A stretch of 64,000 bases of DNA from Eunapius fragilis (taxonomy: Eukaryota > Porifera > Demospongiae > Spongillida > Spongillidae). The translations under genes were made by a program, and so were the position numbers. The first letter of the stretch is position 1. The number at the start of each line of letters is the position of its first letter. Location: positions 554,679 to 618,678 of the forward strand of contig OY811990.1 in NCBI GenBank assembly GCA_963681505.1, read 5' to 3'. Positions 1-64,000 of this stretch are shown here, one piece after another. The notes below the pieces were generated by a model. That model was not told the origin of the DNA. It did no database searches and worked only from the letters and a program-made list of their open reading frames with translations.

Positions 1-925
1 CACTCTGATTGGGTGTTTGCAGTAGGCCTACAGTTGAAACAATGGTGATCTGAAGTCCACATCAAGATACAAGCAGTTACCTCCAGTATGGTGCTGCTGT
101 TTACAGTAAGTTGATTCCACAACTTTGTTGGCAGCTACCCCATCATCAAGAGAATGCTTCCGATCTCGTTTCCATGGCGACGATATTACATCTGCTGCGT
201 TTGTAAAGAGGCGCGTGACACGAACTGCAAACACCCCAAGAGCCCTTCGCATACCGCTAAACCCCTTAGCTGACGCTGGTTCCTTCACGCACGGGTCGTT
301 TCTTGTGCCTCCACAGATTGGCGCAATAGTTGAACACACCTCTGGACAGGGATCCGTTGGTTCTGCAGCTGAGATGCAGTGTCTTATGGTGGCAGCCAAT
401 TGCACAATGTTATCGATTTGCTGGTTCGACTTCAAATCCTTCGTCCACGCTGGAACGTCACAAGTGGGACATCTGGAAACGTTGCCTTTGGACAAACATT
501 TCCTATCCATATTAAATAATGCGATAAAAATGAGACAACTAACATTGTGCAGGTACCTGCAGAAATGATGGTCACAGGTATACAGCGAACGCGGGTCCAC
601 TATGATCTGTTTGCTGAAGGACAAGACAAATCAAACCGCAGCATCGTTCTAATTGGTGCACACTGTTGTGGACCACGAGTGAACATGCATCGCCTGTCAC
701 ATTACTACACAAACGGTACCACCGGACGCCAGTATTTACATTGCCAGTGTTATGCACTATAGTAATCAGAGTAGTCAAAAATGTTATGCTGGTATCTATA
801 CAATTTGTCTCGTATCTATTCAGAGGTACGTCGAAGCTGCATGCCTACCACAATGAGCATTTCAACAGGTGCTCAAGTCTTTGAAGCGCTTCGTTTGTTT
901 CGCGCCAGTCTGATTCGTCTGCCAT
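1..925 (-). CDS. BARD1: BARD1-like RING ubiquitin ligase subunit, 5' part (partial gene)
   Basis: BARD1 pairs with BRCA1 as a nuclear E3 ubiquitin ligase in DNA repair. I read three exons on the minus strand: 849-925 (ATG at 925), 557-613 and about 81-502. Introns are 614-848 and a 54-bp micro-intron 503-556, all GT-AG, with matching phases. Joined, they give an N-terminal helix (ALQRLEHLLKCSLC) and a complete C3HC4 RING with ligands C23, C26, C39, H41, C44, C47, C56 and C59. The text after the last ligand pair, DVPAWTKDLKSNQQIDNIVQ, follows the BARD1 pattern PAW-x-DLK-x-N-x-Q-[IL]-D rather than BRCA1. The donor of the third exon (gag|gtaact near 80) is likely but unproved. Ankyrin and BRCT parts would lie beyond the window start. 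A Ser/Pro/Cys-rich linker follows the RING. Confidence 0.88.
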
Positions 926-1522
926 AGCCACGCACGTACTATTATAATAACAGGCTCGACCGATTTGTTTGTGTTCTTTTCTGCCCACTGTATAGGGTGG
1001 TTAATTACGCATGCGCAGTGAGCCTACTCCGCCCATATTTGGATTAAAAAAAGGTTTGTGACGCACTACCTTACAACGGTGACGCGGGACTTTCACACTT
1101 GAGAAAAGGACGACATCTGACGTAGCTGGTAGTATCTGCGCAGTGACGAGGTAGGTGATGAGTTGAAGGGGCGTAGCAAGTATTAATTTAGAGTTTTCCG
1201 GTTTGTGCTGTTTACGTGGTTTATTCAACGTTGTGTGAAAACTAGGGAATACAAATGCCGTTTTGTAGCTACTGCATGTACACGTGCCATTAAATACAGC
1301 AGTGAAGCTTAGGCCATGTTCCTTTTACGCCCAGCTACGGGAACAATTAACATGCGTGGTATTCCGACACCCTCTGTTTTTGGTTCTCTTAAGTGTTCTT
1401 TTACACCTGTTCTTCAGATGCGAGTAAGATAGAACATGGTGTGTACTGAGAAGTATATTTTAACGCAGTAGGCTGCTCCAACATCACTCTCACGATCATC
1501 TTACCCTTATTGCTGCGCGCAG
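926..1522. promoter_or_regulatory. Putative bidirectional promoter between BARD1-like and CREB genes
   Basis: The 597 bp separate two divergent start codons. TGACG pentamers, the half-site of cAMP response elements, begin at 1059, 1080, 1118 (as TGACGTA) and 1144, so four lie within 90 bp. A GCATGCGC core at 1009-1016, resembling an NRF1 site, sits nearer BARD1. No TATA box is clear for either gene. CREB genes in vertebrates are known to autoregulate through CREs, so feedback is a reasonable inference. 5' UTR exons may also lie here, and the cgcag just before the CREB ATG could be a splice acceptor. Confidence 0.5.
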
Positions 1523-4500
1523 ATGGAGAAGAGCAAGGAGAAGAGCGTGCGTATATCCTCGGCTGAAGGCATGCCCGGGCTGAGAATAGAACAGGTATCC
1601 GGCAGCGTGGAAAGCCCTACTGAAGGTGTGTGAAGTGATCTATAACCAAAAGTTACCACGTAGCTGTTGCCAGGAACGTCAATTGAGATATCCACTTCGG
1701 AGGACAAGGCCCAACATTCGTCCAATGAAAGCAAGGACAGCGATGATGACGAAGAACCCTCGGTCCTCCAGGCCCTCTCCAGTGAACAGCTTGCCAGGAG
1801 ACCTTCCTTCAAGTAAGCGTTTCGAAGCTGTGTGTGACGCCCACTTTGACATGCTGACAATCTAGAGGGAAAAAATTATTTTTGTATGATAGTTAGTAAG
1901 TGCAGCATCATGGGGGTCTGGTTACTGTGATTTGCTGCTGTCCAGGCGTATCCTAGAAGACTTATCGTCAGCCGACCCTGCACTCAAGAACTGCTCCGAC
2001 CCGTTGGCACTATCTGCTGCAGCCACCCTACAAGCCCAGCAGGTACGTCTGGCTACCCCCCCCCCCCCCCCCCCCCCATAATGTTAGCCTTTTGCCAATT
2101 GTGAGTTCTTACTCACTGGACTGTTCATGCACTGCCACTTCCCTCCTGCACCGACCCATCATGCACTTCTGCACCCACCCATGCACTGCCACACCCCCTC
2201 CTGCACTTCTGCACCCCCATGCACTGCCACACCCCCTCCTGCACTTCTGCACCCTCATGCACTGCCACACCCCCTCCTGCACTGCCACACCCACCCATGC
2301 ACTGCCACAAACCCTCCTATAGGCTCTTCTACAGCAGGCAGGCCTCACAAATCCTTCACTTCTTCCTGGACTACTGCACGGCCTGCAGACTGCCACCTCC
2401 TCTGCAGGAAATGACCTCCACATCCCTCACCTCTCCATGATGATGCCCTCCCATCATGTAACTGCCATACTGCGTGTCCCCTAGTACCTACCTAACCCCC
2501 TGTACCTAACCCTCTCCTCCTCCCCTTAGTACCTAACCCCCCCCCCAGTACCTAACCCTCCCCTCCTCCCCCTAGTACCTATCCATCACCTCCGCCTAGT
2601 ACCTATCCCTCCCCTCCCCTAGTACCTATCCCTCCCCTCTTCCCCCTAATACCAAACCCTACCTCCCCTCCTCCCCCTAGATACCTACCCATTCCCTCCT
2701 CCCATTCCCTCCTCCCCCTAGATACCTACCCATTCCCTCCTCCCTCTAGATACCTACCCATTCCCTCCTCCCTCTAGATACCTACCCATTCCCTCCTCCC
2801 CCTAGTACCTTTATCTCCCTTCTTTTCACAGCAGCTTCAACTTCAGTCAGCCCTTTTGAACGCATCAGCTGCACATGCACAGTCGTTGGCGGCTTCACAG
2901 TCACCTCTCATTGCAGGTTTGTCTGTGTGGTTTAGTTTACACGTGGTGGTAAAGTACCTTTTGCTTGTGTTAGAGCAGCTTAATTGTAATCATAAGCAAT
3001 GAAAATTCCAGAGTTATTCATAGGCTTACCCGTCCCCCACATATGAATGATTAAGTGTCATTCTTATTGCAATCATCCCTAGGCTTCCATGAATAGGATT
3101 GGAATGTTGTGCTTTCCTTGATGTGTATTTGTGTGATGTGTCTCAGTCATAACGTGTCCCTCCTACTGGTCCACCTTGGTGTGCCACTGGTCCACCTTGG
3201 CTGTGCCACTGGTCCACCTTGGCTGTGCCACTGGTCCACCTTGGGTGTGCCACTGGTCCACCTTGGCTGTGCCACCGGTCCACCTTGGTGTGCCACCGGT
3301 CCACCTTGGTGTGCCACCGGTCCACCTTGGTGTGCCACCGGTCCACCTTGGCTGTGCCACTGGTCCACCTTGGCTGTGCCACCGGTCCACCTTGGCTGTG
3401 CCACTGGTCCACCTTGGCTGTGCCACTGGTCCACCTTGGGTGTGCCACTGGTCCACCTTGGTGTGCCACTGGTCCACCTTGGTGTGCCACTGGTCCACCT
3501 TGGCTGTGCCACTGGTCCACCTTGGCTGTGCCACTGGTCCACCTTGGGTGTGCCACTGGTCCACCTTGGGTGTGCCACTGGTCCACCTTGTGTGTGCCAC
3601 TGGTCCATCTTGGGTGTGCCACTGGTCCACCTTGGGTGTGCCACTGGTCCACCTTGGTGTGCCACTGGTCCACCTTGGCTGTGCCACTGGTCCACCTTGG
3701 CTGTGCCACTGGTCCACCTTGGCTGTGCCACTGGTCCACCTTGGCTGTGCCACTGGTCCACCTTGGGTGTGCCACTGGTCCACCTTGGCTGTGCCACTGG
3801 TCCACCTGGGCTGTGCCACTGGTCCACCTTGGGTGTGCATGTTTGGTGGCAGTGCTTGTTTGTTTGAGGTTCAGCTATTACTAAAAGTCATCATCATACA
3901 TTGGATGGGTGGGGCAATGGGGTTCCATTTGGACCTTCTAACATACTTCTAACGTGAGGTTATGTTTATACAGCCTTGTCATGAAATTGGCTGTGGTACG
4001 CAGCAGCATTGGGACGTGGTGTAGCTTACACAGGAGTTCAGTTGAAGGGTTTGCATTTAATGTACCGATTCTCACCCTAGGGAGGTACAATTCAGTATTG
4101 TACATCTGTGTACAGCAGGAAAAAAAAAACATTTTCCTGTTCAGTGATATAATCATCTTAAACAAGACATGATAATGGAACTGTCTGTTATGCTAATCAA
4201 ACATGTGTATTACTGCTATTATCAATAGGATTTACCTTTATCTCTGCTTAGGCGTTGTACTACATGTACATGTATACAGTACTATTAGTCAATGACAATT
4301 ACCACCTGGATGTAAAAATTGTATCCCTGGGTTGATATTAATGCATTGCCAAGCTGTGTAGTGGGTGTAGCCATATGTATGTTCCCATGTGGTATGGTCT
4401 CTTCCTGTTGCATCATCCAGTGCATGAGTTGAAACCATAGTCGTATCTTATAAGGTTGTTTTTGTTTGTTATTCCCTTTTAGTTTCACTATATGGGATCA

Positions 4501-5243
4501 TTGCCTTGAAAAAGCACCTGTTGTGTTTGATATTTTAACAATGTAGGTCTTCCCACTAATGCACGGTAAATTGCTCCATCATGGACCTGTATTTTTAAGT
4601 GCATTTCAATTGCATGCATGTGTTAGCTTTGACGGCTCAATTGTTAGGCCCCTTGTCACTGCAACGATCCCACGACTAGTAGCTAACTAGCTATGTAAAG
4701 GAAACTATTGGCAACTTATAGGTGCTGTGTCTTTAGCTGGGCAAACAAATGCAATGCAGCTACCTGCAAGCTTGCTATCGTCGGCTTTGCTAAATGCTGC
4801 ATCCCTGTCAGGTTCACAACTGTCAAATTCTGCATCAGGTAAAAAAGTAAAACAACTACCCTGTTTTAATGTTTTCAAACTGGTGATGTCAGGGTTTGGC
4901 TTCACTGGGTTATTAGGTGGCAATTCGAACATCAGTGGATCGCAGTTGAAGAATGGACAGTCATCTCCGGGCAATCATTCTATTGATGATTCTTCGCACA
5001 AAAGAGAAGTTCGGTTGATGAAAAACAGGTACGGCACGCTCCATAGCCATTAAATATTCCCCTACTCCCTTATCCCCTCCCCTCATGTTCAACAGAGAAG
5101 CAGCAAGAGAATGTAGAAGAAAGAAGAAAGAGTATGTTCGATGTCTTGAAAACAGAGTTGCAGTGCTTGAAAGCCAGAACCAAGCATTGATAGGAGAACT
5201 AAGAGCACTGAAGGAACTGTACCTTCCCAAAAGTCAAGACTGA
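1523..5243 (+). CDS. CREB1: CREB/CREM/ATF1-family bZIP transcription factor
   Basis: cAMP-responsive nuclear activator. Seven exons: 1523-1625, 1674-1812, 1946-2042, 2832-2916, 4722-4838, 4893-5028, 5096-5243. All junctions are GT-AG, phases agree, and the product is 274 residues. Exons 2-3 encode a kinase-inducible domain: an acidic Ser/Asp stretch, then LARRPSFKRILEDLSS with an RRPS protein kinase A site at Ser79 split near an intron, as in CREB (which has RRPSY). Exons 4-5 encode Gln/Ala/Ser/Leu-rich text with two related SALLNA segments, a likely transactivation region. Exons 6-7 encode the bZIP (residues 217-274): KREVRLMKNREAARECRRKK followed by a leucine zipper that ends LYLPKSQD, and the stop. 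CREB is usually longer (about 340), mainly N-terminal Q-rich sequence, so an upstream exon could be missing. It is divergent from BARD1 and 208 bp upstream of TRMT10A. Confidence 0.92.
2058..2820. repeat. C-rich tandem repeats in CREB intron 3
   Basis: A poly-C run at about 2058-2079 is followed by imperfect repeats of cactgccacaccccctcctg (about 2125-2320) and then pyrimidine-rich repeats around ccctagtacctacccattcc (about 2480-2815). They sit between the exon 3 donor and the exon 4 acceptor and carry no coding signal. Open frames across them come from the repeat. Confidence 0.8.
3166..3838. repeat. 21/22-bp minisatellite in CREB intron 4
   Basis: About 31 head-to-tail copies of ggtccaccttggctgtgcc plus act. 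Units are 22 bp (ggct or gggt variants) or 21 bp (ggtgt variant), and a local block has ccaccggt in place of ccactggt. Most frames on both strands stay open across it, giving false ORFs of up to about 250 codons. The ordered variants suggest recent slippage or unequal exchange. Confidence 0.95.
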
Positions 5244-5451
5244 TCAGTCACACGCACACACCCACACAACCAGATACATGCACTTCATGGATGATACGTA
5301 CGCACGTCGCTGTAACGGAGCAGTTCGTTTTTAGACATCGTTTGTGTAACACTACGCACAGTTTGTTCAATTTTTGTTCATTGTGAGATACATGTATATA
5401 TTACGGATTTTAACCTCTTGCACGCCATTGTGCCGTTTCGGCGGTAGTAGC

Positions 5452-8400
5452 ATGTCAGACCCTCCAATTGCTGAGATGTGCGATGAAGTGAGAAATGAAG
5501 CTATTGCATGCCAGCCAGAGGCTGCCCAACCTGACAGGCCAGATGCTACCCAACCTGTCAAGTCAGAGGCTCCCCAACCTGTCGAGTCAGAGGCTACCCA
5601 ACCTGTCAAGTCAGAAGCTACCCAACCTGTCAAGCCAGAGGGAATTTCGAAGAATGAATGGAAAAGGCAACTGAAGCAAAAAAAATTCGAGGAATCGAAG
5701 GCAGCAAGAAGGTGAGAGCGAGTCGAGCGATTGGTAACGTCTATAGATTGTGAGAACACTAAAAATAGACATAAGGAAAAAGAAAAGCGCAAGGAGAGAC
5801 GAAGACGACAACGGGAAGAAGATGGAGGAGGTGAGTGCATGCTAATATAAGGATGAGGTGACCTGTGGAGGTTATGGTTTGGTTATCTACTTATACACGT
5901 GCTCACTCATCAAGCTTCCTATGCATGCAAGAGTTAAAACTGTATCTGAGCATCTTGTAGACATGCAGACTATAATTATAAATGACACTGATGCACAAAA
6001 AGAATGCAATATTTTAGTAACCCTCTGTCGGACAAAGAAAAAATTGTAGATGGTTAAGATTTAGTTGAGATGGCTAAGCAATGACCCCTACCCTAACAAA
6101 AGGCTCATGCATGGGGAAATGATTTATAACAATCTCTAATCTGTACAAAAATCTCCAGGTTTGTGGTCTATTTTGCTACCTAGTCGTGTACCCAGACCCA
6201 AGTGTACGTAACAATGATCATCACTTATAGTATGACATCATGTACAGAGTGTCTGGGAATGAAGTTGTGGGAAATGGTTCCTGCATGTCGGAATGTTGGC
6301 GTGTCAATTAAATCACAACATTTTGTGATTTAGGCATTCCTATGTTATTGCCATCAGTTAATTGCATTCCTAGTGTACCAATGTGTGACTGGAATGAATT
6401 AGAACAGTTTAGATACAAGGCAGAATGACTTGGCTGCTTCACTCTAAGCCAGCACGAGGCAATAAGATCATTCCTGAACGTCTATTGGTCTTGTGTGTTT
6501 GTTTTGTTAGCTGCTTTGTGTTTGCAGGCGTGCACAATGACGCTATACCTGTGTGTGGTTAAGGGGTAGTGCTGTACTGGGGAGCATGGGGAGGGAGTTG
6601 ATGTTTTAGTGATCCTGCCGAGGGAATGGCATGTCTCCTTTTGCTATGCTAATGTGCCATTTTGCCTAGATAGGGGCATGCATCCTGATGTTGTTTTGTA
6701 CAACTGGTATTGTCCTGAATGTTCACCCGGAGGTACAATTGTACACCCGGGTGAACAGCTAAAAAAGTTTTTGCCATTCGGTCTACAAAGGGACCTAATA
6801 ACATTGAATGCTACATACCTGTAGTGCAAGTCCTTTTAGGCTTGGGCCGAGATATCTACGCCTTAAATCCTTATGATACTTGTACACCAAGCCGTGAATA
6901 TCTATTACCTTCCGTGCGGTAAATCAAACGACCCACGGAAGGTAAAAGTACGCCATCTTAGCTAAGTCGGCTGAAGGCTCTCAAGTAAACCTTCACAAGT
7001 TAGTACTATGTCCTTAAAACAGCTATTTGCCGGACCTTAGCTAAAAAGGTGTAGTTTAAACCATCGAAACCTTTTGATGTACCGCACGGAAGGTAATAGA
7101 TAGGCCTACTTTCACGACTTGGTGTACAAGTATCATAAGGATTTAAGGCGTAAATATCTCGGCCCACGCCTAAAAGGACTTGCACTACATGTCTGTAGCA
7201 TTCAATGTTATTAGGTCCCTTTGTAGACCGAACGACAGAAACTTTTTTAGCTGTGCACTCAGGTGTACTATTGTACCCCCCCCCCCCCCCCCCCCCTCGT
7301 GGACATTAGACATTAAGGCACTAAACACTTGTATAGCAGTCAACTATGCTCAGCTGCTGATTGGAGTGTTATCTATCTCACTCATTTATCTATTTGGCTT
7401 CCAGGGCTGCACAATGTAGCACGAATGTGATGACATACTTGTACATTCCAAGAACCATTTATTCCCAGACCCTTTGCACATGATGTCGTACTGTAAGCAG
7501 TCATATGGTGTACTAAATGGTTAGAAGGCATTGAAAACTATTGATTAGTTGTGCTGGGACATCTGTACCTCTGGTAGGAGATGCATGATTGCGTATGTTC
7601 AGATTCTATACTACCTGATGAGACTGGGGACCTAATGTCCAGGACAGGCAATAGAGTAACACTTGTGTTAAGATGTATGGCTACTTCAATCAACAGCACC
7701 TGAATTATAACCCTATGAGAATCCCACAACCTTTGGAGCACAACAAACAAATGTTCATCTTTGTAACTAGGTTTGATGTAGCTAGCTGTCCTGGGGCACT
7801 TGTGTAGCAAGTGATGATTGGTCATGTGATGACCTTTGTATGTGCTGATGAGTCATAGGACTAGTTCTAGAACATTCTAGAGTATGGATATATAAGCCAT
7901 ATGATATATCAAGTGTGTATGTATTTTTGATTGTGATAGAATCCTCACTACTCTGTTACACTTGCAATAGAAGCTTCAGAATGTAGTGTTTGGAATCTAA
8001 TTACGACATCATTGGTACCACAAGTCTGTTGGGAGGGGGGGTCACATCTCTGTGGGGTATCGTATGTCTTTGGGGTGTCATGTGACTAAGGGTGTCACAT
8101 GACTTAGGGCGTGGGGTGTCATGTGACTAAGGGTATCATGTCTTTGGGTGTCATATGACTAAGAGTGTTACATGACTTGGGGTGTGGGATGTCATGTGAC
8201 TAAGGGTGTCACATGACTGCAGCGGAGGGCTCTGATATGTAGCAAAAGTAACTTCAAGATCTGATTATTTTGTACTCGAGATGTGATGTCACCTAGACAC
8301 TACAAAGGAGTCCGTTGTTGTCTGTAGCTTTTATTGGGCCCCACACAGTTATATCGTTGTGGGGCCTAATGAGAGCTCGAGACAGCAATGGATTTCTTCG

Positions 8401-11400
8401 TAGTATCTAGGTGACGTCACATCCGGTGTACAAAATAATCAGATCTTGAAGTTGTCTATTGCATGTATCAAGACCATAGCAATACCTGTTTTTAGTTATT
8501 TGATTGTGTTAATGTGTTTGCGTTGTGCCTGAGCTCATTTTCATAAGATCACCTGACCGCTGGCATCATGTCATACTTGTAGCTATGCCGCAGGTTAAGA
8601 GAACTAAGATGTCTGACTCCTGTGCTAGCAATATCCGAGTGGCTATTGAATATCAGTATGAGCCAATGATGAATGACAAGGTTAGACTACATTATTACTA
8701 CAATTCCCCTAAGATATGCCTTATGCTTGAATTATTATTTATGTACAGTGATCTCTATTTCTCACCATTTTTTGTGGTTAACCCTTAAAAGCTTCTGGAG
8801 CCAGTGGTTTACATAGTCACTATTAGATGTTAACCCTGGGACACCTGACGTAGCGTTACCAATACAAATGTTGCTGTTCCACGACGAAATTGTAACTACA
8901 ATCGTAACTTCTTGTGCCTTTGATAATCAATTTGGTGTCCATTTCTAGTGGTTAATTAGATTATGCTGCGTTCTTATCTGTGAAACATACACATTAACCA
9001 AAGAGCACCCCCGGTAGTTACAAAACTATCACTCAGCAACGATACCGTATAAACGTTTTGGCACTACTGCGTAAATGGTAGCGGTACCACTACATTTGCC
9101 TATATTTGCGGTCATAATTCTATTTGTCTACTTTGTCGTGAGTTGTAGCGGAGTGCAAGCTATATGAACAGGGCAGAGTACTTGGACAGTTGGGGAAACG
9201 GTCTGGACAGTGGGATCCACCATCTTCAAACGACACATATTAAAACCTGTTTTTGGTGCTCAATGGAAGACGGCCCTCATTGAGGGTAAGTTTGCTCGGT
9301 ATGGGGGAACTCAGAAATATAGAATGGAATGGACTTCTTTCAACCTGCCATTGGTAGAGGAATACGGGGCTCAGCACCGAATATTTAAAAAGCCTGGTAT
9401 ACGTACTGTTTGTTACCCCCATCCAAATGTCCCTCCTGGGGAAAACATCATTGACCCTCAACCCGACGAAGAGTGCTTAGTAACGGAATTGGATTCTGAC
9501 TCGTCGGAGGAGGAAGAGGAAGCGGTAGTTTATGTAAACAAGGAACATGCCAACAGTCAAAGTGTTGCAGGTGGTATGCGGATTTGGTACTCTAATCCAG
9601 CATTAGATGGACGAGATCCAAAGCCTATGCAGGATATTATCACTTTGGCACTCAGACTGCCTGATTTTCACCCTGTAAATAAATCAACCAGTTGTTTTCT
9701 TTAATCGCTACGACTTAAACGGTTAATTGTTGACTCCACAAATTCCATCTTTCGTAAGCAACCAAAGGCATGTTGGCATAACAGAAATTGATCAATTTAT
9801 GGGTGCATTGTAAGCTATGTGTAAACCCAGCAGTGTGCATAGATGAGTACTGGAGTGTAGAGGATAATGGTTTTAAACCAGCTAAGAGGAAAAGACTGGC
9901 ATGAGCAAGAATAGATGGGAAGAGATTCGATCAGCATTAGGGTTTTTTGGGAAGGCAATGGTGATTTGATACATGAAAAGGAAAAAGAAGATGAATGGTA
10001 TTGTGTGTGGAAGTTGTTCGAACTATGGAATGAGAATATGGACAATAATTTATAGCCAGTGATACTATGGTTTGTGATGAGTGTATGTGCCGCTGGCTGG
10101 CTGATGATTTCTATGGCCCATCAGTAACAAAGAGGCCTCTGAAACCTGAAGGAGTGGGCTTTCTGATAAAGGCTGTTGCATATGGGTAGATCCCACATTA
10201 TATTTGGTATGGAGCTTCAGGAATCCCCGTCTGCCATGCATAAGAAAGAATTTAGCATGCATATGATGAAATCAGCTGCCTGTGCTCTAAGGTGTAAAGC
10301 CTTATTGTGGAACAAAACGCTGTGTTGTAGGAGACAGTTGTGTACAGTGTGTGCAATTGAACTTTAGAGGACTCTACTTCACTGGAATTGTGAAGGGCGT
10401 TCCTCTGAGTTTCACAAGAAATTCTTTCAGGAGTCAGCATTTGACAGTGATTCCAAACATGGTGAAGCCAGGACATTGCACAGCAATACTGAATATGGGA
10501 CAATGATGGCACATTGCTGATATGAACCGGGGCCAGACAAACCTCCTCAGCCTGGTAGGCCACGACGGAAGAAAAGGAACAAAAAAAATGGAAGTGTTTT
10601 TTTTCCACGGCTCTTACATGTACATGCTTTTCCTTAAACACTATCAAAATGCACAGTTCTCGTTACCAGATTTGTTTACGTAAAGCATTGCGAATGATGT
10701 AATATTTATACACGGACCAATTCGCAAAATGTTCGAAACAATCAACGGTTCGTAGTTAGCTTTTGTTGACAATCGGATTTGCATCCTCTTTGCATACAAT
10801 ATACGCTAATATGCTGGCTCTAGGAAAAGTCGCGATATTGAGATTATTTGTCGCGGTACCGCGACATTTCATCAGGTGTCTGGGGGTTAATAGCTCTCAT
10901 AGTGCTATGGGCTGCCTATTAACACCCAATGACTACCAGAGGCTGAAGTCCTCACAATCTTTCCCCGGGCCAGAAAGCTGTCATCCGTAAAATAAGTAAA
11001 ATAAAAATGCGAGAAATGAAGATTTATCTTATATAATTAACCCATTCTTAGTGTCACTTCTCATTGATTTACTGACTGCTCCAGCTATCCTCTTTCAAAT
11101 TGAAAAAGGTCACCAAAAAATAATAGTTAGATATTAAAATTAATGGGCCAGCATTATGTATACAAGTGTATGGCATTTTTGTTTTCATCTTAGGGGAGAA
11201 CAGTAAATGAGGGTGGTATGACAATGTGCAAGCGCTACGTATTAGGGGTGGTGGTACTATGTATGTCATGCATTCTCCATAATGTCCATCTCTTAAATGA
11301 ACTGGTGGTGGTGGTGGTGGTGGTGGTGGTGATGTTTTTGTGACACCTTGTGTTGTAGGATGTGCGGAAGTTGATGAAGCAGAGCCAGAGGTGTTATTCT

Positions 11401-11602
11401 GCTAACAGGAGATCAGGATCACCTCTTCAGGTAGGTGTGCACTATTTGAAATGCTGATGGTGGATTGACTTACACATTCTGCAGTTGTACTTCACAAGTT
11501 TCGATGGACGGATAAAGGAGATGATGGAGAAGGCAAATCAGTGTGTTGATAAGTGGGATGTGAGTCGTGTGGGTGGGTGTGGTTGTTCTAACTCTTAAGT
11601 AT

Positions 11603-11636
<34 letters not shown>

Positions 11637-14259
11637 TTTGTTGTGTGGTCATATGTTTGGGATTAAGCATAAACCTGGTGAAATCTCTTTGAACTCAGTG
11701 GGGTGTCTTACATGATTCAAGCATTCTTTTGCTATTTATTTAATCATGATTGAATTCTTTCATAAGCACCAACTAAAATCATATTCATATGCTTTATCTG
11801 AATAATGTGTTGATTGCTTAGACAGATAACAGCGCTACAAATGGTATGAATACATTCTGAATATGAATAAATCATTTCAGGACAGAAACATGTCCTCTTA
11901 TACTGCAAAGGAAACCTTGATTTGCTGTCATATCTTTCTGTGGCCTCAATGGCTACTAGCTATAACTTCCTTGCGTGCACTTCTCCTCCGTACCCGTAAA
12001 AATGCTGTGGATTTGTAATTTATTATCTGTAACTTACTACATTCATGATGTATCATAACTAGATTACAGATGAATCATTAATTTCATATACGTAACTATC
12101 TACTGCGTCATCATGACCACCAGTACAGTGTTACCCCTGGTGCTACCACCAGTACAGTGTTACTTCTAGTGTTACCCCTGTTGCTAACACCAATACAGTG
12201 TTACCTCTGGTGTTACCATTGGTGCTACAGCAGACTGGTGCTACCACTGGTACACATAACCAAAAGCCATGGCCATAATGCTTGTGTGGTGACCTTATGT
12301 TGTAACAATACTAGCTGTACATATCACTCTCACCACCTGAGGCAGTTGCAATGGATACTACGATACCAGCACCATCTGTACATGTAACAAAGGCTAGCTA
12401 AGTTACCAGACCATGCCTGAGTATTTCTATTAGGATGAACTATATGGCTCAGGGCTGTGTATTGTACTAGTTGCTATTGGATACTGAATAATTTCATCAT
12501 ATACTTAAGAGTTCTAAAAAATGTTTTAAGCATACCATTTTCTTATAAATGAAGTATCTTATTATTATGATCACTTCTGGAGTTTTTTTTTTTAACCACT
12601 TTCTGTGAACTGCAATGAAATGAACATTGTGCATCCAAAATTGGATCCATCATAAAGTTTTAGGCACTGAATTTATAATTAGCCATACTTTCAAAGAGAG
12701 CGTTACTTTTTCTTTTGCTTGTCCTGAAATATTGGCTATAGTGGACACTGTCCCATATGTGTGATCTTACAATTATGAGTGATGTAGTGTTAATGATACA
12801 TGTGCATTGATAGGTTCATGTTAGGAAGCATAGCTTTTTGGAGGAATTCAGCAAGATGGATATAGTGTTTCTTGCAGCAGAATCAGAAAACACCTTAACA
12901 GGTAACGTCTGCATGGCTTCTAGTTCCCTAATATTTGAACTTCATTTCTGTAGACCTGGACCCAAGTAAAGTGTATATCATTGGAGGCTTAGTTGATCAT
13001 AATCATTACAAGGTGGGTGTTTGTTGCTTTGCATCACAAAAGTAGAAAATAAATAACTGCTAGTCATTGACATGTTGTGATGGATGTGGTAAGCTGATCT
13101 ACACACAGCACAGTGGTACATGCACACACAGCTCCAGGGGTAGTCATAATTGCTGGTAGAAAGGGTTAACATGCACATTTCAGTCCTGTTCTTTTGGTAT
13201 GTGATCAAAGCACTTGGATTCTAAAGTTGTTTACTAAAGTACTAGTTGAGTAGTTAATTATTTGTTTTGGTTAATTATTTGTTTTTTTTTTTACATGCAA
13301 CATCATTTTTTAATTTTTACTCTAATCACTTTTTAATTTTTATTTTGTAAGAATAGGACTGCAGCATTCTGACATGTGATGTGTTCCTAGTGAGCAGGGA
13401 TTGTTGCGCCATTAAGACCACTGTGTTCGCTCATCAATAAGAACAGACTGGTGCATCATAGGATTGGCATAGTCTGGTTCTGGCAAAACTAAGTGTTTAA
13501 ATGACATACGTGTAAAATGACATACATGTACGTGTAATAACTTTATTTTGCATAAGTTTAGGCTCTTGGCTTTGCACACAAAGGTTCAACTCATGCCACT
13601 GTAAGGCTTCAATCCAGAAATCCAAAATTTAAATTACATGTTCACACTTTGCAAGCATGAATTAGAAGGATTACGATTTCATTACAATTGTGTAGGAACT
13701 GTTTTAGCCAGTTATAACTGCTCATGGAACTGAGTATGTGATGATGTACACCTTCCCAGATTGGTTGCCATTGGTTACATTTGATAGGCAAGAGCCCATT
13801 GCAATCTCTGATTAAACTACTATTGGCTTAACAGGATAAAGGGCATATGATGTAATGTGACTGTTTCCTCCCACCACATGCAAACTATATCACTCTTGCT
13901 GGTGTGGGTGTGGTCTCTACCTGTGTAGGGGTACTGCTATCAACAGGCTCTTGAAAAGGGGATATCGCATGCACGGCTTCCTATTTCTGACTATTTGCAG
14001 TTGAATTCAAGAGCTGTGCTGACAGTGAACCATGGTGAGTTGGACATTGTATGTGGTACTGTTTACTGATGTGTGGATATGTGTGTGGATAGTTTTTGAA
14101 ATCTTATTAGCTTATGTTCAAAACCATGACTGGGAGCAGGCGTTCAGAGGTGTCATACCTGAACGAAAAGTGTTAACAAAGGAAGTGGCTAGTGAGGATG
14201 ATGACCCGGAGTACTCCCATACACCCACTCCTGATAGTAACGATGCAAGGACTCACTAA
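5452..14259 (+). CDS. TRMT10A: tRNA (guanine-9-N1)-methyltransferase, TRMT10A-like
   Basis: SPOUT-fold enzyme that methylates N1 of guanosine 9 in cytosolic tRNAs using S-adenosylmethionine. Nine exons: 5452-5711, 5769-5830, 8583-8680, 11359-11430, 11485-11559, 12814-12901, 12954-13012, 13929-14034, 14093-14259. Phases agree throughout and the product is 328 residues, close to human TRMT10A (339). The N-terminal exon has imperfect SEATQPVK repeats, then a Lys/Arg-rich segment. The core follows TRMT10A closely: DVRKLMKQSQRCYSANRR, then LYFTSFDGRIK, then the cofactor-loop signature YIIGGLVDHNHYKG (residues 226-239, Asp233 in the conserved catalytic region), and LPISDYLQLNSRAVLTVNHV. The C-terminal segment HDWEQAFRGVIPERK precedes an acidic tail. 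An AATAAA lies at 14541. Large introns 2 and 3 hold foldback and piggyBac elements. Confidence 0.95.
6732..7280. mobile_element. Foldback/MITE-like inverted repeat in TRMT10A intron 2
   Basis: The left arm (about 6732-6921) and right arm (about 7081-7280) are imperfect reverse complements over nearly 190 bp. Examples are acctaataacattgaatgc on the left and its complement at about 7200-7219, and ttaccttccgtgcggt facing accgcacggaaggtaa. The roughly 160-bp centre is not coding. The right end runs into a poly-C tract at 7276-7297. No transposase is present, so it would be a non-autonomous element. Confidence 0.8.
8040..8218. repeat. Short degenerate tandem repeat, gggtgtcatgtgactaa type
   Basis: About eight imperfect copies of a unit close to gggtgtcatgtgactaa lie in TRMT10A intron 2, just left of a palindromic element. 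Confidence 0.7.
8249..8454. mobile_element. 205-bp palindromic MITE-like element
   Basis: The whole stretch folds on itself. The outer arms aacttcaagatctgatta and taatcagatcttgaagtt match, then cacctagacactac pairs with gtagtatctaggtg, and the centre has gggccccacac facing gtgtgggg-like sequence around ttatatcg. No coding capacity. It ends about 130 bp before TRMT10A exon 3. Confidence 0.8.
8830..10890 (+). mobile_element. Decayed piggyBac-like DNA transposon with TTAA ends
   Basis: The interval is bounded by TTAA on both sides (8830-8833 and 10887-10890), the known piggyBac target duplication. Next to each TTAA is a 15-bp inverted repeat: left CCCTGGGACACCTGA, right (complemented) CCCCCAGACACCTGA, with 12 of 15 positions the same. 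The inside carries a broken plus-strand transposase (separate entry). The element sits in TRMT10A intron 3 in the sense orientation. A single 2.06-kb relic fits a once autonomous copy that has decayed. Confidence 0.75.
9190..10430 (+). pseudogene. Broken piggyBac-type (DDE_Tnp_1_7) transposase
   Basis: Two pieces on the plus strand. The first, about 9210-9704, is open for 164 codons with FKRHILKPVFGAQWK, then an acidic DSDSSEEEEE stretch; I do not recognise its fold. The second, about 10060-10300, reads CDECMCRWLADDFYG, then RPLKPEGVGFLIKAVAYG, then after a frame change GMELQESPSAMHKKEF. The order DE-x-M, KPxPxG, KxxA, MELQE is typical of one piggyBac-like transposase branch. Stops and at least one frameshift make it non-functional. 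Whether the first ORF belongs to the same protein is inferred from position inside the TTAA-bounded element. Confidence 0.55.
11305..11332. repeat. GGT-rich microsatellite before TRMT10A exon 4
   Basis: A (tgg)n run of about nine units ends less than 30 bp upstream of the exon 4 acceptor (11358). Confidence 0.85.
11605..11634. repeat. (TG)n microsatellite in TRMT10A intron 5
   Basis: A run of about 14 tg dinucleotides. The complementary CA run gives a false His-Thr ORF on the minus strand. Confidence 0.9.
12115..12245. repeat. Degenerate tandem repeat in TRMT10A intron 5
   Basis: About four to five imperfect copies of caccagtacagtgttacc joined to cctggtgcta. No coding signal. Confidence 0.7.
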
Positions 14260-15800
14260 GGGGGGCTGTGTGGAATTTATTAAGATTTGTGAAATCTTTT
14301 CTTTTCTTTTGTATGTGTTCATTACAAAATGTATGTCAACGAATAATCAAGAAACACACCTGTTTTTACACCCGGGCTTAATGCGGGATTGAGTGCCTTG
14401 GATTGCTGGAACACCACAGGGATCAGTCTGGGGAGGAGGTCATCCTAGTTCTTTTGCACCACCAGCATATCTCAGAACACTTGACTGCATGCAGACTAGA
14501 CACATGTAATATATCTGCACACAACGACTTGCAGACACCCAATAAAAAAATTTAAGTGTTGATCATTGTGGGAAGAAATTCAAATTGTGTGTAAACGAAA
14601 TAATTGGCTTTGGATTCTAAGCAGCATTGACCTATCATGCATGCATGGGGAGATGTCACAACAGACTTCAGACTGGTAAAATACATGTTATCAAATTAAA
14701 CTTCCCTATTACACTCCATGACCTTTAATACGTATCTGCACTTATCAAAGGCCATCCTCAACTGGAAGCCAGCCAAACTAGTCTGGGGACCATGCAGATG
14801 ACTGGCATTCGGCCGTCAGTTTGGCCGATCGCTAGCTGTGTATACATGTATAACCGCACTTGTTCTTTTATGCCGATTGATATGAAATTCACCGTGTATA
14901 TGAATGCTATTATCAAACCTCATAATTCACGTGGCGTAAATCGACCTTAGCGAACAAAGCTACCCAAGCGGTAGGTTATAATTCATTGAAGGATATGGTC
15001 ACCAAAAGAAGATATTATTGGCTATCGCGCGGAGGATCTCTCTCTTTGTTAGTCGCCCCTATAATCAGGTTTTATAATAGTTTCATATCAACCTCAAACA
15101 ACCAGACCAAATTTGGTTTGCAGTACCCGATCAGTCATAGAGAAAATTGGCAGCAAATCATAACTATATTGGTAAAGAAATCATAGCAACGACTATGAAA
15201 ACTAATAGTTGGTTCTTTTTTTCTCTGTGTAAAATATCTGACTGCTGAATGCCAGTCATCTGGTACCCAGACTAGTCAAAACTGGCTGACCTCAATACTC
15301 AGTCAGGTGTTCAAGATGCATGATTGAACTGCAATGCATAGCCAAAGTTGTACAGCTATAGAGCTGCTAGAGTATATCGCTGCGGTCACTGAAACCTAAG
15401 GAGCCTTGTTCTCATATCTTAATTGCCACAACATAAGCAGCTAAATATGCCATCCCTTGTTAGTGTGTGTATAAAACATTGTATGGTTTGATTTATTTAT
15501 TCAAACAATATCAATTGAGATGTGATACCTTAAAAAAGCAAGTAAACCTTATTACATTTCAAAATGGAATGTCTGGACACATGAAAATATATATTGTACG
15601 GGCCCCAATTAAAGCACAATGTACATAATATGCGATGTATATACAATGTACTAAGGAAACTATTGTTCGATTTAATTGTTCGAACATTGCATGTTGCCTG
15701 ATAGCATATCCATGCAGCTGTGCATTCATCGTTGGCGATACACAACTATATCGCGTTGCAGTGAGGCTCTTCAAACTTTATGAATGCGACCAATACCAAG
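14260..15800. other. Intergenic region between convergent TRMT10A and sulfotransferase genes
   Basis: Holds the TRMT10A 3' UTR with AATAAA at 14541-14546, a MITE-like element (14767-15290), and on the minus strand an AATAAA for the sulfotransferase gene (TTTATT near 15492-15501). I see no further gene. Confidence 0.6.
14767..15290. mobile_element. MITE-like element with about 55-bp inverted termini
   Basis: The left end (agccagccaaactagtctgg, then accatgcagatgactggcat) and the right end are reverse complements over about 55 bp (right: atgccagtcatctggtaccc, agactagtcaaaactggct). The 400-bp interior has no transposase, only a 66-codon open frame without recognisable features. Confidence 0.75.
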
Positions 15801-16721
15801 TCAGCGAACGAGTGATGTGTGCTCTCTGCCAATAATCATTTCCAGCTCCTTATTCCATGGCTCAAAAAAACGAAGTAGTCTTCTCTCCAGGTCTACGGTC
15901 ACAGGTGGGTGTGGTCTACCCTTGCTTTTGCCCATGCACACAACGTTGGAAGTCTGAAAACAAAAGAAGTGAGTCTTCATGTTGTACGTGAAGTGCTCTG
16001 GTGCATAGAAAAGCTCAAGTCCCAAGCACGATTCCAGCTTGCGCAGTTCTTGGAATGGGGACACAATGAAGCTATCTCCGTCAACGTAGCAGAATTGATC
16101 CCGTTTGAACACTTCTAACCATTTTTTAATGTGGTACGAATAGCAGCTGGAGTTCAAAATCGGAACATCGGATCGCACGTCACCGTCGCTTCCAATAACA
16201 AGGCTTTGAAATGGCGGCAACACGTGTCCTTCAAGATGGCGCAACAAGCTCCACTCTACGTATTCGGATAACGCCCTCTCGATGGGATTGCGAGTGATTA
16301 CGATGAACCTCAAACTGTACGGATCAATTCCGATCGCTGTAGCCGTCTCAATAATTCTTGTGGGAGCATCTGGATTGGTAATGTAGTCGGGGCTTTTCTC
16401 AATAATAAAAGAACCGCGATCAGGTGAGCGAGACGGTAGGGAGTCCAAATACCACTCCAGTCCCTTCGAGTAATGTAAAGAAAAGTATCTGAGCTCTTTG
16501 GGCGGACCTCGCAACGAGGGGTGCAGTTTTAGGACTTCATACAATGCCTTCGTCCCAGCTTTGCCGAATCCTACGATCATGTAAGTTGGAAAGCGAGAGT
16601 AGGCGGCTCCGGATACTCGTGCTTCAGCGGAGTCAGATACAGAGATGTTGTAGTATGTAACTATTAAACAAATGACTACAAGTGCCGTGACGCAAAGCAA
16701 CCTCGTCGACGTCGTCCGCAT
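15801..16721 (-). CDS. Heparan sulfate 3-O-sulfotransferase-like Golgi enzyme
   Basis: A 306-residue, intronless, type II membrane protein. It should transfer sulfate from PAPS to a glycosaminoglycan in the Golgi lumen. Residues about 8-23 are a hydrophobic signal anchor. The 5'-phosphosulfate loop is VGFGKAGTKAL (50-60). PPKELRYF (73-80) carries Glu76 where HS3ST enzymes have their catalytic Glu. EKSPDYI (109-114) matches the family's EKTPAYF, and RNPIERALSEY (144-154) is the 3'-phosphate site. Near the C terminus, a Cys pair in FFCFQTSNVVCMGKSKGRPH fits the HS3ST disulfide and KGRxHP segment. The open frame extends 8 codons upstream without ATG, so ATG at 16721 is chosen. The stop of the scaffold gene lies only 153 bp upstream, leaving little promoter space. 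Exact substrate is unknown; another sulfotransferase branch is possible. Confidence 0.8.
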   Translation of the reverse strand: MRTTSTRLLCVTALVVICLIVTYYNISVSDSAEARVSGAAYSRFPTYMIVGFGKAGTKALYEVLKLHPSLRGPPKELRYFSLHYSKGLEWYLDSLPSRSPDRGSFIIEKSPDYITNPDAPTRIIETATAIGIDPYSLRFIVITRNPIERALSEYVEWSLLRHLEGHVLPPFQSLVIGSDGDVRSDVPILNSSCYSYHIKKWLEVFKRDQFCYVDGDSFIVSPFQELRKLESCLGLELFYAPEHFTYNMKTHFFCFQTSNVVCMGKSKGRPHPPVTVDLERRLLRFFEPWNKELEMIIGREHTSLVR

Positions 16722-16874
16722 GTCTGACAATGTTTTAAAAAACAAGGCATAATAACAGTAAATAAAAATAAAAATTTAATGACGGTTTAAATTAAAATGC
16801 ATAATAATATATATGTATATATCCGGATCAATGCTGGAGATAAAAAAAAAAAAAAAACAGGGGTAGTTAATATT

Positions 16875-19800
16875 TCAGTGTTTCTTTTGAGCTTTTAATT
16901 GATGTCTTTTGCTAGTGGGGGGCACTAGAAGGTGCCCATCAGACAGCCGAGGATCATGACCGGAGTGTGAGGACACAGACGAGCTAACCCCGGGGGATAG
17001 ACTTACCCCGGGGGATGCACCGGTTGGTGCAGACAACTTCAGCCGCAATTCTTCTAATTTAGATCTGATGTACTTCACCTTTTTCCTTTGCAGCAAGCGG
17101 ATGCGCACTATTGACTGTACTGTTAGGACAGCAATCCTGAAGCGGTGATGGGGTGATGTCTGGTGGTGAACCCTGGTAAGCTGCTGTGTATCCACAGGTG
17201 CCCCCATGTCAGCCATCATCATGAGGGAGGCCTGTTGTGTTTGGTAGAACGCATCCAACTGACATTGGAGATATTTCTTCTGAAAGAGCAAAGACCTGCG
17301 GCGCAGTTCAGCTTGACGATACTGTAGTGACAACTGACCAAGCTGAGGGTTAAAATACAACAAGAGACAAGAATGTAACCTTGGGGGAGGGGTACATCTA
17401 GGCACATTTAACCTTGGGGGGGGGGGGGGGGGGTACATCTAGGCACATGCAGCCTTGGGGGGGGAGGGGTACATCTAGGCACATGTATTTATATGTGGAA
17501 CGAAATGTGCAAAACATCAAAGAGCTACAATGTGTAAAAACACAAGTTACATGTAATGTCTACTTAAGTTTGATGTCTCATACAAGTGAGAACAGCAATA
17601 GTACACACAACCAGCTATGAATATTATTCCCACAACAGTTATAAGCCCGGTTGTATAAATGGATGGTTAATAAACTGTCCATGCGTCTACCTTACCTTTA
17701 CTTCAAATTCATCTCTAATTGAGGGTGACCCATTACAGTCAGCTTCCACTGCCCTCTTGCCTCTATTTGGTGCTCTCTCTTGGTCCTGCCAATCACAAAA
17801 ATACAAAAACAAAATTATGAAGTTCACAACACAACGCCTTAAATCTTAATGGAGGTCAACATTACTGCCACGAGATCAATACAACTATACACCTATGCAT
17901 ATGCACCTATCTAAATAAGACCACACACCTTGTTGTTTACACCTTCCACTCCTGGCAACCTTTGCCCCTGGACGTGTGGCTCAGCGCTCATCGCCAGTTT
18001 CAGTGCTTGCAGCTCTGCATCCCTTGCCTTGATGGCTTCCCTCAGGGCCGCGTTAGCTTTGTGCTCCTTGTCAAAGAGCTGACTGAACTGATCCATCTTC
18101 ACCTGGTGGTCTGCCCCTTGGGCTTCAACGTTGGCCTGCAGCTTTCCTATTTCCTGCTGCTTGATGGACAAAGCCAGCTGCGAGCTGTCCACCTCCTCCC
18201 TGGCGGCCTGGAGCTCTCTCTGGAGGATCTGCAGCCTCTGGTGGAGGTCTTCTACATCACCATTGGACTCACGGGTGGGGGCCCCCTCCGGGAGTTCAGC
18301 GCTATTAGGAGGGTCATCCCGGGTGTAGTAGTCACTGCCGGGCATTGCATGGCGGGTTCTAAGCTCGGCCACCACCTTGTTAAGCTCAGCTTCCCTGGCA
18401 CGGGAGGCTTTGAACTCGTGGTCCAGGGTAGTGATGGTGGTGGCAGCTCTGCTCGCAAGCTCTTCTAATTCGCTAAAGTTCCTGCGAGAGTCTAACAGCT
18501 CATCATGGAGTGCTTGGATAGATGATTCCAACCGTACTCTTTCAGCTTCTACCTCACGGTGATCTAGCTGAGCCTGGTTTAGGAGCAGCTGTAGCCTGGC
18601 TGACTTCACACCCTCTGACTCCAATGCAGCACTGAGGCAAGAAACATTTTGCCAACAGGTTAACCCCCTTGCAACATGATGGCCCAATCCTTGTAGTGTG
18701 ACAATCAAGGTGTGATAATGACCCAGGTGTGATGGTGACCCAGGTGTGATGGTGACCCAGGTGTGATGGTGACCAAGATGTGATGATGACCCAGGTGTGA
18801 TGATGACCCAGGTGTGATGGTGACCCAGGTGTGATGGTGACCCAGGTGTAATGACAACCCTGGTGACTCAGGTATGATGGTGACTCAGGTGTGATGATGA
18901 CCCAGGTGTGATGGTGACCCAGGTGTGATGGTGACCCAGGTGTGATGATGACCCAGGTGTGATGGTGACCCAGGTATGATGGTGACCCAGGTGTGATGAC
19001 AACCCAGGTGTGATGATGACCCAGGTGTAATGACAACCCTGGTGACTCAGGTATGATGGTGACTCAGGTGTGATGATGACCCAGGTGTGATGGTGACCCA
19101 GGTGTGATGGTGACCCAGGTGTGATGGTGACCCAGGTGTGATGGTGACCCAGGTGTGATGACAACACAGGTGTGATGATGACCCAGGTGCGATGACTGAG
19201 GTGTGATGACAACCCAAGTGTGATGGTGACCCAGGTGTGATGATGACCCAGGTGTGATGGTGACTCAGGTGTGATGATGATCACGGGTGTGATGACCGAG
19301 GTGTGATGACGACCCAGGTGTGATGGTGACCCAGGTGTGATGACAACCAGGTGTGATGGTGACCCAGGTGTGATGATGACCCAGGTGTGATGACGACCAA
19401 GGGGTCATTCTATGGCAGATCACCCGGTCAATAACACCACACAGTCTCGTATTTGGATGAAATTGGGTATATATGTTTACCACGACTGGGAAAGTAACTA
19501 CATCAATTATCCCCTTATAATCTTTATCGGATTTCAAGATTTGGTATGATAATTGTTTTATTTATTTCTTTACCCTAAATCTTTGACTGCTAATATCTCT
19601 GTAATGATTAGTCACATAATTTAATGCAAGGTATATTTGAGAAGTTGAAGCATCAAACAATCTGAACACATACTTGAAATAATAATTTGGGAGGTTAATT
19701 AACCAGAACATGAATTTCTATTTTTGGGGCGCATCCCTGTAAAAAGGGACAAAATCTCGCAGTGTAAGAGATAATACATCACAAGGTTGTATCATCATAG

Positions 19801-22800
19801 AGTTATTTAAAATCAAAATAGGAGTGGCTAATTATTTGGTTATTGAGTATTTCAAATGACAAAGGTCACAGCCCTATGCGGCCATACAATTTGTGGACAA
19901 AAGGCATACCTCTTGAAATATTGAAAAAGTGGCGTAATGCCCTAGCAACCACCCTTGACAACCGACAACCTTAGAAACCTTGCACTACATGTTAACATGT
20001 TTGAACTTGTCACCATTCTAAAGCCATACAATGAATGAAGGATCTTTGTTCTATTTGTAGCCAAAGTCACATGGCCTAGTTTTCTCTCCACCGCTTCCTA
20101 CAAGCGGCCATTTTTCGACGAACGCATCGTCTTCAACGTACTTTTTGGACCACGTAGACAAATTCTGCACCCCAGTTGGAAGCGAATAACAAAAGGAGAC
20201 AGAAGGAACTTACAACATATAGTATGGAACTGTAGCCATACTTTTTCTTCGCAATGGTATACGCATGTGAAGTGTACTGTGGTTTGAGCCGTGTAAACTA
20301 GCCCAGTACATATACGTGTTGACGTGAAAATCAGCTGGACCCCTCTGCCCTTATGTACCCACTGTCAGCTGGACACCCAGCCCACGTACCCACTGTAAGT
20401 AGCTGCACCCCCTGCCCCATGTACATGTATTGGACCCCCTGCCTTCATGTACCCACTGCAAGCAGCTGGACCCCCCTGACTGCCCCCTGCCCCATGTACC
20501 ACTGTTACACTCTGCCCCCATGTACCCACACTGTAATCCCCTGTCCCCATGTGCCCACTATGAACAGCTGGACCTCCTGCCCCATGTATATGCCCACTGT
20601 TAGCAGCTGGACCTCCTCCCCCACATGACTACTGTAAGCAGCTGATCCCCCGGCCTTCATGTAAGCAGCTGGACTCCCTGCCCCCATACACCACCGCTAC
20701 CCCCTGCTCTCATGTACCCACTGTGAGCAGCTGGATCCCATGCCCACATGTACACTCTATAAGCAGCTGGACCCCCTCCCCCATGTACCCACTGTAAGCA
20801 GCTGGACCCCTGCTCCATGTACATGTATGAAGCTGGACCCCCTGCCGTCATGTACCCACTGTAAGCAACTGGAGCCCCTACCCCATGAGTCCACTGTAAG
20901 CAGCTGGACCCTTGCCCCACATATGCCTACCCTCAGGTACCAACTGTAAGCAGCTGGACCCCCTCCCTCATGTACCCACGCCCCCTTCCCCCATGTACCC
21001 ACTGTAAGCAACTGGCCCCCTTGCCCCCATGTACCCACTGTAAGCAGCTAGACCCCTTGCCCCCATGTACCCACTGTAAGCAGCTGGACCCCCCTGCCCC
21101 CATGTACCCACTGTAAGCAGCTGGACCCCCTTGCCCCCATGTACCCACAGTAAGCAGCTGGACCCCTGCCCCCATGTACCCACTAAGCAACTGGCCCCCG
21201 TGCCCCCATGTACCCACTATAAGCAGGTAGACACTGCCCCCACATATGCCTACCCTCATGTACCAACTGTAAGCAGCTGGACCCCCTCCCCCATGTACCC
21301 ACGCCCCTTTACCCCCATGTACCCACTGTAAGCAACTGGCCCCCTTGCCCCCCATGTACCCACTGTAAGCAGCTAGACCCCTTGCCCCCATGTACTCACT
21401 GTAAGCAGCTGGACCCCTTGCCTCCATGTATCCACTGTAAGCAGCTGGACCCCCTGCCCCCATGTACCCACAGTAAGCAGCTAGACCCCTGCCCCCATGT
21501 ACCCACAGTAAGCAGCTGGACCCCTGCCCCCATGTACCCATGCCCCCTTGCCCCCATGTACCCACTGTAAGCAACTGGCCCCCTTGCCCCCATGTACCCA
21601 CTGTAAGCAGACCCCCTCCCCCATGTGCCCACGCCCCCTGCCCCCATGTACCCACTGTAAGCAGCTGGACCCCTGCCCCCCATGTACACACAGTAAGCAG
21701 CTGGACCCCTGCCCCCCATGTACCCACAGTAAGCAGCTAGACCCCTGCCCCTGTGTACTCACTGTACACTCTGCCCCTATGTACTCACTAAGTAGCTGGA
21801 CCCCCTGCACATGCCCCAAAGTACCTACTATAAGCAGCTGGTCTGCCCCATGTTCCCACAGTAAGCAGCTGGACCCCCTGCCCTCATGTACCCATTATAA
21901 ACCCCCTCTCATGAATGCTCTCCTTTTGATCTCTCTAGCCACCAAATGTTTTCCACAAGCTCTGCAAAGTTTCTGGAGCTGGTATATGTGGTGTTCCATC
22001 TAGGCTATGTAACCGAATATGGCTACTAATACCGCATTATTCATAGAAAAGCAAAACCCTTTATTGTGTGGTGAAAAAAAAGTATGGCTGGACCTAAATG
22101 GTGTTTCTGTATACCTAAATGTGTATAGTTGACAAAGCGGCATGCTGACGTTCCTGAGAATTTGTCTGTGCTTGGTATTATCAGCGTGAAGTACCCCCTC
22201 TCCCTTACGATATCCATATATAAATTGGCTGCGCGTTATTAAGGATTGCGATTTGAAGAGTGCGCATATGGTATAGTCTCTACTACGACGATATACCAGT
22301 TAAATGGGAGGGATCAACAGGTATTTGATGGTAAAATGAACAAGATACAGCTCTATCAAAAAACGCCATTTTAATGAGGCCATGGCGCATCTAGCCGCAA
22401 TGAGTTTTTCTGGTTTACGGTATTGTCTAATTATGGACCCTTTTGTCCAGCCGCAAAGGGCTGTGAGGTTATTGACATAGAGCACTCCATGGCAGCAATG
22501 AAATGCTGTGGTTGTAATGTAAACACAATAAAGGGTGAAGCCTTACATGAGACCATGAATTAGGTTCATGCTTTGGTTTGTCCCTACACTGAATGGATGC
22601 AATGAAGTGAGGTGTACAACCCTATTCGTGAGACCTGACCTGTTGCTGCACCTTTTAAAATACAGCTATTTAAGGGGGGGGGGGGGGGGGGGATTCTTGT
22701 GTGAGTGTTCTTTCTGATATGAAGTTATCATTATACACAGCTTATATCCTGAGTAGTTATATTGTGATTAGTTAGTTGGTGGCAGTAGTCTACATTGCTT

Positions 22801-25690
22801 TTTGAATGGTGCATCGTAAGCCACACTCTCAAGGGTACTCAAGAAGTATCATAGATATGTTCCACTCTCCACAACTACTTTGGCAGTGCATGAAGTTTCC
22901 TCAGGACCAAGGGCCAGAGTAGTCAGCATTGTGGAGGCGTTGCAAATTGACATCTCTGATGTAGTCAAAGGCAACTATGTAGCATGTATGTACGATAAAA
23001 AAGTGTGGTATGGTACAGTCAATGATATCTCCGAAGAGTTTGGAGATTTACTAATCAGGTTCATGCACCCCAGCGGTGGTATGAACAAATTTGTTTTCCC
23101 TGAAAGTGATGATACATGCTGGATTGAGGAAAGTGACATTCTTTGCACCATTGACCCACCTAGCTTGACCAGTTCCAGAGGATACACTATTTCACATGGA
23201 TAATTGACAAAGGCTCAAACAGCTTGTACCTTTTTTATGTAGACCTGACATTTGCCTTTATGTTAAGACCTTTATGTTAACTGATTATTTTTGGCTGGGA
23301 AATCAAATTTGAAACATTATCCATTTGTTTTGATAATGCACCATATAAAGGATGAAGCCATATGTAGCATCTCACCAAGGTGCATACAAAACGAAATGCT
23401 TGTACTTTAAACATTTATAGTTTTTTGTAAATAAGATTAGCCAGTCCAATTTATAACATTTTATACTCTATGATGATAGGGCTTTACTGGAAAAATAAAA
23501 CATTTTAATAAAAGCTTGTCCCTTCATAGCCATGAGCTGCCAAACTTTGTGTTACAATTTAATGGTTAATAAACTTCATGAAATAATTAAAATAACTCAA
23601 TAGTATAATTTGCCATGGTTTTGGCTTCTCAATGATACCTTGCACTGTACTCTGTGACCAATGGCTCAAGGGATATGAATTTTAAAGATGAAAGGGTAAA
23701 AAAAGAATGGAATAATTAAAAATCAAGATTCTCCAGATTTGATAAAGACACAGATGTGATAATTGGTGACCGTACTTTCCCTAATATACTAAATAGGTGT
23801 GCAAACTATAATTCAAATCTGAGGGGGTGTGGTGGAAAAATAGCATGTCCATCGGGTGATCTGCCATAGAATGACCCCAAGGTGTGATGATGACCCAGGT
23901 GTGATGGTGATCCAGGTGTGATGGTGACCCAGGTGTGATGGTGACCCAGGTGTGATGATAACCAAGATGTGATGATGACCCAGGGGTGACAGTGACCCGG
24001 TGTGATGATGACCCAGTCTGCTAACATACCGTAACTGCAGCACCTCCTCAAGCTGATGCATGTGAGCAGAGTTGGCCTCATTCACTACATACATGTATAG
24101 ATGTATGTATTGTTAAGAAAACAAAAGGGTCAGAACGATACCAGTACTGTATTGCACTCACATTGGTTTACAAGTTCCTGGTTTTGTACCCTTGAAGATT
24201 CCTTAACTTGGGTCAGTTGCAACTGTAAGCTATTGATCTGTATGGAGTGTACAGTGAAGTTGTGTATGTACAGGTGTTCACGTCTGGGATACATGCAATG
24301 ATATGGAAGAACTCCACACATAGGATCACATGCTATAATCCAACATGTACAATAATCCACTATGCACCTCACACAAAATGTTAGCATAGGAAAATGGCTC
24401 TTAATCCAAATAGTATAAGATGTGAAATATTTAAGCAAAGTACATGCAAAGAGCAGATAACACATAGTGATATGTACAGGTTCCCTCTACAGAAGATTAC
24501 ATGTACATGAAACAAATCTTGATCCTTAATCAGATCTGACCAGCAGTGAAACAATTATAAATTTACAGTAATGGTACATTAATCATAAGTCTGTTACCTG
24601 TTCTTTTTGCTCAGATCGCATTGTGTCAAATGAACGTTGTAACTCTCTCATTTCAGCGACCAAGGACTCTCGCTCAGCGTTATGTAACTGCTGCAATTGT
24701 GTGGAGTAGCTGGATATCTGTACAAAAACGAATTCCTAATAAGTACAGTGTACAATGTATGTTACATGTGCAGTGTATGGTTTACATACATTTGTACTGG
24801 TAAGCAATAACGCATGTGTACCTGTTCTTGGAAAATTCTTTGATACCTTGCAACCAGATCTTCATCTTTGCTATGCTCAGTAGAGGTTGGTTCTGCCCCT
24901 GATGGTGTCATGGCAACCATCTTGCTGTGCTCATGTTGCAATATCTACATGTACACAATTACATGTTAGAATAATGAAGACACCTGCATGTGGGGATGTG
25001 ACACCCACCTTCTCCACAGAGACAATCAGCTCTTTCCTCCAGTCTTCTATATCAGATGCAGTCTACATGTGTATGGTATGGCATTCATGAGGTCCCTGAT
25101 CAACAGGATATTGTTTTTACCATCTTATTTCTCAGATCTTGCAGCATGGTCTGTAGCTGTTCAATCACTGAATGTAAGGAAGTAGGCGGAGCTTCGACAA
25201 CATCTTCCACAGGTAATGGTCTGAGAAAATACAGTCAGCAAGCTATGGTAAGGTGTCAGCAGGCTATGGTAAGGTGTCAGCAGGCTATGGTAAGGTGTCA
25301 GCAGGCTACAGTAAGGTGTCAAAAGATTATGGTAAGGTGTCAGCAGGCTATGGTAAGGTGTCAGCAGGCTATGGTAAGGTGTCAGCAGGCTATGGTAAGG
25401 TGTCAACAGGCTATGGTAAGGTGTCAGCAGGCTATGGTAAAGTGTCAACAGATTATGGTAAGGTGTCAACAGGCTATGGTAAGGTGTCAGCAGGCTATGG
25501 TAAGGTGTCAGCAGGCTATGGTAAGGTGTCAACAGATTATGGTAAGGTGTTAGCAGGCTATGGTAAGGACTTACTGCCCAGTCAAACAACACAGCTCTCT
25601 CACAGCTTCAGCTTCTGCTTCAAGAAGTGGACCCAACTCCTGAGAACATGCATGTAAGGGCAGGCAGTGTAGCATAGATCATAATAGACT

Positions 25691-25772
<82 letters not shown>

Positions 25773-28700
25773 ATGCCTTAACCATTTACCCATAGTGAAA
25801 TTTGGCTTCTATCACATACATGTACCAGACTGGAGGTCATACGTTGTACACAACCCAGTCTTACAGTCCTAACCCACTTGCTATCTGAACTGTGCAATGC
25901 ATACCATAATTCTTGACAACAACATTTCATCAGAGAGATCTTCATAAGCATCATCAGCTGCAACAGGCTCAGTTCCATCTACAAGTATACAACAGCGTGT
26001 TAAACAGACTACTTGTACATACATGTACAAGTGTATCACACACATAGTCCACAGACGTATAAAAAAAGGCAGTTAAAAACCAATGCAAGCTTAGACAAGC
26101 CAACGCAAGCCTACACAAGCTTAGACAAGCCACCACAAGCCCTGACAAGCCACCACAAGCATAGACAATGCAAGAAGGCTGTACCCAGTGTGTCTTGCTC
26201 GTCCTCAGGATGCAATGGTGGCTCTTCACGTGACTGCACCTTCAGGAGGGCCACCTCCCCAGCGTGGCGGCTTGCCAGCTCATCGCGCTGCCTCTCCAGG
26301 TCCTGGGCGTGCTCGAGGCCAAGCTGGCTCAAGCTCTGCTCGTATTCCTCTGCCATGCTCCGCACAACTGCAGCGTGCTCAAGCCTCAAGCTGGCCACCT
26401 CCTCTGTGTGGGCGTGGCTCTGCAAGGCCAATGCCTGATCGTGGAGCACCTTGGCTGACTGTACCTCTTGTCTGTGTGTGGCTTCCAAGCTGCTTATCTC
26501 ATCTCTCCACTGGGCCACGGAGCACACAATTCAAAACAAAAGGCATGTGATGCAGACCCGCCCACTGATCAATTATGCTATTCATGGTGGAGTAACTAAC
26601 GTGCAATGAATACTGACAAGCACACACAGATATGAGCTCACCCTTGTTTGGTCACCCTGGAGTAGTTCACAACGAGCACGTTGCTGGAGTAGTTCACGTC
26701 TAACACCAGCAAGCTGCTCTTCCAATAGTGCTACCTCAGCTTGTAATCTTTTTTCCAATTCACGTTTCTCGTCCACCAATTCGGCCAAGTTGTTCTCAAG
26801 CAGTGTTTTATGGTCCACCAAGCGGCCTAGCTCGCCATCCCTCTCTGATGCAGCGTGGAGCAGGGCCATGTTCTTCTTCCTCATACCTTCACATTCCCTG
26901 CTCATGTCTGCAAGTTGTTTGGCCATGGCCTGATCCCGCCTTTCTGCCAATTCAGACCAACCACGCTCTGTTAATTGCAACAGCTCTTTGAATTTGTTCA
27001 ACTCGGTCTTGATTTGTGACATGCACACTTCTAATTGACGGTTTAGCAGAGATATCTTCCCTTGTACACCTTCCAGCGCCTTCTTGTGATCAGATTCCAT
27101 GGCAACTAACTCCTCCCTGATCTGTGCTTCAGAATAGCGTGCAGCGTAGCACGCTTTTTCTGTCTCCGTTAGTTTGCACTGTAAGGAGTGAAGGTCATCC
27201 AGGAGCCCCTGAGCCTCTGGCATCTGCTCTTCTAAAGCAGGGGATGAAGAGGCCTCCCTTGTGGTCGTATGCTCTGCACCTTGTCCACTGGATTTGTAAA
27301 TTGCAAATTCATGTTCAACTGCATATAGCTTGGAGACCAACAACTCCTTTTCAGCAACAAGGTTTTCTACGATCTCCTCTTTAGCTGCGAGTTGATTTGG
27401 CAGGTCTTGGAGGTGAGTGATTTCATCGCACTTGCCTTGCAGTTGCTGCGTGTAGTCGCTCATCAGCTGACTAATTCGACCATCTTGGGTGTGCACAGTC
27501 AATTCAAGTTTGTCCTTGACAGCCCTCAGCTCAGTATTAGCCTCCCTCAGGGCCAGGCATTCCTGCTTAAGCAAGACACCATTGCTTGCGAGATGCTCCA
27601 GCTCTTGCTCATAGCCGGCACGAACTTTCTGCCATTCCTCCTTCTCCAAATCCAATGCTTGGGCCTGCCTCACACCATCGGCCTTCACAGTGACCAGTTC
27701 TTCTTCTAGCTGCTGTATGTCTGTGTCCTTTTTAAGCAGAAGTCGTTTGGTTTCATCAAGCTGCTTCGTAAGGTCACCCAACGTTCTTTCGTTTGATTTA
27801 AAAGCCCCCAGCAGGTCCTCCACACCTTCAATCAGATCACTTCCTCCATTTTCGACCTGATCAACCAACTCATGGATCTTAGCCTCGGCAGCAGCCAGCT
27901 GTTCCTGCCTGTCCCTGAGGTGGCCGTCCATCTGCTGGACCTTGGCCTGCAGCTCCGACATCTGGTGAGTGAGGGCACGCTTGTCACTGGATGATTGTTC
28001 CTCCAAACTCAGCAGCCTTTCATGGACCTTTGAAGCCTGTGCAAGTACAACACATCAAGGAATAAATGGAAGACACCCACCCACCCACATATACATACAC
28101 TTTGAATACCTACACACATTCACACACCCACAAACACACTTTGTAATGACTACATGTACCTCACTGGCTGCCAAGACATAGTGTTCAATCAGGTCACGGA
28201 TAAAGCAGTGAAGTTTGACCAGGTCACCTATAAAATACGAATATATTGTGGATGCGATGCTTCGCAACGCCTCATCACAACACAGGCAGTTCAAATGTAC
28301 CTTGAATATTGGGCTGACAGTCAGAAGGCTGAGAGAGGACCGATGGGTCATGGGTTTGGTCCAATGGATACACACTCAGGTCGTTGCCATGGAAGTCCCT
28401 GTCAACGTCAGCAGGCTGGTGAGGTAGACTTAAGTTGTACTGAGATGTGCACAAGGTGTCATCCAATGGAAGGACAGTGAGGTTGTGCGAGGCTGGGGCA
28501 CCATCCTTATCCAACGCTGGCTCCACAGCTAGCCCCATAGATGGTGGCTCTGCACGATATATCTCTCCACTTAGCTGGTGATTATCATAGGTTACCAGAG
28601 GGGTGTATTGCGACATGTCCCGAACACTGAAGTGACCCTGGAGGGTACTGAACTGCTGGCTGGCAAAACCACTGTCAACTTTTGAGGAGAATGTCAGGGC

Positions 28701-29569
28701 ATTATCAGGTGTCATGTATCCAGGGTGAGGCTCCATCTGAACAGGTGGGCAACAAACTAACACAGTTACACGTACATGTACAACCTAATGAGGTAAACAT
28801 ATCAGTTTAAGGTTGTGGTTGGTAATATTATATTAAATGCAAGTAACATTGAAAATCAATTAAACAGCTATCTCACAGAGGTTGGGACAAATAGCAAAAG
28901 GTGTTGCTCCTACATGTATATAGTGTCCGCCTGTACAAGACCCTGCTTCTATATAGTGCTCATCTGTACAAGGTGACTACCACCCTGCTCCTGTATGTAT
29001 GTCATACAATTTAGAAGCTACACATAATATTTAGCAGCAATACAGTGTACACAGTACAGTACATGTTTGACCAAGACAGCTATTGTACAACAGCGTGCTA
29101 CAATAAAAGTATGTGCGACAAGAATGTCTTGTACATCACACACTCCCCCTCCCTCCATAGCACGTGTGGTTACCGTGGTGTGTTCTTCCTTCTGCAGGTG
29201 TGGCATGGACGATGATGAGGTGAGGTTCAACGTGGCAACAAGCTGAAGGGAATTGGTCACCACGCCGTGAAGGGACGTGAGCTGGGTCTCCACCACAGCC
29301 CTGATGTGGGAGGAGCACACATGGGGGTGGTGAGAAGGCCGCAAAGCACAACACCCACTATAGCACACCTCTCTGCCCTGGCCACGTCCAGCTCATGCTG
29401 CATGTGCGCAATGGTGTCCTGCTGTTCCTTCAACTGTCGTGTGTAGCGACCTTGGCACTCTGACAGCTCAACATCCGCCACACGCAAACTTTCTGCCATG
29501 TGCACGCTTGACTGCTGTAGCTATGAGCACATATGAACACGTACAATAAGTTACACCCACGTGACAGTG

Positions 29570-29632
<63 letters not shown>

Positions 29633-32600
29633 CGTGTATATTCACAGTAACCCATAGGCTACTGTAAATATATTTCTACACCGAAAATAATACTCATAGT
29701 CAAAATCATACACCCAAACATGTAAGGCATGTAAAGAGGCAGGAGTAGTGACAATACACTTAGACATGTTACTCTGATATGAATGGTGTAGTAGGGTATT
29801 TTAGTGTGCAATAACACCAAGCCTGCAATACCAGTTCAGTATCTTTGGTGAGCTGGTGAAACGCTGACTGCAACTGCAGCTTCTCCTCCTGTATCAGAGA
29901 CACTTTAATTTACATGTAAAAGCAACATTCACTGTACCCGTAAGGTATTCTGTGCTTGAAGCAAACTCGCGTTCTCAGTAGTTTTAAGTTGAATATTGTC
30001 TTCCATTTCATGGATTTTTTCTGACAATACCTGTTCAATTCTTGTGACTTCTTTATCTGTGAGCTCTTTGAGGGCAGTGAGCTCGTTCTGTTTAGCTTCC
30101 AATGCTTCCTGTAAAGACCTCTGTGCCTGTACCTGTGCACTGCTTGCCCCCAACAGTCCTGCATTCTGCTGCCTCAGCTCTGCCAGCTCAGACTCCATCT
30201 CTCTCACCTTGGTTACCGGGACAACCTCTTCCTCGTACCGTTCTTTCAGACGTGACAGCTCTTGCCTGTGTGAGGCAGTGAGGCAGGCTATGTCTTCCTG
30301 GTACTTACACTCCAGTTCTTCCCTAACCACTGAGATGGCCTCCTCATGTTGGGCTTGCAAGATGCCTCTCTCGTGATCAGCTGCGGCTAGTTCAGCCTGG
30401 TGGACCTCCTGAAGCTTTTCTGTCATTTGCCTAAACTTCTGCATGTGCTGCTGTGACAGTAGCATAGAGGCCTTCTCCATAGCTTCGTTCATGTCCTTTT
30501 TCACTTTCTCTATTTCAAACTCTGTTTTTGCATTGTAATTGTCAGCAATTACCTTCAACTGTTTGGAGTAATCAGCCTCTAATTGCTCCCGTAGTGTTTG
30601 CTCCTGTTTGGCCAAGTCTAGCTCATGGTCAGCTCTAAGCTGGGCAATGTGACTAGCATATTCCTCGGACATTGCTTGTTTGAACTCATGTAGTTTAGAT
30701 TCGTACTCCCTCACCTTAGCTACCTGCATTTCAGCAATGCTGTGAATATCTTCTACTTCAAAACATTTCTGACGCAGTACCATCTGAAGTTCTTCTTCAG
30801 TACCCTGCTCTGGGCCATGTTTCATTGATTCAGCAGTCTCCAACATCAAGGCATGTCTAATAGCAGATCTAACGTGCAGTTCTGAAAGTGCTTCAATATA
30901 TCTTTCTTCAATATCCGATTTTATGTTCTCAAGTTGCAAAACAAACTCTGAGTGCATTTTAGATTCCTGCACCCAAAGATTTAAATCATGTATTTTAAGC
31001 AGCCTGTCTTTCTGCTGCGTAAGCATATTCATAGCTTCCTCATTAATAGCACTAACAGTTCTTGACAGGTCCTCATTGTGTGCCACCTTCAAAGCCTCAA
31101 TCTCTTCTGCAAACTTTGCCTGTAGCTCCAAGCACTGCTGTTCATGGGCCTCTTGCAGCCCCAAGCATTGCTGTTCATGAGCCTCTTGCAGAGATGGCTG
31201 ATGATGGATTAACTTGTCATTTTCTGAAATGGTCTGCACCTCTTGAGAACAACAGACTTTGCTGCTGGCCTTTGGGTGTAGCCTGTGCAATAACTGGTTT
31301 TCTTGATGGTGCCGCTGCTGAAAAGCCCACTCCAGAGATTGCAATTCAGAGCGAAATGTGGCCAACTTCAATTCATACTCGGAAACGATCAGTGTCCTTT
31401 GCTGTTCAAAATCAGCCTTCAGTTGGACAATGCTTTGTTGGTGTGAAACACTCAGCTGCCTCATGTTGTAGCTCATTGCTTGCAATTGATTCTTGCAGTG
31501 CCTTAGTTTCTTTTCCATAACCAACTTGTACTGAGCCACATCACTATCTACCTCCTCCCCATCAGGAAGACTGCTGCTGAAGGACATATGCAGCACATCT
31601 ACACCCTGTTGACACCCAGTCGGCCTGTCGGGTTCAGCGGGCAATGCAGCATCTTCGTACAGGTCCTCGCAAATACTCATGTATGCACCCTTAGGACTGC
31701 AGAACTCTTCGTAATGGCTTTTCTTAAGCTGTCCAGTTTCAGCAAAGTGCTCAAGTCGAAGACCTCGATGCAAAGGTTCATCCAATTCAGTGCCTGCATT
31801 GGGATCAAGGCAATGATCAAGCACAGCAGCTCCCAGCGGCTGGTGGTGGTGGTCACTCAACACATGCCCATCGTCGTTGCTTTGAGAAGCTGTACGTTGT
31901 ACTTCAGACATTTTTTGTTCGTTAAACATTTCATACTTCTTCCTCAAGATTTCCAGGCCATCCCTGTAATGGGCACACAGCTGTTCCAACTGCGAGCAGA
32001 ACTGACGCTCTTTTTCAGAGGCAGCACTATCTTTGAAGCAGTCGAGGCAGAGCTTGTACTCATTCTCCAGCCTTGCCCTCTCCATAGCAAACACTTCACC
32101 ACACATGTCACTATACTGCTGCTGCAACTTCTCTTCGACATCGCGCATGCTTTGGCTGTACTGCATGTTCAATTTATCTGAAAGAGCCAACATGTCACTC
32201 TCCTTCTCCCGCTCCAGGACCATTTTGACAGTACTGATCTCCCTCCTCCTGCGTCCATCCATTTGTTGACAGATGCCCTCCAATTCTAGACGGTGAGTAT
32301 CCAGCAACTGTTCTCTAAGCTCTTCAAGCTAAATAAATGAATACACAGGTGTTATAGGATTATGTTTATATTCTATAATGCATTCCACTAATAATATCAA
32401 CATGCAATCGTAAGCAAATGTATAATTATAATTGAACTCTTTGCAAGCTATACATTAAATAAACCAAATCATGATCCTGTCATGCAATCATAAAGAAAAT
32501 ATTTTTCCAAAGTGCTGTAAGATGTGGGTGCTACAGTAATAGGGTTCCAAAACGTGGCAAGCACACACAGGAGGATAATCTCCACCATGTTCCCATGGTC

Positions 32601-35600
32601 TCCCAGCAAGGCCAGGCCAAAGGTGGGTGCAAATTAACAGTAGCAGGATGACTTGGTGGAAGGCCATTCCATGTACAGTGTTACATGTACAACTTCTCAT
32701 GAACGGGTGGAAAAAAAAAATGATTGATTCAATACAAAATACAACAGTGTAACATCTGTACAGGAATGGCCAACCAATACAACAATAGTACAAGATAAAT
32801 GTATGCAATGCAGTACAATTTATGACTGAAATTGAATGCAATTTAAATAACCTCTTTCTTATGTCTCTCCTCCAATGAAAGCAAGGAGTCCTGATGCCGT
32901 TGCGACAGGTGAACTTGCAGCGCTTCGAGGTCTTGACTATGGTGATAGGAGAGATCCTTGAGTTCCACTGAATGCTTCTGCACAAGCTGGCCATGTAGAC
33001 GGTCTAACTCATTTATGGATTTCTGCTTCTGCTGAACTTCTTTCTCATATTCATGGACCTTCTTTGCAATCTCGTCATCTTTTTGCTGAATGATACCATC
33101 TTTTGTTTCCAATGATGACTTCCATTCTGAATGACGTCGCTCAAGTTCGCTTTCCTTCAGTCGTAATCTGGACTCAATCTCGCGAAGCTCAGATTGCAGT
33201 TGATCCTTCTGGCTTTGCAGCTCCTGTTCAAACCTGCTCTTTTCAAACAGCAACTCCTCTAAGCGCTGCTTTTCTGCAAGCCTGCGTTCCAATTCAGTAC
33301 GATGGAAGTTCAAATTTCTTTCAAGGTCAGCCTTTTCCTTCAGCTTCTCTGTCAATGCTTCGCGAGCAGTCGACAGGCTTTCCTCAATACACACCTTGTC
33401 ATTAGCCAATCCAACAGCTGCCTGATTAGGTCCACTCTCCCTTGACCCAGCACCAGCAAGCTGTCTTCTAAATTCCTTTTGCAATTCAGTAAATGCAGCT
33501 TCCCGAGTATTGAGTTGCTCTAGCAGAGCCTGTATCTGCTGCTCCTGCTCCAAGACCTTGAGTTCACATCTATTTTGTTTATCCTCAGAGACAGCTTGAG
33601 AGTTTTCCAACTGCTCAATCTTCACCAACAATTCATCCCTTTCCTTACATACAAGTTCCAATTCTTCTTCAGCACCATGAGGGTCTTTTCTAGAAGATGC
33701 TTGTTTGAGTGCAGCATTTTCTGTAAGGACTGCATCAAGTGCCTTCTGAAGGTCAGAAATACTGTCATTCAATTGTTGAATCCTATCCTCATCCTGCTGC
33801 TTCTGGTGATGTCCATCGGCAGCCGTTGGCTTTAAAGCCTCCATATCTTTCAACAGTGCAGCGACTGCAGTTTCATGTGCCTGCCGGCTAGCAGCAAGCT
33901 CACGATGAGAAGCATCCAGATCTGCCCTCACCTGCAGTAACTCAGCATCCGTGGCAGCATAGCGGTCAGAATGTCTACTACACTCATCTTTTACTAGTCC
34001 CAACTGCAAGGCCACTTCATGTGCCCCCTGTGAGACCTGCCGTACCTCTTCCTTCAGTGTCGCACATTGTCCTAGCAGGTCAGAAATGACATTCTGATTA
34101 TCAGCAATTTCCTGACATAGTTGGGCTATCTTTTGCTCTTTGGATTTAGCTGCAGCATTCACTTCATCCAGCTCTTGCTTGCACTGCAAAAGCTGCTGCT
34201 TTGTCGACTCTGCAGTATACCTTTGTTCATCTGCAGTGTTTCCAGCAATACTAAGGTCAACCTTCAGTGTCCGGACAGCTTCTTCGCATCGCACAAGCTG
34301 CTCGGTTAGCTGCCTTTTATCCTCACCACAAGCGCGCAAATTTTCTTTCGCCTCCTCCAGATTTCTTTGTGCAAACTCTAGCTGTGCCATGAGGTCCTGA
34401 TTTTCCGCTTGCCACTCATTTCTTTGCTCATCCAACTCCTCTTCAAGTTTAGCAACCCGGCCTTCTGAAACTGCAAGGGGGCTGTCTTCACTTTCCAGCA
34501 ACGACTCCCGAAGCTTCTGAATATTTGCACTGTGCTTTTGTTTAAGGGACTGAATCTCGACTTCTTTCTCCTCAACCTTCTTCTTCAACTCCTGTTTCAC
34601 AGCTTCCACATTGGCCTGCATTTCTATCTTCACAGTGGCTATCTCTTTTGCATGCTGAAGGCCTAATGCTTCCAGCTCCTTGTCATGCGCACACTGCTGC
34701 TCATTGCAAGCCACCCTCTGGGTCTCTTCAAATGTACGCCGCAATTCACCAATTATCCTGTCATGGTCAGCCTTGAGCAGATCAATGTCGTGCTTGTAGT
34801 CCACAGAATGCGAGGACTGGACAACCTTTTGCAAACTTGACAGCTGTTCTTCAAGTGCTTCAATTTGTTTTTCAAATTCAGCAGTGACCTTTTCAATATC
34901 TTCTGCCTTCTCAGTTTCGCAGTGGAGCCTAATAGCCTGTGCATCTGCGATGTGCTCCTGCTCCAGTTCACGCAGCTTGTTCTGAAAGCTTTGCTCCTGC
35001 AATCGGTACTCCCTGAGCTGCTTCTCTAGGTTCTTCATGTGCACCTCTGCTACCTCAAGACTGGCCTTGTCTCCAGAGGCTTCAGATAAACTGTCCTCCA
35101 AAGAGGTCAGTTGGTTGGTCAGTTTGCCCTGCATCTCTTCCTTCTCTGCCTGGTGCTGCTCCTCCAGCTGCTGAAGGTGGATTTCATGTTCATTTTTGAG
35201 CTCTTCTACCTCCAGCTGATAGTGCTCTACTAAGGCTTTGCTTTCAGAAAGCTCAGCCTGAGTATCTAGTTGTGCTCTCTTCAACTGATCAATATTACAA
35301 CAAAGCTGTTGCCTTTCTGTTTCAAATTCATTCACTTTAGCTTCCAAAGCAGTTGACTTCTGTTTCCAGGATGAAATAGACTCTTCAGCTACACGAGCAG
35401 CTTGTTGCATCTTACTGATCTCATCTGAGTGCATTTGAGACAGTAATGTATACTTTTCCTCAAGGCTTTCCTTTTGATGAAGGATGTCTTCCAACCTTTG
35501 CTCCATGGTGCTGTATTTTGTTTTAAACTCACTTGCTTCTGATTCAAAAGTGCTCCTTTCTGCAAGAACCTGTTCGTAGGCAACTCGATACTCGGAATGA

Positions 35601-38600
35601 ATTTTCTGAATTTCACTATTGGCCTGTTCTTCCATGTTCTTTTTGAAATTCTCTTGTTGCTGCAGGTAATCCTTTGAAAGCCGTTCTTTTTCTCTGCTGT
35701 GCTCCAACTGTAGAGTATTTATCTCTTTATCATACATGCTTTTGAGTTGCTCCTTTAGCAGTTTGATTCTCATTGCTTCTCCTTCATCTTGCTCATGTAG
35801 CTGTGAACTGGCCAGCTCTGCAGAAAGCCTAGCAATATGTGCAACATGTTCTTGAACTACCAGGTCATGTGCTGCCTTTTGCTGATACATTGCACTTTCC
35901 ACTTCTCCTTTATGTTTAAGTGATAACTCAGCAAGCTGTGCATTAAGTGCCCGACACTCAGTTTCAGAATCTAACAAATGCTTCCGCAGTTCTAGAACTT
36001 GTTGCTGATTGAGATCAACAGCTTCTTTAGTCTGAACATCAATTTTAGTTTGTGAAGGTCTATCCGAATCAAAGGTTAAGTCAAATATTGATTCTTGTTC
36101 TTGTTTGTCAACTTTTCTAACCAGCCTATCGGCATCTTTGCTAGTCAAACCAATCGAAGATTCTAGTGCAACATGATCTATCGCAGGCACCATACCCACT
36201 AAGGATATGTCAGGGCTGAATCCCTGGGGGAAAAAGTAGAAAATGTATAATCATTACAGTAGGGCTTAAGAACACCATGTATGTAATATGAATTGCCTCC
36301 ATTGAGGACAGTGGATCATGAGTATTTGTGTATACTAATGGAAATGTCATCAGTACACACATGTGTACAACACTACAGCTGCAAGCTGTACAAGTACATG
36401 TAGCTGTGTAATTGGCATACCATTTAAATTAAACTAACTCTTGCAATTACCATGTAATGAATGAATGCGAGCAAAAACAGTAGGATAACATACAAAATGT
36501 AGCATTTGAGGATTTGGCTACTCAGTTTTTATAACAATTGTCAAATATGTAAGGTAATGCAACCACGTACATGCAAATGTCACAGCTATCTTTAGTCACA
36601 GTGTGCAGCTTAGGATCTAAGTTTGGGCAAAGTTTGGGCACGATTTGCATTGACCAGATGCTACTACCTTTGGCATAACCTTTAGCACCTAGTACTGGTA
36701 AACATGCCCTATTGCACGTCCGACTATCATTGTGGAAAGTTTATAGGAATTTGAAGGACAAGTACTAGGGAGCACAGTGGCAGAACAACAGCTCAAGTGG
36801 TCTCAATGAAGGACGTTTTAGCAGGAGCCATTAGTGAGCACTAATACACACAAACTTCCTAGTCAAGAGGCCCGCTGTCTAGGTCCAGTTGTGTTGCTCC
36901 TAATGATGGGTACCATTCATTGGGCTGCCCCACTGCTCAGTGCATGCATGGTCGAGTGCAAATGGTGACGTGTTTGACGAAAGCATGCAGCATTGATTTG
37001 TCAGACGATATATATATATATATATACACATTGGATCACATGTACCTATAGCAGTTTTGTTGTTTGCAAGGAAAGGGGATAAACAAATTCTGTCTTGCAA
37101 TAGAGTTAATAGCAATCAAGATCGTTAAGCAAGCAATAGCTATACAATCACAATTAATCACTATTCCCCACTTTATCTTCTGCATGTACATATATATGCA
37201 CACAGTTATTTTGCATGCACACATATAGCTATATAGCGTGGAGCATTTCATCACTGTGGAAAACTTATTGCAGTCATTACAATAGACAACTAGTACTGTA
37301 ATTATGACGCCCTGCGATAAATTTCACGTTTGTAAGTGGCAAATCAGTTGTTCTAATTGACAGGATTGGTTTTTAAGGCATGCAACTGCTACAATACTTG
37401 TAAACGGACCAACTACTGTACAACAGAAAGTGCTTGTTGTATTTGAAGCTGATATAGTTAAGGTAGTGTGTAGTAAACTAAGTTTAATGCAGAGAAATAC
37501 TTCTATAGGTACTAGGGACAGCGCGTGTCCATTGTTAAGGCTAAGATGTCAGCATATGTTCTAACAGAAGCATTTAACGAGTGATCCTAACCAATCCTAT
37601 GCTGTGAATTAGTGACCAGCATTTTACACTCATTCCTTATCCAATTAAATCATCCAGAGTCATAGCCTTGACTGCGTATTAGTAGTTTCTCTCTCTCTCT
37701 GTTGTAAATACGTATGTGTATGTGCTAGTTCATCTATGTTGGACAACCCCTAGGGCTTCTACCCTGGGACCACCACCAAACCATAACACCATGACCAGCG
37801 TCACCCATTGGTCCCTGTAGGCACAGTGGTATACAGCACAGCTGCTACATGACTGACTGTGGGCACCGGCCTCCATTATAGGTCAAACATAATACTAACA
37901 CAAGTCTCAGTATACGAATGGTCCCAATTGTGGGAGCAATTAGATGGCATTAATAGATGTTTCTAATCAGAGGGCTGTTCTATAGGTCAGCGAAAGTTTC
38001 ACTTCAAAACGTTTGATTAAGAATGCCATTGAAAGAATACAGCCAATACCGTGTGGCCTCTTTCTAATGTCACCCTGATTGAAGCTAGTTGGGGGTGGGT
38101 GGGGGCAGCTATGGCAACTGGGTCTCCTCACACAGCCACTTTCCTTGCCATAGACCAGGCCAGCTCTAAAGCAAAAATGGCTGCAAGATTTATGGCCATC
38201 TCTTGTGAGGTCGGTGACCAGCGTCATCTTAGTAAAGGAGTTACCAACTGTGTTAGATCGTATGTTTAATACCCCTATACATGTAGCACCATGGTTCCCA
38301 CTAACAAATCATATTTTGACCTCTGTTTGATCCAAGATGACCTTCGAAAGCAAGTTGCCTTAACCTTAAGTTTGCAAATAAATTGTCATGGCAACCATTT
38401 TGCACCATTCAAGATTAAATATATGAATCCCAATAAAAAAATCAGAAGGCTAACCCTTTGGGTCATGACATGGGAGCTTGGTCATGACTTTTGGTATTGA
38501 TTGTATTCTTGGAACATAACAAGGACAAGAAATAATATTAAAAAAAACAGGACCCACAGTATCTGCTTTAATAGTGTGTACCATATGTAGCTCTTAAGTC

Positions 38601-39055
38601 AGGGGGCAGGCTGGCCACACTGATTACATCTCTGGTGATAATGCATTGAGCTAATTGCATTACAAAACTTAAATGTATTGTCCTCAAACTACTAAAGTCA
38701 TGGAAACACCAGAGCACATAACCCTCTGAGGTCTGTAGGAGAGGAGGAGGGTAGTGTGTGTGTTCTGCTGGCCTATTTGCAAGATGCAATCATTAGGTTT
38801 AATCATAAGCATGTGATGTCACGGGATACAGTGTATGCCATGTGACCTCTGATCGTCTAGCCTGCAAACTGAGTGGTCCACTTATTGCAGGGTCGTATCT
38901 GTTTGGGCCAGACATTTGAAAGTTTCAAGCCACACTCCTTTCGCAGCTCATCACAGCGGAGGTACCCAACCCGTTACATATATATGTAACACATTGAAAA
39001 CATGCCAAAGAACTGAACAATTATTTGTAAAGAATTTTGCTAAGGAGCCAACCTT

Positions 39056-39099
<44 letters not shown>

Positions 39100-40442
39100 G
39101 GCAATGGGTACTGTGAAGAGCTGCTATAAGAGTAGCTAAAGAACATGTGTCCAAACCTCTAACAACCCAAACAGGTACAGACTTATACAATGCACAGCCG
39201 TGAAACATTGCTAGACTGCTGAAATGTGGGAACACCAAATACTTTGTTTCCTGTACCCTGCAATACATGTATACCCAGTACATTTAACCTTTGAACACCA
39301 CCATATCCATGACAAGTTGTTTTTTGGAATGATGATATGTATTAATCCTTTATGGAAAGTGAAAATCATATTCAATTGATTAGAACAACTCCAATTTAAC
39401 AAAATCAATATTTGTTTACGTCGGTTCTACACCAACATAAAGCTCAGAAGCATTATTGATAAGATTGAAGGAGAATAAACAAAGGTGGTTGTGACTATTC
39501 GAACAGCATTCATGTTATCATATTACAGATAGGGCTTTGAGATTTAAACAGCTTTGCTTTTAAAATATATATACAAAACCAAAACATATCACAATCACAT
39601 ACACCAGAACTATACACCTTTTGCACAATGAAATAATGCCATAATTTTAGCTGATAGGATGAATATCACTTACTCTGCCATGAATATGATGGTTAATGTG
39701 GGAGCATATACCCATGTCTTTACATGTCTTATGCCAATTATGCATATAGACATGGTCTTTGCAAATAAAATCTCCAAAAGAAGAATTCAACCCAACAAAA
39801 CTAAGTGTACTGTCATTTAATTTGTTTTTAATACTTATATGGTGCATGTATGTATCACATCACATGATCAGTATGTTTCCTTGACTACTTTGTATCCACT
39901 TCAACTGAATGCAATAACCTTGGAGTTGACCTGACACTAAGTATGTTAAACACAATGCGTGCATTAAACCAGTCAACTTTTAACAGATTGTATGCATGTG
40001 TGTAATGAGACATACCAGCGGATATGACATACTCGCTGCAGACATTTCTAACGATGCAGCACTACTTTCACTCCACGGCAGTGGGGAAACATTAGTGTCA
40101 GCCTGCACATGCAGTGCAGTGCTGATGTCACTTGAGGAAGTTGGTTCGCTCCTGCTATTGTCGCTAGATTCCTCATATTCTGTGGGTTTCTTCTTGCTCT
40201 TTTTTGCCTTCTTCTTTTGATAAGCAAGCAGCTGAAATGTTAGGAACAGCATAACAGTATATACTACCCTTCTTAGTCCTTCGTTATCGCAGCTGGTTAA
40301 TATACTAGTACACTACAGCCTTGTGTAATGTACAAAAGAAACCAATTGCAGCAAAGCGAACAAAATTATCCAATACAAAGTGAAGACATACCGCTTCTTT
40401 CCCAGCTTGCAGCTTTGACTTGCGTTCGCTTTCGTCTTCCAT
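16875..40442 (-). CDS. AKAP9: Pericentrin/AKAP9-family centrosomal scaffold with PACT domain
   Basis: Giant coiled-coil scaffold expected at the pericentriolar material. Twenty-two exons, in order: 40392-40442, 40016-40231, 32852-36223, 29938-32328, 29832-29888, 29369-29520, 29174-29300, 28301-28736, 28160-28227, 26642-28036, 26185-26509, 25905-25978, 25575-25639, 25121-25220, 25009-25062, 24822-24944, 24598-24717, 24162-24237, 24030-24084, 17929-18631, 17696-17785, 16875-17342. All are GT-AG and phase-consistent; the product is about 3505 residues (human pericentrin about 3340, AKAP9 about 3910). The start MEDESERKSKLQAGKEA and the following Lys-rich, Ser/Glu-rich segment resemble both paralogs. 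Residues 90 to about 3200 are mostly heptad coiled coil, interrupted around 2123-2290. The last exon has the PACT signature RRRSLLFQKKYLQ, then DAFYQTQQASL, then MGA and a basic RIAVLTVQSIVRIRLL segment. It may represent the pre-duplication ancestor, so the symbol is approximate. Small extra exons in the 3.8-kb intron 2 cannot be excluded. Confidence 0.9.
17405..17480. repeat. G-rich tandem tract in scaffold-gene intron 21
   Basis: Three copies of a unit like ggggtacatctaggcacat with poly-G runs of up to 19 bases (about 17415-17433). It lies about 60 bp upstream of the PACT exon (minus strand). Confidence 0.75.
18708..19398. repeat. 17-bp minisatellite in scaffold-gene intron 19, main part
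   Basis: About 40 copies of ggtgtgatgatgaccca or the ggtgaccca variant. The array stops abruptly at a transposon end at 19401 and resumes beyond the other end at 23879 (23879-24015). The two parts were one array before insertion. Confidence 0.92.
20345..21900. repeat. 36-bp satellite array inside the transposon
   Basis: Around 40 imperfect copies of a unit made of ccatgtacccactgtaagca followed by gctggaccccctgccc. Copies vary in length and in the number of C residues. The variable spacing and lack of unique spacers rule out a CRISPR array. Overlapping ORFs on both strands come from the repeat. Confidence 0.93.
22889..23203 (+). pseudogene. Transposon-borne ORF, C-terminal fragment
   Basis: Open for about 100 codons after a possible acceptor (ttggcag) near 22884. 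It reads VKGNYVACMYDKKVWYGTV, then LLIRFMHPSGGMNKFVFPES, then DDTCWIEESDILCTI. This arrangement (YVAC-YD-W-G-V, FMHP-G, FxxP, D-CW, ILC) is one I associate with the C-terminal part of uncharacterised transposon-linked proteins in marine animals; the fold may be a small beta-barrel. No upstream partner ORF is intact. It lies antisense to the scaffold gene, inside its intron 19. Confidence 0.5.
23879..24015. repeat. 17-bp minisatellite, remainder
   Basis: About eight copies of the same ggtgtgatgatgaccca unit as at 18708-19398, on the far side of the inserted transposon and next to the exon 19 donor. Confidence 0.9.
25230..25568. repeat. 21-bp minisatellite filling scaffold-gene intron 13
   Basis: About 16 copies of caggctatggtaaggtgtcag fill almost the whole 354-bp intron between exons 13 (25575-25639) and 14 (25121-25220). 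On the transcribed minus strand each unit supplies a ctgac branch-point-like word and an ag dinucleotide. Because 21 is a multiple of 3, reading frames stay open across it. Confidence 0.93.
25696..25768. repeat. (CA)n microsatellite in scaffold-gene intron 12
   Basis: About 35 ca dinucleotides interrupted by a few g bases, close upstream of exon 13 on the minus strand, where it reads as TG. Confidence 0.92.
29572..29628. repeat. (CA)n microsatellite in scaffold-gene intron 5
   Basis: About 28 uninterrupted ca dinucleotides, roughly 50 bp upstream of exon 6 on the minus strand. Confidence 0.93.
36224..40015 (-). other. Scaffold-gene intron 2 (3.8 kb), no gene seen
   Basis: Contains a (TA)n run near 37008-37025 and a (TG)n run at 39058-39097. 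A 66-codon minus ORF at 39647-39847 has several His and Cys residues but no recognised pattern and no supporting splice phase. Small extra exons cannot be ruled out by eye. Confidence 0.5.
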
Positions 40443-40552
40443 TGGCAATTTTTCACACAAATGCAACACCAACCGCCATATTTAAGCCACATCACGTGAT
40501 TGTCGGGTGCCTTTATGCCACGTACGTAGATTTTTGTTTTGAAGGTGTAGCA
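40443..40552. promoter_or_regulatory. 110-bp bidirectional promoter, scaffold gene / PPM1H-like gene
   Basis: The two ATG codons face away from each other with only 110 bp between them. The interval has a YY1-like site (accgccatatt, 40472-40482) and a palindromic E-box (tcacgtga, 40492-40499). There is no clear TATA box. YY1 and CACGTG elements are known in vertebrate bidirectional and housekeeping promoters; use here is inferred. Confidence 0.6.
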
Positions 40553-41986
40553 ATGGAAGGCATTAACTCTATTCCACATATATCAGAGCGCAGCAAAGCC
40601 TCGGAGAAGCTACCCGTTCGATATGAAAACGCAAGACCAGTGTTCCTTGAAGTTGATAAAAAACTGTTGGATTCGGCTCAAGACCACGGCCAGCGACTGA
40701 TACTCACCCCAAACGATGTTAACAAGATGCCATGGAATGTAGGTTTTGCAGAGGCGATAAATGCGGGCAAGACGCTCTACGTCAACGAAGATCAAGCTTG
40801 CATTCACGTCTCCAGTCTGGTTATCCCACCCTCGGGGGACAAAACCGCTCCAACCATTCTCCCGTACATTCTTTTTGGGATCTTTGACGGCCATGCCGGG
40901 ACAGGTGCTGCTTTGACTGCCGCTAATACTCTTCACCGCCATATTAAGGGTAGACTGGACGCTGTGAAGCACTTCCTTGCTCAGGAACAGGCCGAAGTAA
41001 TAGCAGAGGATGACCCGGGCCTTGGCTGCATAACGGAGCCAATCCCTACCGATTCCCTAGTTACCGGAGCGCTCGAAGAGGCCTTCGCGGAGATGGATGA
41101 TCAGATCAGGAGGGAGCGCGAGACTTATCGGATCAAAGGCGGCTGTACGGCTATAGTGGCCCTCTTTCTGCAGTCCAAAATTTATGTCGCCAACGCGGGG
41201 GACTGCCGGGCCATTTTGCTTCTGAACAACGCGTCCAGGATCCACGAGCTCTCGATGGACTTCACCCCAGAGACCGATCGCAAGAGGTTGCAGTCGCTGG
41301 CTTACTTGCAACCGCAGTTGCTGGGGAGATACTTTGGCAGGATCGAGTACCAGAGACGCCTCAGGAAGAGGGACATCGGCACGAGGGTGCTCTACAGGGA
41401 CAGGCACATGGCGGGCTGGGCCTACCGCACCGTGGATGAGGACGACGTCAACCGCGTGCCGATGATCATTGGGCACGGCAAGCGAGCACGTTTGATGGCG
41501 ACCATAGGCACCACCCGAGGATTTGGGGATCACGATCTGGAGGCCCCTGGCGGGCAGTGGATAAAACCGTTCCTTACCCCGATACCCGAAGTGCGTGTGT
41601 TTGATTTATCGACTGAAAACTTTGCTCCAAATGATATTCTGATTGTGGCATCTGATGGACTGTGGGAGAGGCTGACCAACGAAGAGGCCCAGGAGTGTGT
41701 TCAAAAGGTATATTCAACACAAAGCATCAACGAGAGTTTTTATACTAACATTGCTCAAGAATTGGTGTCGGCCGCGCGAGGCACCTTTGGTAAACGGGGT
41801 TGGAGAACAGCCAAAGACCAGGTCGCTAGTGGGGACGACATCACATGCTTTGTGATACCGCTGCATAACCACAGGACTCCACCAAAGGCAGGATGTCTTG
41901 GTGAAGAAATCGATATCGTGGACATCCCTGCCCCAATGGTGGCCGTTGGAGGCGTGGAGGCTGTAACTCAGAACCCAGGGGTGTGA
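40553..41986 (+). CDS. PPM1H/PPM1J/PPM1M-like Mg/Mn-dependent Ser/Thr phosphatase
   Basis: A 477-residue, intronless PP2C-family phosphatase. The N-terminal SEKLPVRYENARPVFLEV and WNVGFAEAINAGK (about 18-34 and 61-73) are characteristic of the PPM1H/J/M branch. Catalytic motifs follow in order: NEDQA (78-82), FDGHAG (111-116), GGCTA (196-200), NAGDCRA (214-220), TRGFGDHDL (321-329), ASDGLWE (366-372) and GDDIT (427-431), with the metal-binding Asp residues present. The 244-315 insert also fits this branch. The open frame continues upstream of ATG 40553 as far as 40328, overlapping exon 1 of the opposite gene, so the internal ATG at the conserved start is chosen. The CDS is GC-richer than its surroundings; with no introns, a retrocopy origin is possible. 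An ATTAAA lies near 42073. Confidence 0.93.
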   Translation: MEGINSIPHISERSKASEKLPVRYENARPVFLEVDKKLLDSAQDHGQRLILTPNDVNKMPWNVGFAEAINAGKTLYVNEDQACIHVSSLVIPPSGDKTAPTILPYILFGIFDGHAGTGAALTAANTLHRHIKGRLDAVKHFLAQEQAEVIAEDDPGLGCITEPIPTDSLVTGALEEAFAEMDDQIRRERETYRIKGGCTAIVALFLQSKIYVANAGDCRAILLLNNASRIHELSMDFTPETDRKRLQSLAYLQPQLLGRYFGRIEYQRRLRKRDIGTRVLYRDRHMAGWAYRTVDEDDVNRVPMIIGHGKRARLMATIGTTRGFGDHDLEAPGGQWIKPFLTPIPEVRVFDLSTENFAPNDILIVASDGLWERLTNEEAQECVQKVYSTQSINESFYTNIAQELVSAARGTFGKRGWRTAKDQVASGDDITCFVIPLHNHRTPPKAGCLGEEIDIVDIPAPMVAVGGVEAVTQNPGV

Positions 41987-42138
41987 TTGTTGTGTGATAG
42001 AAAGTGATTGTTGTAGGTGTGTGTGTTCAAAATGTGTCATCTGTTTTGAAAAGAAAAAGAAAAAAACGATTGATTAAAAATTAGGCCAATGGCCTGGGAA
42101 CGAGGGTCGTTAATGATTGGTCGCTTTTGAACCTTAGA

Positions 42139-45100
42139 ATGGCCACGGAGTGTAGTGAGATGTTTACTCGAGTCATTAGGAAAAGGGTAGCAGTTGAAGA
42201 TGGGGCCACCTCTAGTGACGTTAAGGGAGAAGACGCAAGGCTGCGAGCTCCTGGAGTCGATTGGAATTCAATAGTCGATCTACGAGACCTCTGCCTTGCG
42301 GACTTCAAGGGAAAGATCCAATCAGTCTTTGAAACGCTGTTACACAGAATTGGAGAAGCGAGGTATGCTATGTTACGTGCTTGTGTTGTGTTAGTTGGTA
42401 CTGTTGAACCCCGGCAGTTGAGGAACCAAGGGGTTATACAGGAGTTCCTATTTCCGCGCCATATTTTAAGTAGGCCTGATTGTTAGTGGGCTCCAATATC
42501 CTACTGCATTTGTTAAACCAATAAGTTGTGGTGGTCATAATACCAAACCAGTACATGTTGTCCTCCCACCCCCCCCCCACTCCTCCCGCCACATTATTTT
42601 ATCCTTACGTTGGTGCCAGTGCATGGTGTAGTCGACAAAGTTGTGATTGACGCTCGCTATAATGTTCCCTAGATGGGAGGGAGTGGAACCATCTCCCTCA
42701 GCCCTGCTCATAGGACTCGCGCTCTCGTTCCGCGACACATGACACATGCAGCTAGCCGCCTACGCCCACATTATGGCCACAGTAAGAGCATAAAAACACC
42801 GGCGAATCATAAAAAAATGATGGAGGGGTACCACCCCTCCCAAGCTTGACGTCCACGTCAAACACAACTTTGTCGACCCTCACGACGTGCACTGGCGTCC
42901 AGGACAAATAACGGAAGGAGACTGCATAAGTGCGTGCCTATTAACATTTAGACACGAGGGTTCAAGTGGTACAACGTACATGCACCATGCAGTTTCAGTC
43001 GGACTGTGGCCACTGGCCCTTCGTTGGCCCTCGCACAGCCAGACAAATCTGGCCCATAGAGCCAATCCTTTCTATGATGTAATGTTTTTAGCGTCTACAC
43101 AAACTGTGTGCTTGTATGTGCTCATCGTGCTGTTCATTTATTTAAACATTTGCAAACCCAGGCAGTGAAAAACTTCCTGGAGGTTTATAGAAGTGAAACA
43201 TCAGTGGTTCGCTTAGGAGACCTTTCGTTGCAGGCTGTTGAATTAAAGCCAGTTCCACTGTATCCATTGCTTAATTAGCTGAACAGCTGGAAGTCCTTGC
43301 ATTCTGCCTGAACACTCTGTCAGGGCAAGTGTGTGAGCTTTGGAAAATGGGTACTGCACAAAGTATCCTACAAAGCGGAGATGTGTCCAACAGTGCATGG
43401 TCATTAGATCAGTGAGCATAATAATAGTGGATGAATATGGATCCTGTACTTGAGGGGTTGGCAGAAGCACCCATCCTCAGATATCTTAGAAGGATACCCA
43501 TTACCCTACTCCCTTTCTCATCCATATGTAACTATGAAGGGTAGACTCAGGGGATGAGATAGATATGTAATCCTGTCACAACTTTAGCTAAGTCTATAGC
43601 TTCAAGGACACTGCAATCGCCTGCTAGATCCTTGGCACATCCAGGGTTGCCATAAATAACCCCAACAGAACGGCTAGGCAGCAACAGCAGGCTCTTCCCA
43701 AGCAATAGGCTTTTCCCTAGCGACAGTGTCTTCCCTAACAACAGACACTTCCCTAGTGACAAGCTTTCCCCTAGTGACAGGTTCTTCCCTAGCGACAGGG
43801 TCTTCCCTGTCAGCAGGCACTTCCCTAACAATGGTTCCTTGGGAGAACCGATCCTTTTACAATTATAGTACCCTCTTGCATATCCACTTAACTTAAACAT
43901 GACATGCCTAATCGCAATTTATTTTTGCTCACCAAATTAGGGACCTTTACACGTTAACTACATTACTTAAGGATTAGCAAGGGTAAGGATTGTATTTTAG
44001 GAGGAATATATCAGTGCAACTGCCATGTAAATCTGCAGTGAAACAAAATGATACAATTTTGGGTACCATCCCCTTTAAAAATCCCCTTGTTTCTTTATTC
44101 TTAATAAGTCTGATTTTGAGAGCCTCTCTTTAAGATCCCAGCATCACTTAAGAGATGACCTGGTTTTGATTGGAAGAGTATATATACTATCTTAGAACCA
44201 TTTCCGTGAGAATTTAATACTTTTTCTGTCAAACCCAACTTTAGGAAAATTAGTTGGAAAAGTGCCAATCATGTGGAAAAGTACGTTTTAGCTTAGTTAA
44301 ACTATCGCAGAGATGTTTGCCGTTATTTCTAGCCTCACATGTATAGCATTGGCTAACCAGTATGCACTCATAGTGACGTGGTTTGCTGTTTTTCGGTTCT
44401 CGAGCGTAGCCGAGTGCACTTTTTTCTGAAGCTGTTGATAGCATGCCTGGATGCACTTTTAGACTTCATTTGGTACCAAACTAAGACCACAGTAGTTATC
44501 GTACTCTATACTACGATGGCACGGTTCTTGCAGAACACAGCTGTGCCTCCTATCCAGGCCATATACTTTTCCACTAATTAATTGTGGTCTGGGGATTTCA
44601 TGGTATGGCGCTCGTATGTTCGTTGAAGCATAAGAAGCCGGTTTCCGATCGTTGCGATGCTGGAACAAATTGTACCAAATGTTGCCCATGCCAACCACAA
44701 ACTAGAGGTCGTCCAAGGAAGTCGGATGAATCTGAGACTCCATATCGGATCAATCCTGAAAGGGAAGCTAGAGTCCATTCTGCACGTGGCACAGATGTAT
44801 CTGTTGGGATGGCGGTTGAGGATTGCAGTGGGCCTACATGTAGCTCACACACCTATCGCCATGTGTCATCGCAAGCACACATTGAGATACTGGACTGCAT
44901 GGGCTGCGAGGATTATGATAGTAGCGTACGAAGACTCCCGCATGTCGATGTTAGGCAGCAAGTGCTATACGTGACCAATGACGAGATCGACACTGCTGGT
45001 ATGCATCGGGTAGAAAATGTGTTTTGGAGAGGAGTCAAGGCATGGGCCCGCATTTTACTTCCAAATCTCAGGCTAAAAGCTGATGCCGATTTGAAGAACT

Positions 45101-48100
45101 GCACTCAGCATAAAGTCTGTTGTGGCTGCCATAGGAGAGATCACTGAGGCTGAGCCAATTGATGATGATCAGGTCCCCTCTGTTGCTGCACCACCGTTAG
45201 AATGGGCATGCTTACCACTATTCCCACCACCATCAGGGATGTGCTTGTTCATGAGAAACGGTACACATCAACCAACGCAAGGTGATTTCTTGTTCCTCTA
45301 GCCAGTCTTCCAAGTGCACAAGTAGCATTCCTCCTTGCAATCAGTAAAAGCTCTGCTAAACGTTTGCTATTTCAAGCCAAGGTGGATAAACTCTACCTTA
45401 TACATGGTGTGGAGCTTGAAGAGCATAGTGGGACGCAGTCTCGAGTACACAGGGATGTGATCCACTCTGCTGTTGATTTTATCTACAGCAATGAAAACAT
45501 TGGTCTTCCAGCGTGGGAAGCGCGTAAACGTTCCCCAAACAGGAATCCCAGATGGAAAGACCTAGAAAATGTGTATGCAATGAGGTCGCTGGTGTTAAAG
45601 CATGATGTAGCCACCAGTACTCTGACAAGTACAAAAATGCTTTGCCTGGGAAGCCACCTATTGGAAAGATATTGTTCTACTCCATTACCAACAACATCAC
45701 AGGTGGTGGAAAGCAGCAGGAAGCATGTGCAGGGGTGGACTACGTCAAGGTCAACTTCCACATTGACAACTTTGTCATGGTGGACAAGATCATTGATGTC
45801 ATTGCACCACTATCAGACCTGGACCACACCCTACGTGACGAGCTGTGTGGCCTCTGTTCCCATGTTTACACGTTCCTCAGCTATGGCTATGCTGTACATG
45901 CAAGGGAGGGGGTGAGGGTAGCAGAGGACAGGGAAGAGCACAGCCATCTGCCCCAGGAGCACGAAGCCCAACAGTTTAAGGCATACAAGGAGCTGGAGAA
46001 GTTGCTTTCAGATCCTCGACATGTATGATATGCCAGCCACTCAGGTGGAGTTTGTGAGACACATTCGAGAGCAACTTAACTGCTGTGGACTAGCAAGGGG
46101 AGCTGTGGGGAGTAAGAGCAATTTTGCCACCACCCATTCACCAGTGTTTCACTGGACCTGGCACCAAACAGGAAACCAAACAGGAATCCAAACGCTGGTG
46201 GTCAACTGGAGTGCAATGCCTGCAGGAGTACTTTTCTGTTCTATGACAGGCTGAGGCGTGTGGCTCTGGCTAGGTTGGATGAGGACCCCACCAGACTGCC
46301 TGAGATGGCTGATGTGCTGCTTGCTTTGCATCAGTGTGAGCGTCGCTCGTATCAGTATATGGCCCATGTCATGCTAGCAGCGCAACAGGCATACCAGATG
46401 AAGATGGCCATAGCTCAAATGGACTGTAAGACTGCCTATGTGGTCTTTGATTTCAAACAGAAGTTCCTGGCAAAAGGATTCCGTGAGGGAGGTGACTCTT
46501 ACTATGGGAAAAAAGGAATGCTTGGTGGGGAGCTGGGGTGCATGTAAAGGCGAACACACTGCAAGATATCAGGAGTGATGAGCCCATCATGAAACCTTAT
46601 GTGGAGATAGACTTCACAGCGGAGAGGGCACGGTTGAAGGACCTGCAGGTAAATGAGGTAAGTGGTTTGGAGGAAGAAGAGGATGGTGGGGAAGGGATGG
46701 AAGAAGAGCATTGTGTCCTGGTGGAGGTGGAGGAAGGTGGGGAGGAGGTGAAGGATGGTGGGGAGGTGGTGGAGGATGGGGAGGAGGCGGAGGATGATGG
46801 GGAGGTGGGGATGGAGGATGGAGATGAGGAGATGGAGGATGATGAGGAGGAGGTGGAGGATGACGAGGTAGTGGTGGAGGATGGTGGGGAGGATTTCGTC
46901 GATTTCCCTATTTGACTAAGATGATTGTGCAGAGCGACAATGCCAAAAACCTTACTGGCAAGCAGACCAAGTTGCTCCTGCCTCAGGTGTGCTCTGCTTA
47001 GGGCTGAAGCTGGTGGCCTACTACCACAACGAGGCACAGAGTGGAAAGGATGTGTGTGACACACACTTCTCCCATCAGCAAACTCGAGTCGATGCTTACT
47101 TGGCGCAGGGAGACGGTGGAAGGAAGATTTCTACACCCAAGCAGCTTGCTGTAGCTCTGATGACCACCTCAGTCAGCAACACAACAGTGTTACTGGTGAA
47201 GCCTGATTTTCAAGCTCCATTCCGCCTTACATGCATCCCTTCTGTAGTTTGTATATATCAGAATTGTATCCACCCACTATGTCACATCTGCAGGCAAACA
47301 GCAGATGATAATGTAGTATAGTCTTGGCCAGAAGGTACCTTCTGTGATTGCGTCCATTCCTTTGTGCCATGCTGCATCACTGATTGCCCCAATGGATGAG
47401 GAGGGCATCAATTTCACAGGTGTTAGTGTGATGCTGAACAGTGACAGCCATGATACATGTGTTCAAGTAATAAAGGAAAAGAGGCGATACAGGAAGAGAT
47501 GTAGGGATATCAGCTAGCGAGAGGAGCTAAGAGTACAAAAGCTACATGCAGATGAGGAGGCTATGAAGACCATTCAAGCAGTTTACCCACAGTGTACTAA
47601 TTGCCACTACCACTTCAAGTCACTGACATTGCTAGACAAGCACATGTGAGATGGTATAAGAGAGCCTCAGGATGTCCTGAGCATCGCAATGAGGCATGCT
47701 AATGAGCTGCTGTCCAAGATGGACTTGTCTGTTGATGGTGCCATGGCTCATGCATCAAACATATTTGTGGATGATGCGGGTGAGATTCCATATGCAGCCT
47801 TTGAACCCAACTTTTATTCTGGTTGGGCTCACGAGAAAGAATATGCACCCTGAGCTGACCTCTACAGTAATCCATATCATACATGAGTGCTGCAAGGCTG
47901 GGGAATGCAGAGATTCTGGCAGGGTGAAGATATCAGCTGATGGTGTGTATGCCCGACTGGAGGAGATGCAGTTACAGAGGATAATTCGTTTGAGATTCGT
48001 GCTGTATACCAAAGCATTGGAACAAAGTCCCAGGATTTGTTAGCTGGTGGTCGTAAGCGTGGAAGGCCCCACAGTCATAGGCAAAAAGAAGTCAAGAGTA

Positions 48101-51100
48101 AATTTGGATGAGCTTGATGTGTCAAAGGACCTGTTAAAGTGGACCAAGCCAGAACTGGAGGCATACTTAGTCCACCACCACATCAAGAAGACTGGCAACA
48201 AGCCTGAACTTATCAGGCGCATTCAGGAACATATGGCTAACATTTTTGAAATTGTTTGTTCTTCACACGCATATCATTAGAGTAACTACTGATATTGATT
48301 TACATGTACTCACGCAAGCGCGTAGGCCTGCACACCACCTATATTTGGGTCTGGAGACGAGATCTAAAGGAGTGTGGTGTTTGTTTCGATGCTAGAACGA
48401 TAGGATAATGGCAAAATATGCTGGAGCACTGCCTATCGAATCCAGGCGAGCATGTTTATAAAGTTTTTGTTCACAAAAACCTAGTCAGAATAATGTGTCC
48501 CGTTTCCGTTAAGCGGTCTTACCCTCTCGACTCTAAACAACGTAGGTTCTCAGCCGAAGTAGTTAAAAGGCTGGCATACCTTCAAACATTGTCTAGGGAG
48601 TTGAACTACCAGGTACAACTGTAATAGTGGCAATTGGAACCCTTCCGACTAATTTTCCAAAAATTGAGTTCGACAAAATAAGCAAAAAAAGTATCAAATT
48701 CTCACGGAACCGGTGTTAAAAAAAAAATTCATGTGTTCTACCTAGACACTTGAAAAACTTAAAGTCGAGCAGTTCAAGGCACATGTAGTTTAATATTACA
48801 CTTTCTCATGGTATTCTTACACACACATGGTACTAGTGTTTGATGCTTAAACAATTGATTTACATGTGTACATATTGCCACTTTCTAATATTATTATTGT
48901 TCATTTCTTCAGTGTAGGGAAAAGCACCCCTAACGTTACAAGTACTTGTGCTACACCACCACCTTGTCCTGCCATTCAACCATCTATTCTTGGAGCGACT
49001 GTGACTAAGAAGGCAGCCATATCTTCCTCTGGAGTGCTCCAAACTCCCACACGTGTATCTACGGCTACAATCAGACGATCACCGCTGCAAGAATGCCCTA
49101 GAGTGTCAAAGGTAGAAGTGAAAGTGAAGCGATCCAGTACTATCAACGATGCAGTTATGCAATCACCTCCGGGAACCATTGCTGGCAGTGATCTGTCAAC
49201 AACCATTATAGCTGATCCAGTAGTGGAAACAAAGCGATGTAGTAGTAATTCAGTTATGCCATCAGTAGTGGAGCGACGCAATAGTAATTTGCCATCACCA
49301 ACGCCCAGGGCTAGTGTCAACAACACTGACCTAGGTCATCCCCAACTGCCAAGGGCTAGCATTGCTGGTAAAAAGCGACTTCGATCTGTCTCGCTAGAAA
49401 AGCTTGACGTTCTATTGCCAACAAAACGGCCATCAACGCTTGTGACAACTGTAGGTGTTAGTGAGGTTGGAAGTGAAGTGGGAAGTTTACCTGAGCCTGA
49501 TGGAATTGGTGAGAAGATGGACACGGCAAACGACATGGGCACACCGTTAGCATTTGACACCATCTGTGTAAATGGGAACCTTCCAGCTGGTAAAGGTGGC
49601 AGTGGCGGTAAGGAACCACTGCCCAAGCCAAATTATGGCAATACCAAGAAGGTACTCCAGTGTGAAAATTTCCTGTCCAATTTCTATGCGAGAAAGGTAT
49701 AAATGAACATTGTAATTTGTATGGTGTGGGCTTAATATGTTTGCATTGTAGTGGGACCCCATCACTGCAGCGGAATCTGTGGTGAGCACTGCTGTAGGCC
49801 ATACTAGAACATTTTTGCCACCATCTCCCAAATCAATGGATAAGGCTGATGCTCGTGTAAGTCTATGTTGTTAAAACGTTCGCCTGTTTTTAGCCTATTT
49901 GTTTTACCATTATGTACACTAACTAACTGGTCCTGGGTTGGGACCTGTTGGGTCATTCCATACCTGATCAACGCGGTTTTCCGCAGCATGGTTCCCAATT
50001 GGATATTCAGTTCATCCTACAGTATATTGAAGATGATATTTACACATTAATTAAGCTATTGTTATTCAAGTTATTGGGTTCTGAACTTTTGACCTTTTGG
50101 AACTTTGCACATATGTATCTCTCGTACTGTTTGTCATACAAAGTTACATATATTATAGCTATCATATAGGGCTATCAATGCGTAATGATGAAATTTTTAT
50201 GAAATTGAAAGTGAAGTAATTATTAGAATTTAATAATAGCACTTAATGTTACGTTTCTCAAAAAGATCATTTAAAAAATCCTATTTTTGCATGCAATTAG
50301 TCATTATTAGTAGCCTACCCCCAAAAACTTCAGAGTAGGGTTACGTTTAGTTTTTAAAAATTTCTTCTTGTATCAGGGATCTGCTTAAGCCACGTAAGGG
50401 TTCAATAAGTGGGTGTGTTGAATAATATATTCATTGCTTTAGTGTAAACTTACAATCATAACAATTTGTACAATCAAACCAATGTAAATAGTTATTGTTA
50501 TTGCACTATGAACAGAATCATAAGTTAAAATTATATACATAGTAAGGTTCATACATTTGTAATACATTGGTTTGATTGTACAAATTGTTATGTTTACATT
50601 AGAGCAATAAATATATGATGGTCAACACGTTCACTTATTGAACCCTTACGTGGCTATAGTTCCCTAGGGAATTCTAAGCTGCTCTGAATTGTTGGGGTAG
50701 GGTACTACTAATGATGACTAATTGCATGCAAAAAAATATGATTAAAAAAAAAAGAGAAACGTAACATTTAGTGCTATTATTACTAATAATTACTTCACTT
50801 TAAATTTCATCATTACGCGTTGATAGCACTGTATGATAGCTATTATATGTATAACTTTTGTAATTGTATGACAAACAGTATGAGAGATACATATGTGCAA
50901 AGTCCGAAAAGTGTTCCAAAAGGTCAACAGTTCAGAAGGCAATAACTCCAAATAACAATAGCTTAATATCATCTTCAATATACATGTAGGACAAACTGAA
51001 TAAAATGAATATTATTCTAATTGGGAACCATGCTGCCGAAAACCGCGTTGATTAGGTATGGAATGACCCTGCTATGTGTGAGGGGCAATGAATGTTTAAC

Positions 51101-54100
51101 AGTATTAATGCGGTGTCTTGCCCATCTGAATTGTATTGCATTACTCCATAACATTTACTACTGTATGTTGTGCTTGCAATCTGGCTAATGATGAAAAGTA
51201 GTTTAAAGGTTTATCATTAGGTGTACATGTAAGTAATCATGTACATGTACGAGGCCGCTACCCATCTCAGTTCTTTTATGTGATGGTTTAGGTAGCAGAG
51301 GTAAACACATTGTGGGACTGTTAACCACAAACCTGGTTGCTGATAAGGATCTAACACAGAGGGTAAATTCTCTACACTGACACATGAGTTCTAAGGCCGT
51401 TGTATGGCAGATTGTGGGGCTAGTATGTTCATCCAGTGCTTAAGCTCTTCAAAACATGCTAAACAATTGATGTTGCAAACTATACAAGTGATAAAAACAC
51501 TCTATACGAGAAGGTTGGTGGTACATGTAAATGGGAATCAAAGGTGATGTTGGTGTAAAAAGCAAGGGAACAAGGCTTCTGATTGAAAAGGAAAAATGAA
51601 ATAGGCCTATATTTAGCACACACAGTTAAATATGACAACATGCTGCTAATATAGGTCTAGTTCATTTTCGTTTTCAATCAGAAGCCTTTTTTACACCACC
51701 ATCGCCTTTGATTCCTATGTACCACCAACCTTCTCGTAAGAGAATGTTTTTATCACTTGTTTCATTAATTTTTTTCTCATGCTTCAGTATGTGATTAGAA
51801 CGTTATCATGCCCATAAAGCGTTAGTGTATACAGGTGGTTGTAGCTCTGATCAGATCAGGTGGTAGTAGCTCTGATCAGATCAGGTGGTAGTAGCTCTGA
51901 TCAGATCAGGTGGTAGTAGCTCTGATCAGATCAGGTGGTAGTAGCTCTGATCAGATAGTGACCACACACTATCTGATTAGAACAGGTGGGCCTGCCTTAC
52001 TAATAGTAATATTTGAATACAACTCATTGTATGGACCACACTGTTTTTTTGATTGCCAACTGCTTTAGTTTGGTCCTCTACCAACCGATGCATAACGAAT
52101 GTTTCCTTCTGCAGACTGTAGGTGTACAAGTGGCTAGTTGTTGCCGGGTTTTGTTTCTTAAGAGGAGTGGGGTGGGGTAGACACAACCTCCTGCTTCACA
52201 TATATCTGCTGTAGACTGTATATTGTAGTACATAGCATATGTAGTTCCACCGATGGAATTCAAAAGTTACTATAAGAAGCTATAGTAGAAATCAATTATG
52301 TCAAAACAGATACATGCGGTAGTGTGTGCGATAGTATCGGGTACTTACATGTATGGTAGTTTTGGTGGGACTTGTCGATGGCCTAATTTAAATTACCTGC
52401 CAAAATATGGAGGCCGTTACTTGACTTCAAGCTGCGTAACGAATGATAGAGTTGAGAGTAACGCACAGGCGTCATGCTTAAAATGATACATGTACCTTGA
52501 ATTTTCGTCAGGAGGCTTCTTTTATATCACTGCTCCATTCCGTTTCTCAACCATTTTGGCAATATGGTTGGACATGTACATATAGAGCCGTAGGGACCCT
52601 GAAATCATCAAAAGGGCCTCAGATACTCTTAGATTCAGTACTTACCTCTGGTTCCACAGCATGCAGGAATATTAAGAATTTGAATCACGCCCACGACGTG
52701 ATTATTATTATATTTATTGCATTTGAAAAAAGCTAGCTGATGTAATTGGGTATTTTTAACCGAATACCAAATAAGGTACTATTCGTTTTAGTTAATTGGC
52801 CAAACAGTTAGGTATCTAACAGACACCTGAAGATAACCTGTGGACACATCCTGGAGTGATTGGTACACTTGGCGTGCTTTACAAACATTCCTGTCGTGAG
52901 TTATGCTAACCCGAAGGAAGAAGGAGAAGAAGAAGATGACGGAGGGGAAATTTTAGTTGGGACTGGGTACGGACGATGGGGATGAGTATTTTTGTTCTCT
53001 AGAATTACACAGACATATGACACAGAAACAGCGCAGAACTGTTCTCCATTTTGATATCGCTCGATTGCCACTAAAGGCGACCGACCATACACCAGGCAAC
53101 AATGTTGCATGCAACTCAATGAATCTAATTATCTTTTCAGTAAAACATTAGTTTACTGATATTTTACTAGAATTTTGCTAAAATTCATTGTGTTGTGCGC
53201 AACATGACCCGACTCTTGGCTGTCCCGCTAGACGTGAGTGACGTTTTTTAATGACATTTTAAAAATGACATTCATCATACTGCAGGATTCCTATATGGAA
53301 CTTACTCGCGTAGGGTTCGATTTATATAATGCACTTGTCTGTTTGCTTAGCCAAATTACCTAGTGGCCTATACCGGCGTGTTTCTTACCCAGCTGACCTG
53401 TCAGTATTGTGGTAAATACAATTGAGACTGTCCACTAATGCACCCTATGGGTACTACGTATATGTTGATCAACTTCCCTGCTACCTTAATTCATCACATC
53501 TCTATGCTTTGAACATATATGATAAGTGTGTTTGATCATATTAGTTTTGCAACGTGCAAAATAGATGTACATGTACTCAGTATCTCAAACATATACCGAA
53601 GGCATGAAAGAAGACAAAGGAATTTCGGAGCCCTGTATCGCTCGATATCGCCAGTTGATCTACACATGCTGCAATAAATTTACTCTTGAAGCCTACAGTA
53701 TGTCTTCCAAATCTAGCGGTGTTCGAAAGTCATACTTAGAATAGGTAGAGATATGAATTCAGGCATTTGAAATACACAATTCAGCACAATGCAGGATGCT
53801 CAGATCACTATGTCAGAGGCCGTCAAGTGCCATTATTGATAATGTTACCTGAACATCTATAGCATAAATGTATGTGCCATATCCGTTGGCAACAGTACCG
53901 ATATTGGCGTCAATCATGGAAGCATTCACATTTGGCAGCAATAGAGGGACACCTGAGCCAATTGAGGGAGTGTCTGAATGATTACATGCACAGTAGAAAA
54001 TGGGTTAACTCAGAGGTGAAGTCAGCATTGATGAGTATAGAAGGGCTGACTCAACCTGGCAACGTCAGCACCAGGATCAGAAATGGTGGATTCGACAACA

Positions 54101-56210
54101 ATCAATGGAGTTGTTACAGTGACCCTGATCGTCATCAGTCGAGTTAGATCTTCATTTGTCTCAGCATCATCTCAACAGTTTGTACCTGTTGAATACACAC
54201 TGTACTTCATTAGCATGCTCTCTTAAAAAGATGCCTTGTGTATGTCATAAATCTGGCTGGCAAACTATCATAGCTAGAATTGGGAAAATGGAGTGGGAAG
54301 AAATGAGCCAGGCTGCTAAAAGGCATAAAAATCTGTGAATTAGAACACTATCTGTATCACCAGGCAACCAAAGTGGTTTTTCCTCTGGACGTGATGTTCA
54401 TCAGACTTTATCAGACTACCCATCCTTCATGCAAAGGGTCCATTTGTCAATTATACTAAATACTCGGGTGTTCACACTGTGCATGAATTCATTATTCAGG
54501 CAGTGCAAAACAGCCTGTGTAAACTATGGCCACTATAATATAGTAAATCAAACATGTGGCTTCTAAACCCTCTATAGGTTATAGTTATCTTATCAGTTGA
54601 ATGAAATTTGCACACATTTAATGTGTGGGTATTCATATTTTCAAATGGGCAATTTTTTGATTACCTGCTCTATATACTTGTATTCCTGAGTCATGTCTGA
54701 ACACATCAAGAAATTGCCCTTGTCATACATATGCAGTCATCTGAGATTTTATTTTTTCGATCGAATATTAGACATACTTTTTGAATGCGAAAAAAATCAA
54801 TCTACACCTGAAAATTAAACCCTTTTTTTTTGTTCACTACGGTATTGCATTACTAAGAATCAAGACAAATACATGTGTATGAAAGCAGTAATGCCCACTA
54901 CTGGAAAACAAGTAAAAGGGTTAAGGTTTGAGTTCATATCATACATATGATTTGGTTAGTTACATGTATGAACAAGATAGTTGACAGAACTGACGTCACT
55001 TTATTTATATGTGGGTGGTCTTTCTCATTTATGTCATTCCTGAATAATAAATTGTATCAATCATTTTAGGTTGGTAAACAAAAACTGCTTGAGAAAGTGA
55101 TGTTGAAACAAGAAGAGGAAGATAAAAGAAAGAGGGAATTGGAAGCAAGGAGAGAGCAGGAGCGTCTAGAAAGAATCAGGTATGATGAGGTGATGACCGT
55201 AGTGTTTTAAAATTTTAAAATTCTAATATGCATTGTGTCTATATTTATATTTTGGTAGGAAGCGGGAAGAAAGAGCTAAGAAAGTGATGGAGAAGAATGC
55301 AGCACTCCGCAGGGAGGAGGATGAGAGGAAGAGGGCCCAGGAGCAGAAGTCACATGTGCAAGAAGTCCAGATGAAGAAGCAGTTTATGATACAGCAGAAG
55401 ACACAAGACATACATCGCAGGGTACTTGAACGTCAGCAGGCTGCAGAGGCACGTAAGAAACAAGAAGAAGAATTAAAAGCCAAAAAACTTCAGGAACTGA
55501 AAAAGGCAGAGGAAGCACGTTTAGAACTGCTGGAGGAGGAAAAGAAGCAGAAAAAAGCAGAGAAAATGAAAGAGAAGCAGGTGAAGGAGGTGGTGGAGAA
55601 GATTGCTGTTGGAAAAGCAAAAGAGCATGATGAAAGGTTGAAACAGGAAGCAGCTAAGCAACTTGAGGCACAAGCACAGCGTGAGATGGAGGAAGCAAAG
55701 AAGGAACAGGAGCGAAAAAGAATTGAGATGTTATTTGCAAGTGACATAGTGAAAAAACCTCTCAGCAATAATAAGAAGGTGCCCGTTGTTGCACTGCCAT
55801 TTGCACCAAAGGAACAAGGTGAGAAGGTGCAGGGGGAGCCACAGTTTAAGGCACCCACTCCTGTTCATAGCTTGAAGAACACTCAGACAGTATCTTATCA
55901 GATGACACCAGCTGATCCCATTATTCAGTATGACAACTACAGTATTGGTGACCTGAGCAGTGGAGACTCAACTGATGAAGAGAGTAGTCCAAAGAAACCT
56001 ATTCCAGATTGGGCACACCATAGCAAGTTGAACAAGTGGATGGAGAACCAGGAAAACTCTGTGGCAAGCAAGCGAGTGAACGTTGAAAGTATTTTCCCTC
56101 CTAAACAACTACTGCATACCCCTGAACTGGAGAAAATATTTAAAACAAAGAGAAAGTGTTTTTTTGTACGTTCAAGTTCTGCTAAATGGAACTCCCCCAT
56201 GCTTAAGTAA
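42139..56210 (+). CDS. INCENP: Inner centromere protein (INCENP), chromosomal passenger complex
   Basis: INCENP tethers and activates Aurora B at centromeres and the spindle midzone. Five exons: 42139-42362, 48913-49696, 49752-49856, 55070-55179, 55259-56210. Phases agree and the product is 724 residues (human 918). The first exon ends in a Leu-rich helix (LRDLCLADFKGKIQSVFETL) that could be the Survivin/Borealin-binding region; this exon is the least certain. Exon 2 is Ser/Thr/Pro-rich. Exon 3 has HTRTFLPPSPKS, like the RTFL segment of INCENP. Exons 4-5 encode a long charged single helix (about 372-545), then SYQMTPADP, GDSTDEESSPKKPIPDWA, and the IN-box, ending in VRSSSAKWNSPMLK. The Ser triplet 713-715 matches the Aurora-phosphorylated TSS motif. 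Introns 1 (6.5 kb) and 3 (5.2 kb) are full of mobile DNA; an extra small exon in intron 3 is possible. Confidence 0.88.
42613..42897. repeat. Inverted repeat in INCENP intron 1
   Basis: Arms gccagtgcatggtgtagtcg plus acaaagttgtgattgacg (42614-42653) and their imperfect complement (42853-42896) flank about 200 bp without coding sequence. A MITE is possible. Confidence 0.6.
43675..43838. repeat. Degenerate 18-bp tandem repeat in INCENP intron 1
   Basis: About nine imperfect copies of cttccctagcgacag plus a variable trinucleotide. A false Leu/Gly/Lys-repeat ORF crosses it on the minus strand. Confidence 0.8.
44196..48716 (+). mobile_element. 4.5-kb decayed DNA transposon in INCENP intron 1
   Basis: Imperfect inverted termini of about 80 bp lie at 44196-44272 and 48630-48716. 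They share ttccgtgagaattt, atacttttt and ggaaaattag in the same order. The inside is a long plus-strand coding relic (separate entry). A target duplication could not be fixed because the outermost bases differ (aacca against caccgg). Confidence 0.75.
44584..48245 (+). pseudogene. Broken transposon protein with zinc finger and SAP-like end
   Basis: A chain of plus-strand fragments in shifting frames. One near 44670-44720 has a Cys-rich CTKCCPCQPQTRGRPRK. Others are KLYLIHGVELEEHSG (about 45390), KILFYSITNNITGGGKQQEA (about 45665), an acidic Glu/Asp-rich stretch (46670-46900), and LVAYYHNEAQSGKDVCDTHF (about 47010). A C2H2-type finger, CTNCHYHFKSLTLLDKH, lies near 47590-47648. The end reads LLKWTKPELEAYLVHHHIKK then NKPELIRRIQEHM (48130-48235), a SAP-like helix pair. 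In-frame stops and frame changes show decay. The EAQSGK-D-CD-HF pattern recalls large uncharacterised transposon proteins; I cannot name the superfamily. Confidence 0.6.
49950..51069. mobile_element. 1.12-kb foldback element in INCENP intron 3
   Basis: Two arms of about 500 bp (49950 to about 50490 and about 50570 to 51069) are near-complementary with a short loop between. The ends read GGGTCATTCCATACCTGATC on the left, and the complement on the right. Inner matches include acaatcataacaatttgtac facing its complement near 50575. Indels separate the arms, so it is not brand new. No coding sequence. Its GGGTCATTC ends resemble those of the transposon at 19401-23878. Confidence 0.88.
51484..51762. 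mobile_element. 280-bp foldback/MITE-like element in INCENP intron 3
   Basis: The arms acaagtgataaaaacactct and cgagaaggttggtggtacat on the left are matched by complements on the right (ccaccaaccttctcg, then gtttttatcacttgt). Inner matches run through aatcaaaggtgatg and cttctgattgaaaa. No coding sequence. Confidence 0.8.
51833..51958. repeat. 25-bp tandem repeat, five copies
   Basis: Five near-identical copies of caggtggtagtagctctgat plus cagat, each carrying the palindrome ctgatcag, directly right of the foldback element. Confidence 0.9.
51963..55069 (+). other. Remainder of INCENP intron 3, no gene seen
   Basis: AT-rich sequence with no convincing exon. A 91-codon open frame at 53872-54147 and a 60-codon one at 54156-54338 look like remnants of some larger coding sequence but match no family I recognise. 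Confidence 0.4.
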
Positions 56211-56534
56211 ATTTATTTTTAACACCTGGTGGTTCGTGTGTAATAGCTATGTGGGTTAAATCATTGTACACTGGTATTTGTGTGTTTCATGAAGTTCAAA
56301 TGGAATCACTGATAACCTGCAGACTTGTAGTTATATTGATTGGTCGAAGGTACCAAAGCAGCCTACATACATAGGAGGTATGGAAAGGAATAACTTAACA
56401 CAAACTTTTAAACCATTCTGTCAATAGACCCTTTGCATGCGTGGGCGTAAAGAACGTAAAAGTCACGTGCCGCGCATTTTGTAGGGCAAATAATCATTGC
56501 TTTGAATCAGATCTCTACGTATCTCTATAATGTT

Positions 56535-58069
56535 ATGCCGTCTAGTTGCTGCGCGTTCGGATGTACTTCGAGGTACAAAAAATCTACAGGAATGAAGCTG
56601 TTTCACTTCCCAACAGATTCGAAGCAAAGAAAACTATGGGTTGCCGCCATTGGAAGAAAAGATTGGCTACCGAATGCATCAACTAGACTTTGCTGTTTAC
56701 ATTTCGTACATGGTAATAAATGCTCCCGTGTTATTTACTAGTCTTGCTAAACACATTCAGGCAAGCCATCCCGCGATGTACTCCACCCTGATTATGTACC
56801 TACTAAGTTTAATGCAACTGATAAAGCGGACAAACAATTGAAACGATTTGAAAGGCATGTCAAAAGGGATGTTGCAGTTGTAAATGTACGTGTTTCGTTC
56901 TTTTGGTTGATAATTGGAAACAAACTGGCGCTAGTCCGCCTATGATTGACCATGCCACTCAAATAGATTTTCCAGCTCTCCTTGATGCTGAGACGCAAAC
57001 GGGAGAATACACTGTCCAAGATGTAGAAGTACATGCACGTACTGCTACAAAACCAATTGCAAGAAGAAAAGAAGTGTTTCAAATTGAGCACACTGTTTGG
57101 TGTAGTAAGTGGACTCAAACTGATTCTGTTATTTTAGAAGACAAAGGTGTTCCATATGCTGAAAGTGTACCTATGACCCTTTTTTCATTGGATATAAATG
57201 CAGATGACGAACACATAAAATACTATACTGGGCTTCCATCATATGCTGCATTTCACAACCTTTGTGACATACTTACCCTTGTGTTTCTTGCTGAAAAGAA
57301 GAATGCTTGCTCATTGATGACACCTAACCGGCAATTGTTGATGGTGTTAATGAAGCTCCGACATGCTTTCAAACATCAGGACTTGGCATATCGCTTCGAC
57401 GTTAGTGTTTCTCAAGTTTTTCATTATTGGATAGATCTCATGTCAAGAGAATTGCAGTGTTCAATTCATTGGCCAGATAGGGAAGTCATTCGTCAAACAT
57501 TGCCCAAGTGTTTCAAGCCCAGATTCTCAAGATCAGTGTGCATTATTGATTGCTCTGAAATTTTTATCCAACGACCAACATCACTAATTGCCAGAGCTCA
57601 AACATATTCCTCATACAAAGGACACAATACAGTTAAGTTCTTCTTGGCAATCAACCCAACGGGAACTATTGTTATCCTATCAAAATGTTGGGGTGATAGA
57701 GTATCAGATAAGCACCTTACAAATGAATGTGGATTTTATCGAAAACTTCTTCCAGGTGACTTGGTGCTTGCAGATAGGGGATTTGATATTACTGATGAAC
57801 TTACACTACATGGTGCATCTCTTGCAATTCCATCATTTACAAAAGGCAAGGATCAATTGTCCCAGGCAGAAATTGAAACCTCAAGACAGCTATCACGAAT
57901 ACGCATCCATGTGGAACGTGCCATTGGGAGGTTGAAGAATTATGGTCTGTTAAGTTCAACGCTACCTATTTCTCTACTCAAGACAGCTACTGATGTTAAT
58001 TATGCCACAATTGACAAAATACTCATTACATATGCTGCATTATCTAATCTTCATCCTTGTTTAGTGTAA
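56535..58069 (+). CDS. THAP-domain DDE transposase (DDE_Tnp_4, ISL2EU type)
   Basis: Exon 56535-56715 starts MPSSCCAFGCTSRYKKSTGM and carries a THAP zinc finger (C5/C6 and C10, KLFHFP, W, RLCCLHF). The next exon (56760-56886) completes it with GKPSRDVLHPDYVPTKFN. The third part (about 56935-58069) holds the catalytic domain: YYTGLPSYAAFHNL, MKLRHAFKHQDLAYRFDVS, then IIDCSEIFIQRP (first Asp), VLADRGFDI (second Asp) and RIHVERAIGRLKNY (Glu). A DDE triad is therefore complete. The junction near 56887-56934 does not join in frame with the obvious acceptor, so it is either an unusual splice or a frameshift. The long intact catalytic frame implies fairly recent activity. Confidence 0.85.
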
Positions 58070-58207
58070 CTGTCTGTCCTTTAATTGAGGTACATTGTAT
58101 ACATATACTTCATGTGAATTGATACAATTGTGTACATTGTAAACATGTATACATCATGTGATTACAATTGTGCACATATAAATGTACATTACAATGCTCC
58201 ATCACAT

Positions 58208-58801
58208 TTATAACAGTGCCATGTACCCGTAGGTGCATGGGAATTGCAGTCCCACACATGAAAAATGGAACCATCCAATAGGGCATGTTGGGTTGTCACA
58301 AAATACCATTTCGCCATACTCAATGTTGTGACAAAAACAAAAATTTTCAGCCCCAACAAAAGATGAACTTTCTTCTATTGCTTTTGGCAGAAAGTGCTTC
58401 ACATAAAACTCTGACAGCTTTAGGGAAACCTTTTCCCAAAAAGGCTTATCTCTGTATATTCGTTGAATAAATAATTCTTTTGCTGTCCATACAACAAAGT
58501 CACTACAAGTCCAGATATTCTACACTCAAAACTCACACGTGTGTGAGACATCATGATAAGCTTCCAAGGATTTGTAGGCTTTAAGCGACTCTTGTGTGTA
58601 TGTACCTTCGGTGTTCACTAAATAGGAGTACAGGTCTCCGACCTCCATTGTGGGCCACCTCTTTACATCTTCAGACCAAAGCCCTTCGTCAATACCAAAC
58701 GGATCTGGAAGACCTATTCCACCGATACGTAGCATTTGCAAGTAGCGCTTTCGCGCATCCCATGACAGCGGCGACGGAACCGTGGCCGCCGGAGCCGCCA
58801 T
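58208..58801 (-). pseudogene. Second ISL2EU protein, internally deleted (YqaJ partner with PHD finger)
   Basis: Starts at ATG 58801 with MAAPAATVPSPLSWDARKRY, then DLYSYLVNTEGTYTQESLKA and YKSLEAY, a segment I associate with the N terminus of the second ISL2EU protein. It stops at about 58526. Farther on, 58402-58208 encodes [20 protein letters not shown] then [11 protein letters not shown], the C-terminal half of a PHD finger. The YqaJ-like nuclease core that should lie between (several hundred codons) is missing, leaving only about 125 bp, so the gene is deleted rather than spliced. Confidence 0.7.
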
Positions 58802-59123
58802 GGCGGCTCCACTTTTTGTACCGATGATTAGTTATTCATGATTTATTAAATTTTCGTAGCAGTTAAATCGCTGGTGAGCCTCCGTGGAGGCATATAAACA
58901 CTATGAGTCATTATTATTTCAGCTTAATAGTTATACTGTATACCTGCTGCTCTCCACGTGATTTATGTTTCTTAAGAAAATGGCTTCAAGTTCGGCGATT
59001 GCAAGTTGTATTCCTGATAAACCACATCAACCTAGAGAAGGGAGGTATACTCAACATTGTGTTGTGATGGACCTAAGGAACCTCACACCCATCAAAAGAG
59101 TACTTGCTTCACAAGTTTGCATG

Positions 59124-59200
59124 TTAGTATCGCTGATTTTGGTCCTGCCTGCAACAAATGCTACAAGCGAACGCTGCGAAGAATTTAAACCTTTTTACTA
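59124..59200 (+). pseudogene. hAT transposase C-terminal scrap
   Basis: LILVLPATNATSERC matches the hAT dimerisation motif (LPATNATSERxFS), then the frame loses the motif and stops at 59219. Upstream codons of this 84-codon ORF (from 58980) are not recognised. Confidence 0.55.
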
Positions 59201-59561
59201 TGACGCAAAGTGCGGTTGAATAATGTAATGCTACTTCACAATGTGACCGAAAGTCTCAATTTGATATATATTGGTAAGGATTTTATTTTCGGTTCAGAGC
59301 ATAGGCTTACCTTGTTTGGAAAGTTCAGTTGCAATGACTGATGTGTACTATAGTGTAAACTCACTCTTGTGGGATATACATTAAAATTATTTCATATTTC
59401 TCCATAATGGCGGCTACACTTATTAATTCCTTCCGTCGCCGCTGCATGAAATAGATGAAAAATAAGCACTTATCTGCACCGCCATGCGTACAATTATGCC
59501 CTACCACCCACGCAAAATTGGGCGTGGCCATTTTCGGTGCAAACGGTCTATACTATATATA

Positions 59562-59705
59562 GGTTAGACACTGAAACCGAGGGATCTACGTGATTTAGAA
59601 TCCCCGAGGGCCCTGGGCTGTAGCGTCCCGAGCGGTAGCGAGGGCGCTACTAAGGGCCCGAGGGGATTCTAAATCACGTAGATCCCTCGGTTTCAGTGTC
59701 TAACC
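59562..59705. repeat. 144-bp near-perfect palindrome
   Basis: ggttagacactgaaaccgag at the left is answered by ctcggtttcagtgtctaacc at the right, and the arms run inward for over 50 bp with few mismatches. The central part (around gagcggtagcga) adds a second stem. It abuts two MITE copies whose termini also begin ttagac. Confidence 0.93.
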
Positions 59706-59708
59706 AAT

Positions 59709-59927
59709 TTAGACAATAGCAACGCGTACGTAGCAACCAATACATTATCGCGCAACGCGATAACGATAACGGGAGGGATTCTAAGTGCCAGTGGGAGGGA
59801 TTCTAAGTGCCCGGGGCACTTAGAATCCCCCCCACTGGCACTTAGAGTCCCTCTCAAGGTTTCTACCGCGTTTAGATACCTGCAATTGACCAATCAGATT
59901 GCGCAAATCACTTCCGCTATTGTCTAA
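59709..59927. mobile_element. MITE copy A (ttagacaatagc termini)
   Basis: Terminal inverted repeats ttagacaatagc and gctattgtctaa, with an internal palindrome around cactggcacttagaatcc-type sequence. Length 219 bp. About 90 percent or more like copy B by eye. Confidence 0.88.
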
Positions 59928-59934
59928 ATATAGG

Positions 59935-60155
59935 TTAGACAATAGCAACGCGTACGTAGCAACCAATAAATTATCACGCAACGCGATAACGATAACGGGA
60001 GGGATTCTAAGTGCCAGTGGGGGGGATTCTAAGTGCCCGGGGCACTTACCCCCCCCCCCCCTCCCACTGGCACTTAGAGTCCCTCTCTAGGTTTCTACCG
60101 CGTTTAGATACCTGCAATTGACCAATCAGATTGCGCGAATCCCGCTATTGTCTAA
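59935..60155. mobile_element. MITE copy B (ttagacaatagc termini)
   Basis: Same termini and layout as copy A, 221 bp, direct orientation, seven bases apart. Its centre has an expanded C run (about 60051-60062) in place of the tagaatcccccc of copy A. Confidence 0.88.
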
Positions 60156-60282
60156 GTATCGTGTACATGTAGCCTCATCTTTGTATCATTCCTATGGCTA
60201 TGTGTGATGCGTGATACATATGTACATGTGTTGCAAAGCTAGAAGCGGTGGTCAAGAATTTAGATAATAAATACGAGTCTCT

Positions 60283-60441
60283 AGTTGGGCCGACCTTCGC
60301 GTTTTGGGGTATAGCATCTGATAGCGAGTGTGGGCTATTATCACACATGTGGGCTATATAGCTATCAGATGGGTACAAACCTTGGCGTAGACTTGATACC
60401 CGACCTTCCACCAAAACGCGAAGGTCGGGCTACGCCCAACT
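60283..60441. mobile_element. Small MITE with agttgggc termini
   Basis: Ends agttgggccgaccttcgcgt and its complement acgcgaaggtcgggc followed by tacgcccaact. A second inner pair is gatagc facing gctatc. No coding sequence. Confidence 0.8.
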
Positions 60442-60610
60442 AATCTGACCCTTGCCAACAGAGGGTGTGGCATTAAAAAAAAAAGCTACGTAACTGAACA
60501 TGGCTCGAGGATTTACGCAGTTAGTTTTAACACTACCGCATTGACATTAACACTTAAATTGTGGTATACTCCAAATATGTCCACTGTTTCGAGCTGCATG
60601 CTTATCTAAC

Positions 60611-60701
60611 CTCGTCCCCAGACCCTATGTTTATTGCCCAACGCAGCTGCGGCGTCAGGCGGTGATGTAATCCATTCGCGTCCGTTGGGTCTGGGACCGA
60701 G
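60611..60701. mobile_element. 91-bp MITE-like element
   Basis: Termini ctcgtccccagaccc and gggtctgggaccgag are inverted repeats with two mismatches, and the centre is GC-rich (cgcagctgcgg). It lies 172 bp downstream of the 7TM gene's stop. Confidence 0.7.
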
Positions 60702-60872
60702 ACTAGGGAGCAGATCTATGTATTATTATAATGATATGTTATTGCCATAACTGCTCACACATGTCGTAATTATAAAAACGACAAGCCATAAATCCACATT
60801 ATCGTTTATTTCTAGCAAGTATATGTTATGATCACACCACACAGTTATAATCTATCCTCTTGCTAACTTTTG

Positions 60873-61865
60873 TTACAATACATTCTTGAGTTGCTGCTTA
60901 TTGGTGACTGGGATAGCTCCAAAAGCAATTCTTGATTGTGTTTCTCTTCTTTGAAGGCATGACAATGACAATGAACGTAGGCTTTTATGTACCATTAAAA
61001 TGGAACAGATAGTAATTGGATAGCTCAGATCTGCAGTGAATCGACTAACAACCGTCAGCAGCTTGTAAGTAGATAAATCATCTTTGTTTGCCAAAGATGC
61101 ACCAACATAAAATAAGATAATAGCAGAACCTCTGAATAGATTGAATTGCACAACATTAAATACGTTTATGGCTAGTACTGATAGTACTATTGACGATTTG
61201 TTCTGATCAGCCACTCTATTTTTTAAAAATAATTGTGTTGCTATAGTGGCAGCAATCGTTATCACAAGCGAGGGACAGTACCCAATGAAAACTATAATGG
61301 CTAGATGGATTTGACTTGTTAATGGATCTGCCACACATTGAGCACCTCGGATTTCAATGTAATCATATTCATTGAAGATAACTGCACAAGGAATGATCAG
61401 ACTTAGTGCTGTAACTACAGCAAATGAAATAAAAGTTGCTTTCTGTGTAAGCCGCTTTCCATACTTCAGTATCACAAATTGGAGAATTGATGCAAGTCCA
61501 ATGACACTGCACATTAGCATATGAAATACTTTGAAAGCAATGTTACAGGCCAAGCCTGATGGATAGTACTTGCAGACTTGTGGGGTCCCAATTATCAAGC
61601 TGATATCTGAGAAGAGTCCGTAAGTAGAAGGACCAGAAATACTGAGAACAATCATTACAGAGTATAAAAAAATTATTGGATTGATTTGAAATGTCCGTTT
61701 CACTTTGATCAGCATAGAAATCAAAATTAGAGCAGTTGTTCCAAATATCACGGATGGGATCCAAACCAATACAAGGTGCGTAATACCGAGATAGATCAGA
61801 ATGGTATCCAGGGATCTTGAATTTGTTTCATTTGATTCCATAGCTATTGTGAATAAACCAAACAT
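60873..61865 (-). CDS. Orphan 7TM receptor-like membrane protein
   Basis: An intronless 330-residue protein with seven clear hydrophobic helices, at about 24-54, 63-86, 108-134, 144-166, 187-214, 224-253 and 269-293. N-glycosylation sequon NET is near the N terminus. A Cys before helix 3 (SGLAC) and one in the second outer loop (GAQC) could form the GPCR-type disulfide. The DRY motif of helix 3 and the NPxxY of helix 7 are absent (YPITI lies near the end of helix 7), so it is not a standard rhodopsin-class receptor. An alternative start is Met9. A minus-strand AATAAA lies at 60805-60810, just after the stop. Ligand and family are unknown; a lineage-specific GPCR is the likeliest reading. Confidence 0.65.
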   Translation of the reverse strand: MFGLFTIAMESNETNSRSLDTILIYLGITHLVLVWIPSVIFGTTALILISMLIKVKRTFQINPIIFLYSVMIVLSISGPSTYGLFSDISLIIGTPQVCKYYPSGLACNIAFKVFHMLMCSVIGLASILQFVILKYGKRLTQKATFISFAVVTALSLIIPCAVIFNEYDYIEIRGAQCVADPLTSQIHLAIIVFIGYCPSLVITIAATIATQLFLKNRVADQNKSSIVLSVLAINVFNVVQFNLFRGSAIILFYVGASLANKDDLSTYKLLTVVSRFTADLSYPITICSILMVHKSLRSLSLSCLQRRETQSRIAFGAIPVTNKQQLKNVL

Positions 61866-62536
61866 CGTTATTTACAAGTATATATTATTGCTGTAATAAA
61901 TATTTATACAGATGTTTTGTTTTATATCAAATTGAGACTTTATGTATACAAGTGACTAACCATATTTCAATTAACAACTGTGAGCAGATCTTTGCACTCA
62001 CAGTAGTAATATGTTAAATTGGGAGCTGGGGTATTGAAGCCAGGCAGGTTTTCTCCTACCTGGCCTCACGCCTGTCATTTGGTTTAGGAATTCAGAAGCC
62101 AAAGATTTTGGTAGAGATGTATGGGAATTTAAAAATAGCCCCAGTGAGGTGCAATGCCAGAGTCCTCCTCAGTAGAGCATGTAATTTGGTTTAGATACTT
62201 TATATGTATAGCTTAGTAGTTTTATGTTAAAGTCTATAATTATAATTATAATTATACATTTTTTGGATTGTAATAAAATCATAAAACAACTAGCTATAGA
62301 TGCAATTAGTACATGGAGATACACCATAAACTTCTATACAGAACAGCATTGCCCTGCTGGATAATTATATTAAAATCACAGCATGAAATGAAAATATATA
62401 TTTATTATAATTACAGAAGTATATATATGTTCAAGCTAAAGTTCACACACCAAGACCCCTAACTAGGATAGCTCGAGCAATGGTCCTTTTCAAGGTGAGG
62501 TTCATCTATCCTCGCATACCCTGAATGCATGGCTAT
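61866..62536. other. AT-rich intergenic stretch, nothing recognised
   Basis: Upstream of the 7TM gene. Contains only AT-rich runs such as ataattataattataatta and a small hairpin around ccaggcaggt near 62041. No coding signal. Confidence 0.5.
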
Positions 62537-63130
62537 TCAGCGGGCCAGTAGCGCGAATGAATTGACCGCCTCCTTCCCCCAATTACCATAAGTCTCAACT
62601 GCTAAGGGAAGACAACTCCAACCAAGCTCAGAGCACTTAGCATCGTTGCTCTGATGTTTGCGTGTTTCAGCTAACTCAGCAGCAAAACCAGAGCGAATAC
62701 CTGACTGACCCAAAGTTTTTGGTATCAATGGACGGTGAAGTCGAATGCAGCTGGCTTTCCACCTAACCAATTTTGCAGTAAGACATCGGCTGGTCGGATG
62801 TGAGACATGTCAGGTGTAAGACCACTGCCTTCCTCCACCTTTACCCTTGAATGTGCTTGATGGCAAAGCTCAACAAAAACATCCCGCAGATGGTTATGGC
62901 GGAGAACCACATCACCCCCTCGCCTACATGTAGCTGCATGGTGACCAAGTGGGTCCAAAGCTATGTCAGTGCAAAGAGGACATGAGAGCCCTCTAGAGAT
63001 ATCCACACCTAACCACCACCTAATTGCTACACAAAACTCACTTGGTCCAGGTGCATTCCTAACTCCATTGTAGGTAATACAGTAAGCCATGAAGAAGCAT
63101 GGGGCGCCGATATAGAAGGAAGGCGAGCTT
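62537..63130 (-). pseudogene. C-terminal fragment of a retroelement ORF with zinc knuckle
   Basis: Read on the minus strand across three frames: SAPHASSWLTVLPTMELGMH (about 63125-63045), then VAIRWWLGVDISRGLSCPLC, DPLGHHAATCRRGGDVVLRH and RPADVLLQNWLGGKPAAFDF (to about 62737), then SELGWSCLPLAVETYGNWGK (to 62537). The CPLC-HHAATC pattern is a CCHC-like knuckle followed by a nuclease-like part. I associate this arrangement with the end of reverse-transcriptase ORFs in marine invertebrates. At least two frameshifts (near 63040 and 62740) break it. No reverse transcriptase domain is in the window. Confidence 0.7.
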
Positions 63131-64000
63131 TATTGGCTATCCAATAGAGACCTAAAGCATTTGAGATCAATACAACTAGAAAGGTTTTTCTGGTGAACAG
63201 GTGATGACACAATGGAGTCAAGTGTGGCTGTATCTTGTGGAGAGACTAGGGAATTGAAGGTGTCAATAGCACGAGTATGGTGGTGATTACCCTCTATAGC
63301 ACATTATGCAAACTTATTAATGCAAAACCTCTAACTTGTTACATTCTGTTAAGGTCAAACTGAGTGTTCCATATAATGAGCATTATATTATTATGGCTTT
63401 TAATTTGGGATAGTTAAACTTGTTCGCCACAAAGGTTAGCATTCTAAACTGAAATTGCAGGTGTTCAGATCCCTAACTTCCATATGTTGCATTTCCAGCC
63501 AAATTGCAAGCACCATGTGTTATTACTGTAGTATTTACTTTTTTTCATCTGCCAAGGCACTAGATCCAATCATTATGCACATGAGGTATGATTTGTAGTT
63601 GTAATGGCGAGATTAAGGACTGCTGGCTTCCCAAATTGCCGAATGCCAGCTGGACACAATTTGCTTATTCACCATACCCAAGGCCAACCACTTCTTCATA
63701 TTCATTTTTATCTTCACCATATGTGCGTTAGGGCATATAATGCCAAAACTGATATGATTTTTGATCATAGGATGCAGTAAGGGCATAAAAATCCCAGCTT
63801 ACATCAAGTCCTAGATACTCCTTAATGGCAAAGATGAAATTAACAGTAAACGTCTTTAATGAGGAAGATAGAGACTTTCTAAAAGCACTCTGGGCTGATA
63901 GTCCTCTTTTTCAGGGACAAGCTCTCGGTGAACAAGGAAAGAACCTACTACTGTATCAAAAGTGAACATGTTTGAGTATGGAATGTGTGTGTTATGTTGT
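63131..64000. other. Window end, no gene recognised
   Basis: No open frame longer than about 60 codons with protein-like features and no clear repeat. It may hold the eroded upstream part of the retroelement or plain intergenic sequence. Confidence 0.4.

Follow-up and report, generated by a model that had tools for sequence, protein, structure and literature searches.

One probable full-length AKAP9/pericentrin co-ortholog in the freshwater sponge Eunapius fragilis

Vertebrates hold a large centrosome scaffold gene in two copies, pericentrin (PCNT) and AKAP9. To our knowledge, Drosophila (PLP) and yeasts (Spc110/Pcp1) have just one such PACT protein each.

The N-terminus of the family is described as poorly conserved (PMC8349556), and fly and human are named as sharing only the PACT domain and a central motif (PMC13174551). 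A preliminary description of this locus mentioned the common view that early animals retain the PACT end alone, and this was partly fair. The presence of a sponge homolog was already reported (PMC11082956). The homolog as such is thus not new, and the gene described here is a real full-length addition to a known family. We analysed a 64,000-nt window of the E. fragilis assembly GCA_963681505.1 (contig OY811990.1, positions 554,679 to 618,678) and conclude, with a probability of roughly 80%, that it holds a full-length gene, single in this sponge, that is co-orthologous to the vertebrate AKAP9/pericentrin pair.

Gene model

The predicted gene lies on the minus strand, as do all its features below, from a start codon at window position 40442 to a stop codon ending at 16875, which corresponds to about 571,553-595,120 of OY811990.1 (chromosome 20). 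Its 22 exons comprise 10,518 nt and encode 3,505 amino acids without internal stops, and 21 of 21 introns have GT-AG ends. The agreement of phases across 22 exons noted in the preliminary description was borne out as a single open frame of 3,505 codons. Phase agreement is weak evidence by itself because the model builder chooses boundaries that fit. Stronger support comes from the likeness to AKAP9 (approximate human letters), which spans the junction of exons 1 and 2, and from the PACT domain, which passes its Pfam cut-off. Exon 1 (40392..40442) carries the start codon and MEDESERKSKLQAGKEA (aa 1-17), which resembles the approximate AKAP9 N-terminus, and exon 2 (40016..40231; aa 18-89) carries the remainder of a lysine-rich N-terminal island and a serine-rich linker. 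The long exon 3 (32852..36223; aa 90-1213) and exon 4 (29938..32328; aa 1214-2010) are coiled-coil-like and are followed by exons 5 (29832..29888), 6 (29369..29520), and 7 (29174..29300). The proline-rich, non-coiled exon 8 (28301..28736; aa 2123-2267) was placed by manual inspection of the reading frame and splice signals and not by the automatic model. Downstream are exon 9 (28160..28227), the coiled-coil-like exon 10 (26642..28036), and exons 11 (26185..26509), 12 (25905..25978), 13 (25575..25639), and 14 (25121..25220). Exon 19 (24030..24084), the coiled-coil-like exon 20 (17929..18631), and exon 21 (17696..17785) precede the terminal exon. The 3,505-aa frame thus has the size and build of the PACT family, very large and mostly coiled-coil within one gene, where coiled-coil was judged from composition (long charged, proline-poor stretches).

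A dynamic-programming exon search, with the start codon imposed and three of the long exons as the training set, recovered 20 of the 22 exons exactly when the intron penalty was set to its middle value; a stricter setting brought this down to 18. The laxest penalty gave 33 exons with tiny extras added, and an earlier version with stricter splice thresholds gave 16 exons and 3,073 aa only. This agreement is not independent because of the training on three long exons and because the final model was built from the output of the search. At the middle penalty, exon 8, which is of non-coiled composition, was missed, and exon 22 was shortened at a strong alternative donor at 17006, which the automatic model joined to a last exon of one codon plus stop. 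A further 3' exon spliced from donor 17006 is conceivable.

Three conserved islands

The human letters used for comparison are approximate; for pericentrin, published residue numbers fixed part of the sequence. On these letters, the sponge N-terminus scored 80 against AKAP9 (0 of 200 shuffles as high) and weakly against PCNT (52; 14 of 200). Likewise with approximate letters, a 40-aa test gave 73 for AKAP9 (0/1000 shuffles as high), 54 for GM130 (1/1000), and 50 for PCNT (3/1000); the candidate vertebrate-type N-terminal segment is matched strongly by AKAP9 and weakly by PCNT, with GM130 about equal to PCNT. AKAP9 residues 1-40 (approximate letters) scored 73 against spliced exons 1 and 2, versus a best of 47 in the unspliced window frames, tied with an unrelated ORF. 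Moreover, the sponge and approximate AKAP9 N-termini share the position of the first methionine and an identical MEDE. No credible relative of the sponge N-terminus was found in the PDB (best E 1.4), and a search of the sponge genome with the approximate GM130 N-terminus, uninformative in itself, gave no match. The N-terminal likeness might also be convergent and reflect a lysine-rich helix general to coiled-coil proteins of the Golgi and centrosome, so that only PACT and a second block at aa 2950-3054 would be inherited. The near-equal scores of GM130 and PCNT point in this direction, as does the mutual similarity of the approximate AKAP9 and GM130 N-termini (score 74). We regard convergence as unlikely, because AKAP9 scores higher, begins at the same methionine with the same four residues, and resembles the sponge protein on both sides of the boundary between exons 1 and 2, at the matching terminus of a PACT protein. 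The reading of a full-length gene with both conserved ends, as claimed in the preliminary description, is upheld by the N-terminal likeness to AKAP9 and by the PACT domain.

The second block, a third similarity island between the two ends, was absent from that description. According to the gene model and the human comparison, it begins with DWRKEL (aa 2950) in exon 15 (25009..25062), continues through exons 16 (24822..24944) and 17 (24598..24717; AERESLVAEMRELQ), and ends at about aa 3054 in exon 18 (24162..24237). Its counterparts in the approximate human proteins are AKAP9 3021-3121 (score 94) and PCNT 2448-2550 (score 89), with 0 of 200 shuffles as high for each. No Pfam family reached its cut-off in this block. 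In a 70-aa sliding scan against the approximate human letters, the block was only partly collinear: the window at 2906 matched AKAP9 at 3002 (z 3.4), whereas those at 2976 and 3011 matched AKAP9 best at 675 and 707. A z of at least 3 was reached in 12 of 99 windows per paralog, ends included, and such windows outside the ends were mostly not collinear.

The PACT domain and the stop codon are encoded by exon 22 (16875..17342; aa 3351-3505). The Pfam profile PACT_coil_coil (PF10495) matched the genome at 17082..17312 with 54.9 bits, and the protein with 49.2 bits against a cut-off of 25 (E 7.4e-13). With approximate human letters, the PACT scores were 111 for AKAP9 and 129 for PCNT (0 of 200 shuffles as high for each), with 33 identical residues among 85 aligned to PCNT. 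The sponge LLFQKKYL corresponds to human ALIYQK(K)YL, the human letters being those of a deletion primer printed in PMC13174551. The sponge RFRIAVLTVQSIVRIRLLQRKK lines up with RFRTAVRVVIAILRLRFLVKK in the approximate human letters and is the putative calmodulin-binding part of PACT. The PACT exon is predicted to fold as two long helices; in the single-sequence AlphaFold model, helices span residues 2-45, 52-59, and 64-104 (mean pLDDT 70). The conserved vertebrate C-tail, used as an approximate query, was not found downstream of PACT. In the PDB, the best relative of the C-terminal exon (E 0.0047, a chain named SAKe6DR) lies outside PACT and was judged to be a chance match, and the approximate human PACT and block retrieved nothing at E 0.01.

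The three islands are collinear and in the same orientation as in the approximate AKAP9 and PCNT sequences. This order bears on whether two transcription units were wrongly chained, for instance at one of the two very long introns, intron 2 (3,792 nt) or intron 19 (5,398 nt), the latter with minisatellites and a stray ORF on the opposite strand. Such chaining is very unlikely, since phases match and GT-AG sites are present across both introns, in addition to the preserved order of the islands.

Copy number and relation to the vertebrate paralogs

The search for a second PACT gene, proposed in the preliminary description, was carried out. The profile search found one PACT match in the genome, in this gene, and protein queries with the N-terminus, block, and PACT returned only its own pieces (2/2, 4/4, and 1/1 matches) in an incomplete assembly (BUSCO 60.0% complete, 32.1% missing; primary k-mer completeness 55.49%). 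By comparing all three islands, AKAP9 and PCNT (approximate letters) were found to be closer to each other than either is to the sponge, which is expected if the sponge gene predates their split. Alternatively, the paralogs could be older than animals and the sponge gene an ortholog of AKAP9 only, with the sponge pericentrin lost or, given the incompleteness of the assembly, unassembled. The N-terminal scores on approximate letters (80 vs 52) favour AKAP9 clearly, but PACT is slightly nearer PCNT, the block scores are alike, the human paralogs are mutually closer in all three islands, and a second copy was not detected in the genome. This explanation is accordingly quite unlikely. The earlier claim of a single gene close to both paralogs holds as far as copy number and pairwise scores go, and is weakened by the approximate human letters, the pairwise comparison, and the missing BUSCO share. 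It is plausible but not proven that the gene is ancestor-like, predating the AKAP9/pericentrin split, because the sequence comparison is pairwise rather than phylogenetic and the assembly incomplete.

We hypothesize, at about even odds, that the pre-duplication animal gene was already of the AKAP9 type, with an AKAP9-like N-terminus, the block in its C-terminal fifth, and PACT. AKAP9 would have kept the old N-terminus and pericentrin diverged, and the central motif of fly and human pericentrin would either have arisen or become fixed afterwards, or have disappeared from sponges. For a centrosome scaffold that evolves fast, the gene supplies a full-length sequence from a sponge, useful as a reference for a known family rather than as a novelty. 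It also offers an outgroup for asking which of the two vertebrate paralogs is closer to the original condition. It suggests that the N-terminus, the C-proximal block, and PACT outlasted the sponge-vertebrate divergence, with other parts not recognisable, and it singles out the block, with no Pfam family above cut-off, as a segment for which a partner might be sought.

Binding motifs, partners and known systems

CM1 and PKA-binding helices, suggested earlier for a domain scan, were both searched for and not recognised in the sponge protein. The CM1 profile (PF07989) had no match in aa 1-500 and reached 11.7 bits against a cut-off of 28.5 in aa 2123-2411, with aa 1990-2122 and 2412-2755 outside the scan; such a scan would miss a degenerate CM1 of the kind proposed for PCNT (PMC4034690). 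An N-terminal CM1 was not found, and on this CM1 result the SPM-CM1-PACT receptor type of Spc110/Pcp1 was rejected. The central motif, PCNT 1463-1502 in approximate letters and not known to be required in every PACT-family member, scored 49 in the sponge protein (72 of 300 shuffles as high) and was not found in the six window frames. The docking segment of CEP215/CDK5RAP2 is mapped to PCNT 2390-2406 (PMC3899370). At the collinear sponge stretch, ungapped scores on approximate letters were 16 for AKAP9 and at most 5 for PCNT, ranking 23rd in a joint scan of the protein, and this candidate was not accepted as evidence. An approximate pattern of the PKA RII-binding helix occurred twice, versus 7.3 expected in shuffles, and the AKAP9 PKA helix (approximate letters) had no match in the sponge protein (229 of 500 shuffles as high). 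A match to IFT57 (E 3.9e-5; 23.2 bits, cut-off 40) was taken as coiled-coil chance.

Among partner candidates, CM1, SAS-6_N, and the GOLGA2 family have partial matches in the genome. The CM1 match, the only one in six frames, lies in a different gene (C13:1191225-1191329), in which a downstream ORF weakly resembles CDK5RAP2 (PDB E 0.34; PF23246 E 0.007, below cut-off). The Cep57 profile had no match in the genome and was equally silent in all control genomes, so it is uninformative. By analogy with other family members, PACT, including a calmodulin-binding helix, would anchor the sponge protein to the wall of the centriole or basal body; the rod would extend outward, and its N-terminal region may hold microtubule-nucleating or Golgi partners. 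The activator of gamma-tubulin complexes would most probably be a separate partner of the centrosomin/CDK5RAP2 type, because CM1 is unrecognised in this protein and has one match elsewhere in the genome.

Like Drosophila PLP and yeast Spc110/Pcp1, the sponge gene encodes a PACT protein; in the fly and yeast proteins, the C-terminus targets the centriole or spindle pole (PMC4034690, PMC13174551). The sponge protein differs from Spc110/Pcp1, whose N-terminal SPM-CM1 has no recognised CM1 counterpart in the sponge protein, and from PLP, whose central motif shared with PCNT is likewise unrecognised. With pericentrin (kendrin) it has in common PACT and the block (approximate letters), whereas the N-terminus is weakly similar and the 1463-1502 and CEP215-binding motifs are not recognised. 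From AKAP9 (AKAP450, CG-NAP) it differs in that three features, sought with approximate letters, are unrecognised: the helix that binds PKA, the tail at the C-terminus, and the central motif. The two are of similar length (3,505 vs 3,907 residues) and, on approximate human letters, resemble each other in the N-terminal segment, the block, and the C-terminal PACT domain.

Gene model and its surroundings
The pericentrin/AKAP9-type scaffold gene is encoded on the minus strand, from an ATG at 40442 to a stop codon ending at 16875, and comprises 22 exons (10,518 nt, 3,505 aa) with no internal stop and GT-AG borders in 21 of 21 introns; the preliminary description had given the same exon count and gene ends. 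A dynamic program that scored splice sites and codons, trained on three long exons and required to start at this ATG, matched 20 of the 22 exons to the base at one intron penalty. A stricter penalty lowered this to 18, the laxest yielded 33 exons, including tiny extras, and an initial version whose splice thresholds were tighter yielded only 16. Exon 8, a proline-rich segment, was identified from reading frames and splice sites, and exon 22 contains a strong donor at 17006, with an alternative C-terminus possible. Minisatellites with 17-, 36-, and 21-bp units occupy intronic positions 18708-19402, 20699-21894, 23880-24016, and 25234-25568; the 17-bp unit AGGTGTGATGATGACCC makes up two distinct arrays within intron 19, and a 16-copy 21-bp array fills nearly all of intron 13. 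A 127-codon ORF on the opposite strand of intron 19 (22820-23203, plus strand; no Pfam match) is perhaps a mobile-element remnant. A gene for a PP2C-type phosphatase (PF00481, E 4.9e-28), whose coding region probably starts at 40553 (+), lies head-to-head with the scaffold gene, which starts at 40442 (-), and the spacing of 110 bases between the two start codons suggests a shared promoter. A sulfotransferase-like gene lies in one open frame (15801-16775, minus strand; PF00685, E 4.5e-12), and this frame opens 100 bases downstream of the scaffold stop codon. Elsewhere in the assembly, whose contig C20 holds the window at positions 554,679-618,678, cox1 on contig C24 has nine in-frame TGA codons, as expected if the mitochondrial code reads TGA as sense, and nuclear cox1-like pieces with stop codons (C9:9625139-9626160 and C9:9674219-9675257) are possible mtDNA insertions.

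Three islands of similarity to AKAP9 and pericentrin
The last exon encodes a PACT domain (PF10495; 49.2 bits, cut-off 25, E 7.4e-13), and a single-sequence AlphaFold model predicts long helices at exon residues 2-45 and 64-104 (mean pLDDT 70.2, pTM 0.30). PACT was the only Pfam domain above cut-off in five pieces of the protein, which omit aa 1990-2122 and 2412-2755. The 218.94-Mb assembly (24 contigs) contains one PACT match, and N-terminal, middle, and PACT queries returned the scaffold gene alone, in line with the single gene proposed previously. Not finding a sequence in the assembly counts for little, because odEunFrag1.1 is reported as 60.0% BUSCO-complete with 32.1% missing (PMC12616128). 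The human pericentrin (PCNT) and AKAP9 sequences compared were reconstructed copies rather than database records, so the comparisons are leads with partial control. The PCNT copy has 3,335 letters vs a published end at 3336. It carries K at position 3154 and, at 1235 and 1241, the serines that PMC3899370 replaced with alanine as PLK1 sites; its ALIYQKKY agrees with a deletion primer in PMC13174551. The AKAP9 copy has no comparable anchor. Among nine sponge segments, the N-terminus, a second island, and PACT scored above all 200 shuffles against AKAP9, and the latter two did so against PCNT. Sponge residues 1-54 scored 80 with AKAP9 1-50 (0/200 shuffles as high, best shuffle 70) and 52 with PCNT (14/200). 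In a 40-aa N-terminal test, AKAP9 scored 73, GM130 (also a reconstructed copy) 54, and PCNT 50 (0, 1, and 3 of 1000 shuffles as high, respectively), and the AKAP9-like score depends on the splice (73 spliced vs 47 unspliced). Among the papers listed, with subscription journals mostly outside the search, no title or abstract opening reported that the N-terminus of this family is conserved beyond bilaterians. In the second island, aa 2950-3048 scored 94 with AKAP9 3021-3121 and aa 2950-3054 scored 89 with PCNT 2448-2550; PACT scored 111 and 129, respectively (0/200 shuffles for each). With the better paralog, exons 9-10 (AKAP9, 6/200), the C-tail segment (PCNT, 6/200), and aa 2866-2945 (AKAP9, 10/200) gave matches that were not collinear, and the other three segments were equalled by 29, 159, and 200 of 200 shuffles. 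A 70-aa sliding scan reached z >= 3 in 12 of 99 windows per paralog, ends included, and most such windows outside the ends were not collinear. The second island was partly visible there (window 2906 on AKAP9 3002), and windows 2976 and 3011 matched AKAP9 best at 675 and 707.

Binding motifs and a putative role
The preliminary description had proposed scans for gamma-tubulin (CM1-binding) and PKA-binding helices, and neither CM1 nor a PKA-binding helix was recognised: CM1 (PF07989) stayed below cut-off in the parts scanned (aa 1990-2122 and 2412-2755 omitted), and the genome's one CM1 match lies outside the scaffold gene. A degenerate CM1 of the kind proposed for PCNT (PMC4034690) could be missed by the profile. 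The PKA helix of the AKAP9 copy was unmatched in the protein and the general PKA-helix pattern occurs twice vs 7.3 expected, so these results give no ground for a functional AKAP label. PCNT's 17 CEP215-binding residues had no significant sponge counterpart. The central motif reported as common to human and fly (PMC13174551) is plain in the AKAP9 copy (125, 0/300 shuffles as high), whereas it was not recognised in the sponge protein (49, 72/300) or in six frames of the window. For members of this family, PACT is reported to target the centrosome (PMC4113106); a calmodulin-binding region within it and an interaction with SAS-6 are also reported (PMC6559791), as is its placement close to the centriole wall, the N-terminus pointing outward (PMC6070874). 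AKAP450 (AKAP9) and pericentrin reportedly bind GCP2/GCP3 through their N-terminal region, though gamma-tubulin binding by the extreme N-terminus was not seen in one laboratory, and GM130 is reported to bring AKAP450 to the Golgi by way of its N-terminal domain (PMC4113106). The gamma-tubulin-complex motifs of AKAP9 and fly PLP are called "yet undefined" in PMC4034690. Partial matches to possible partners in the sponge genome comprise CM1, SAS-6_N (two pieces), and GOLGA2L5 (two pieces). Beyond sequence similarity, the inferred role is that of a scaffold anchored at the centriole or basal body, which would position a distinct CM1 protein and perhaps membrane of the Golgi.

Relation to the two human paralogs
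In all three islands, the human AKAP9 and PCNT copies are nearer each other than either is to the sponge protein: 101 vs 73 (sponge-AKAP9) and 48 (sponge-PCNT) at the N-terminus, 136 vs 94 and 89 in the second island, and 260 vs 111 and 129 in PACT. Such a pattern is predicted for a gene older than the AKAP9-PCNT duplication, and rate differences could mimic it. The sponge gene is a useful reference for the known pericentrin/AKAP9 family.
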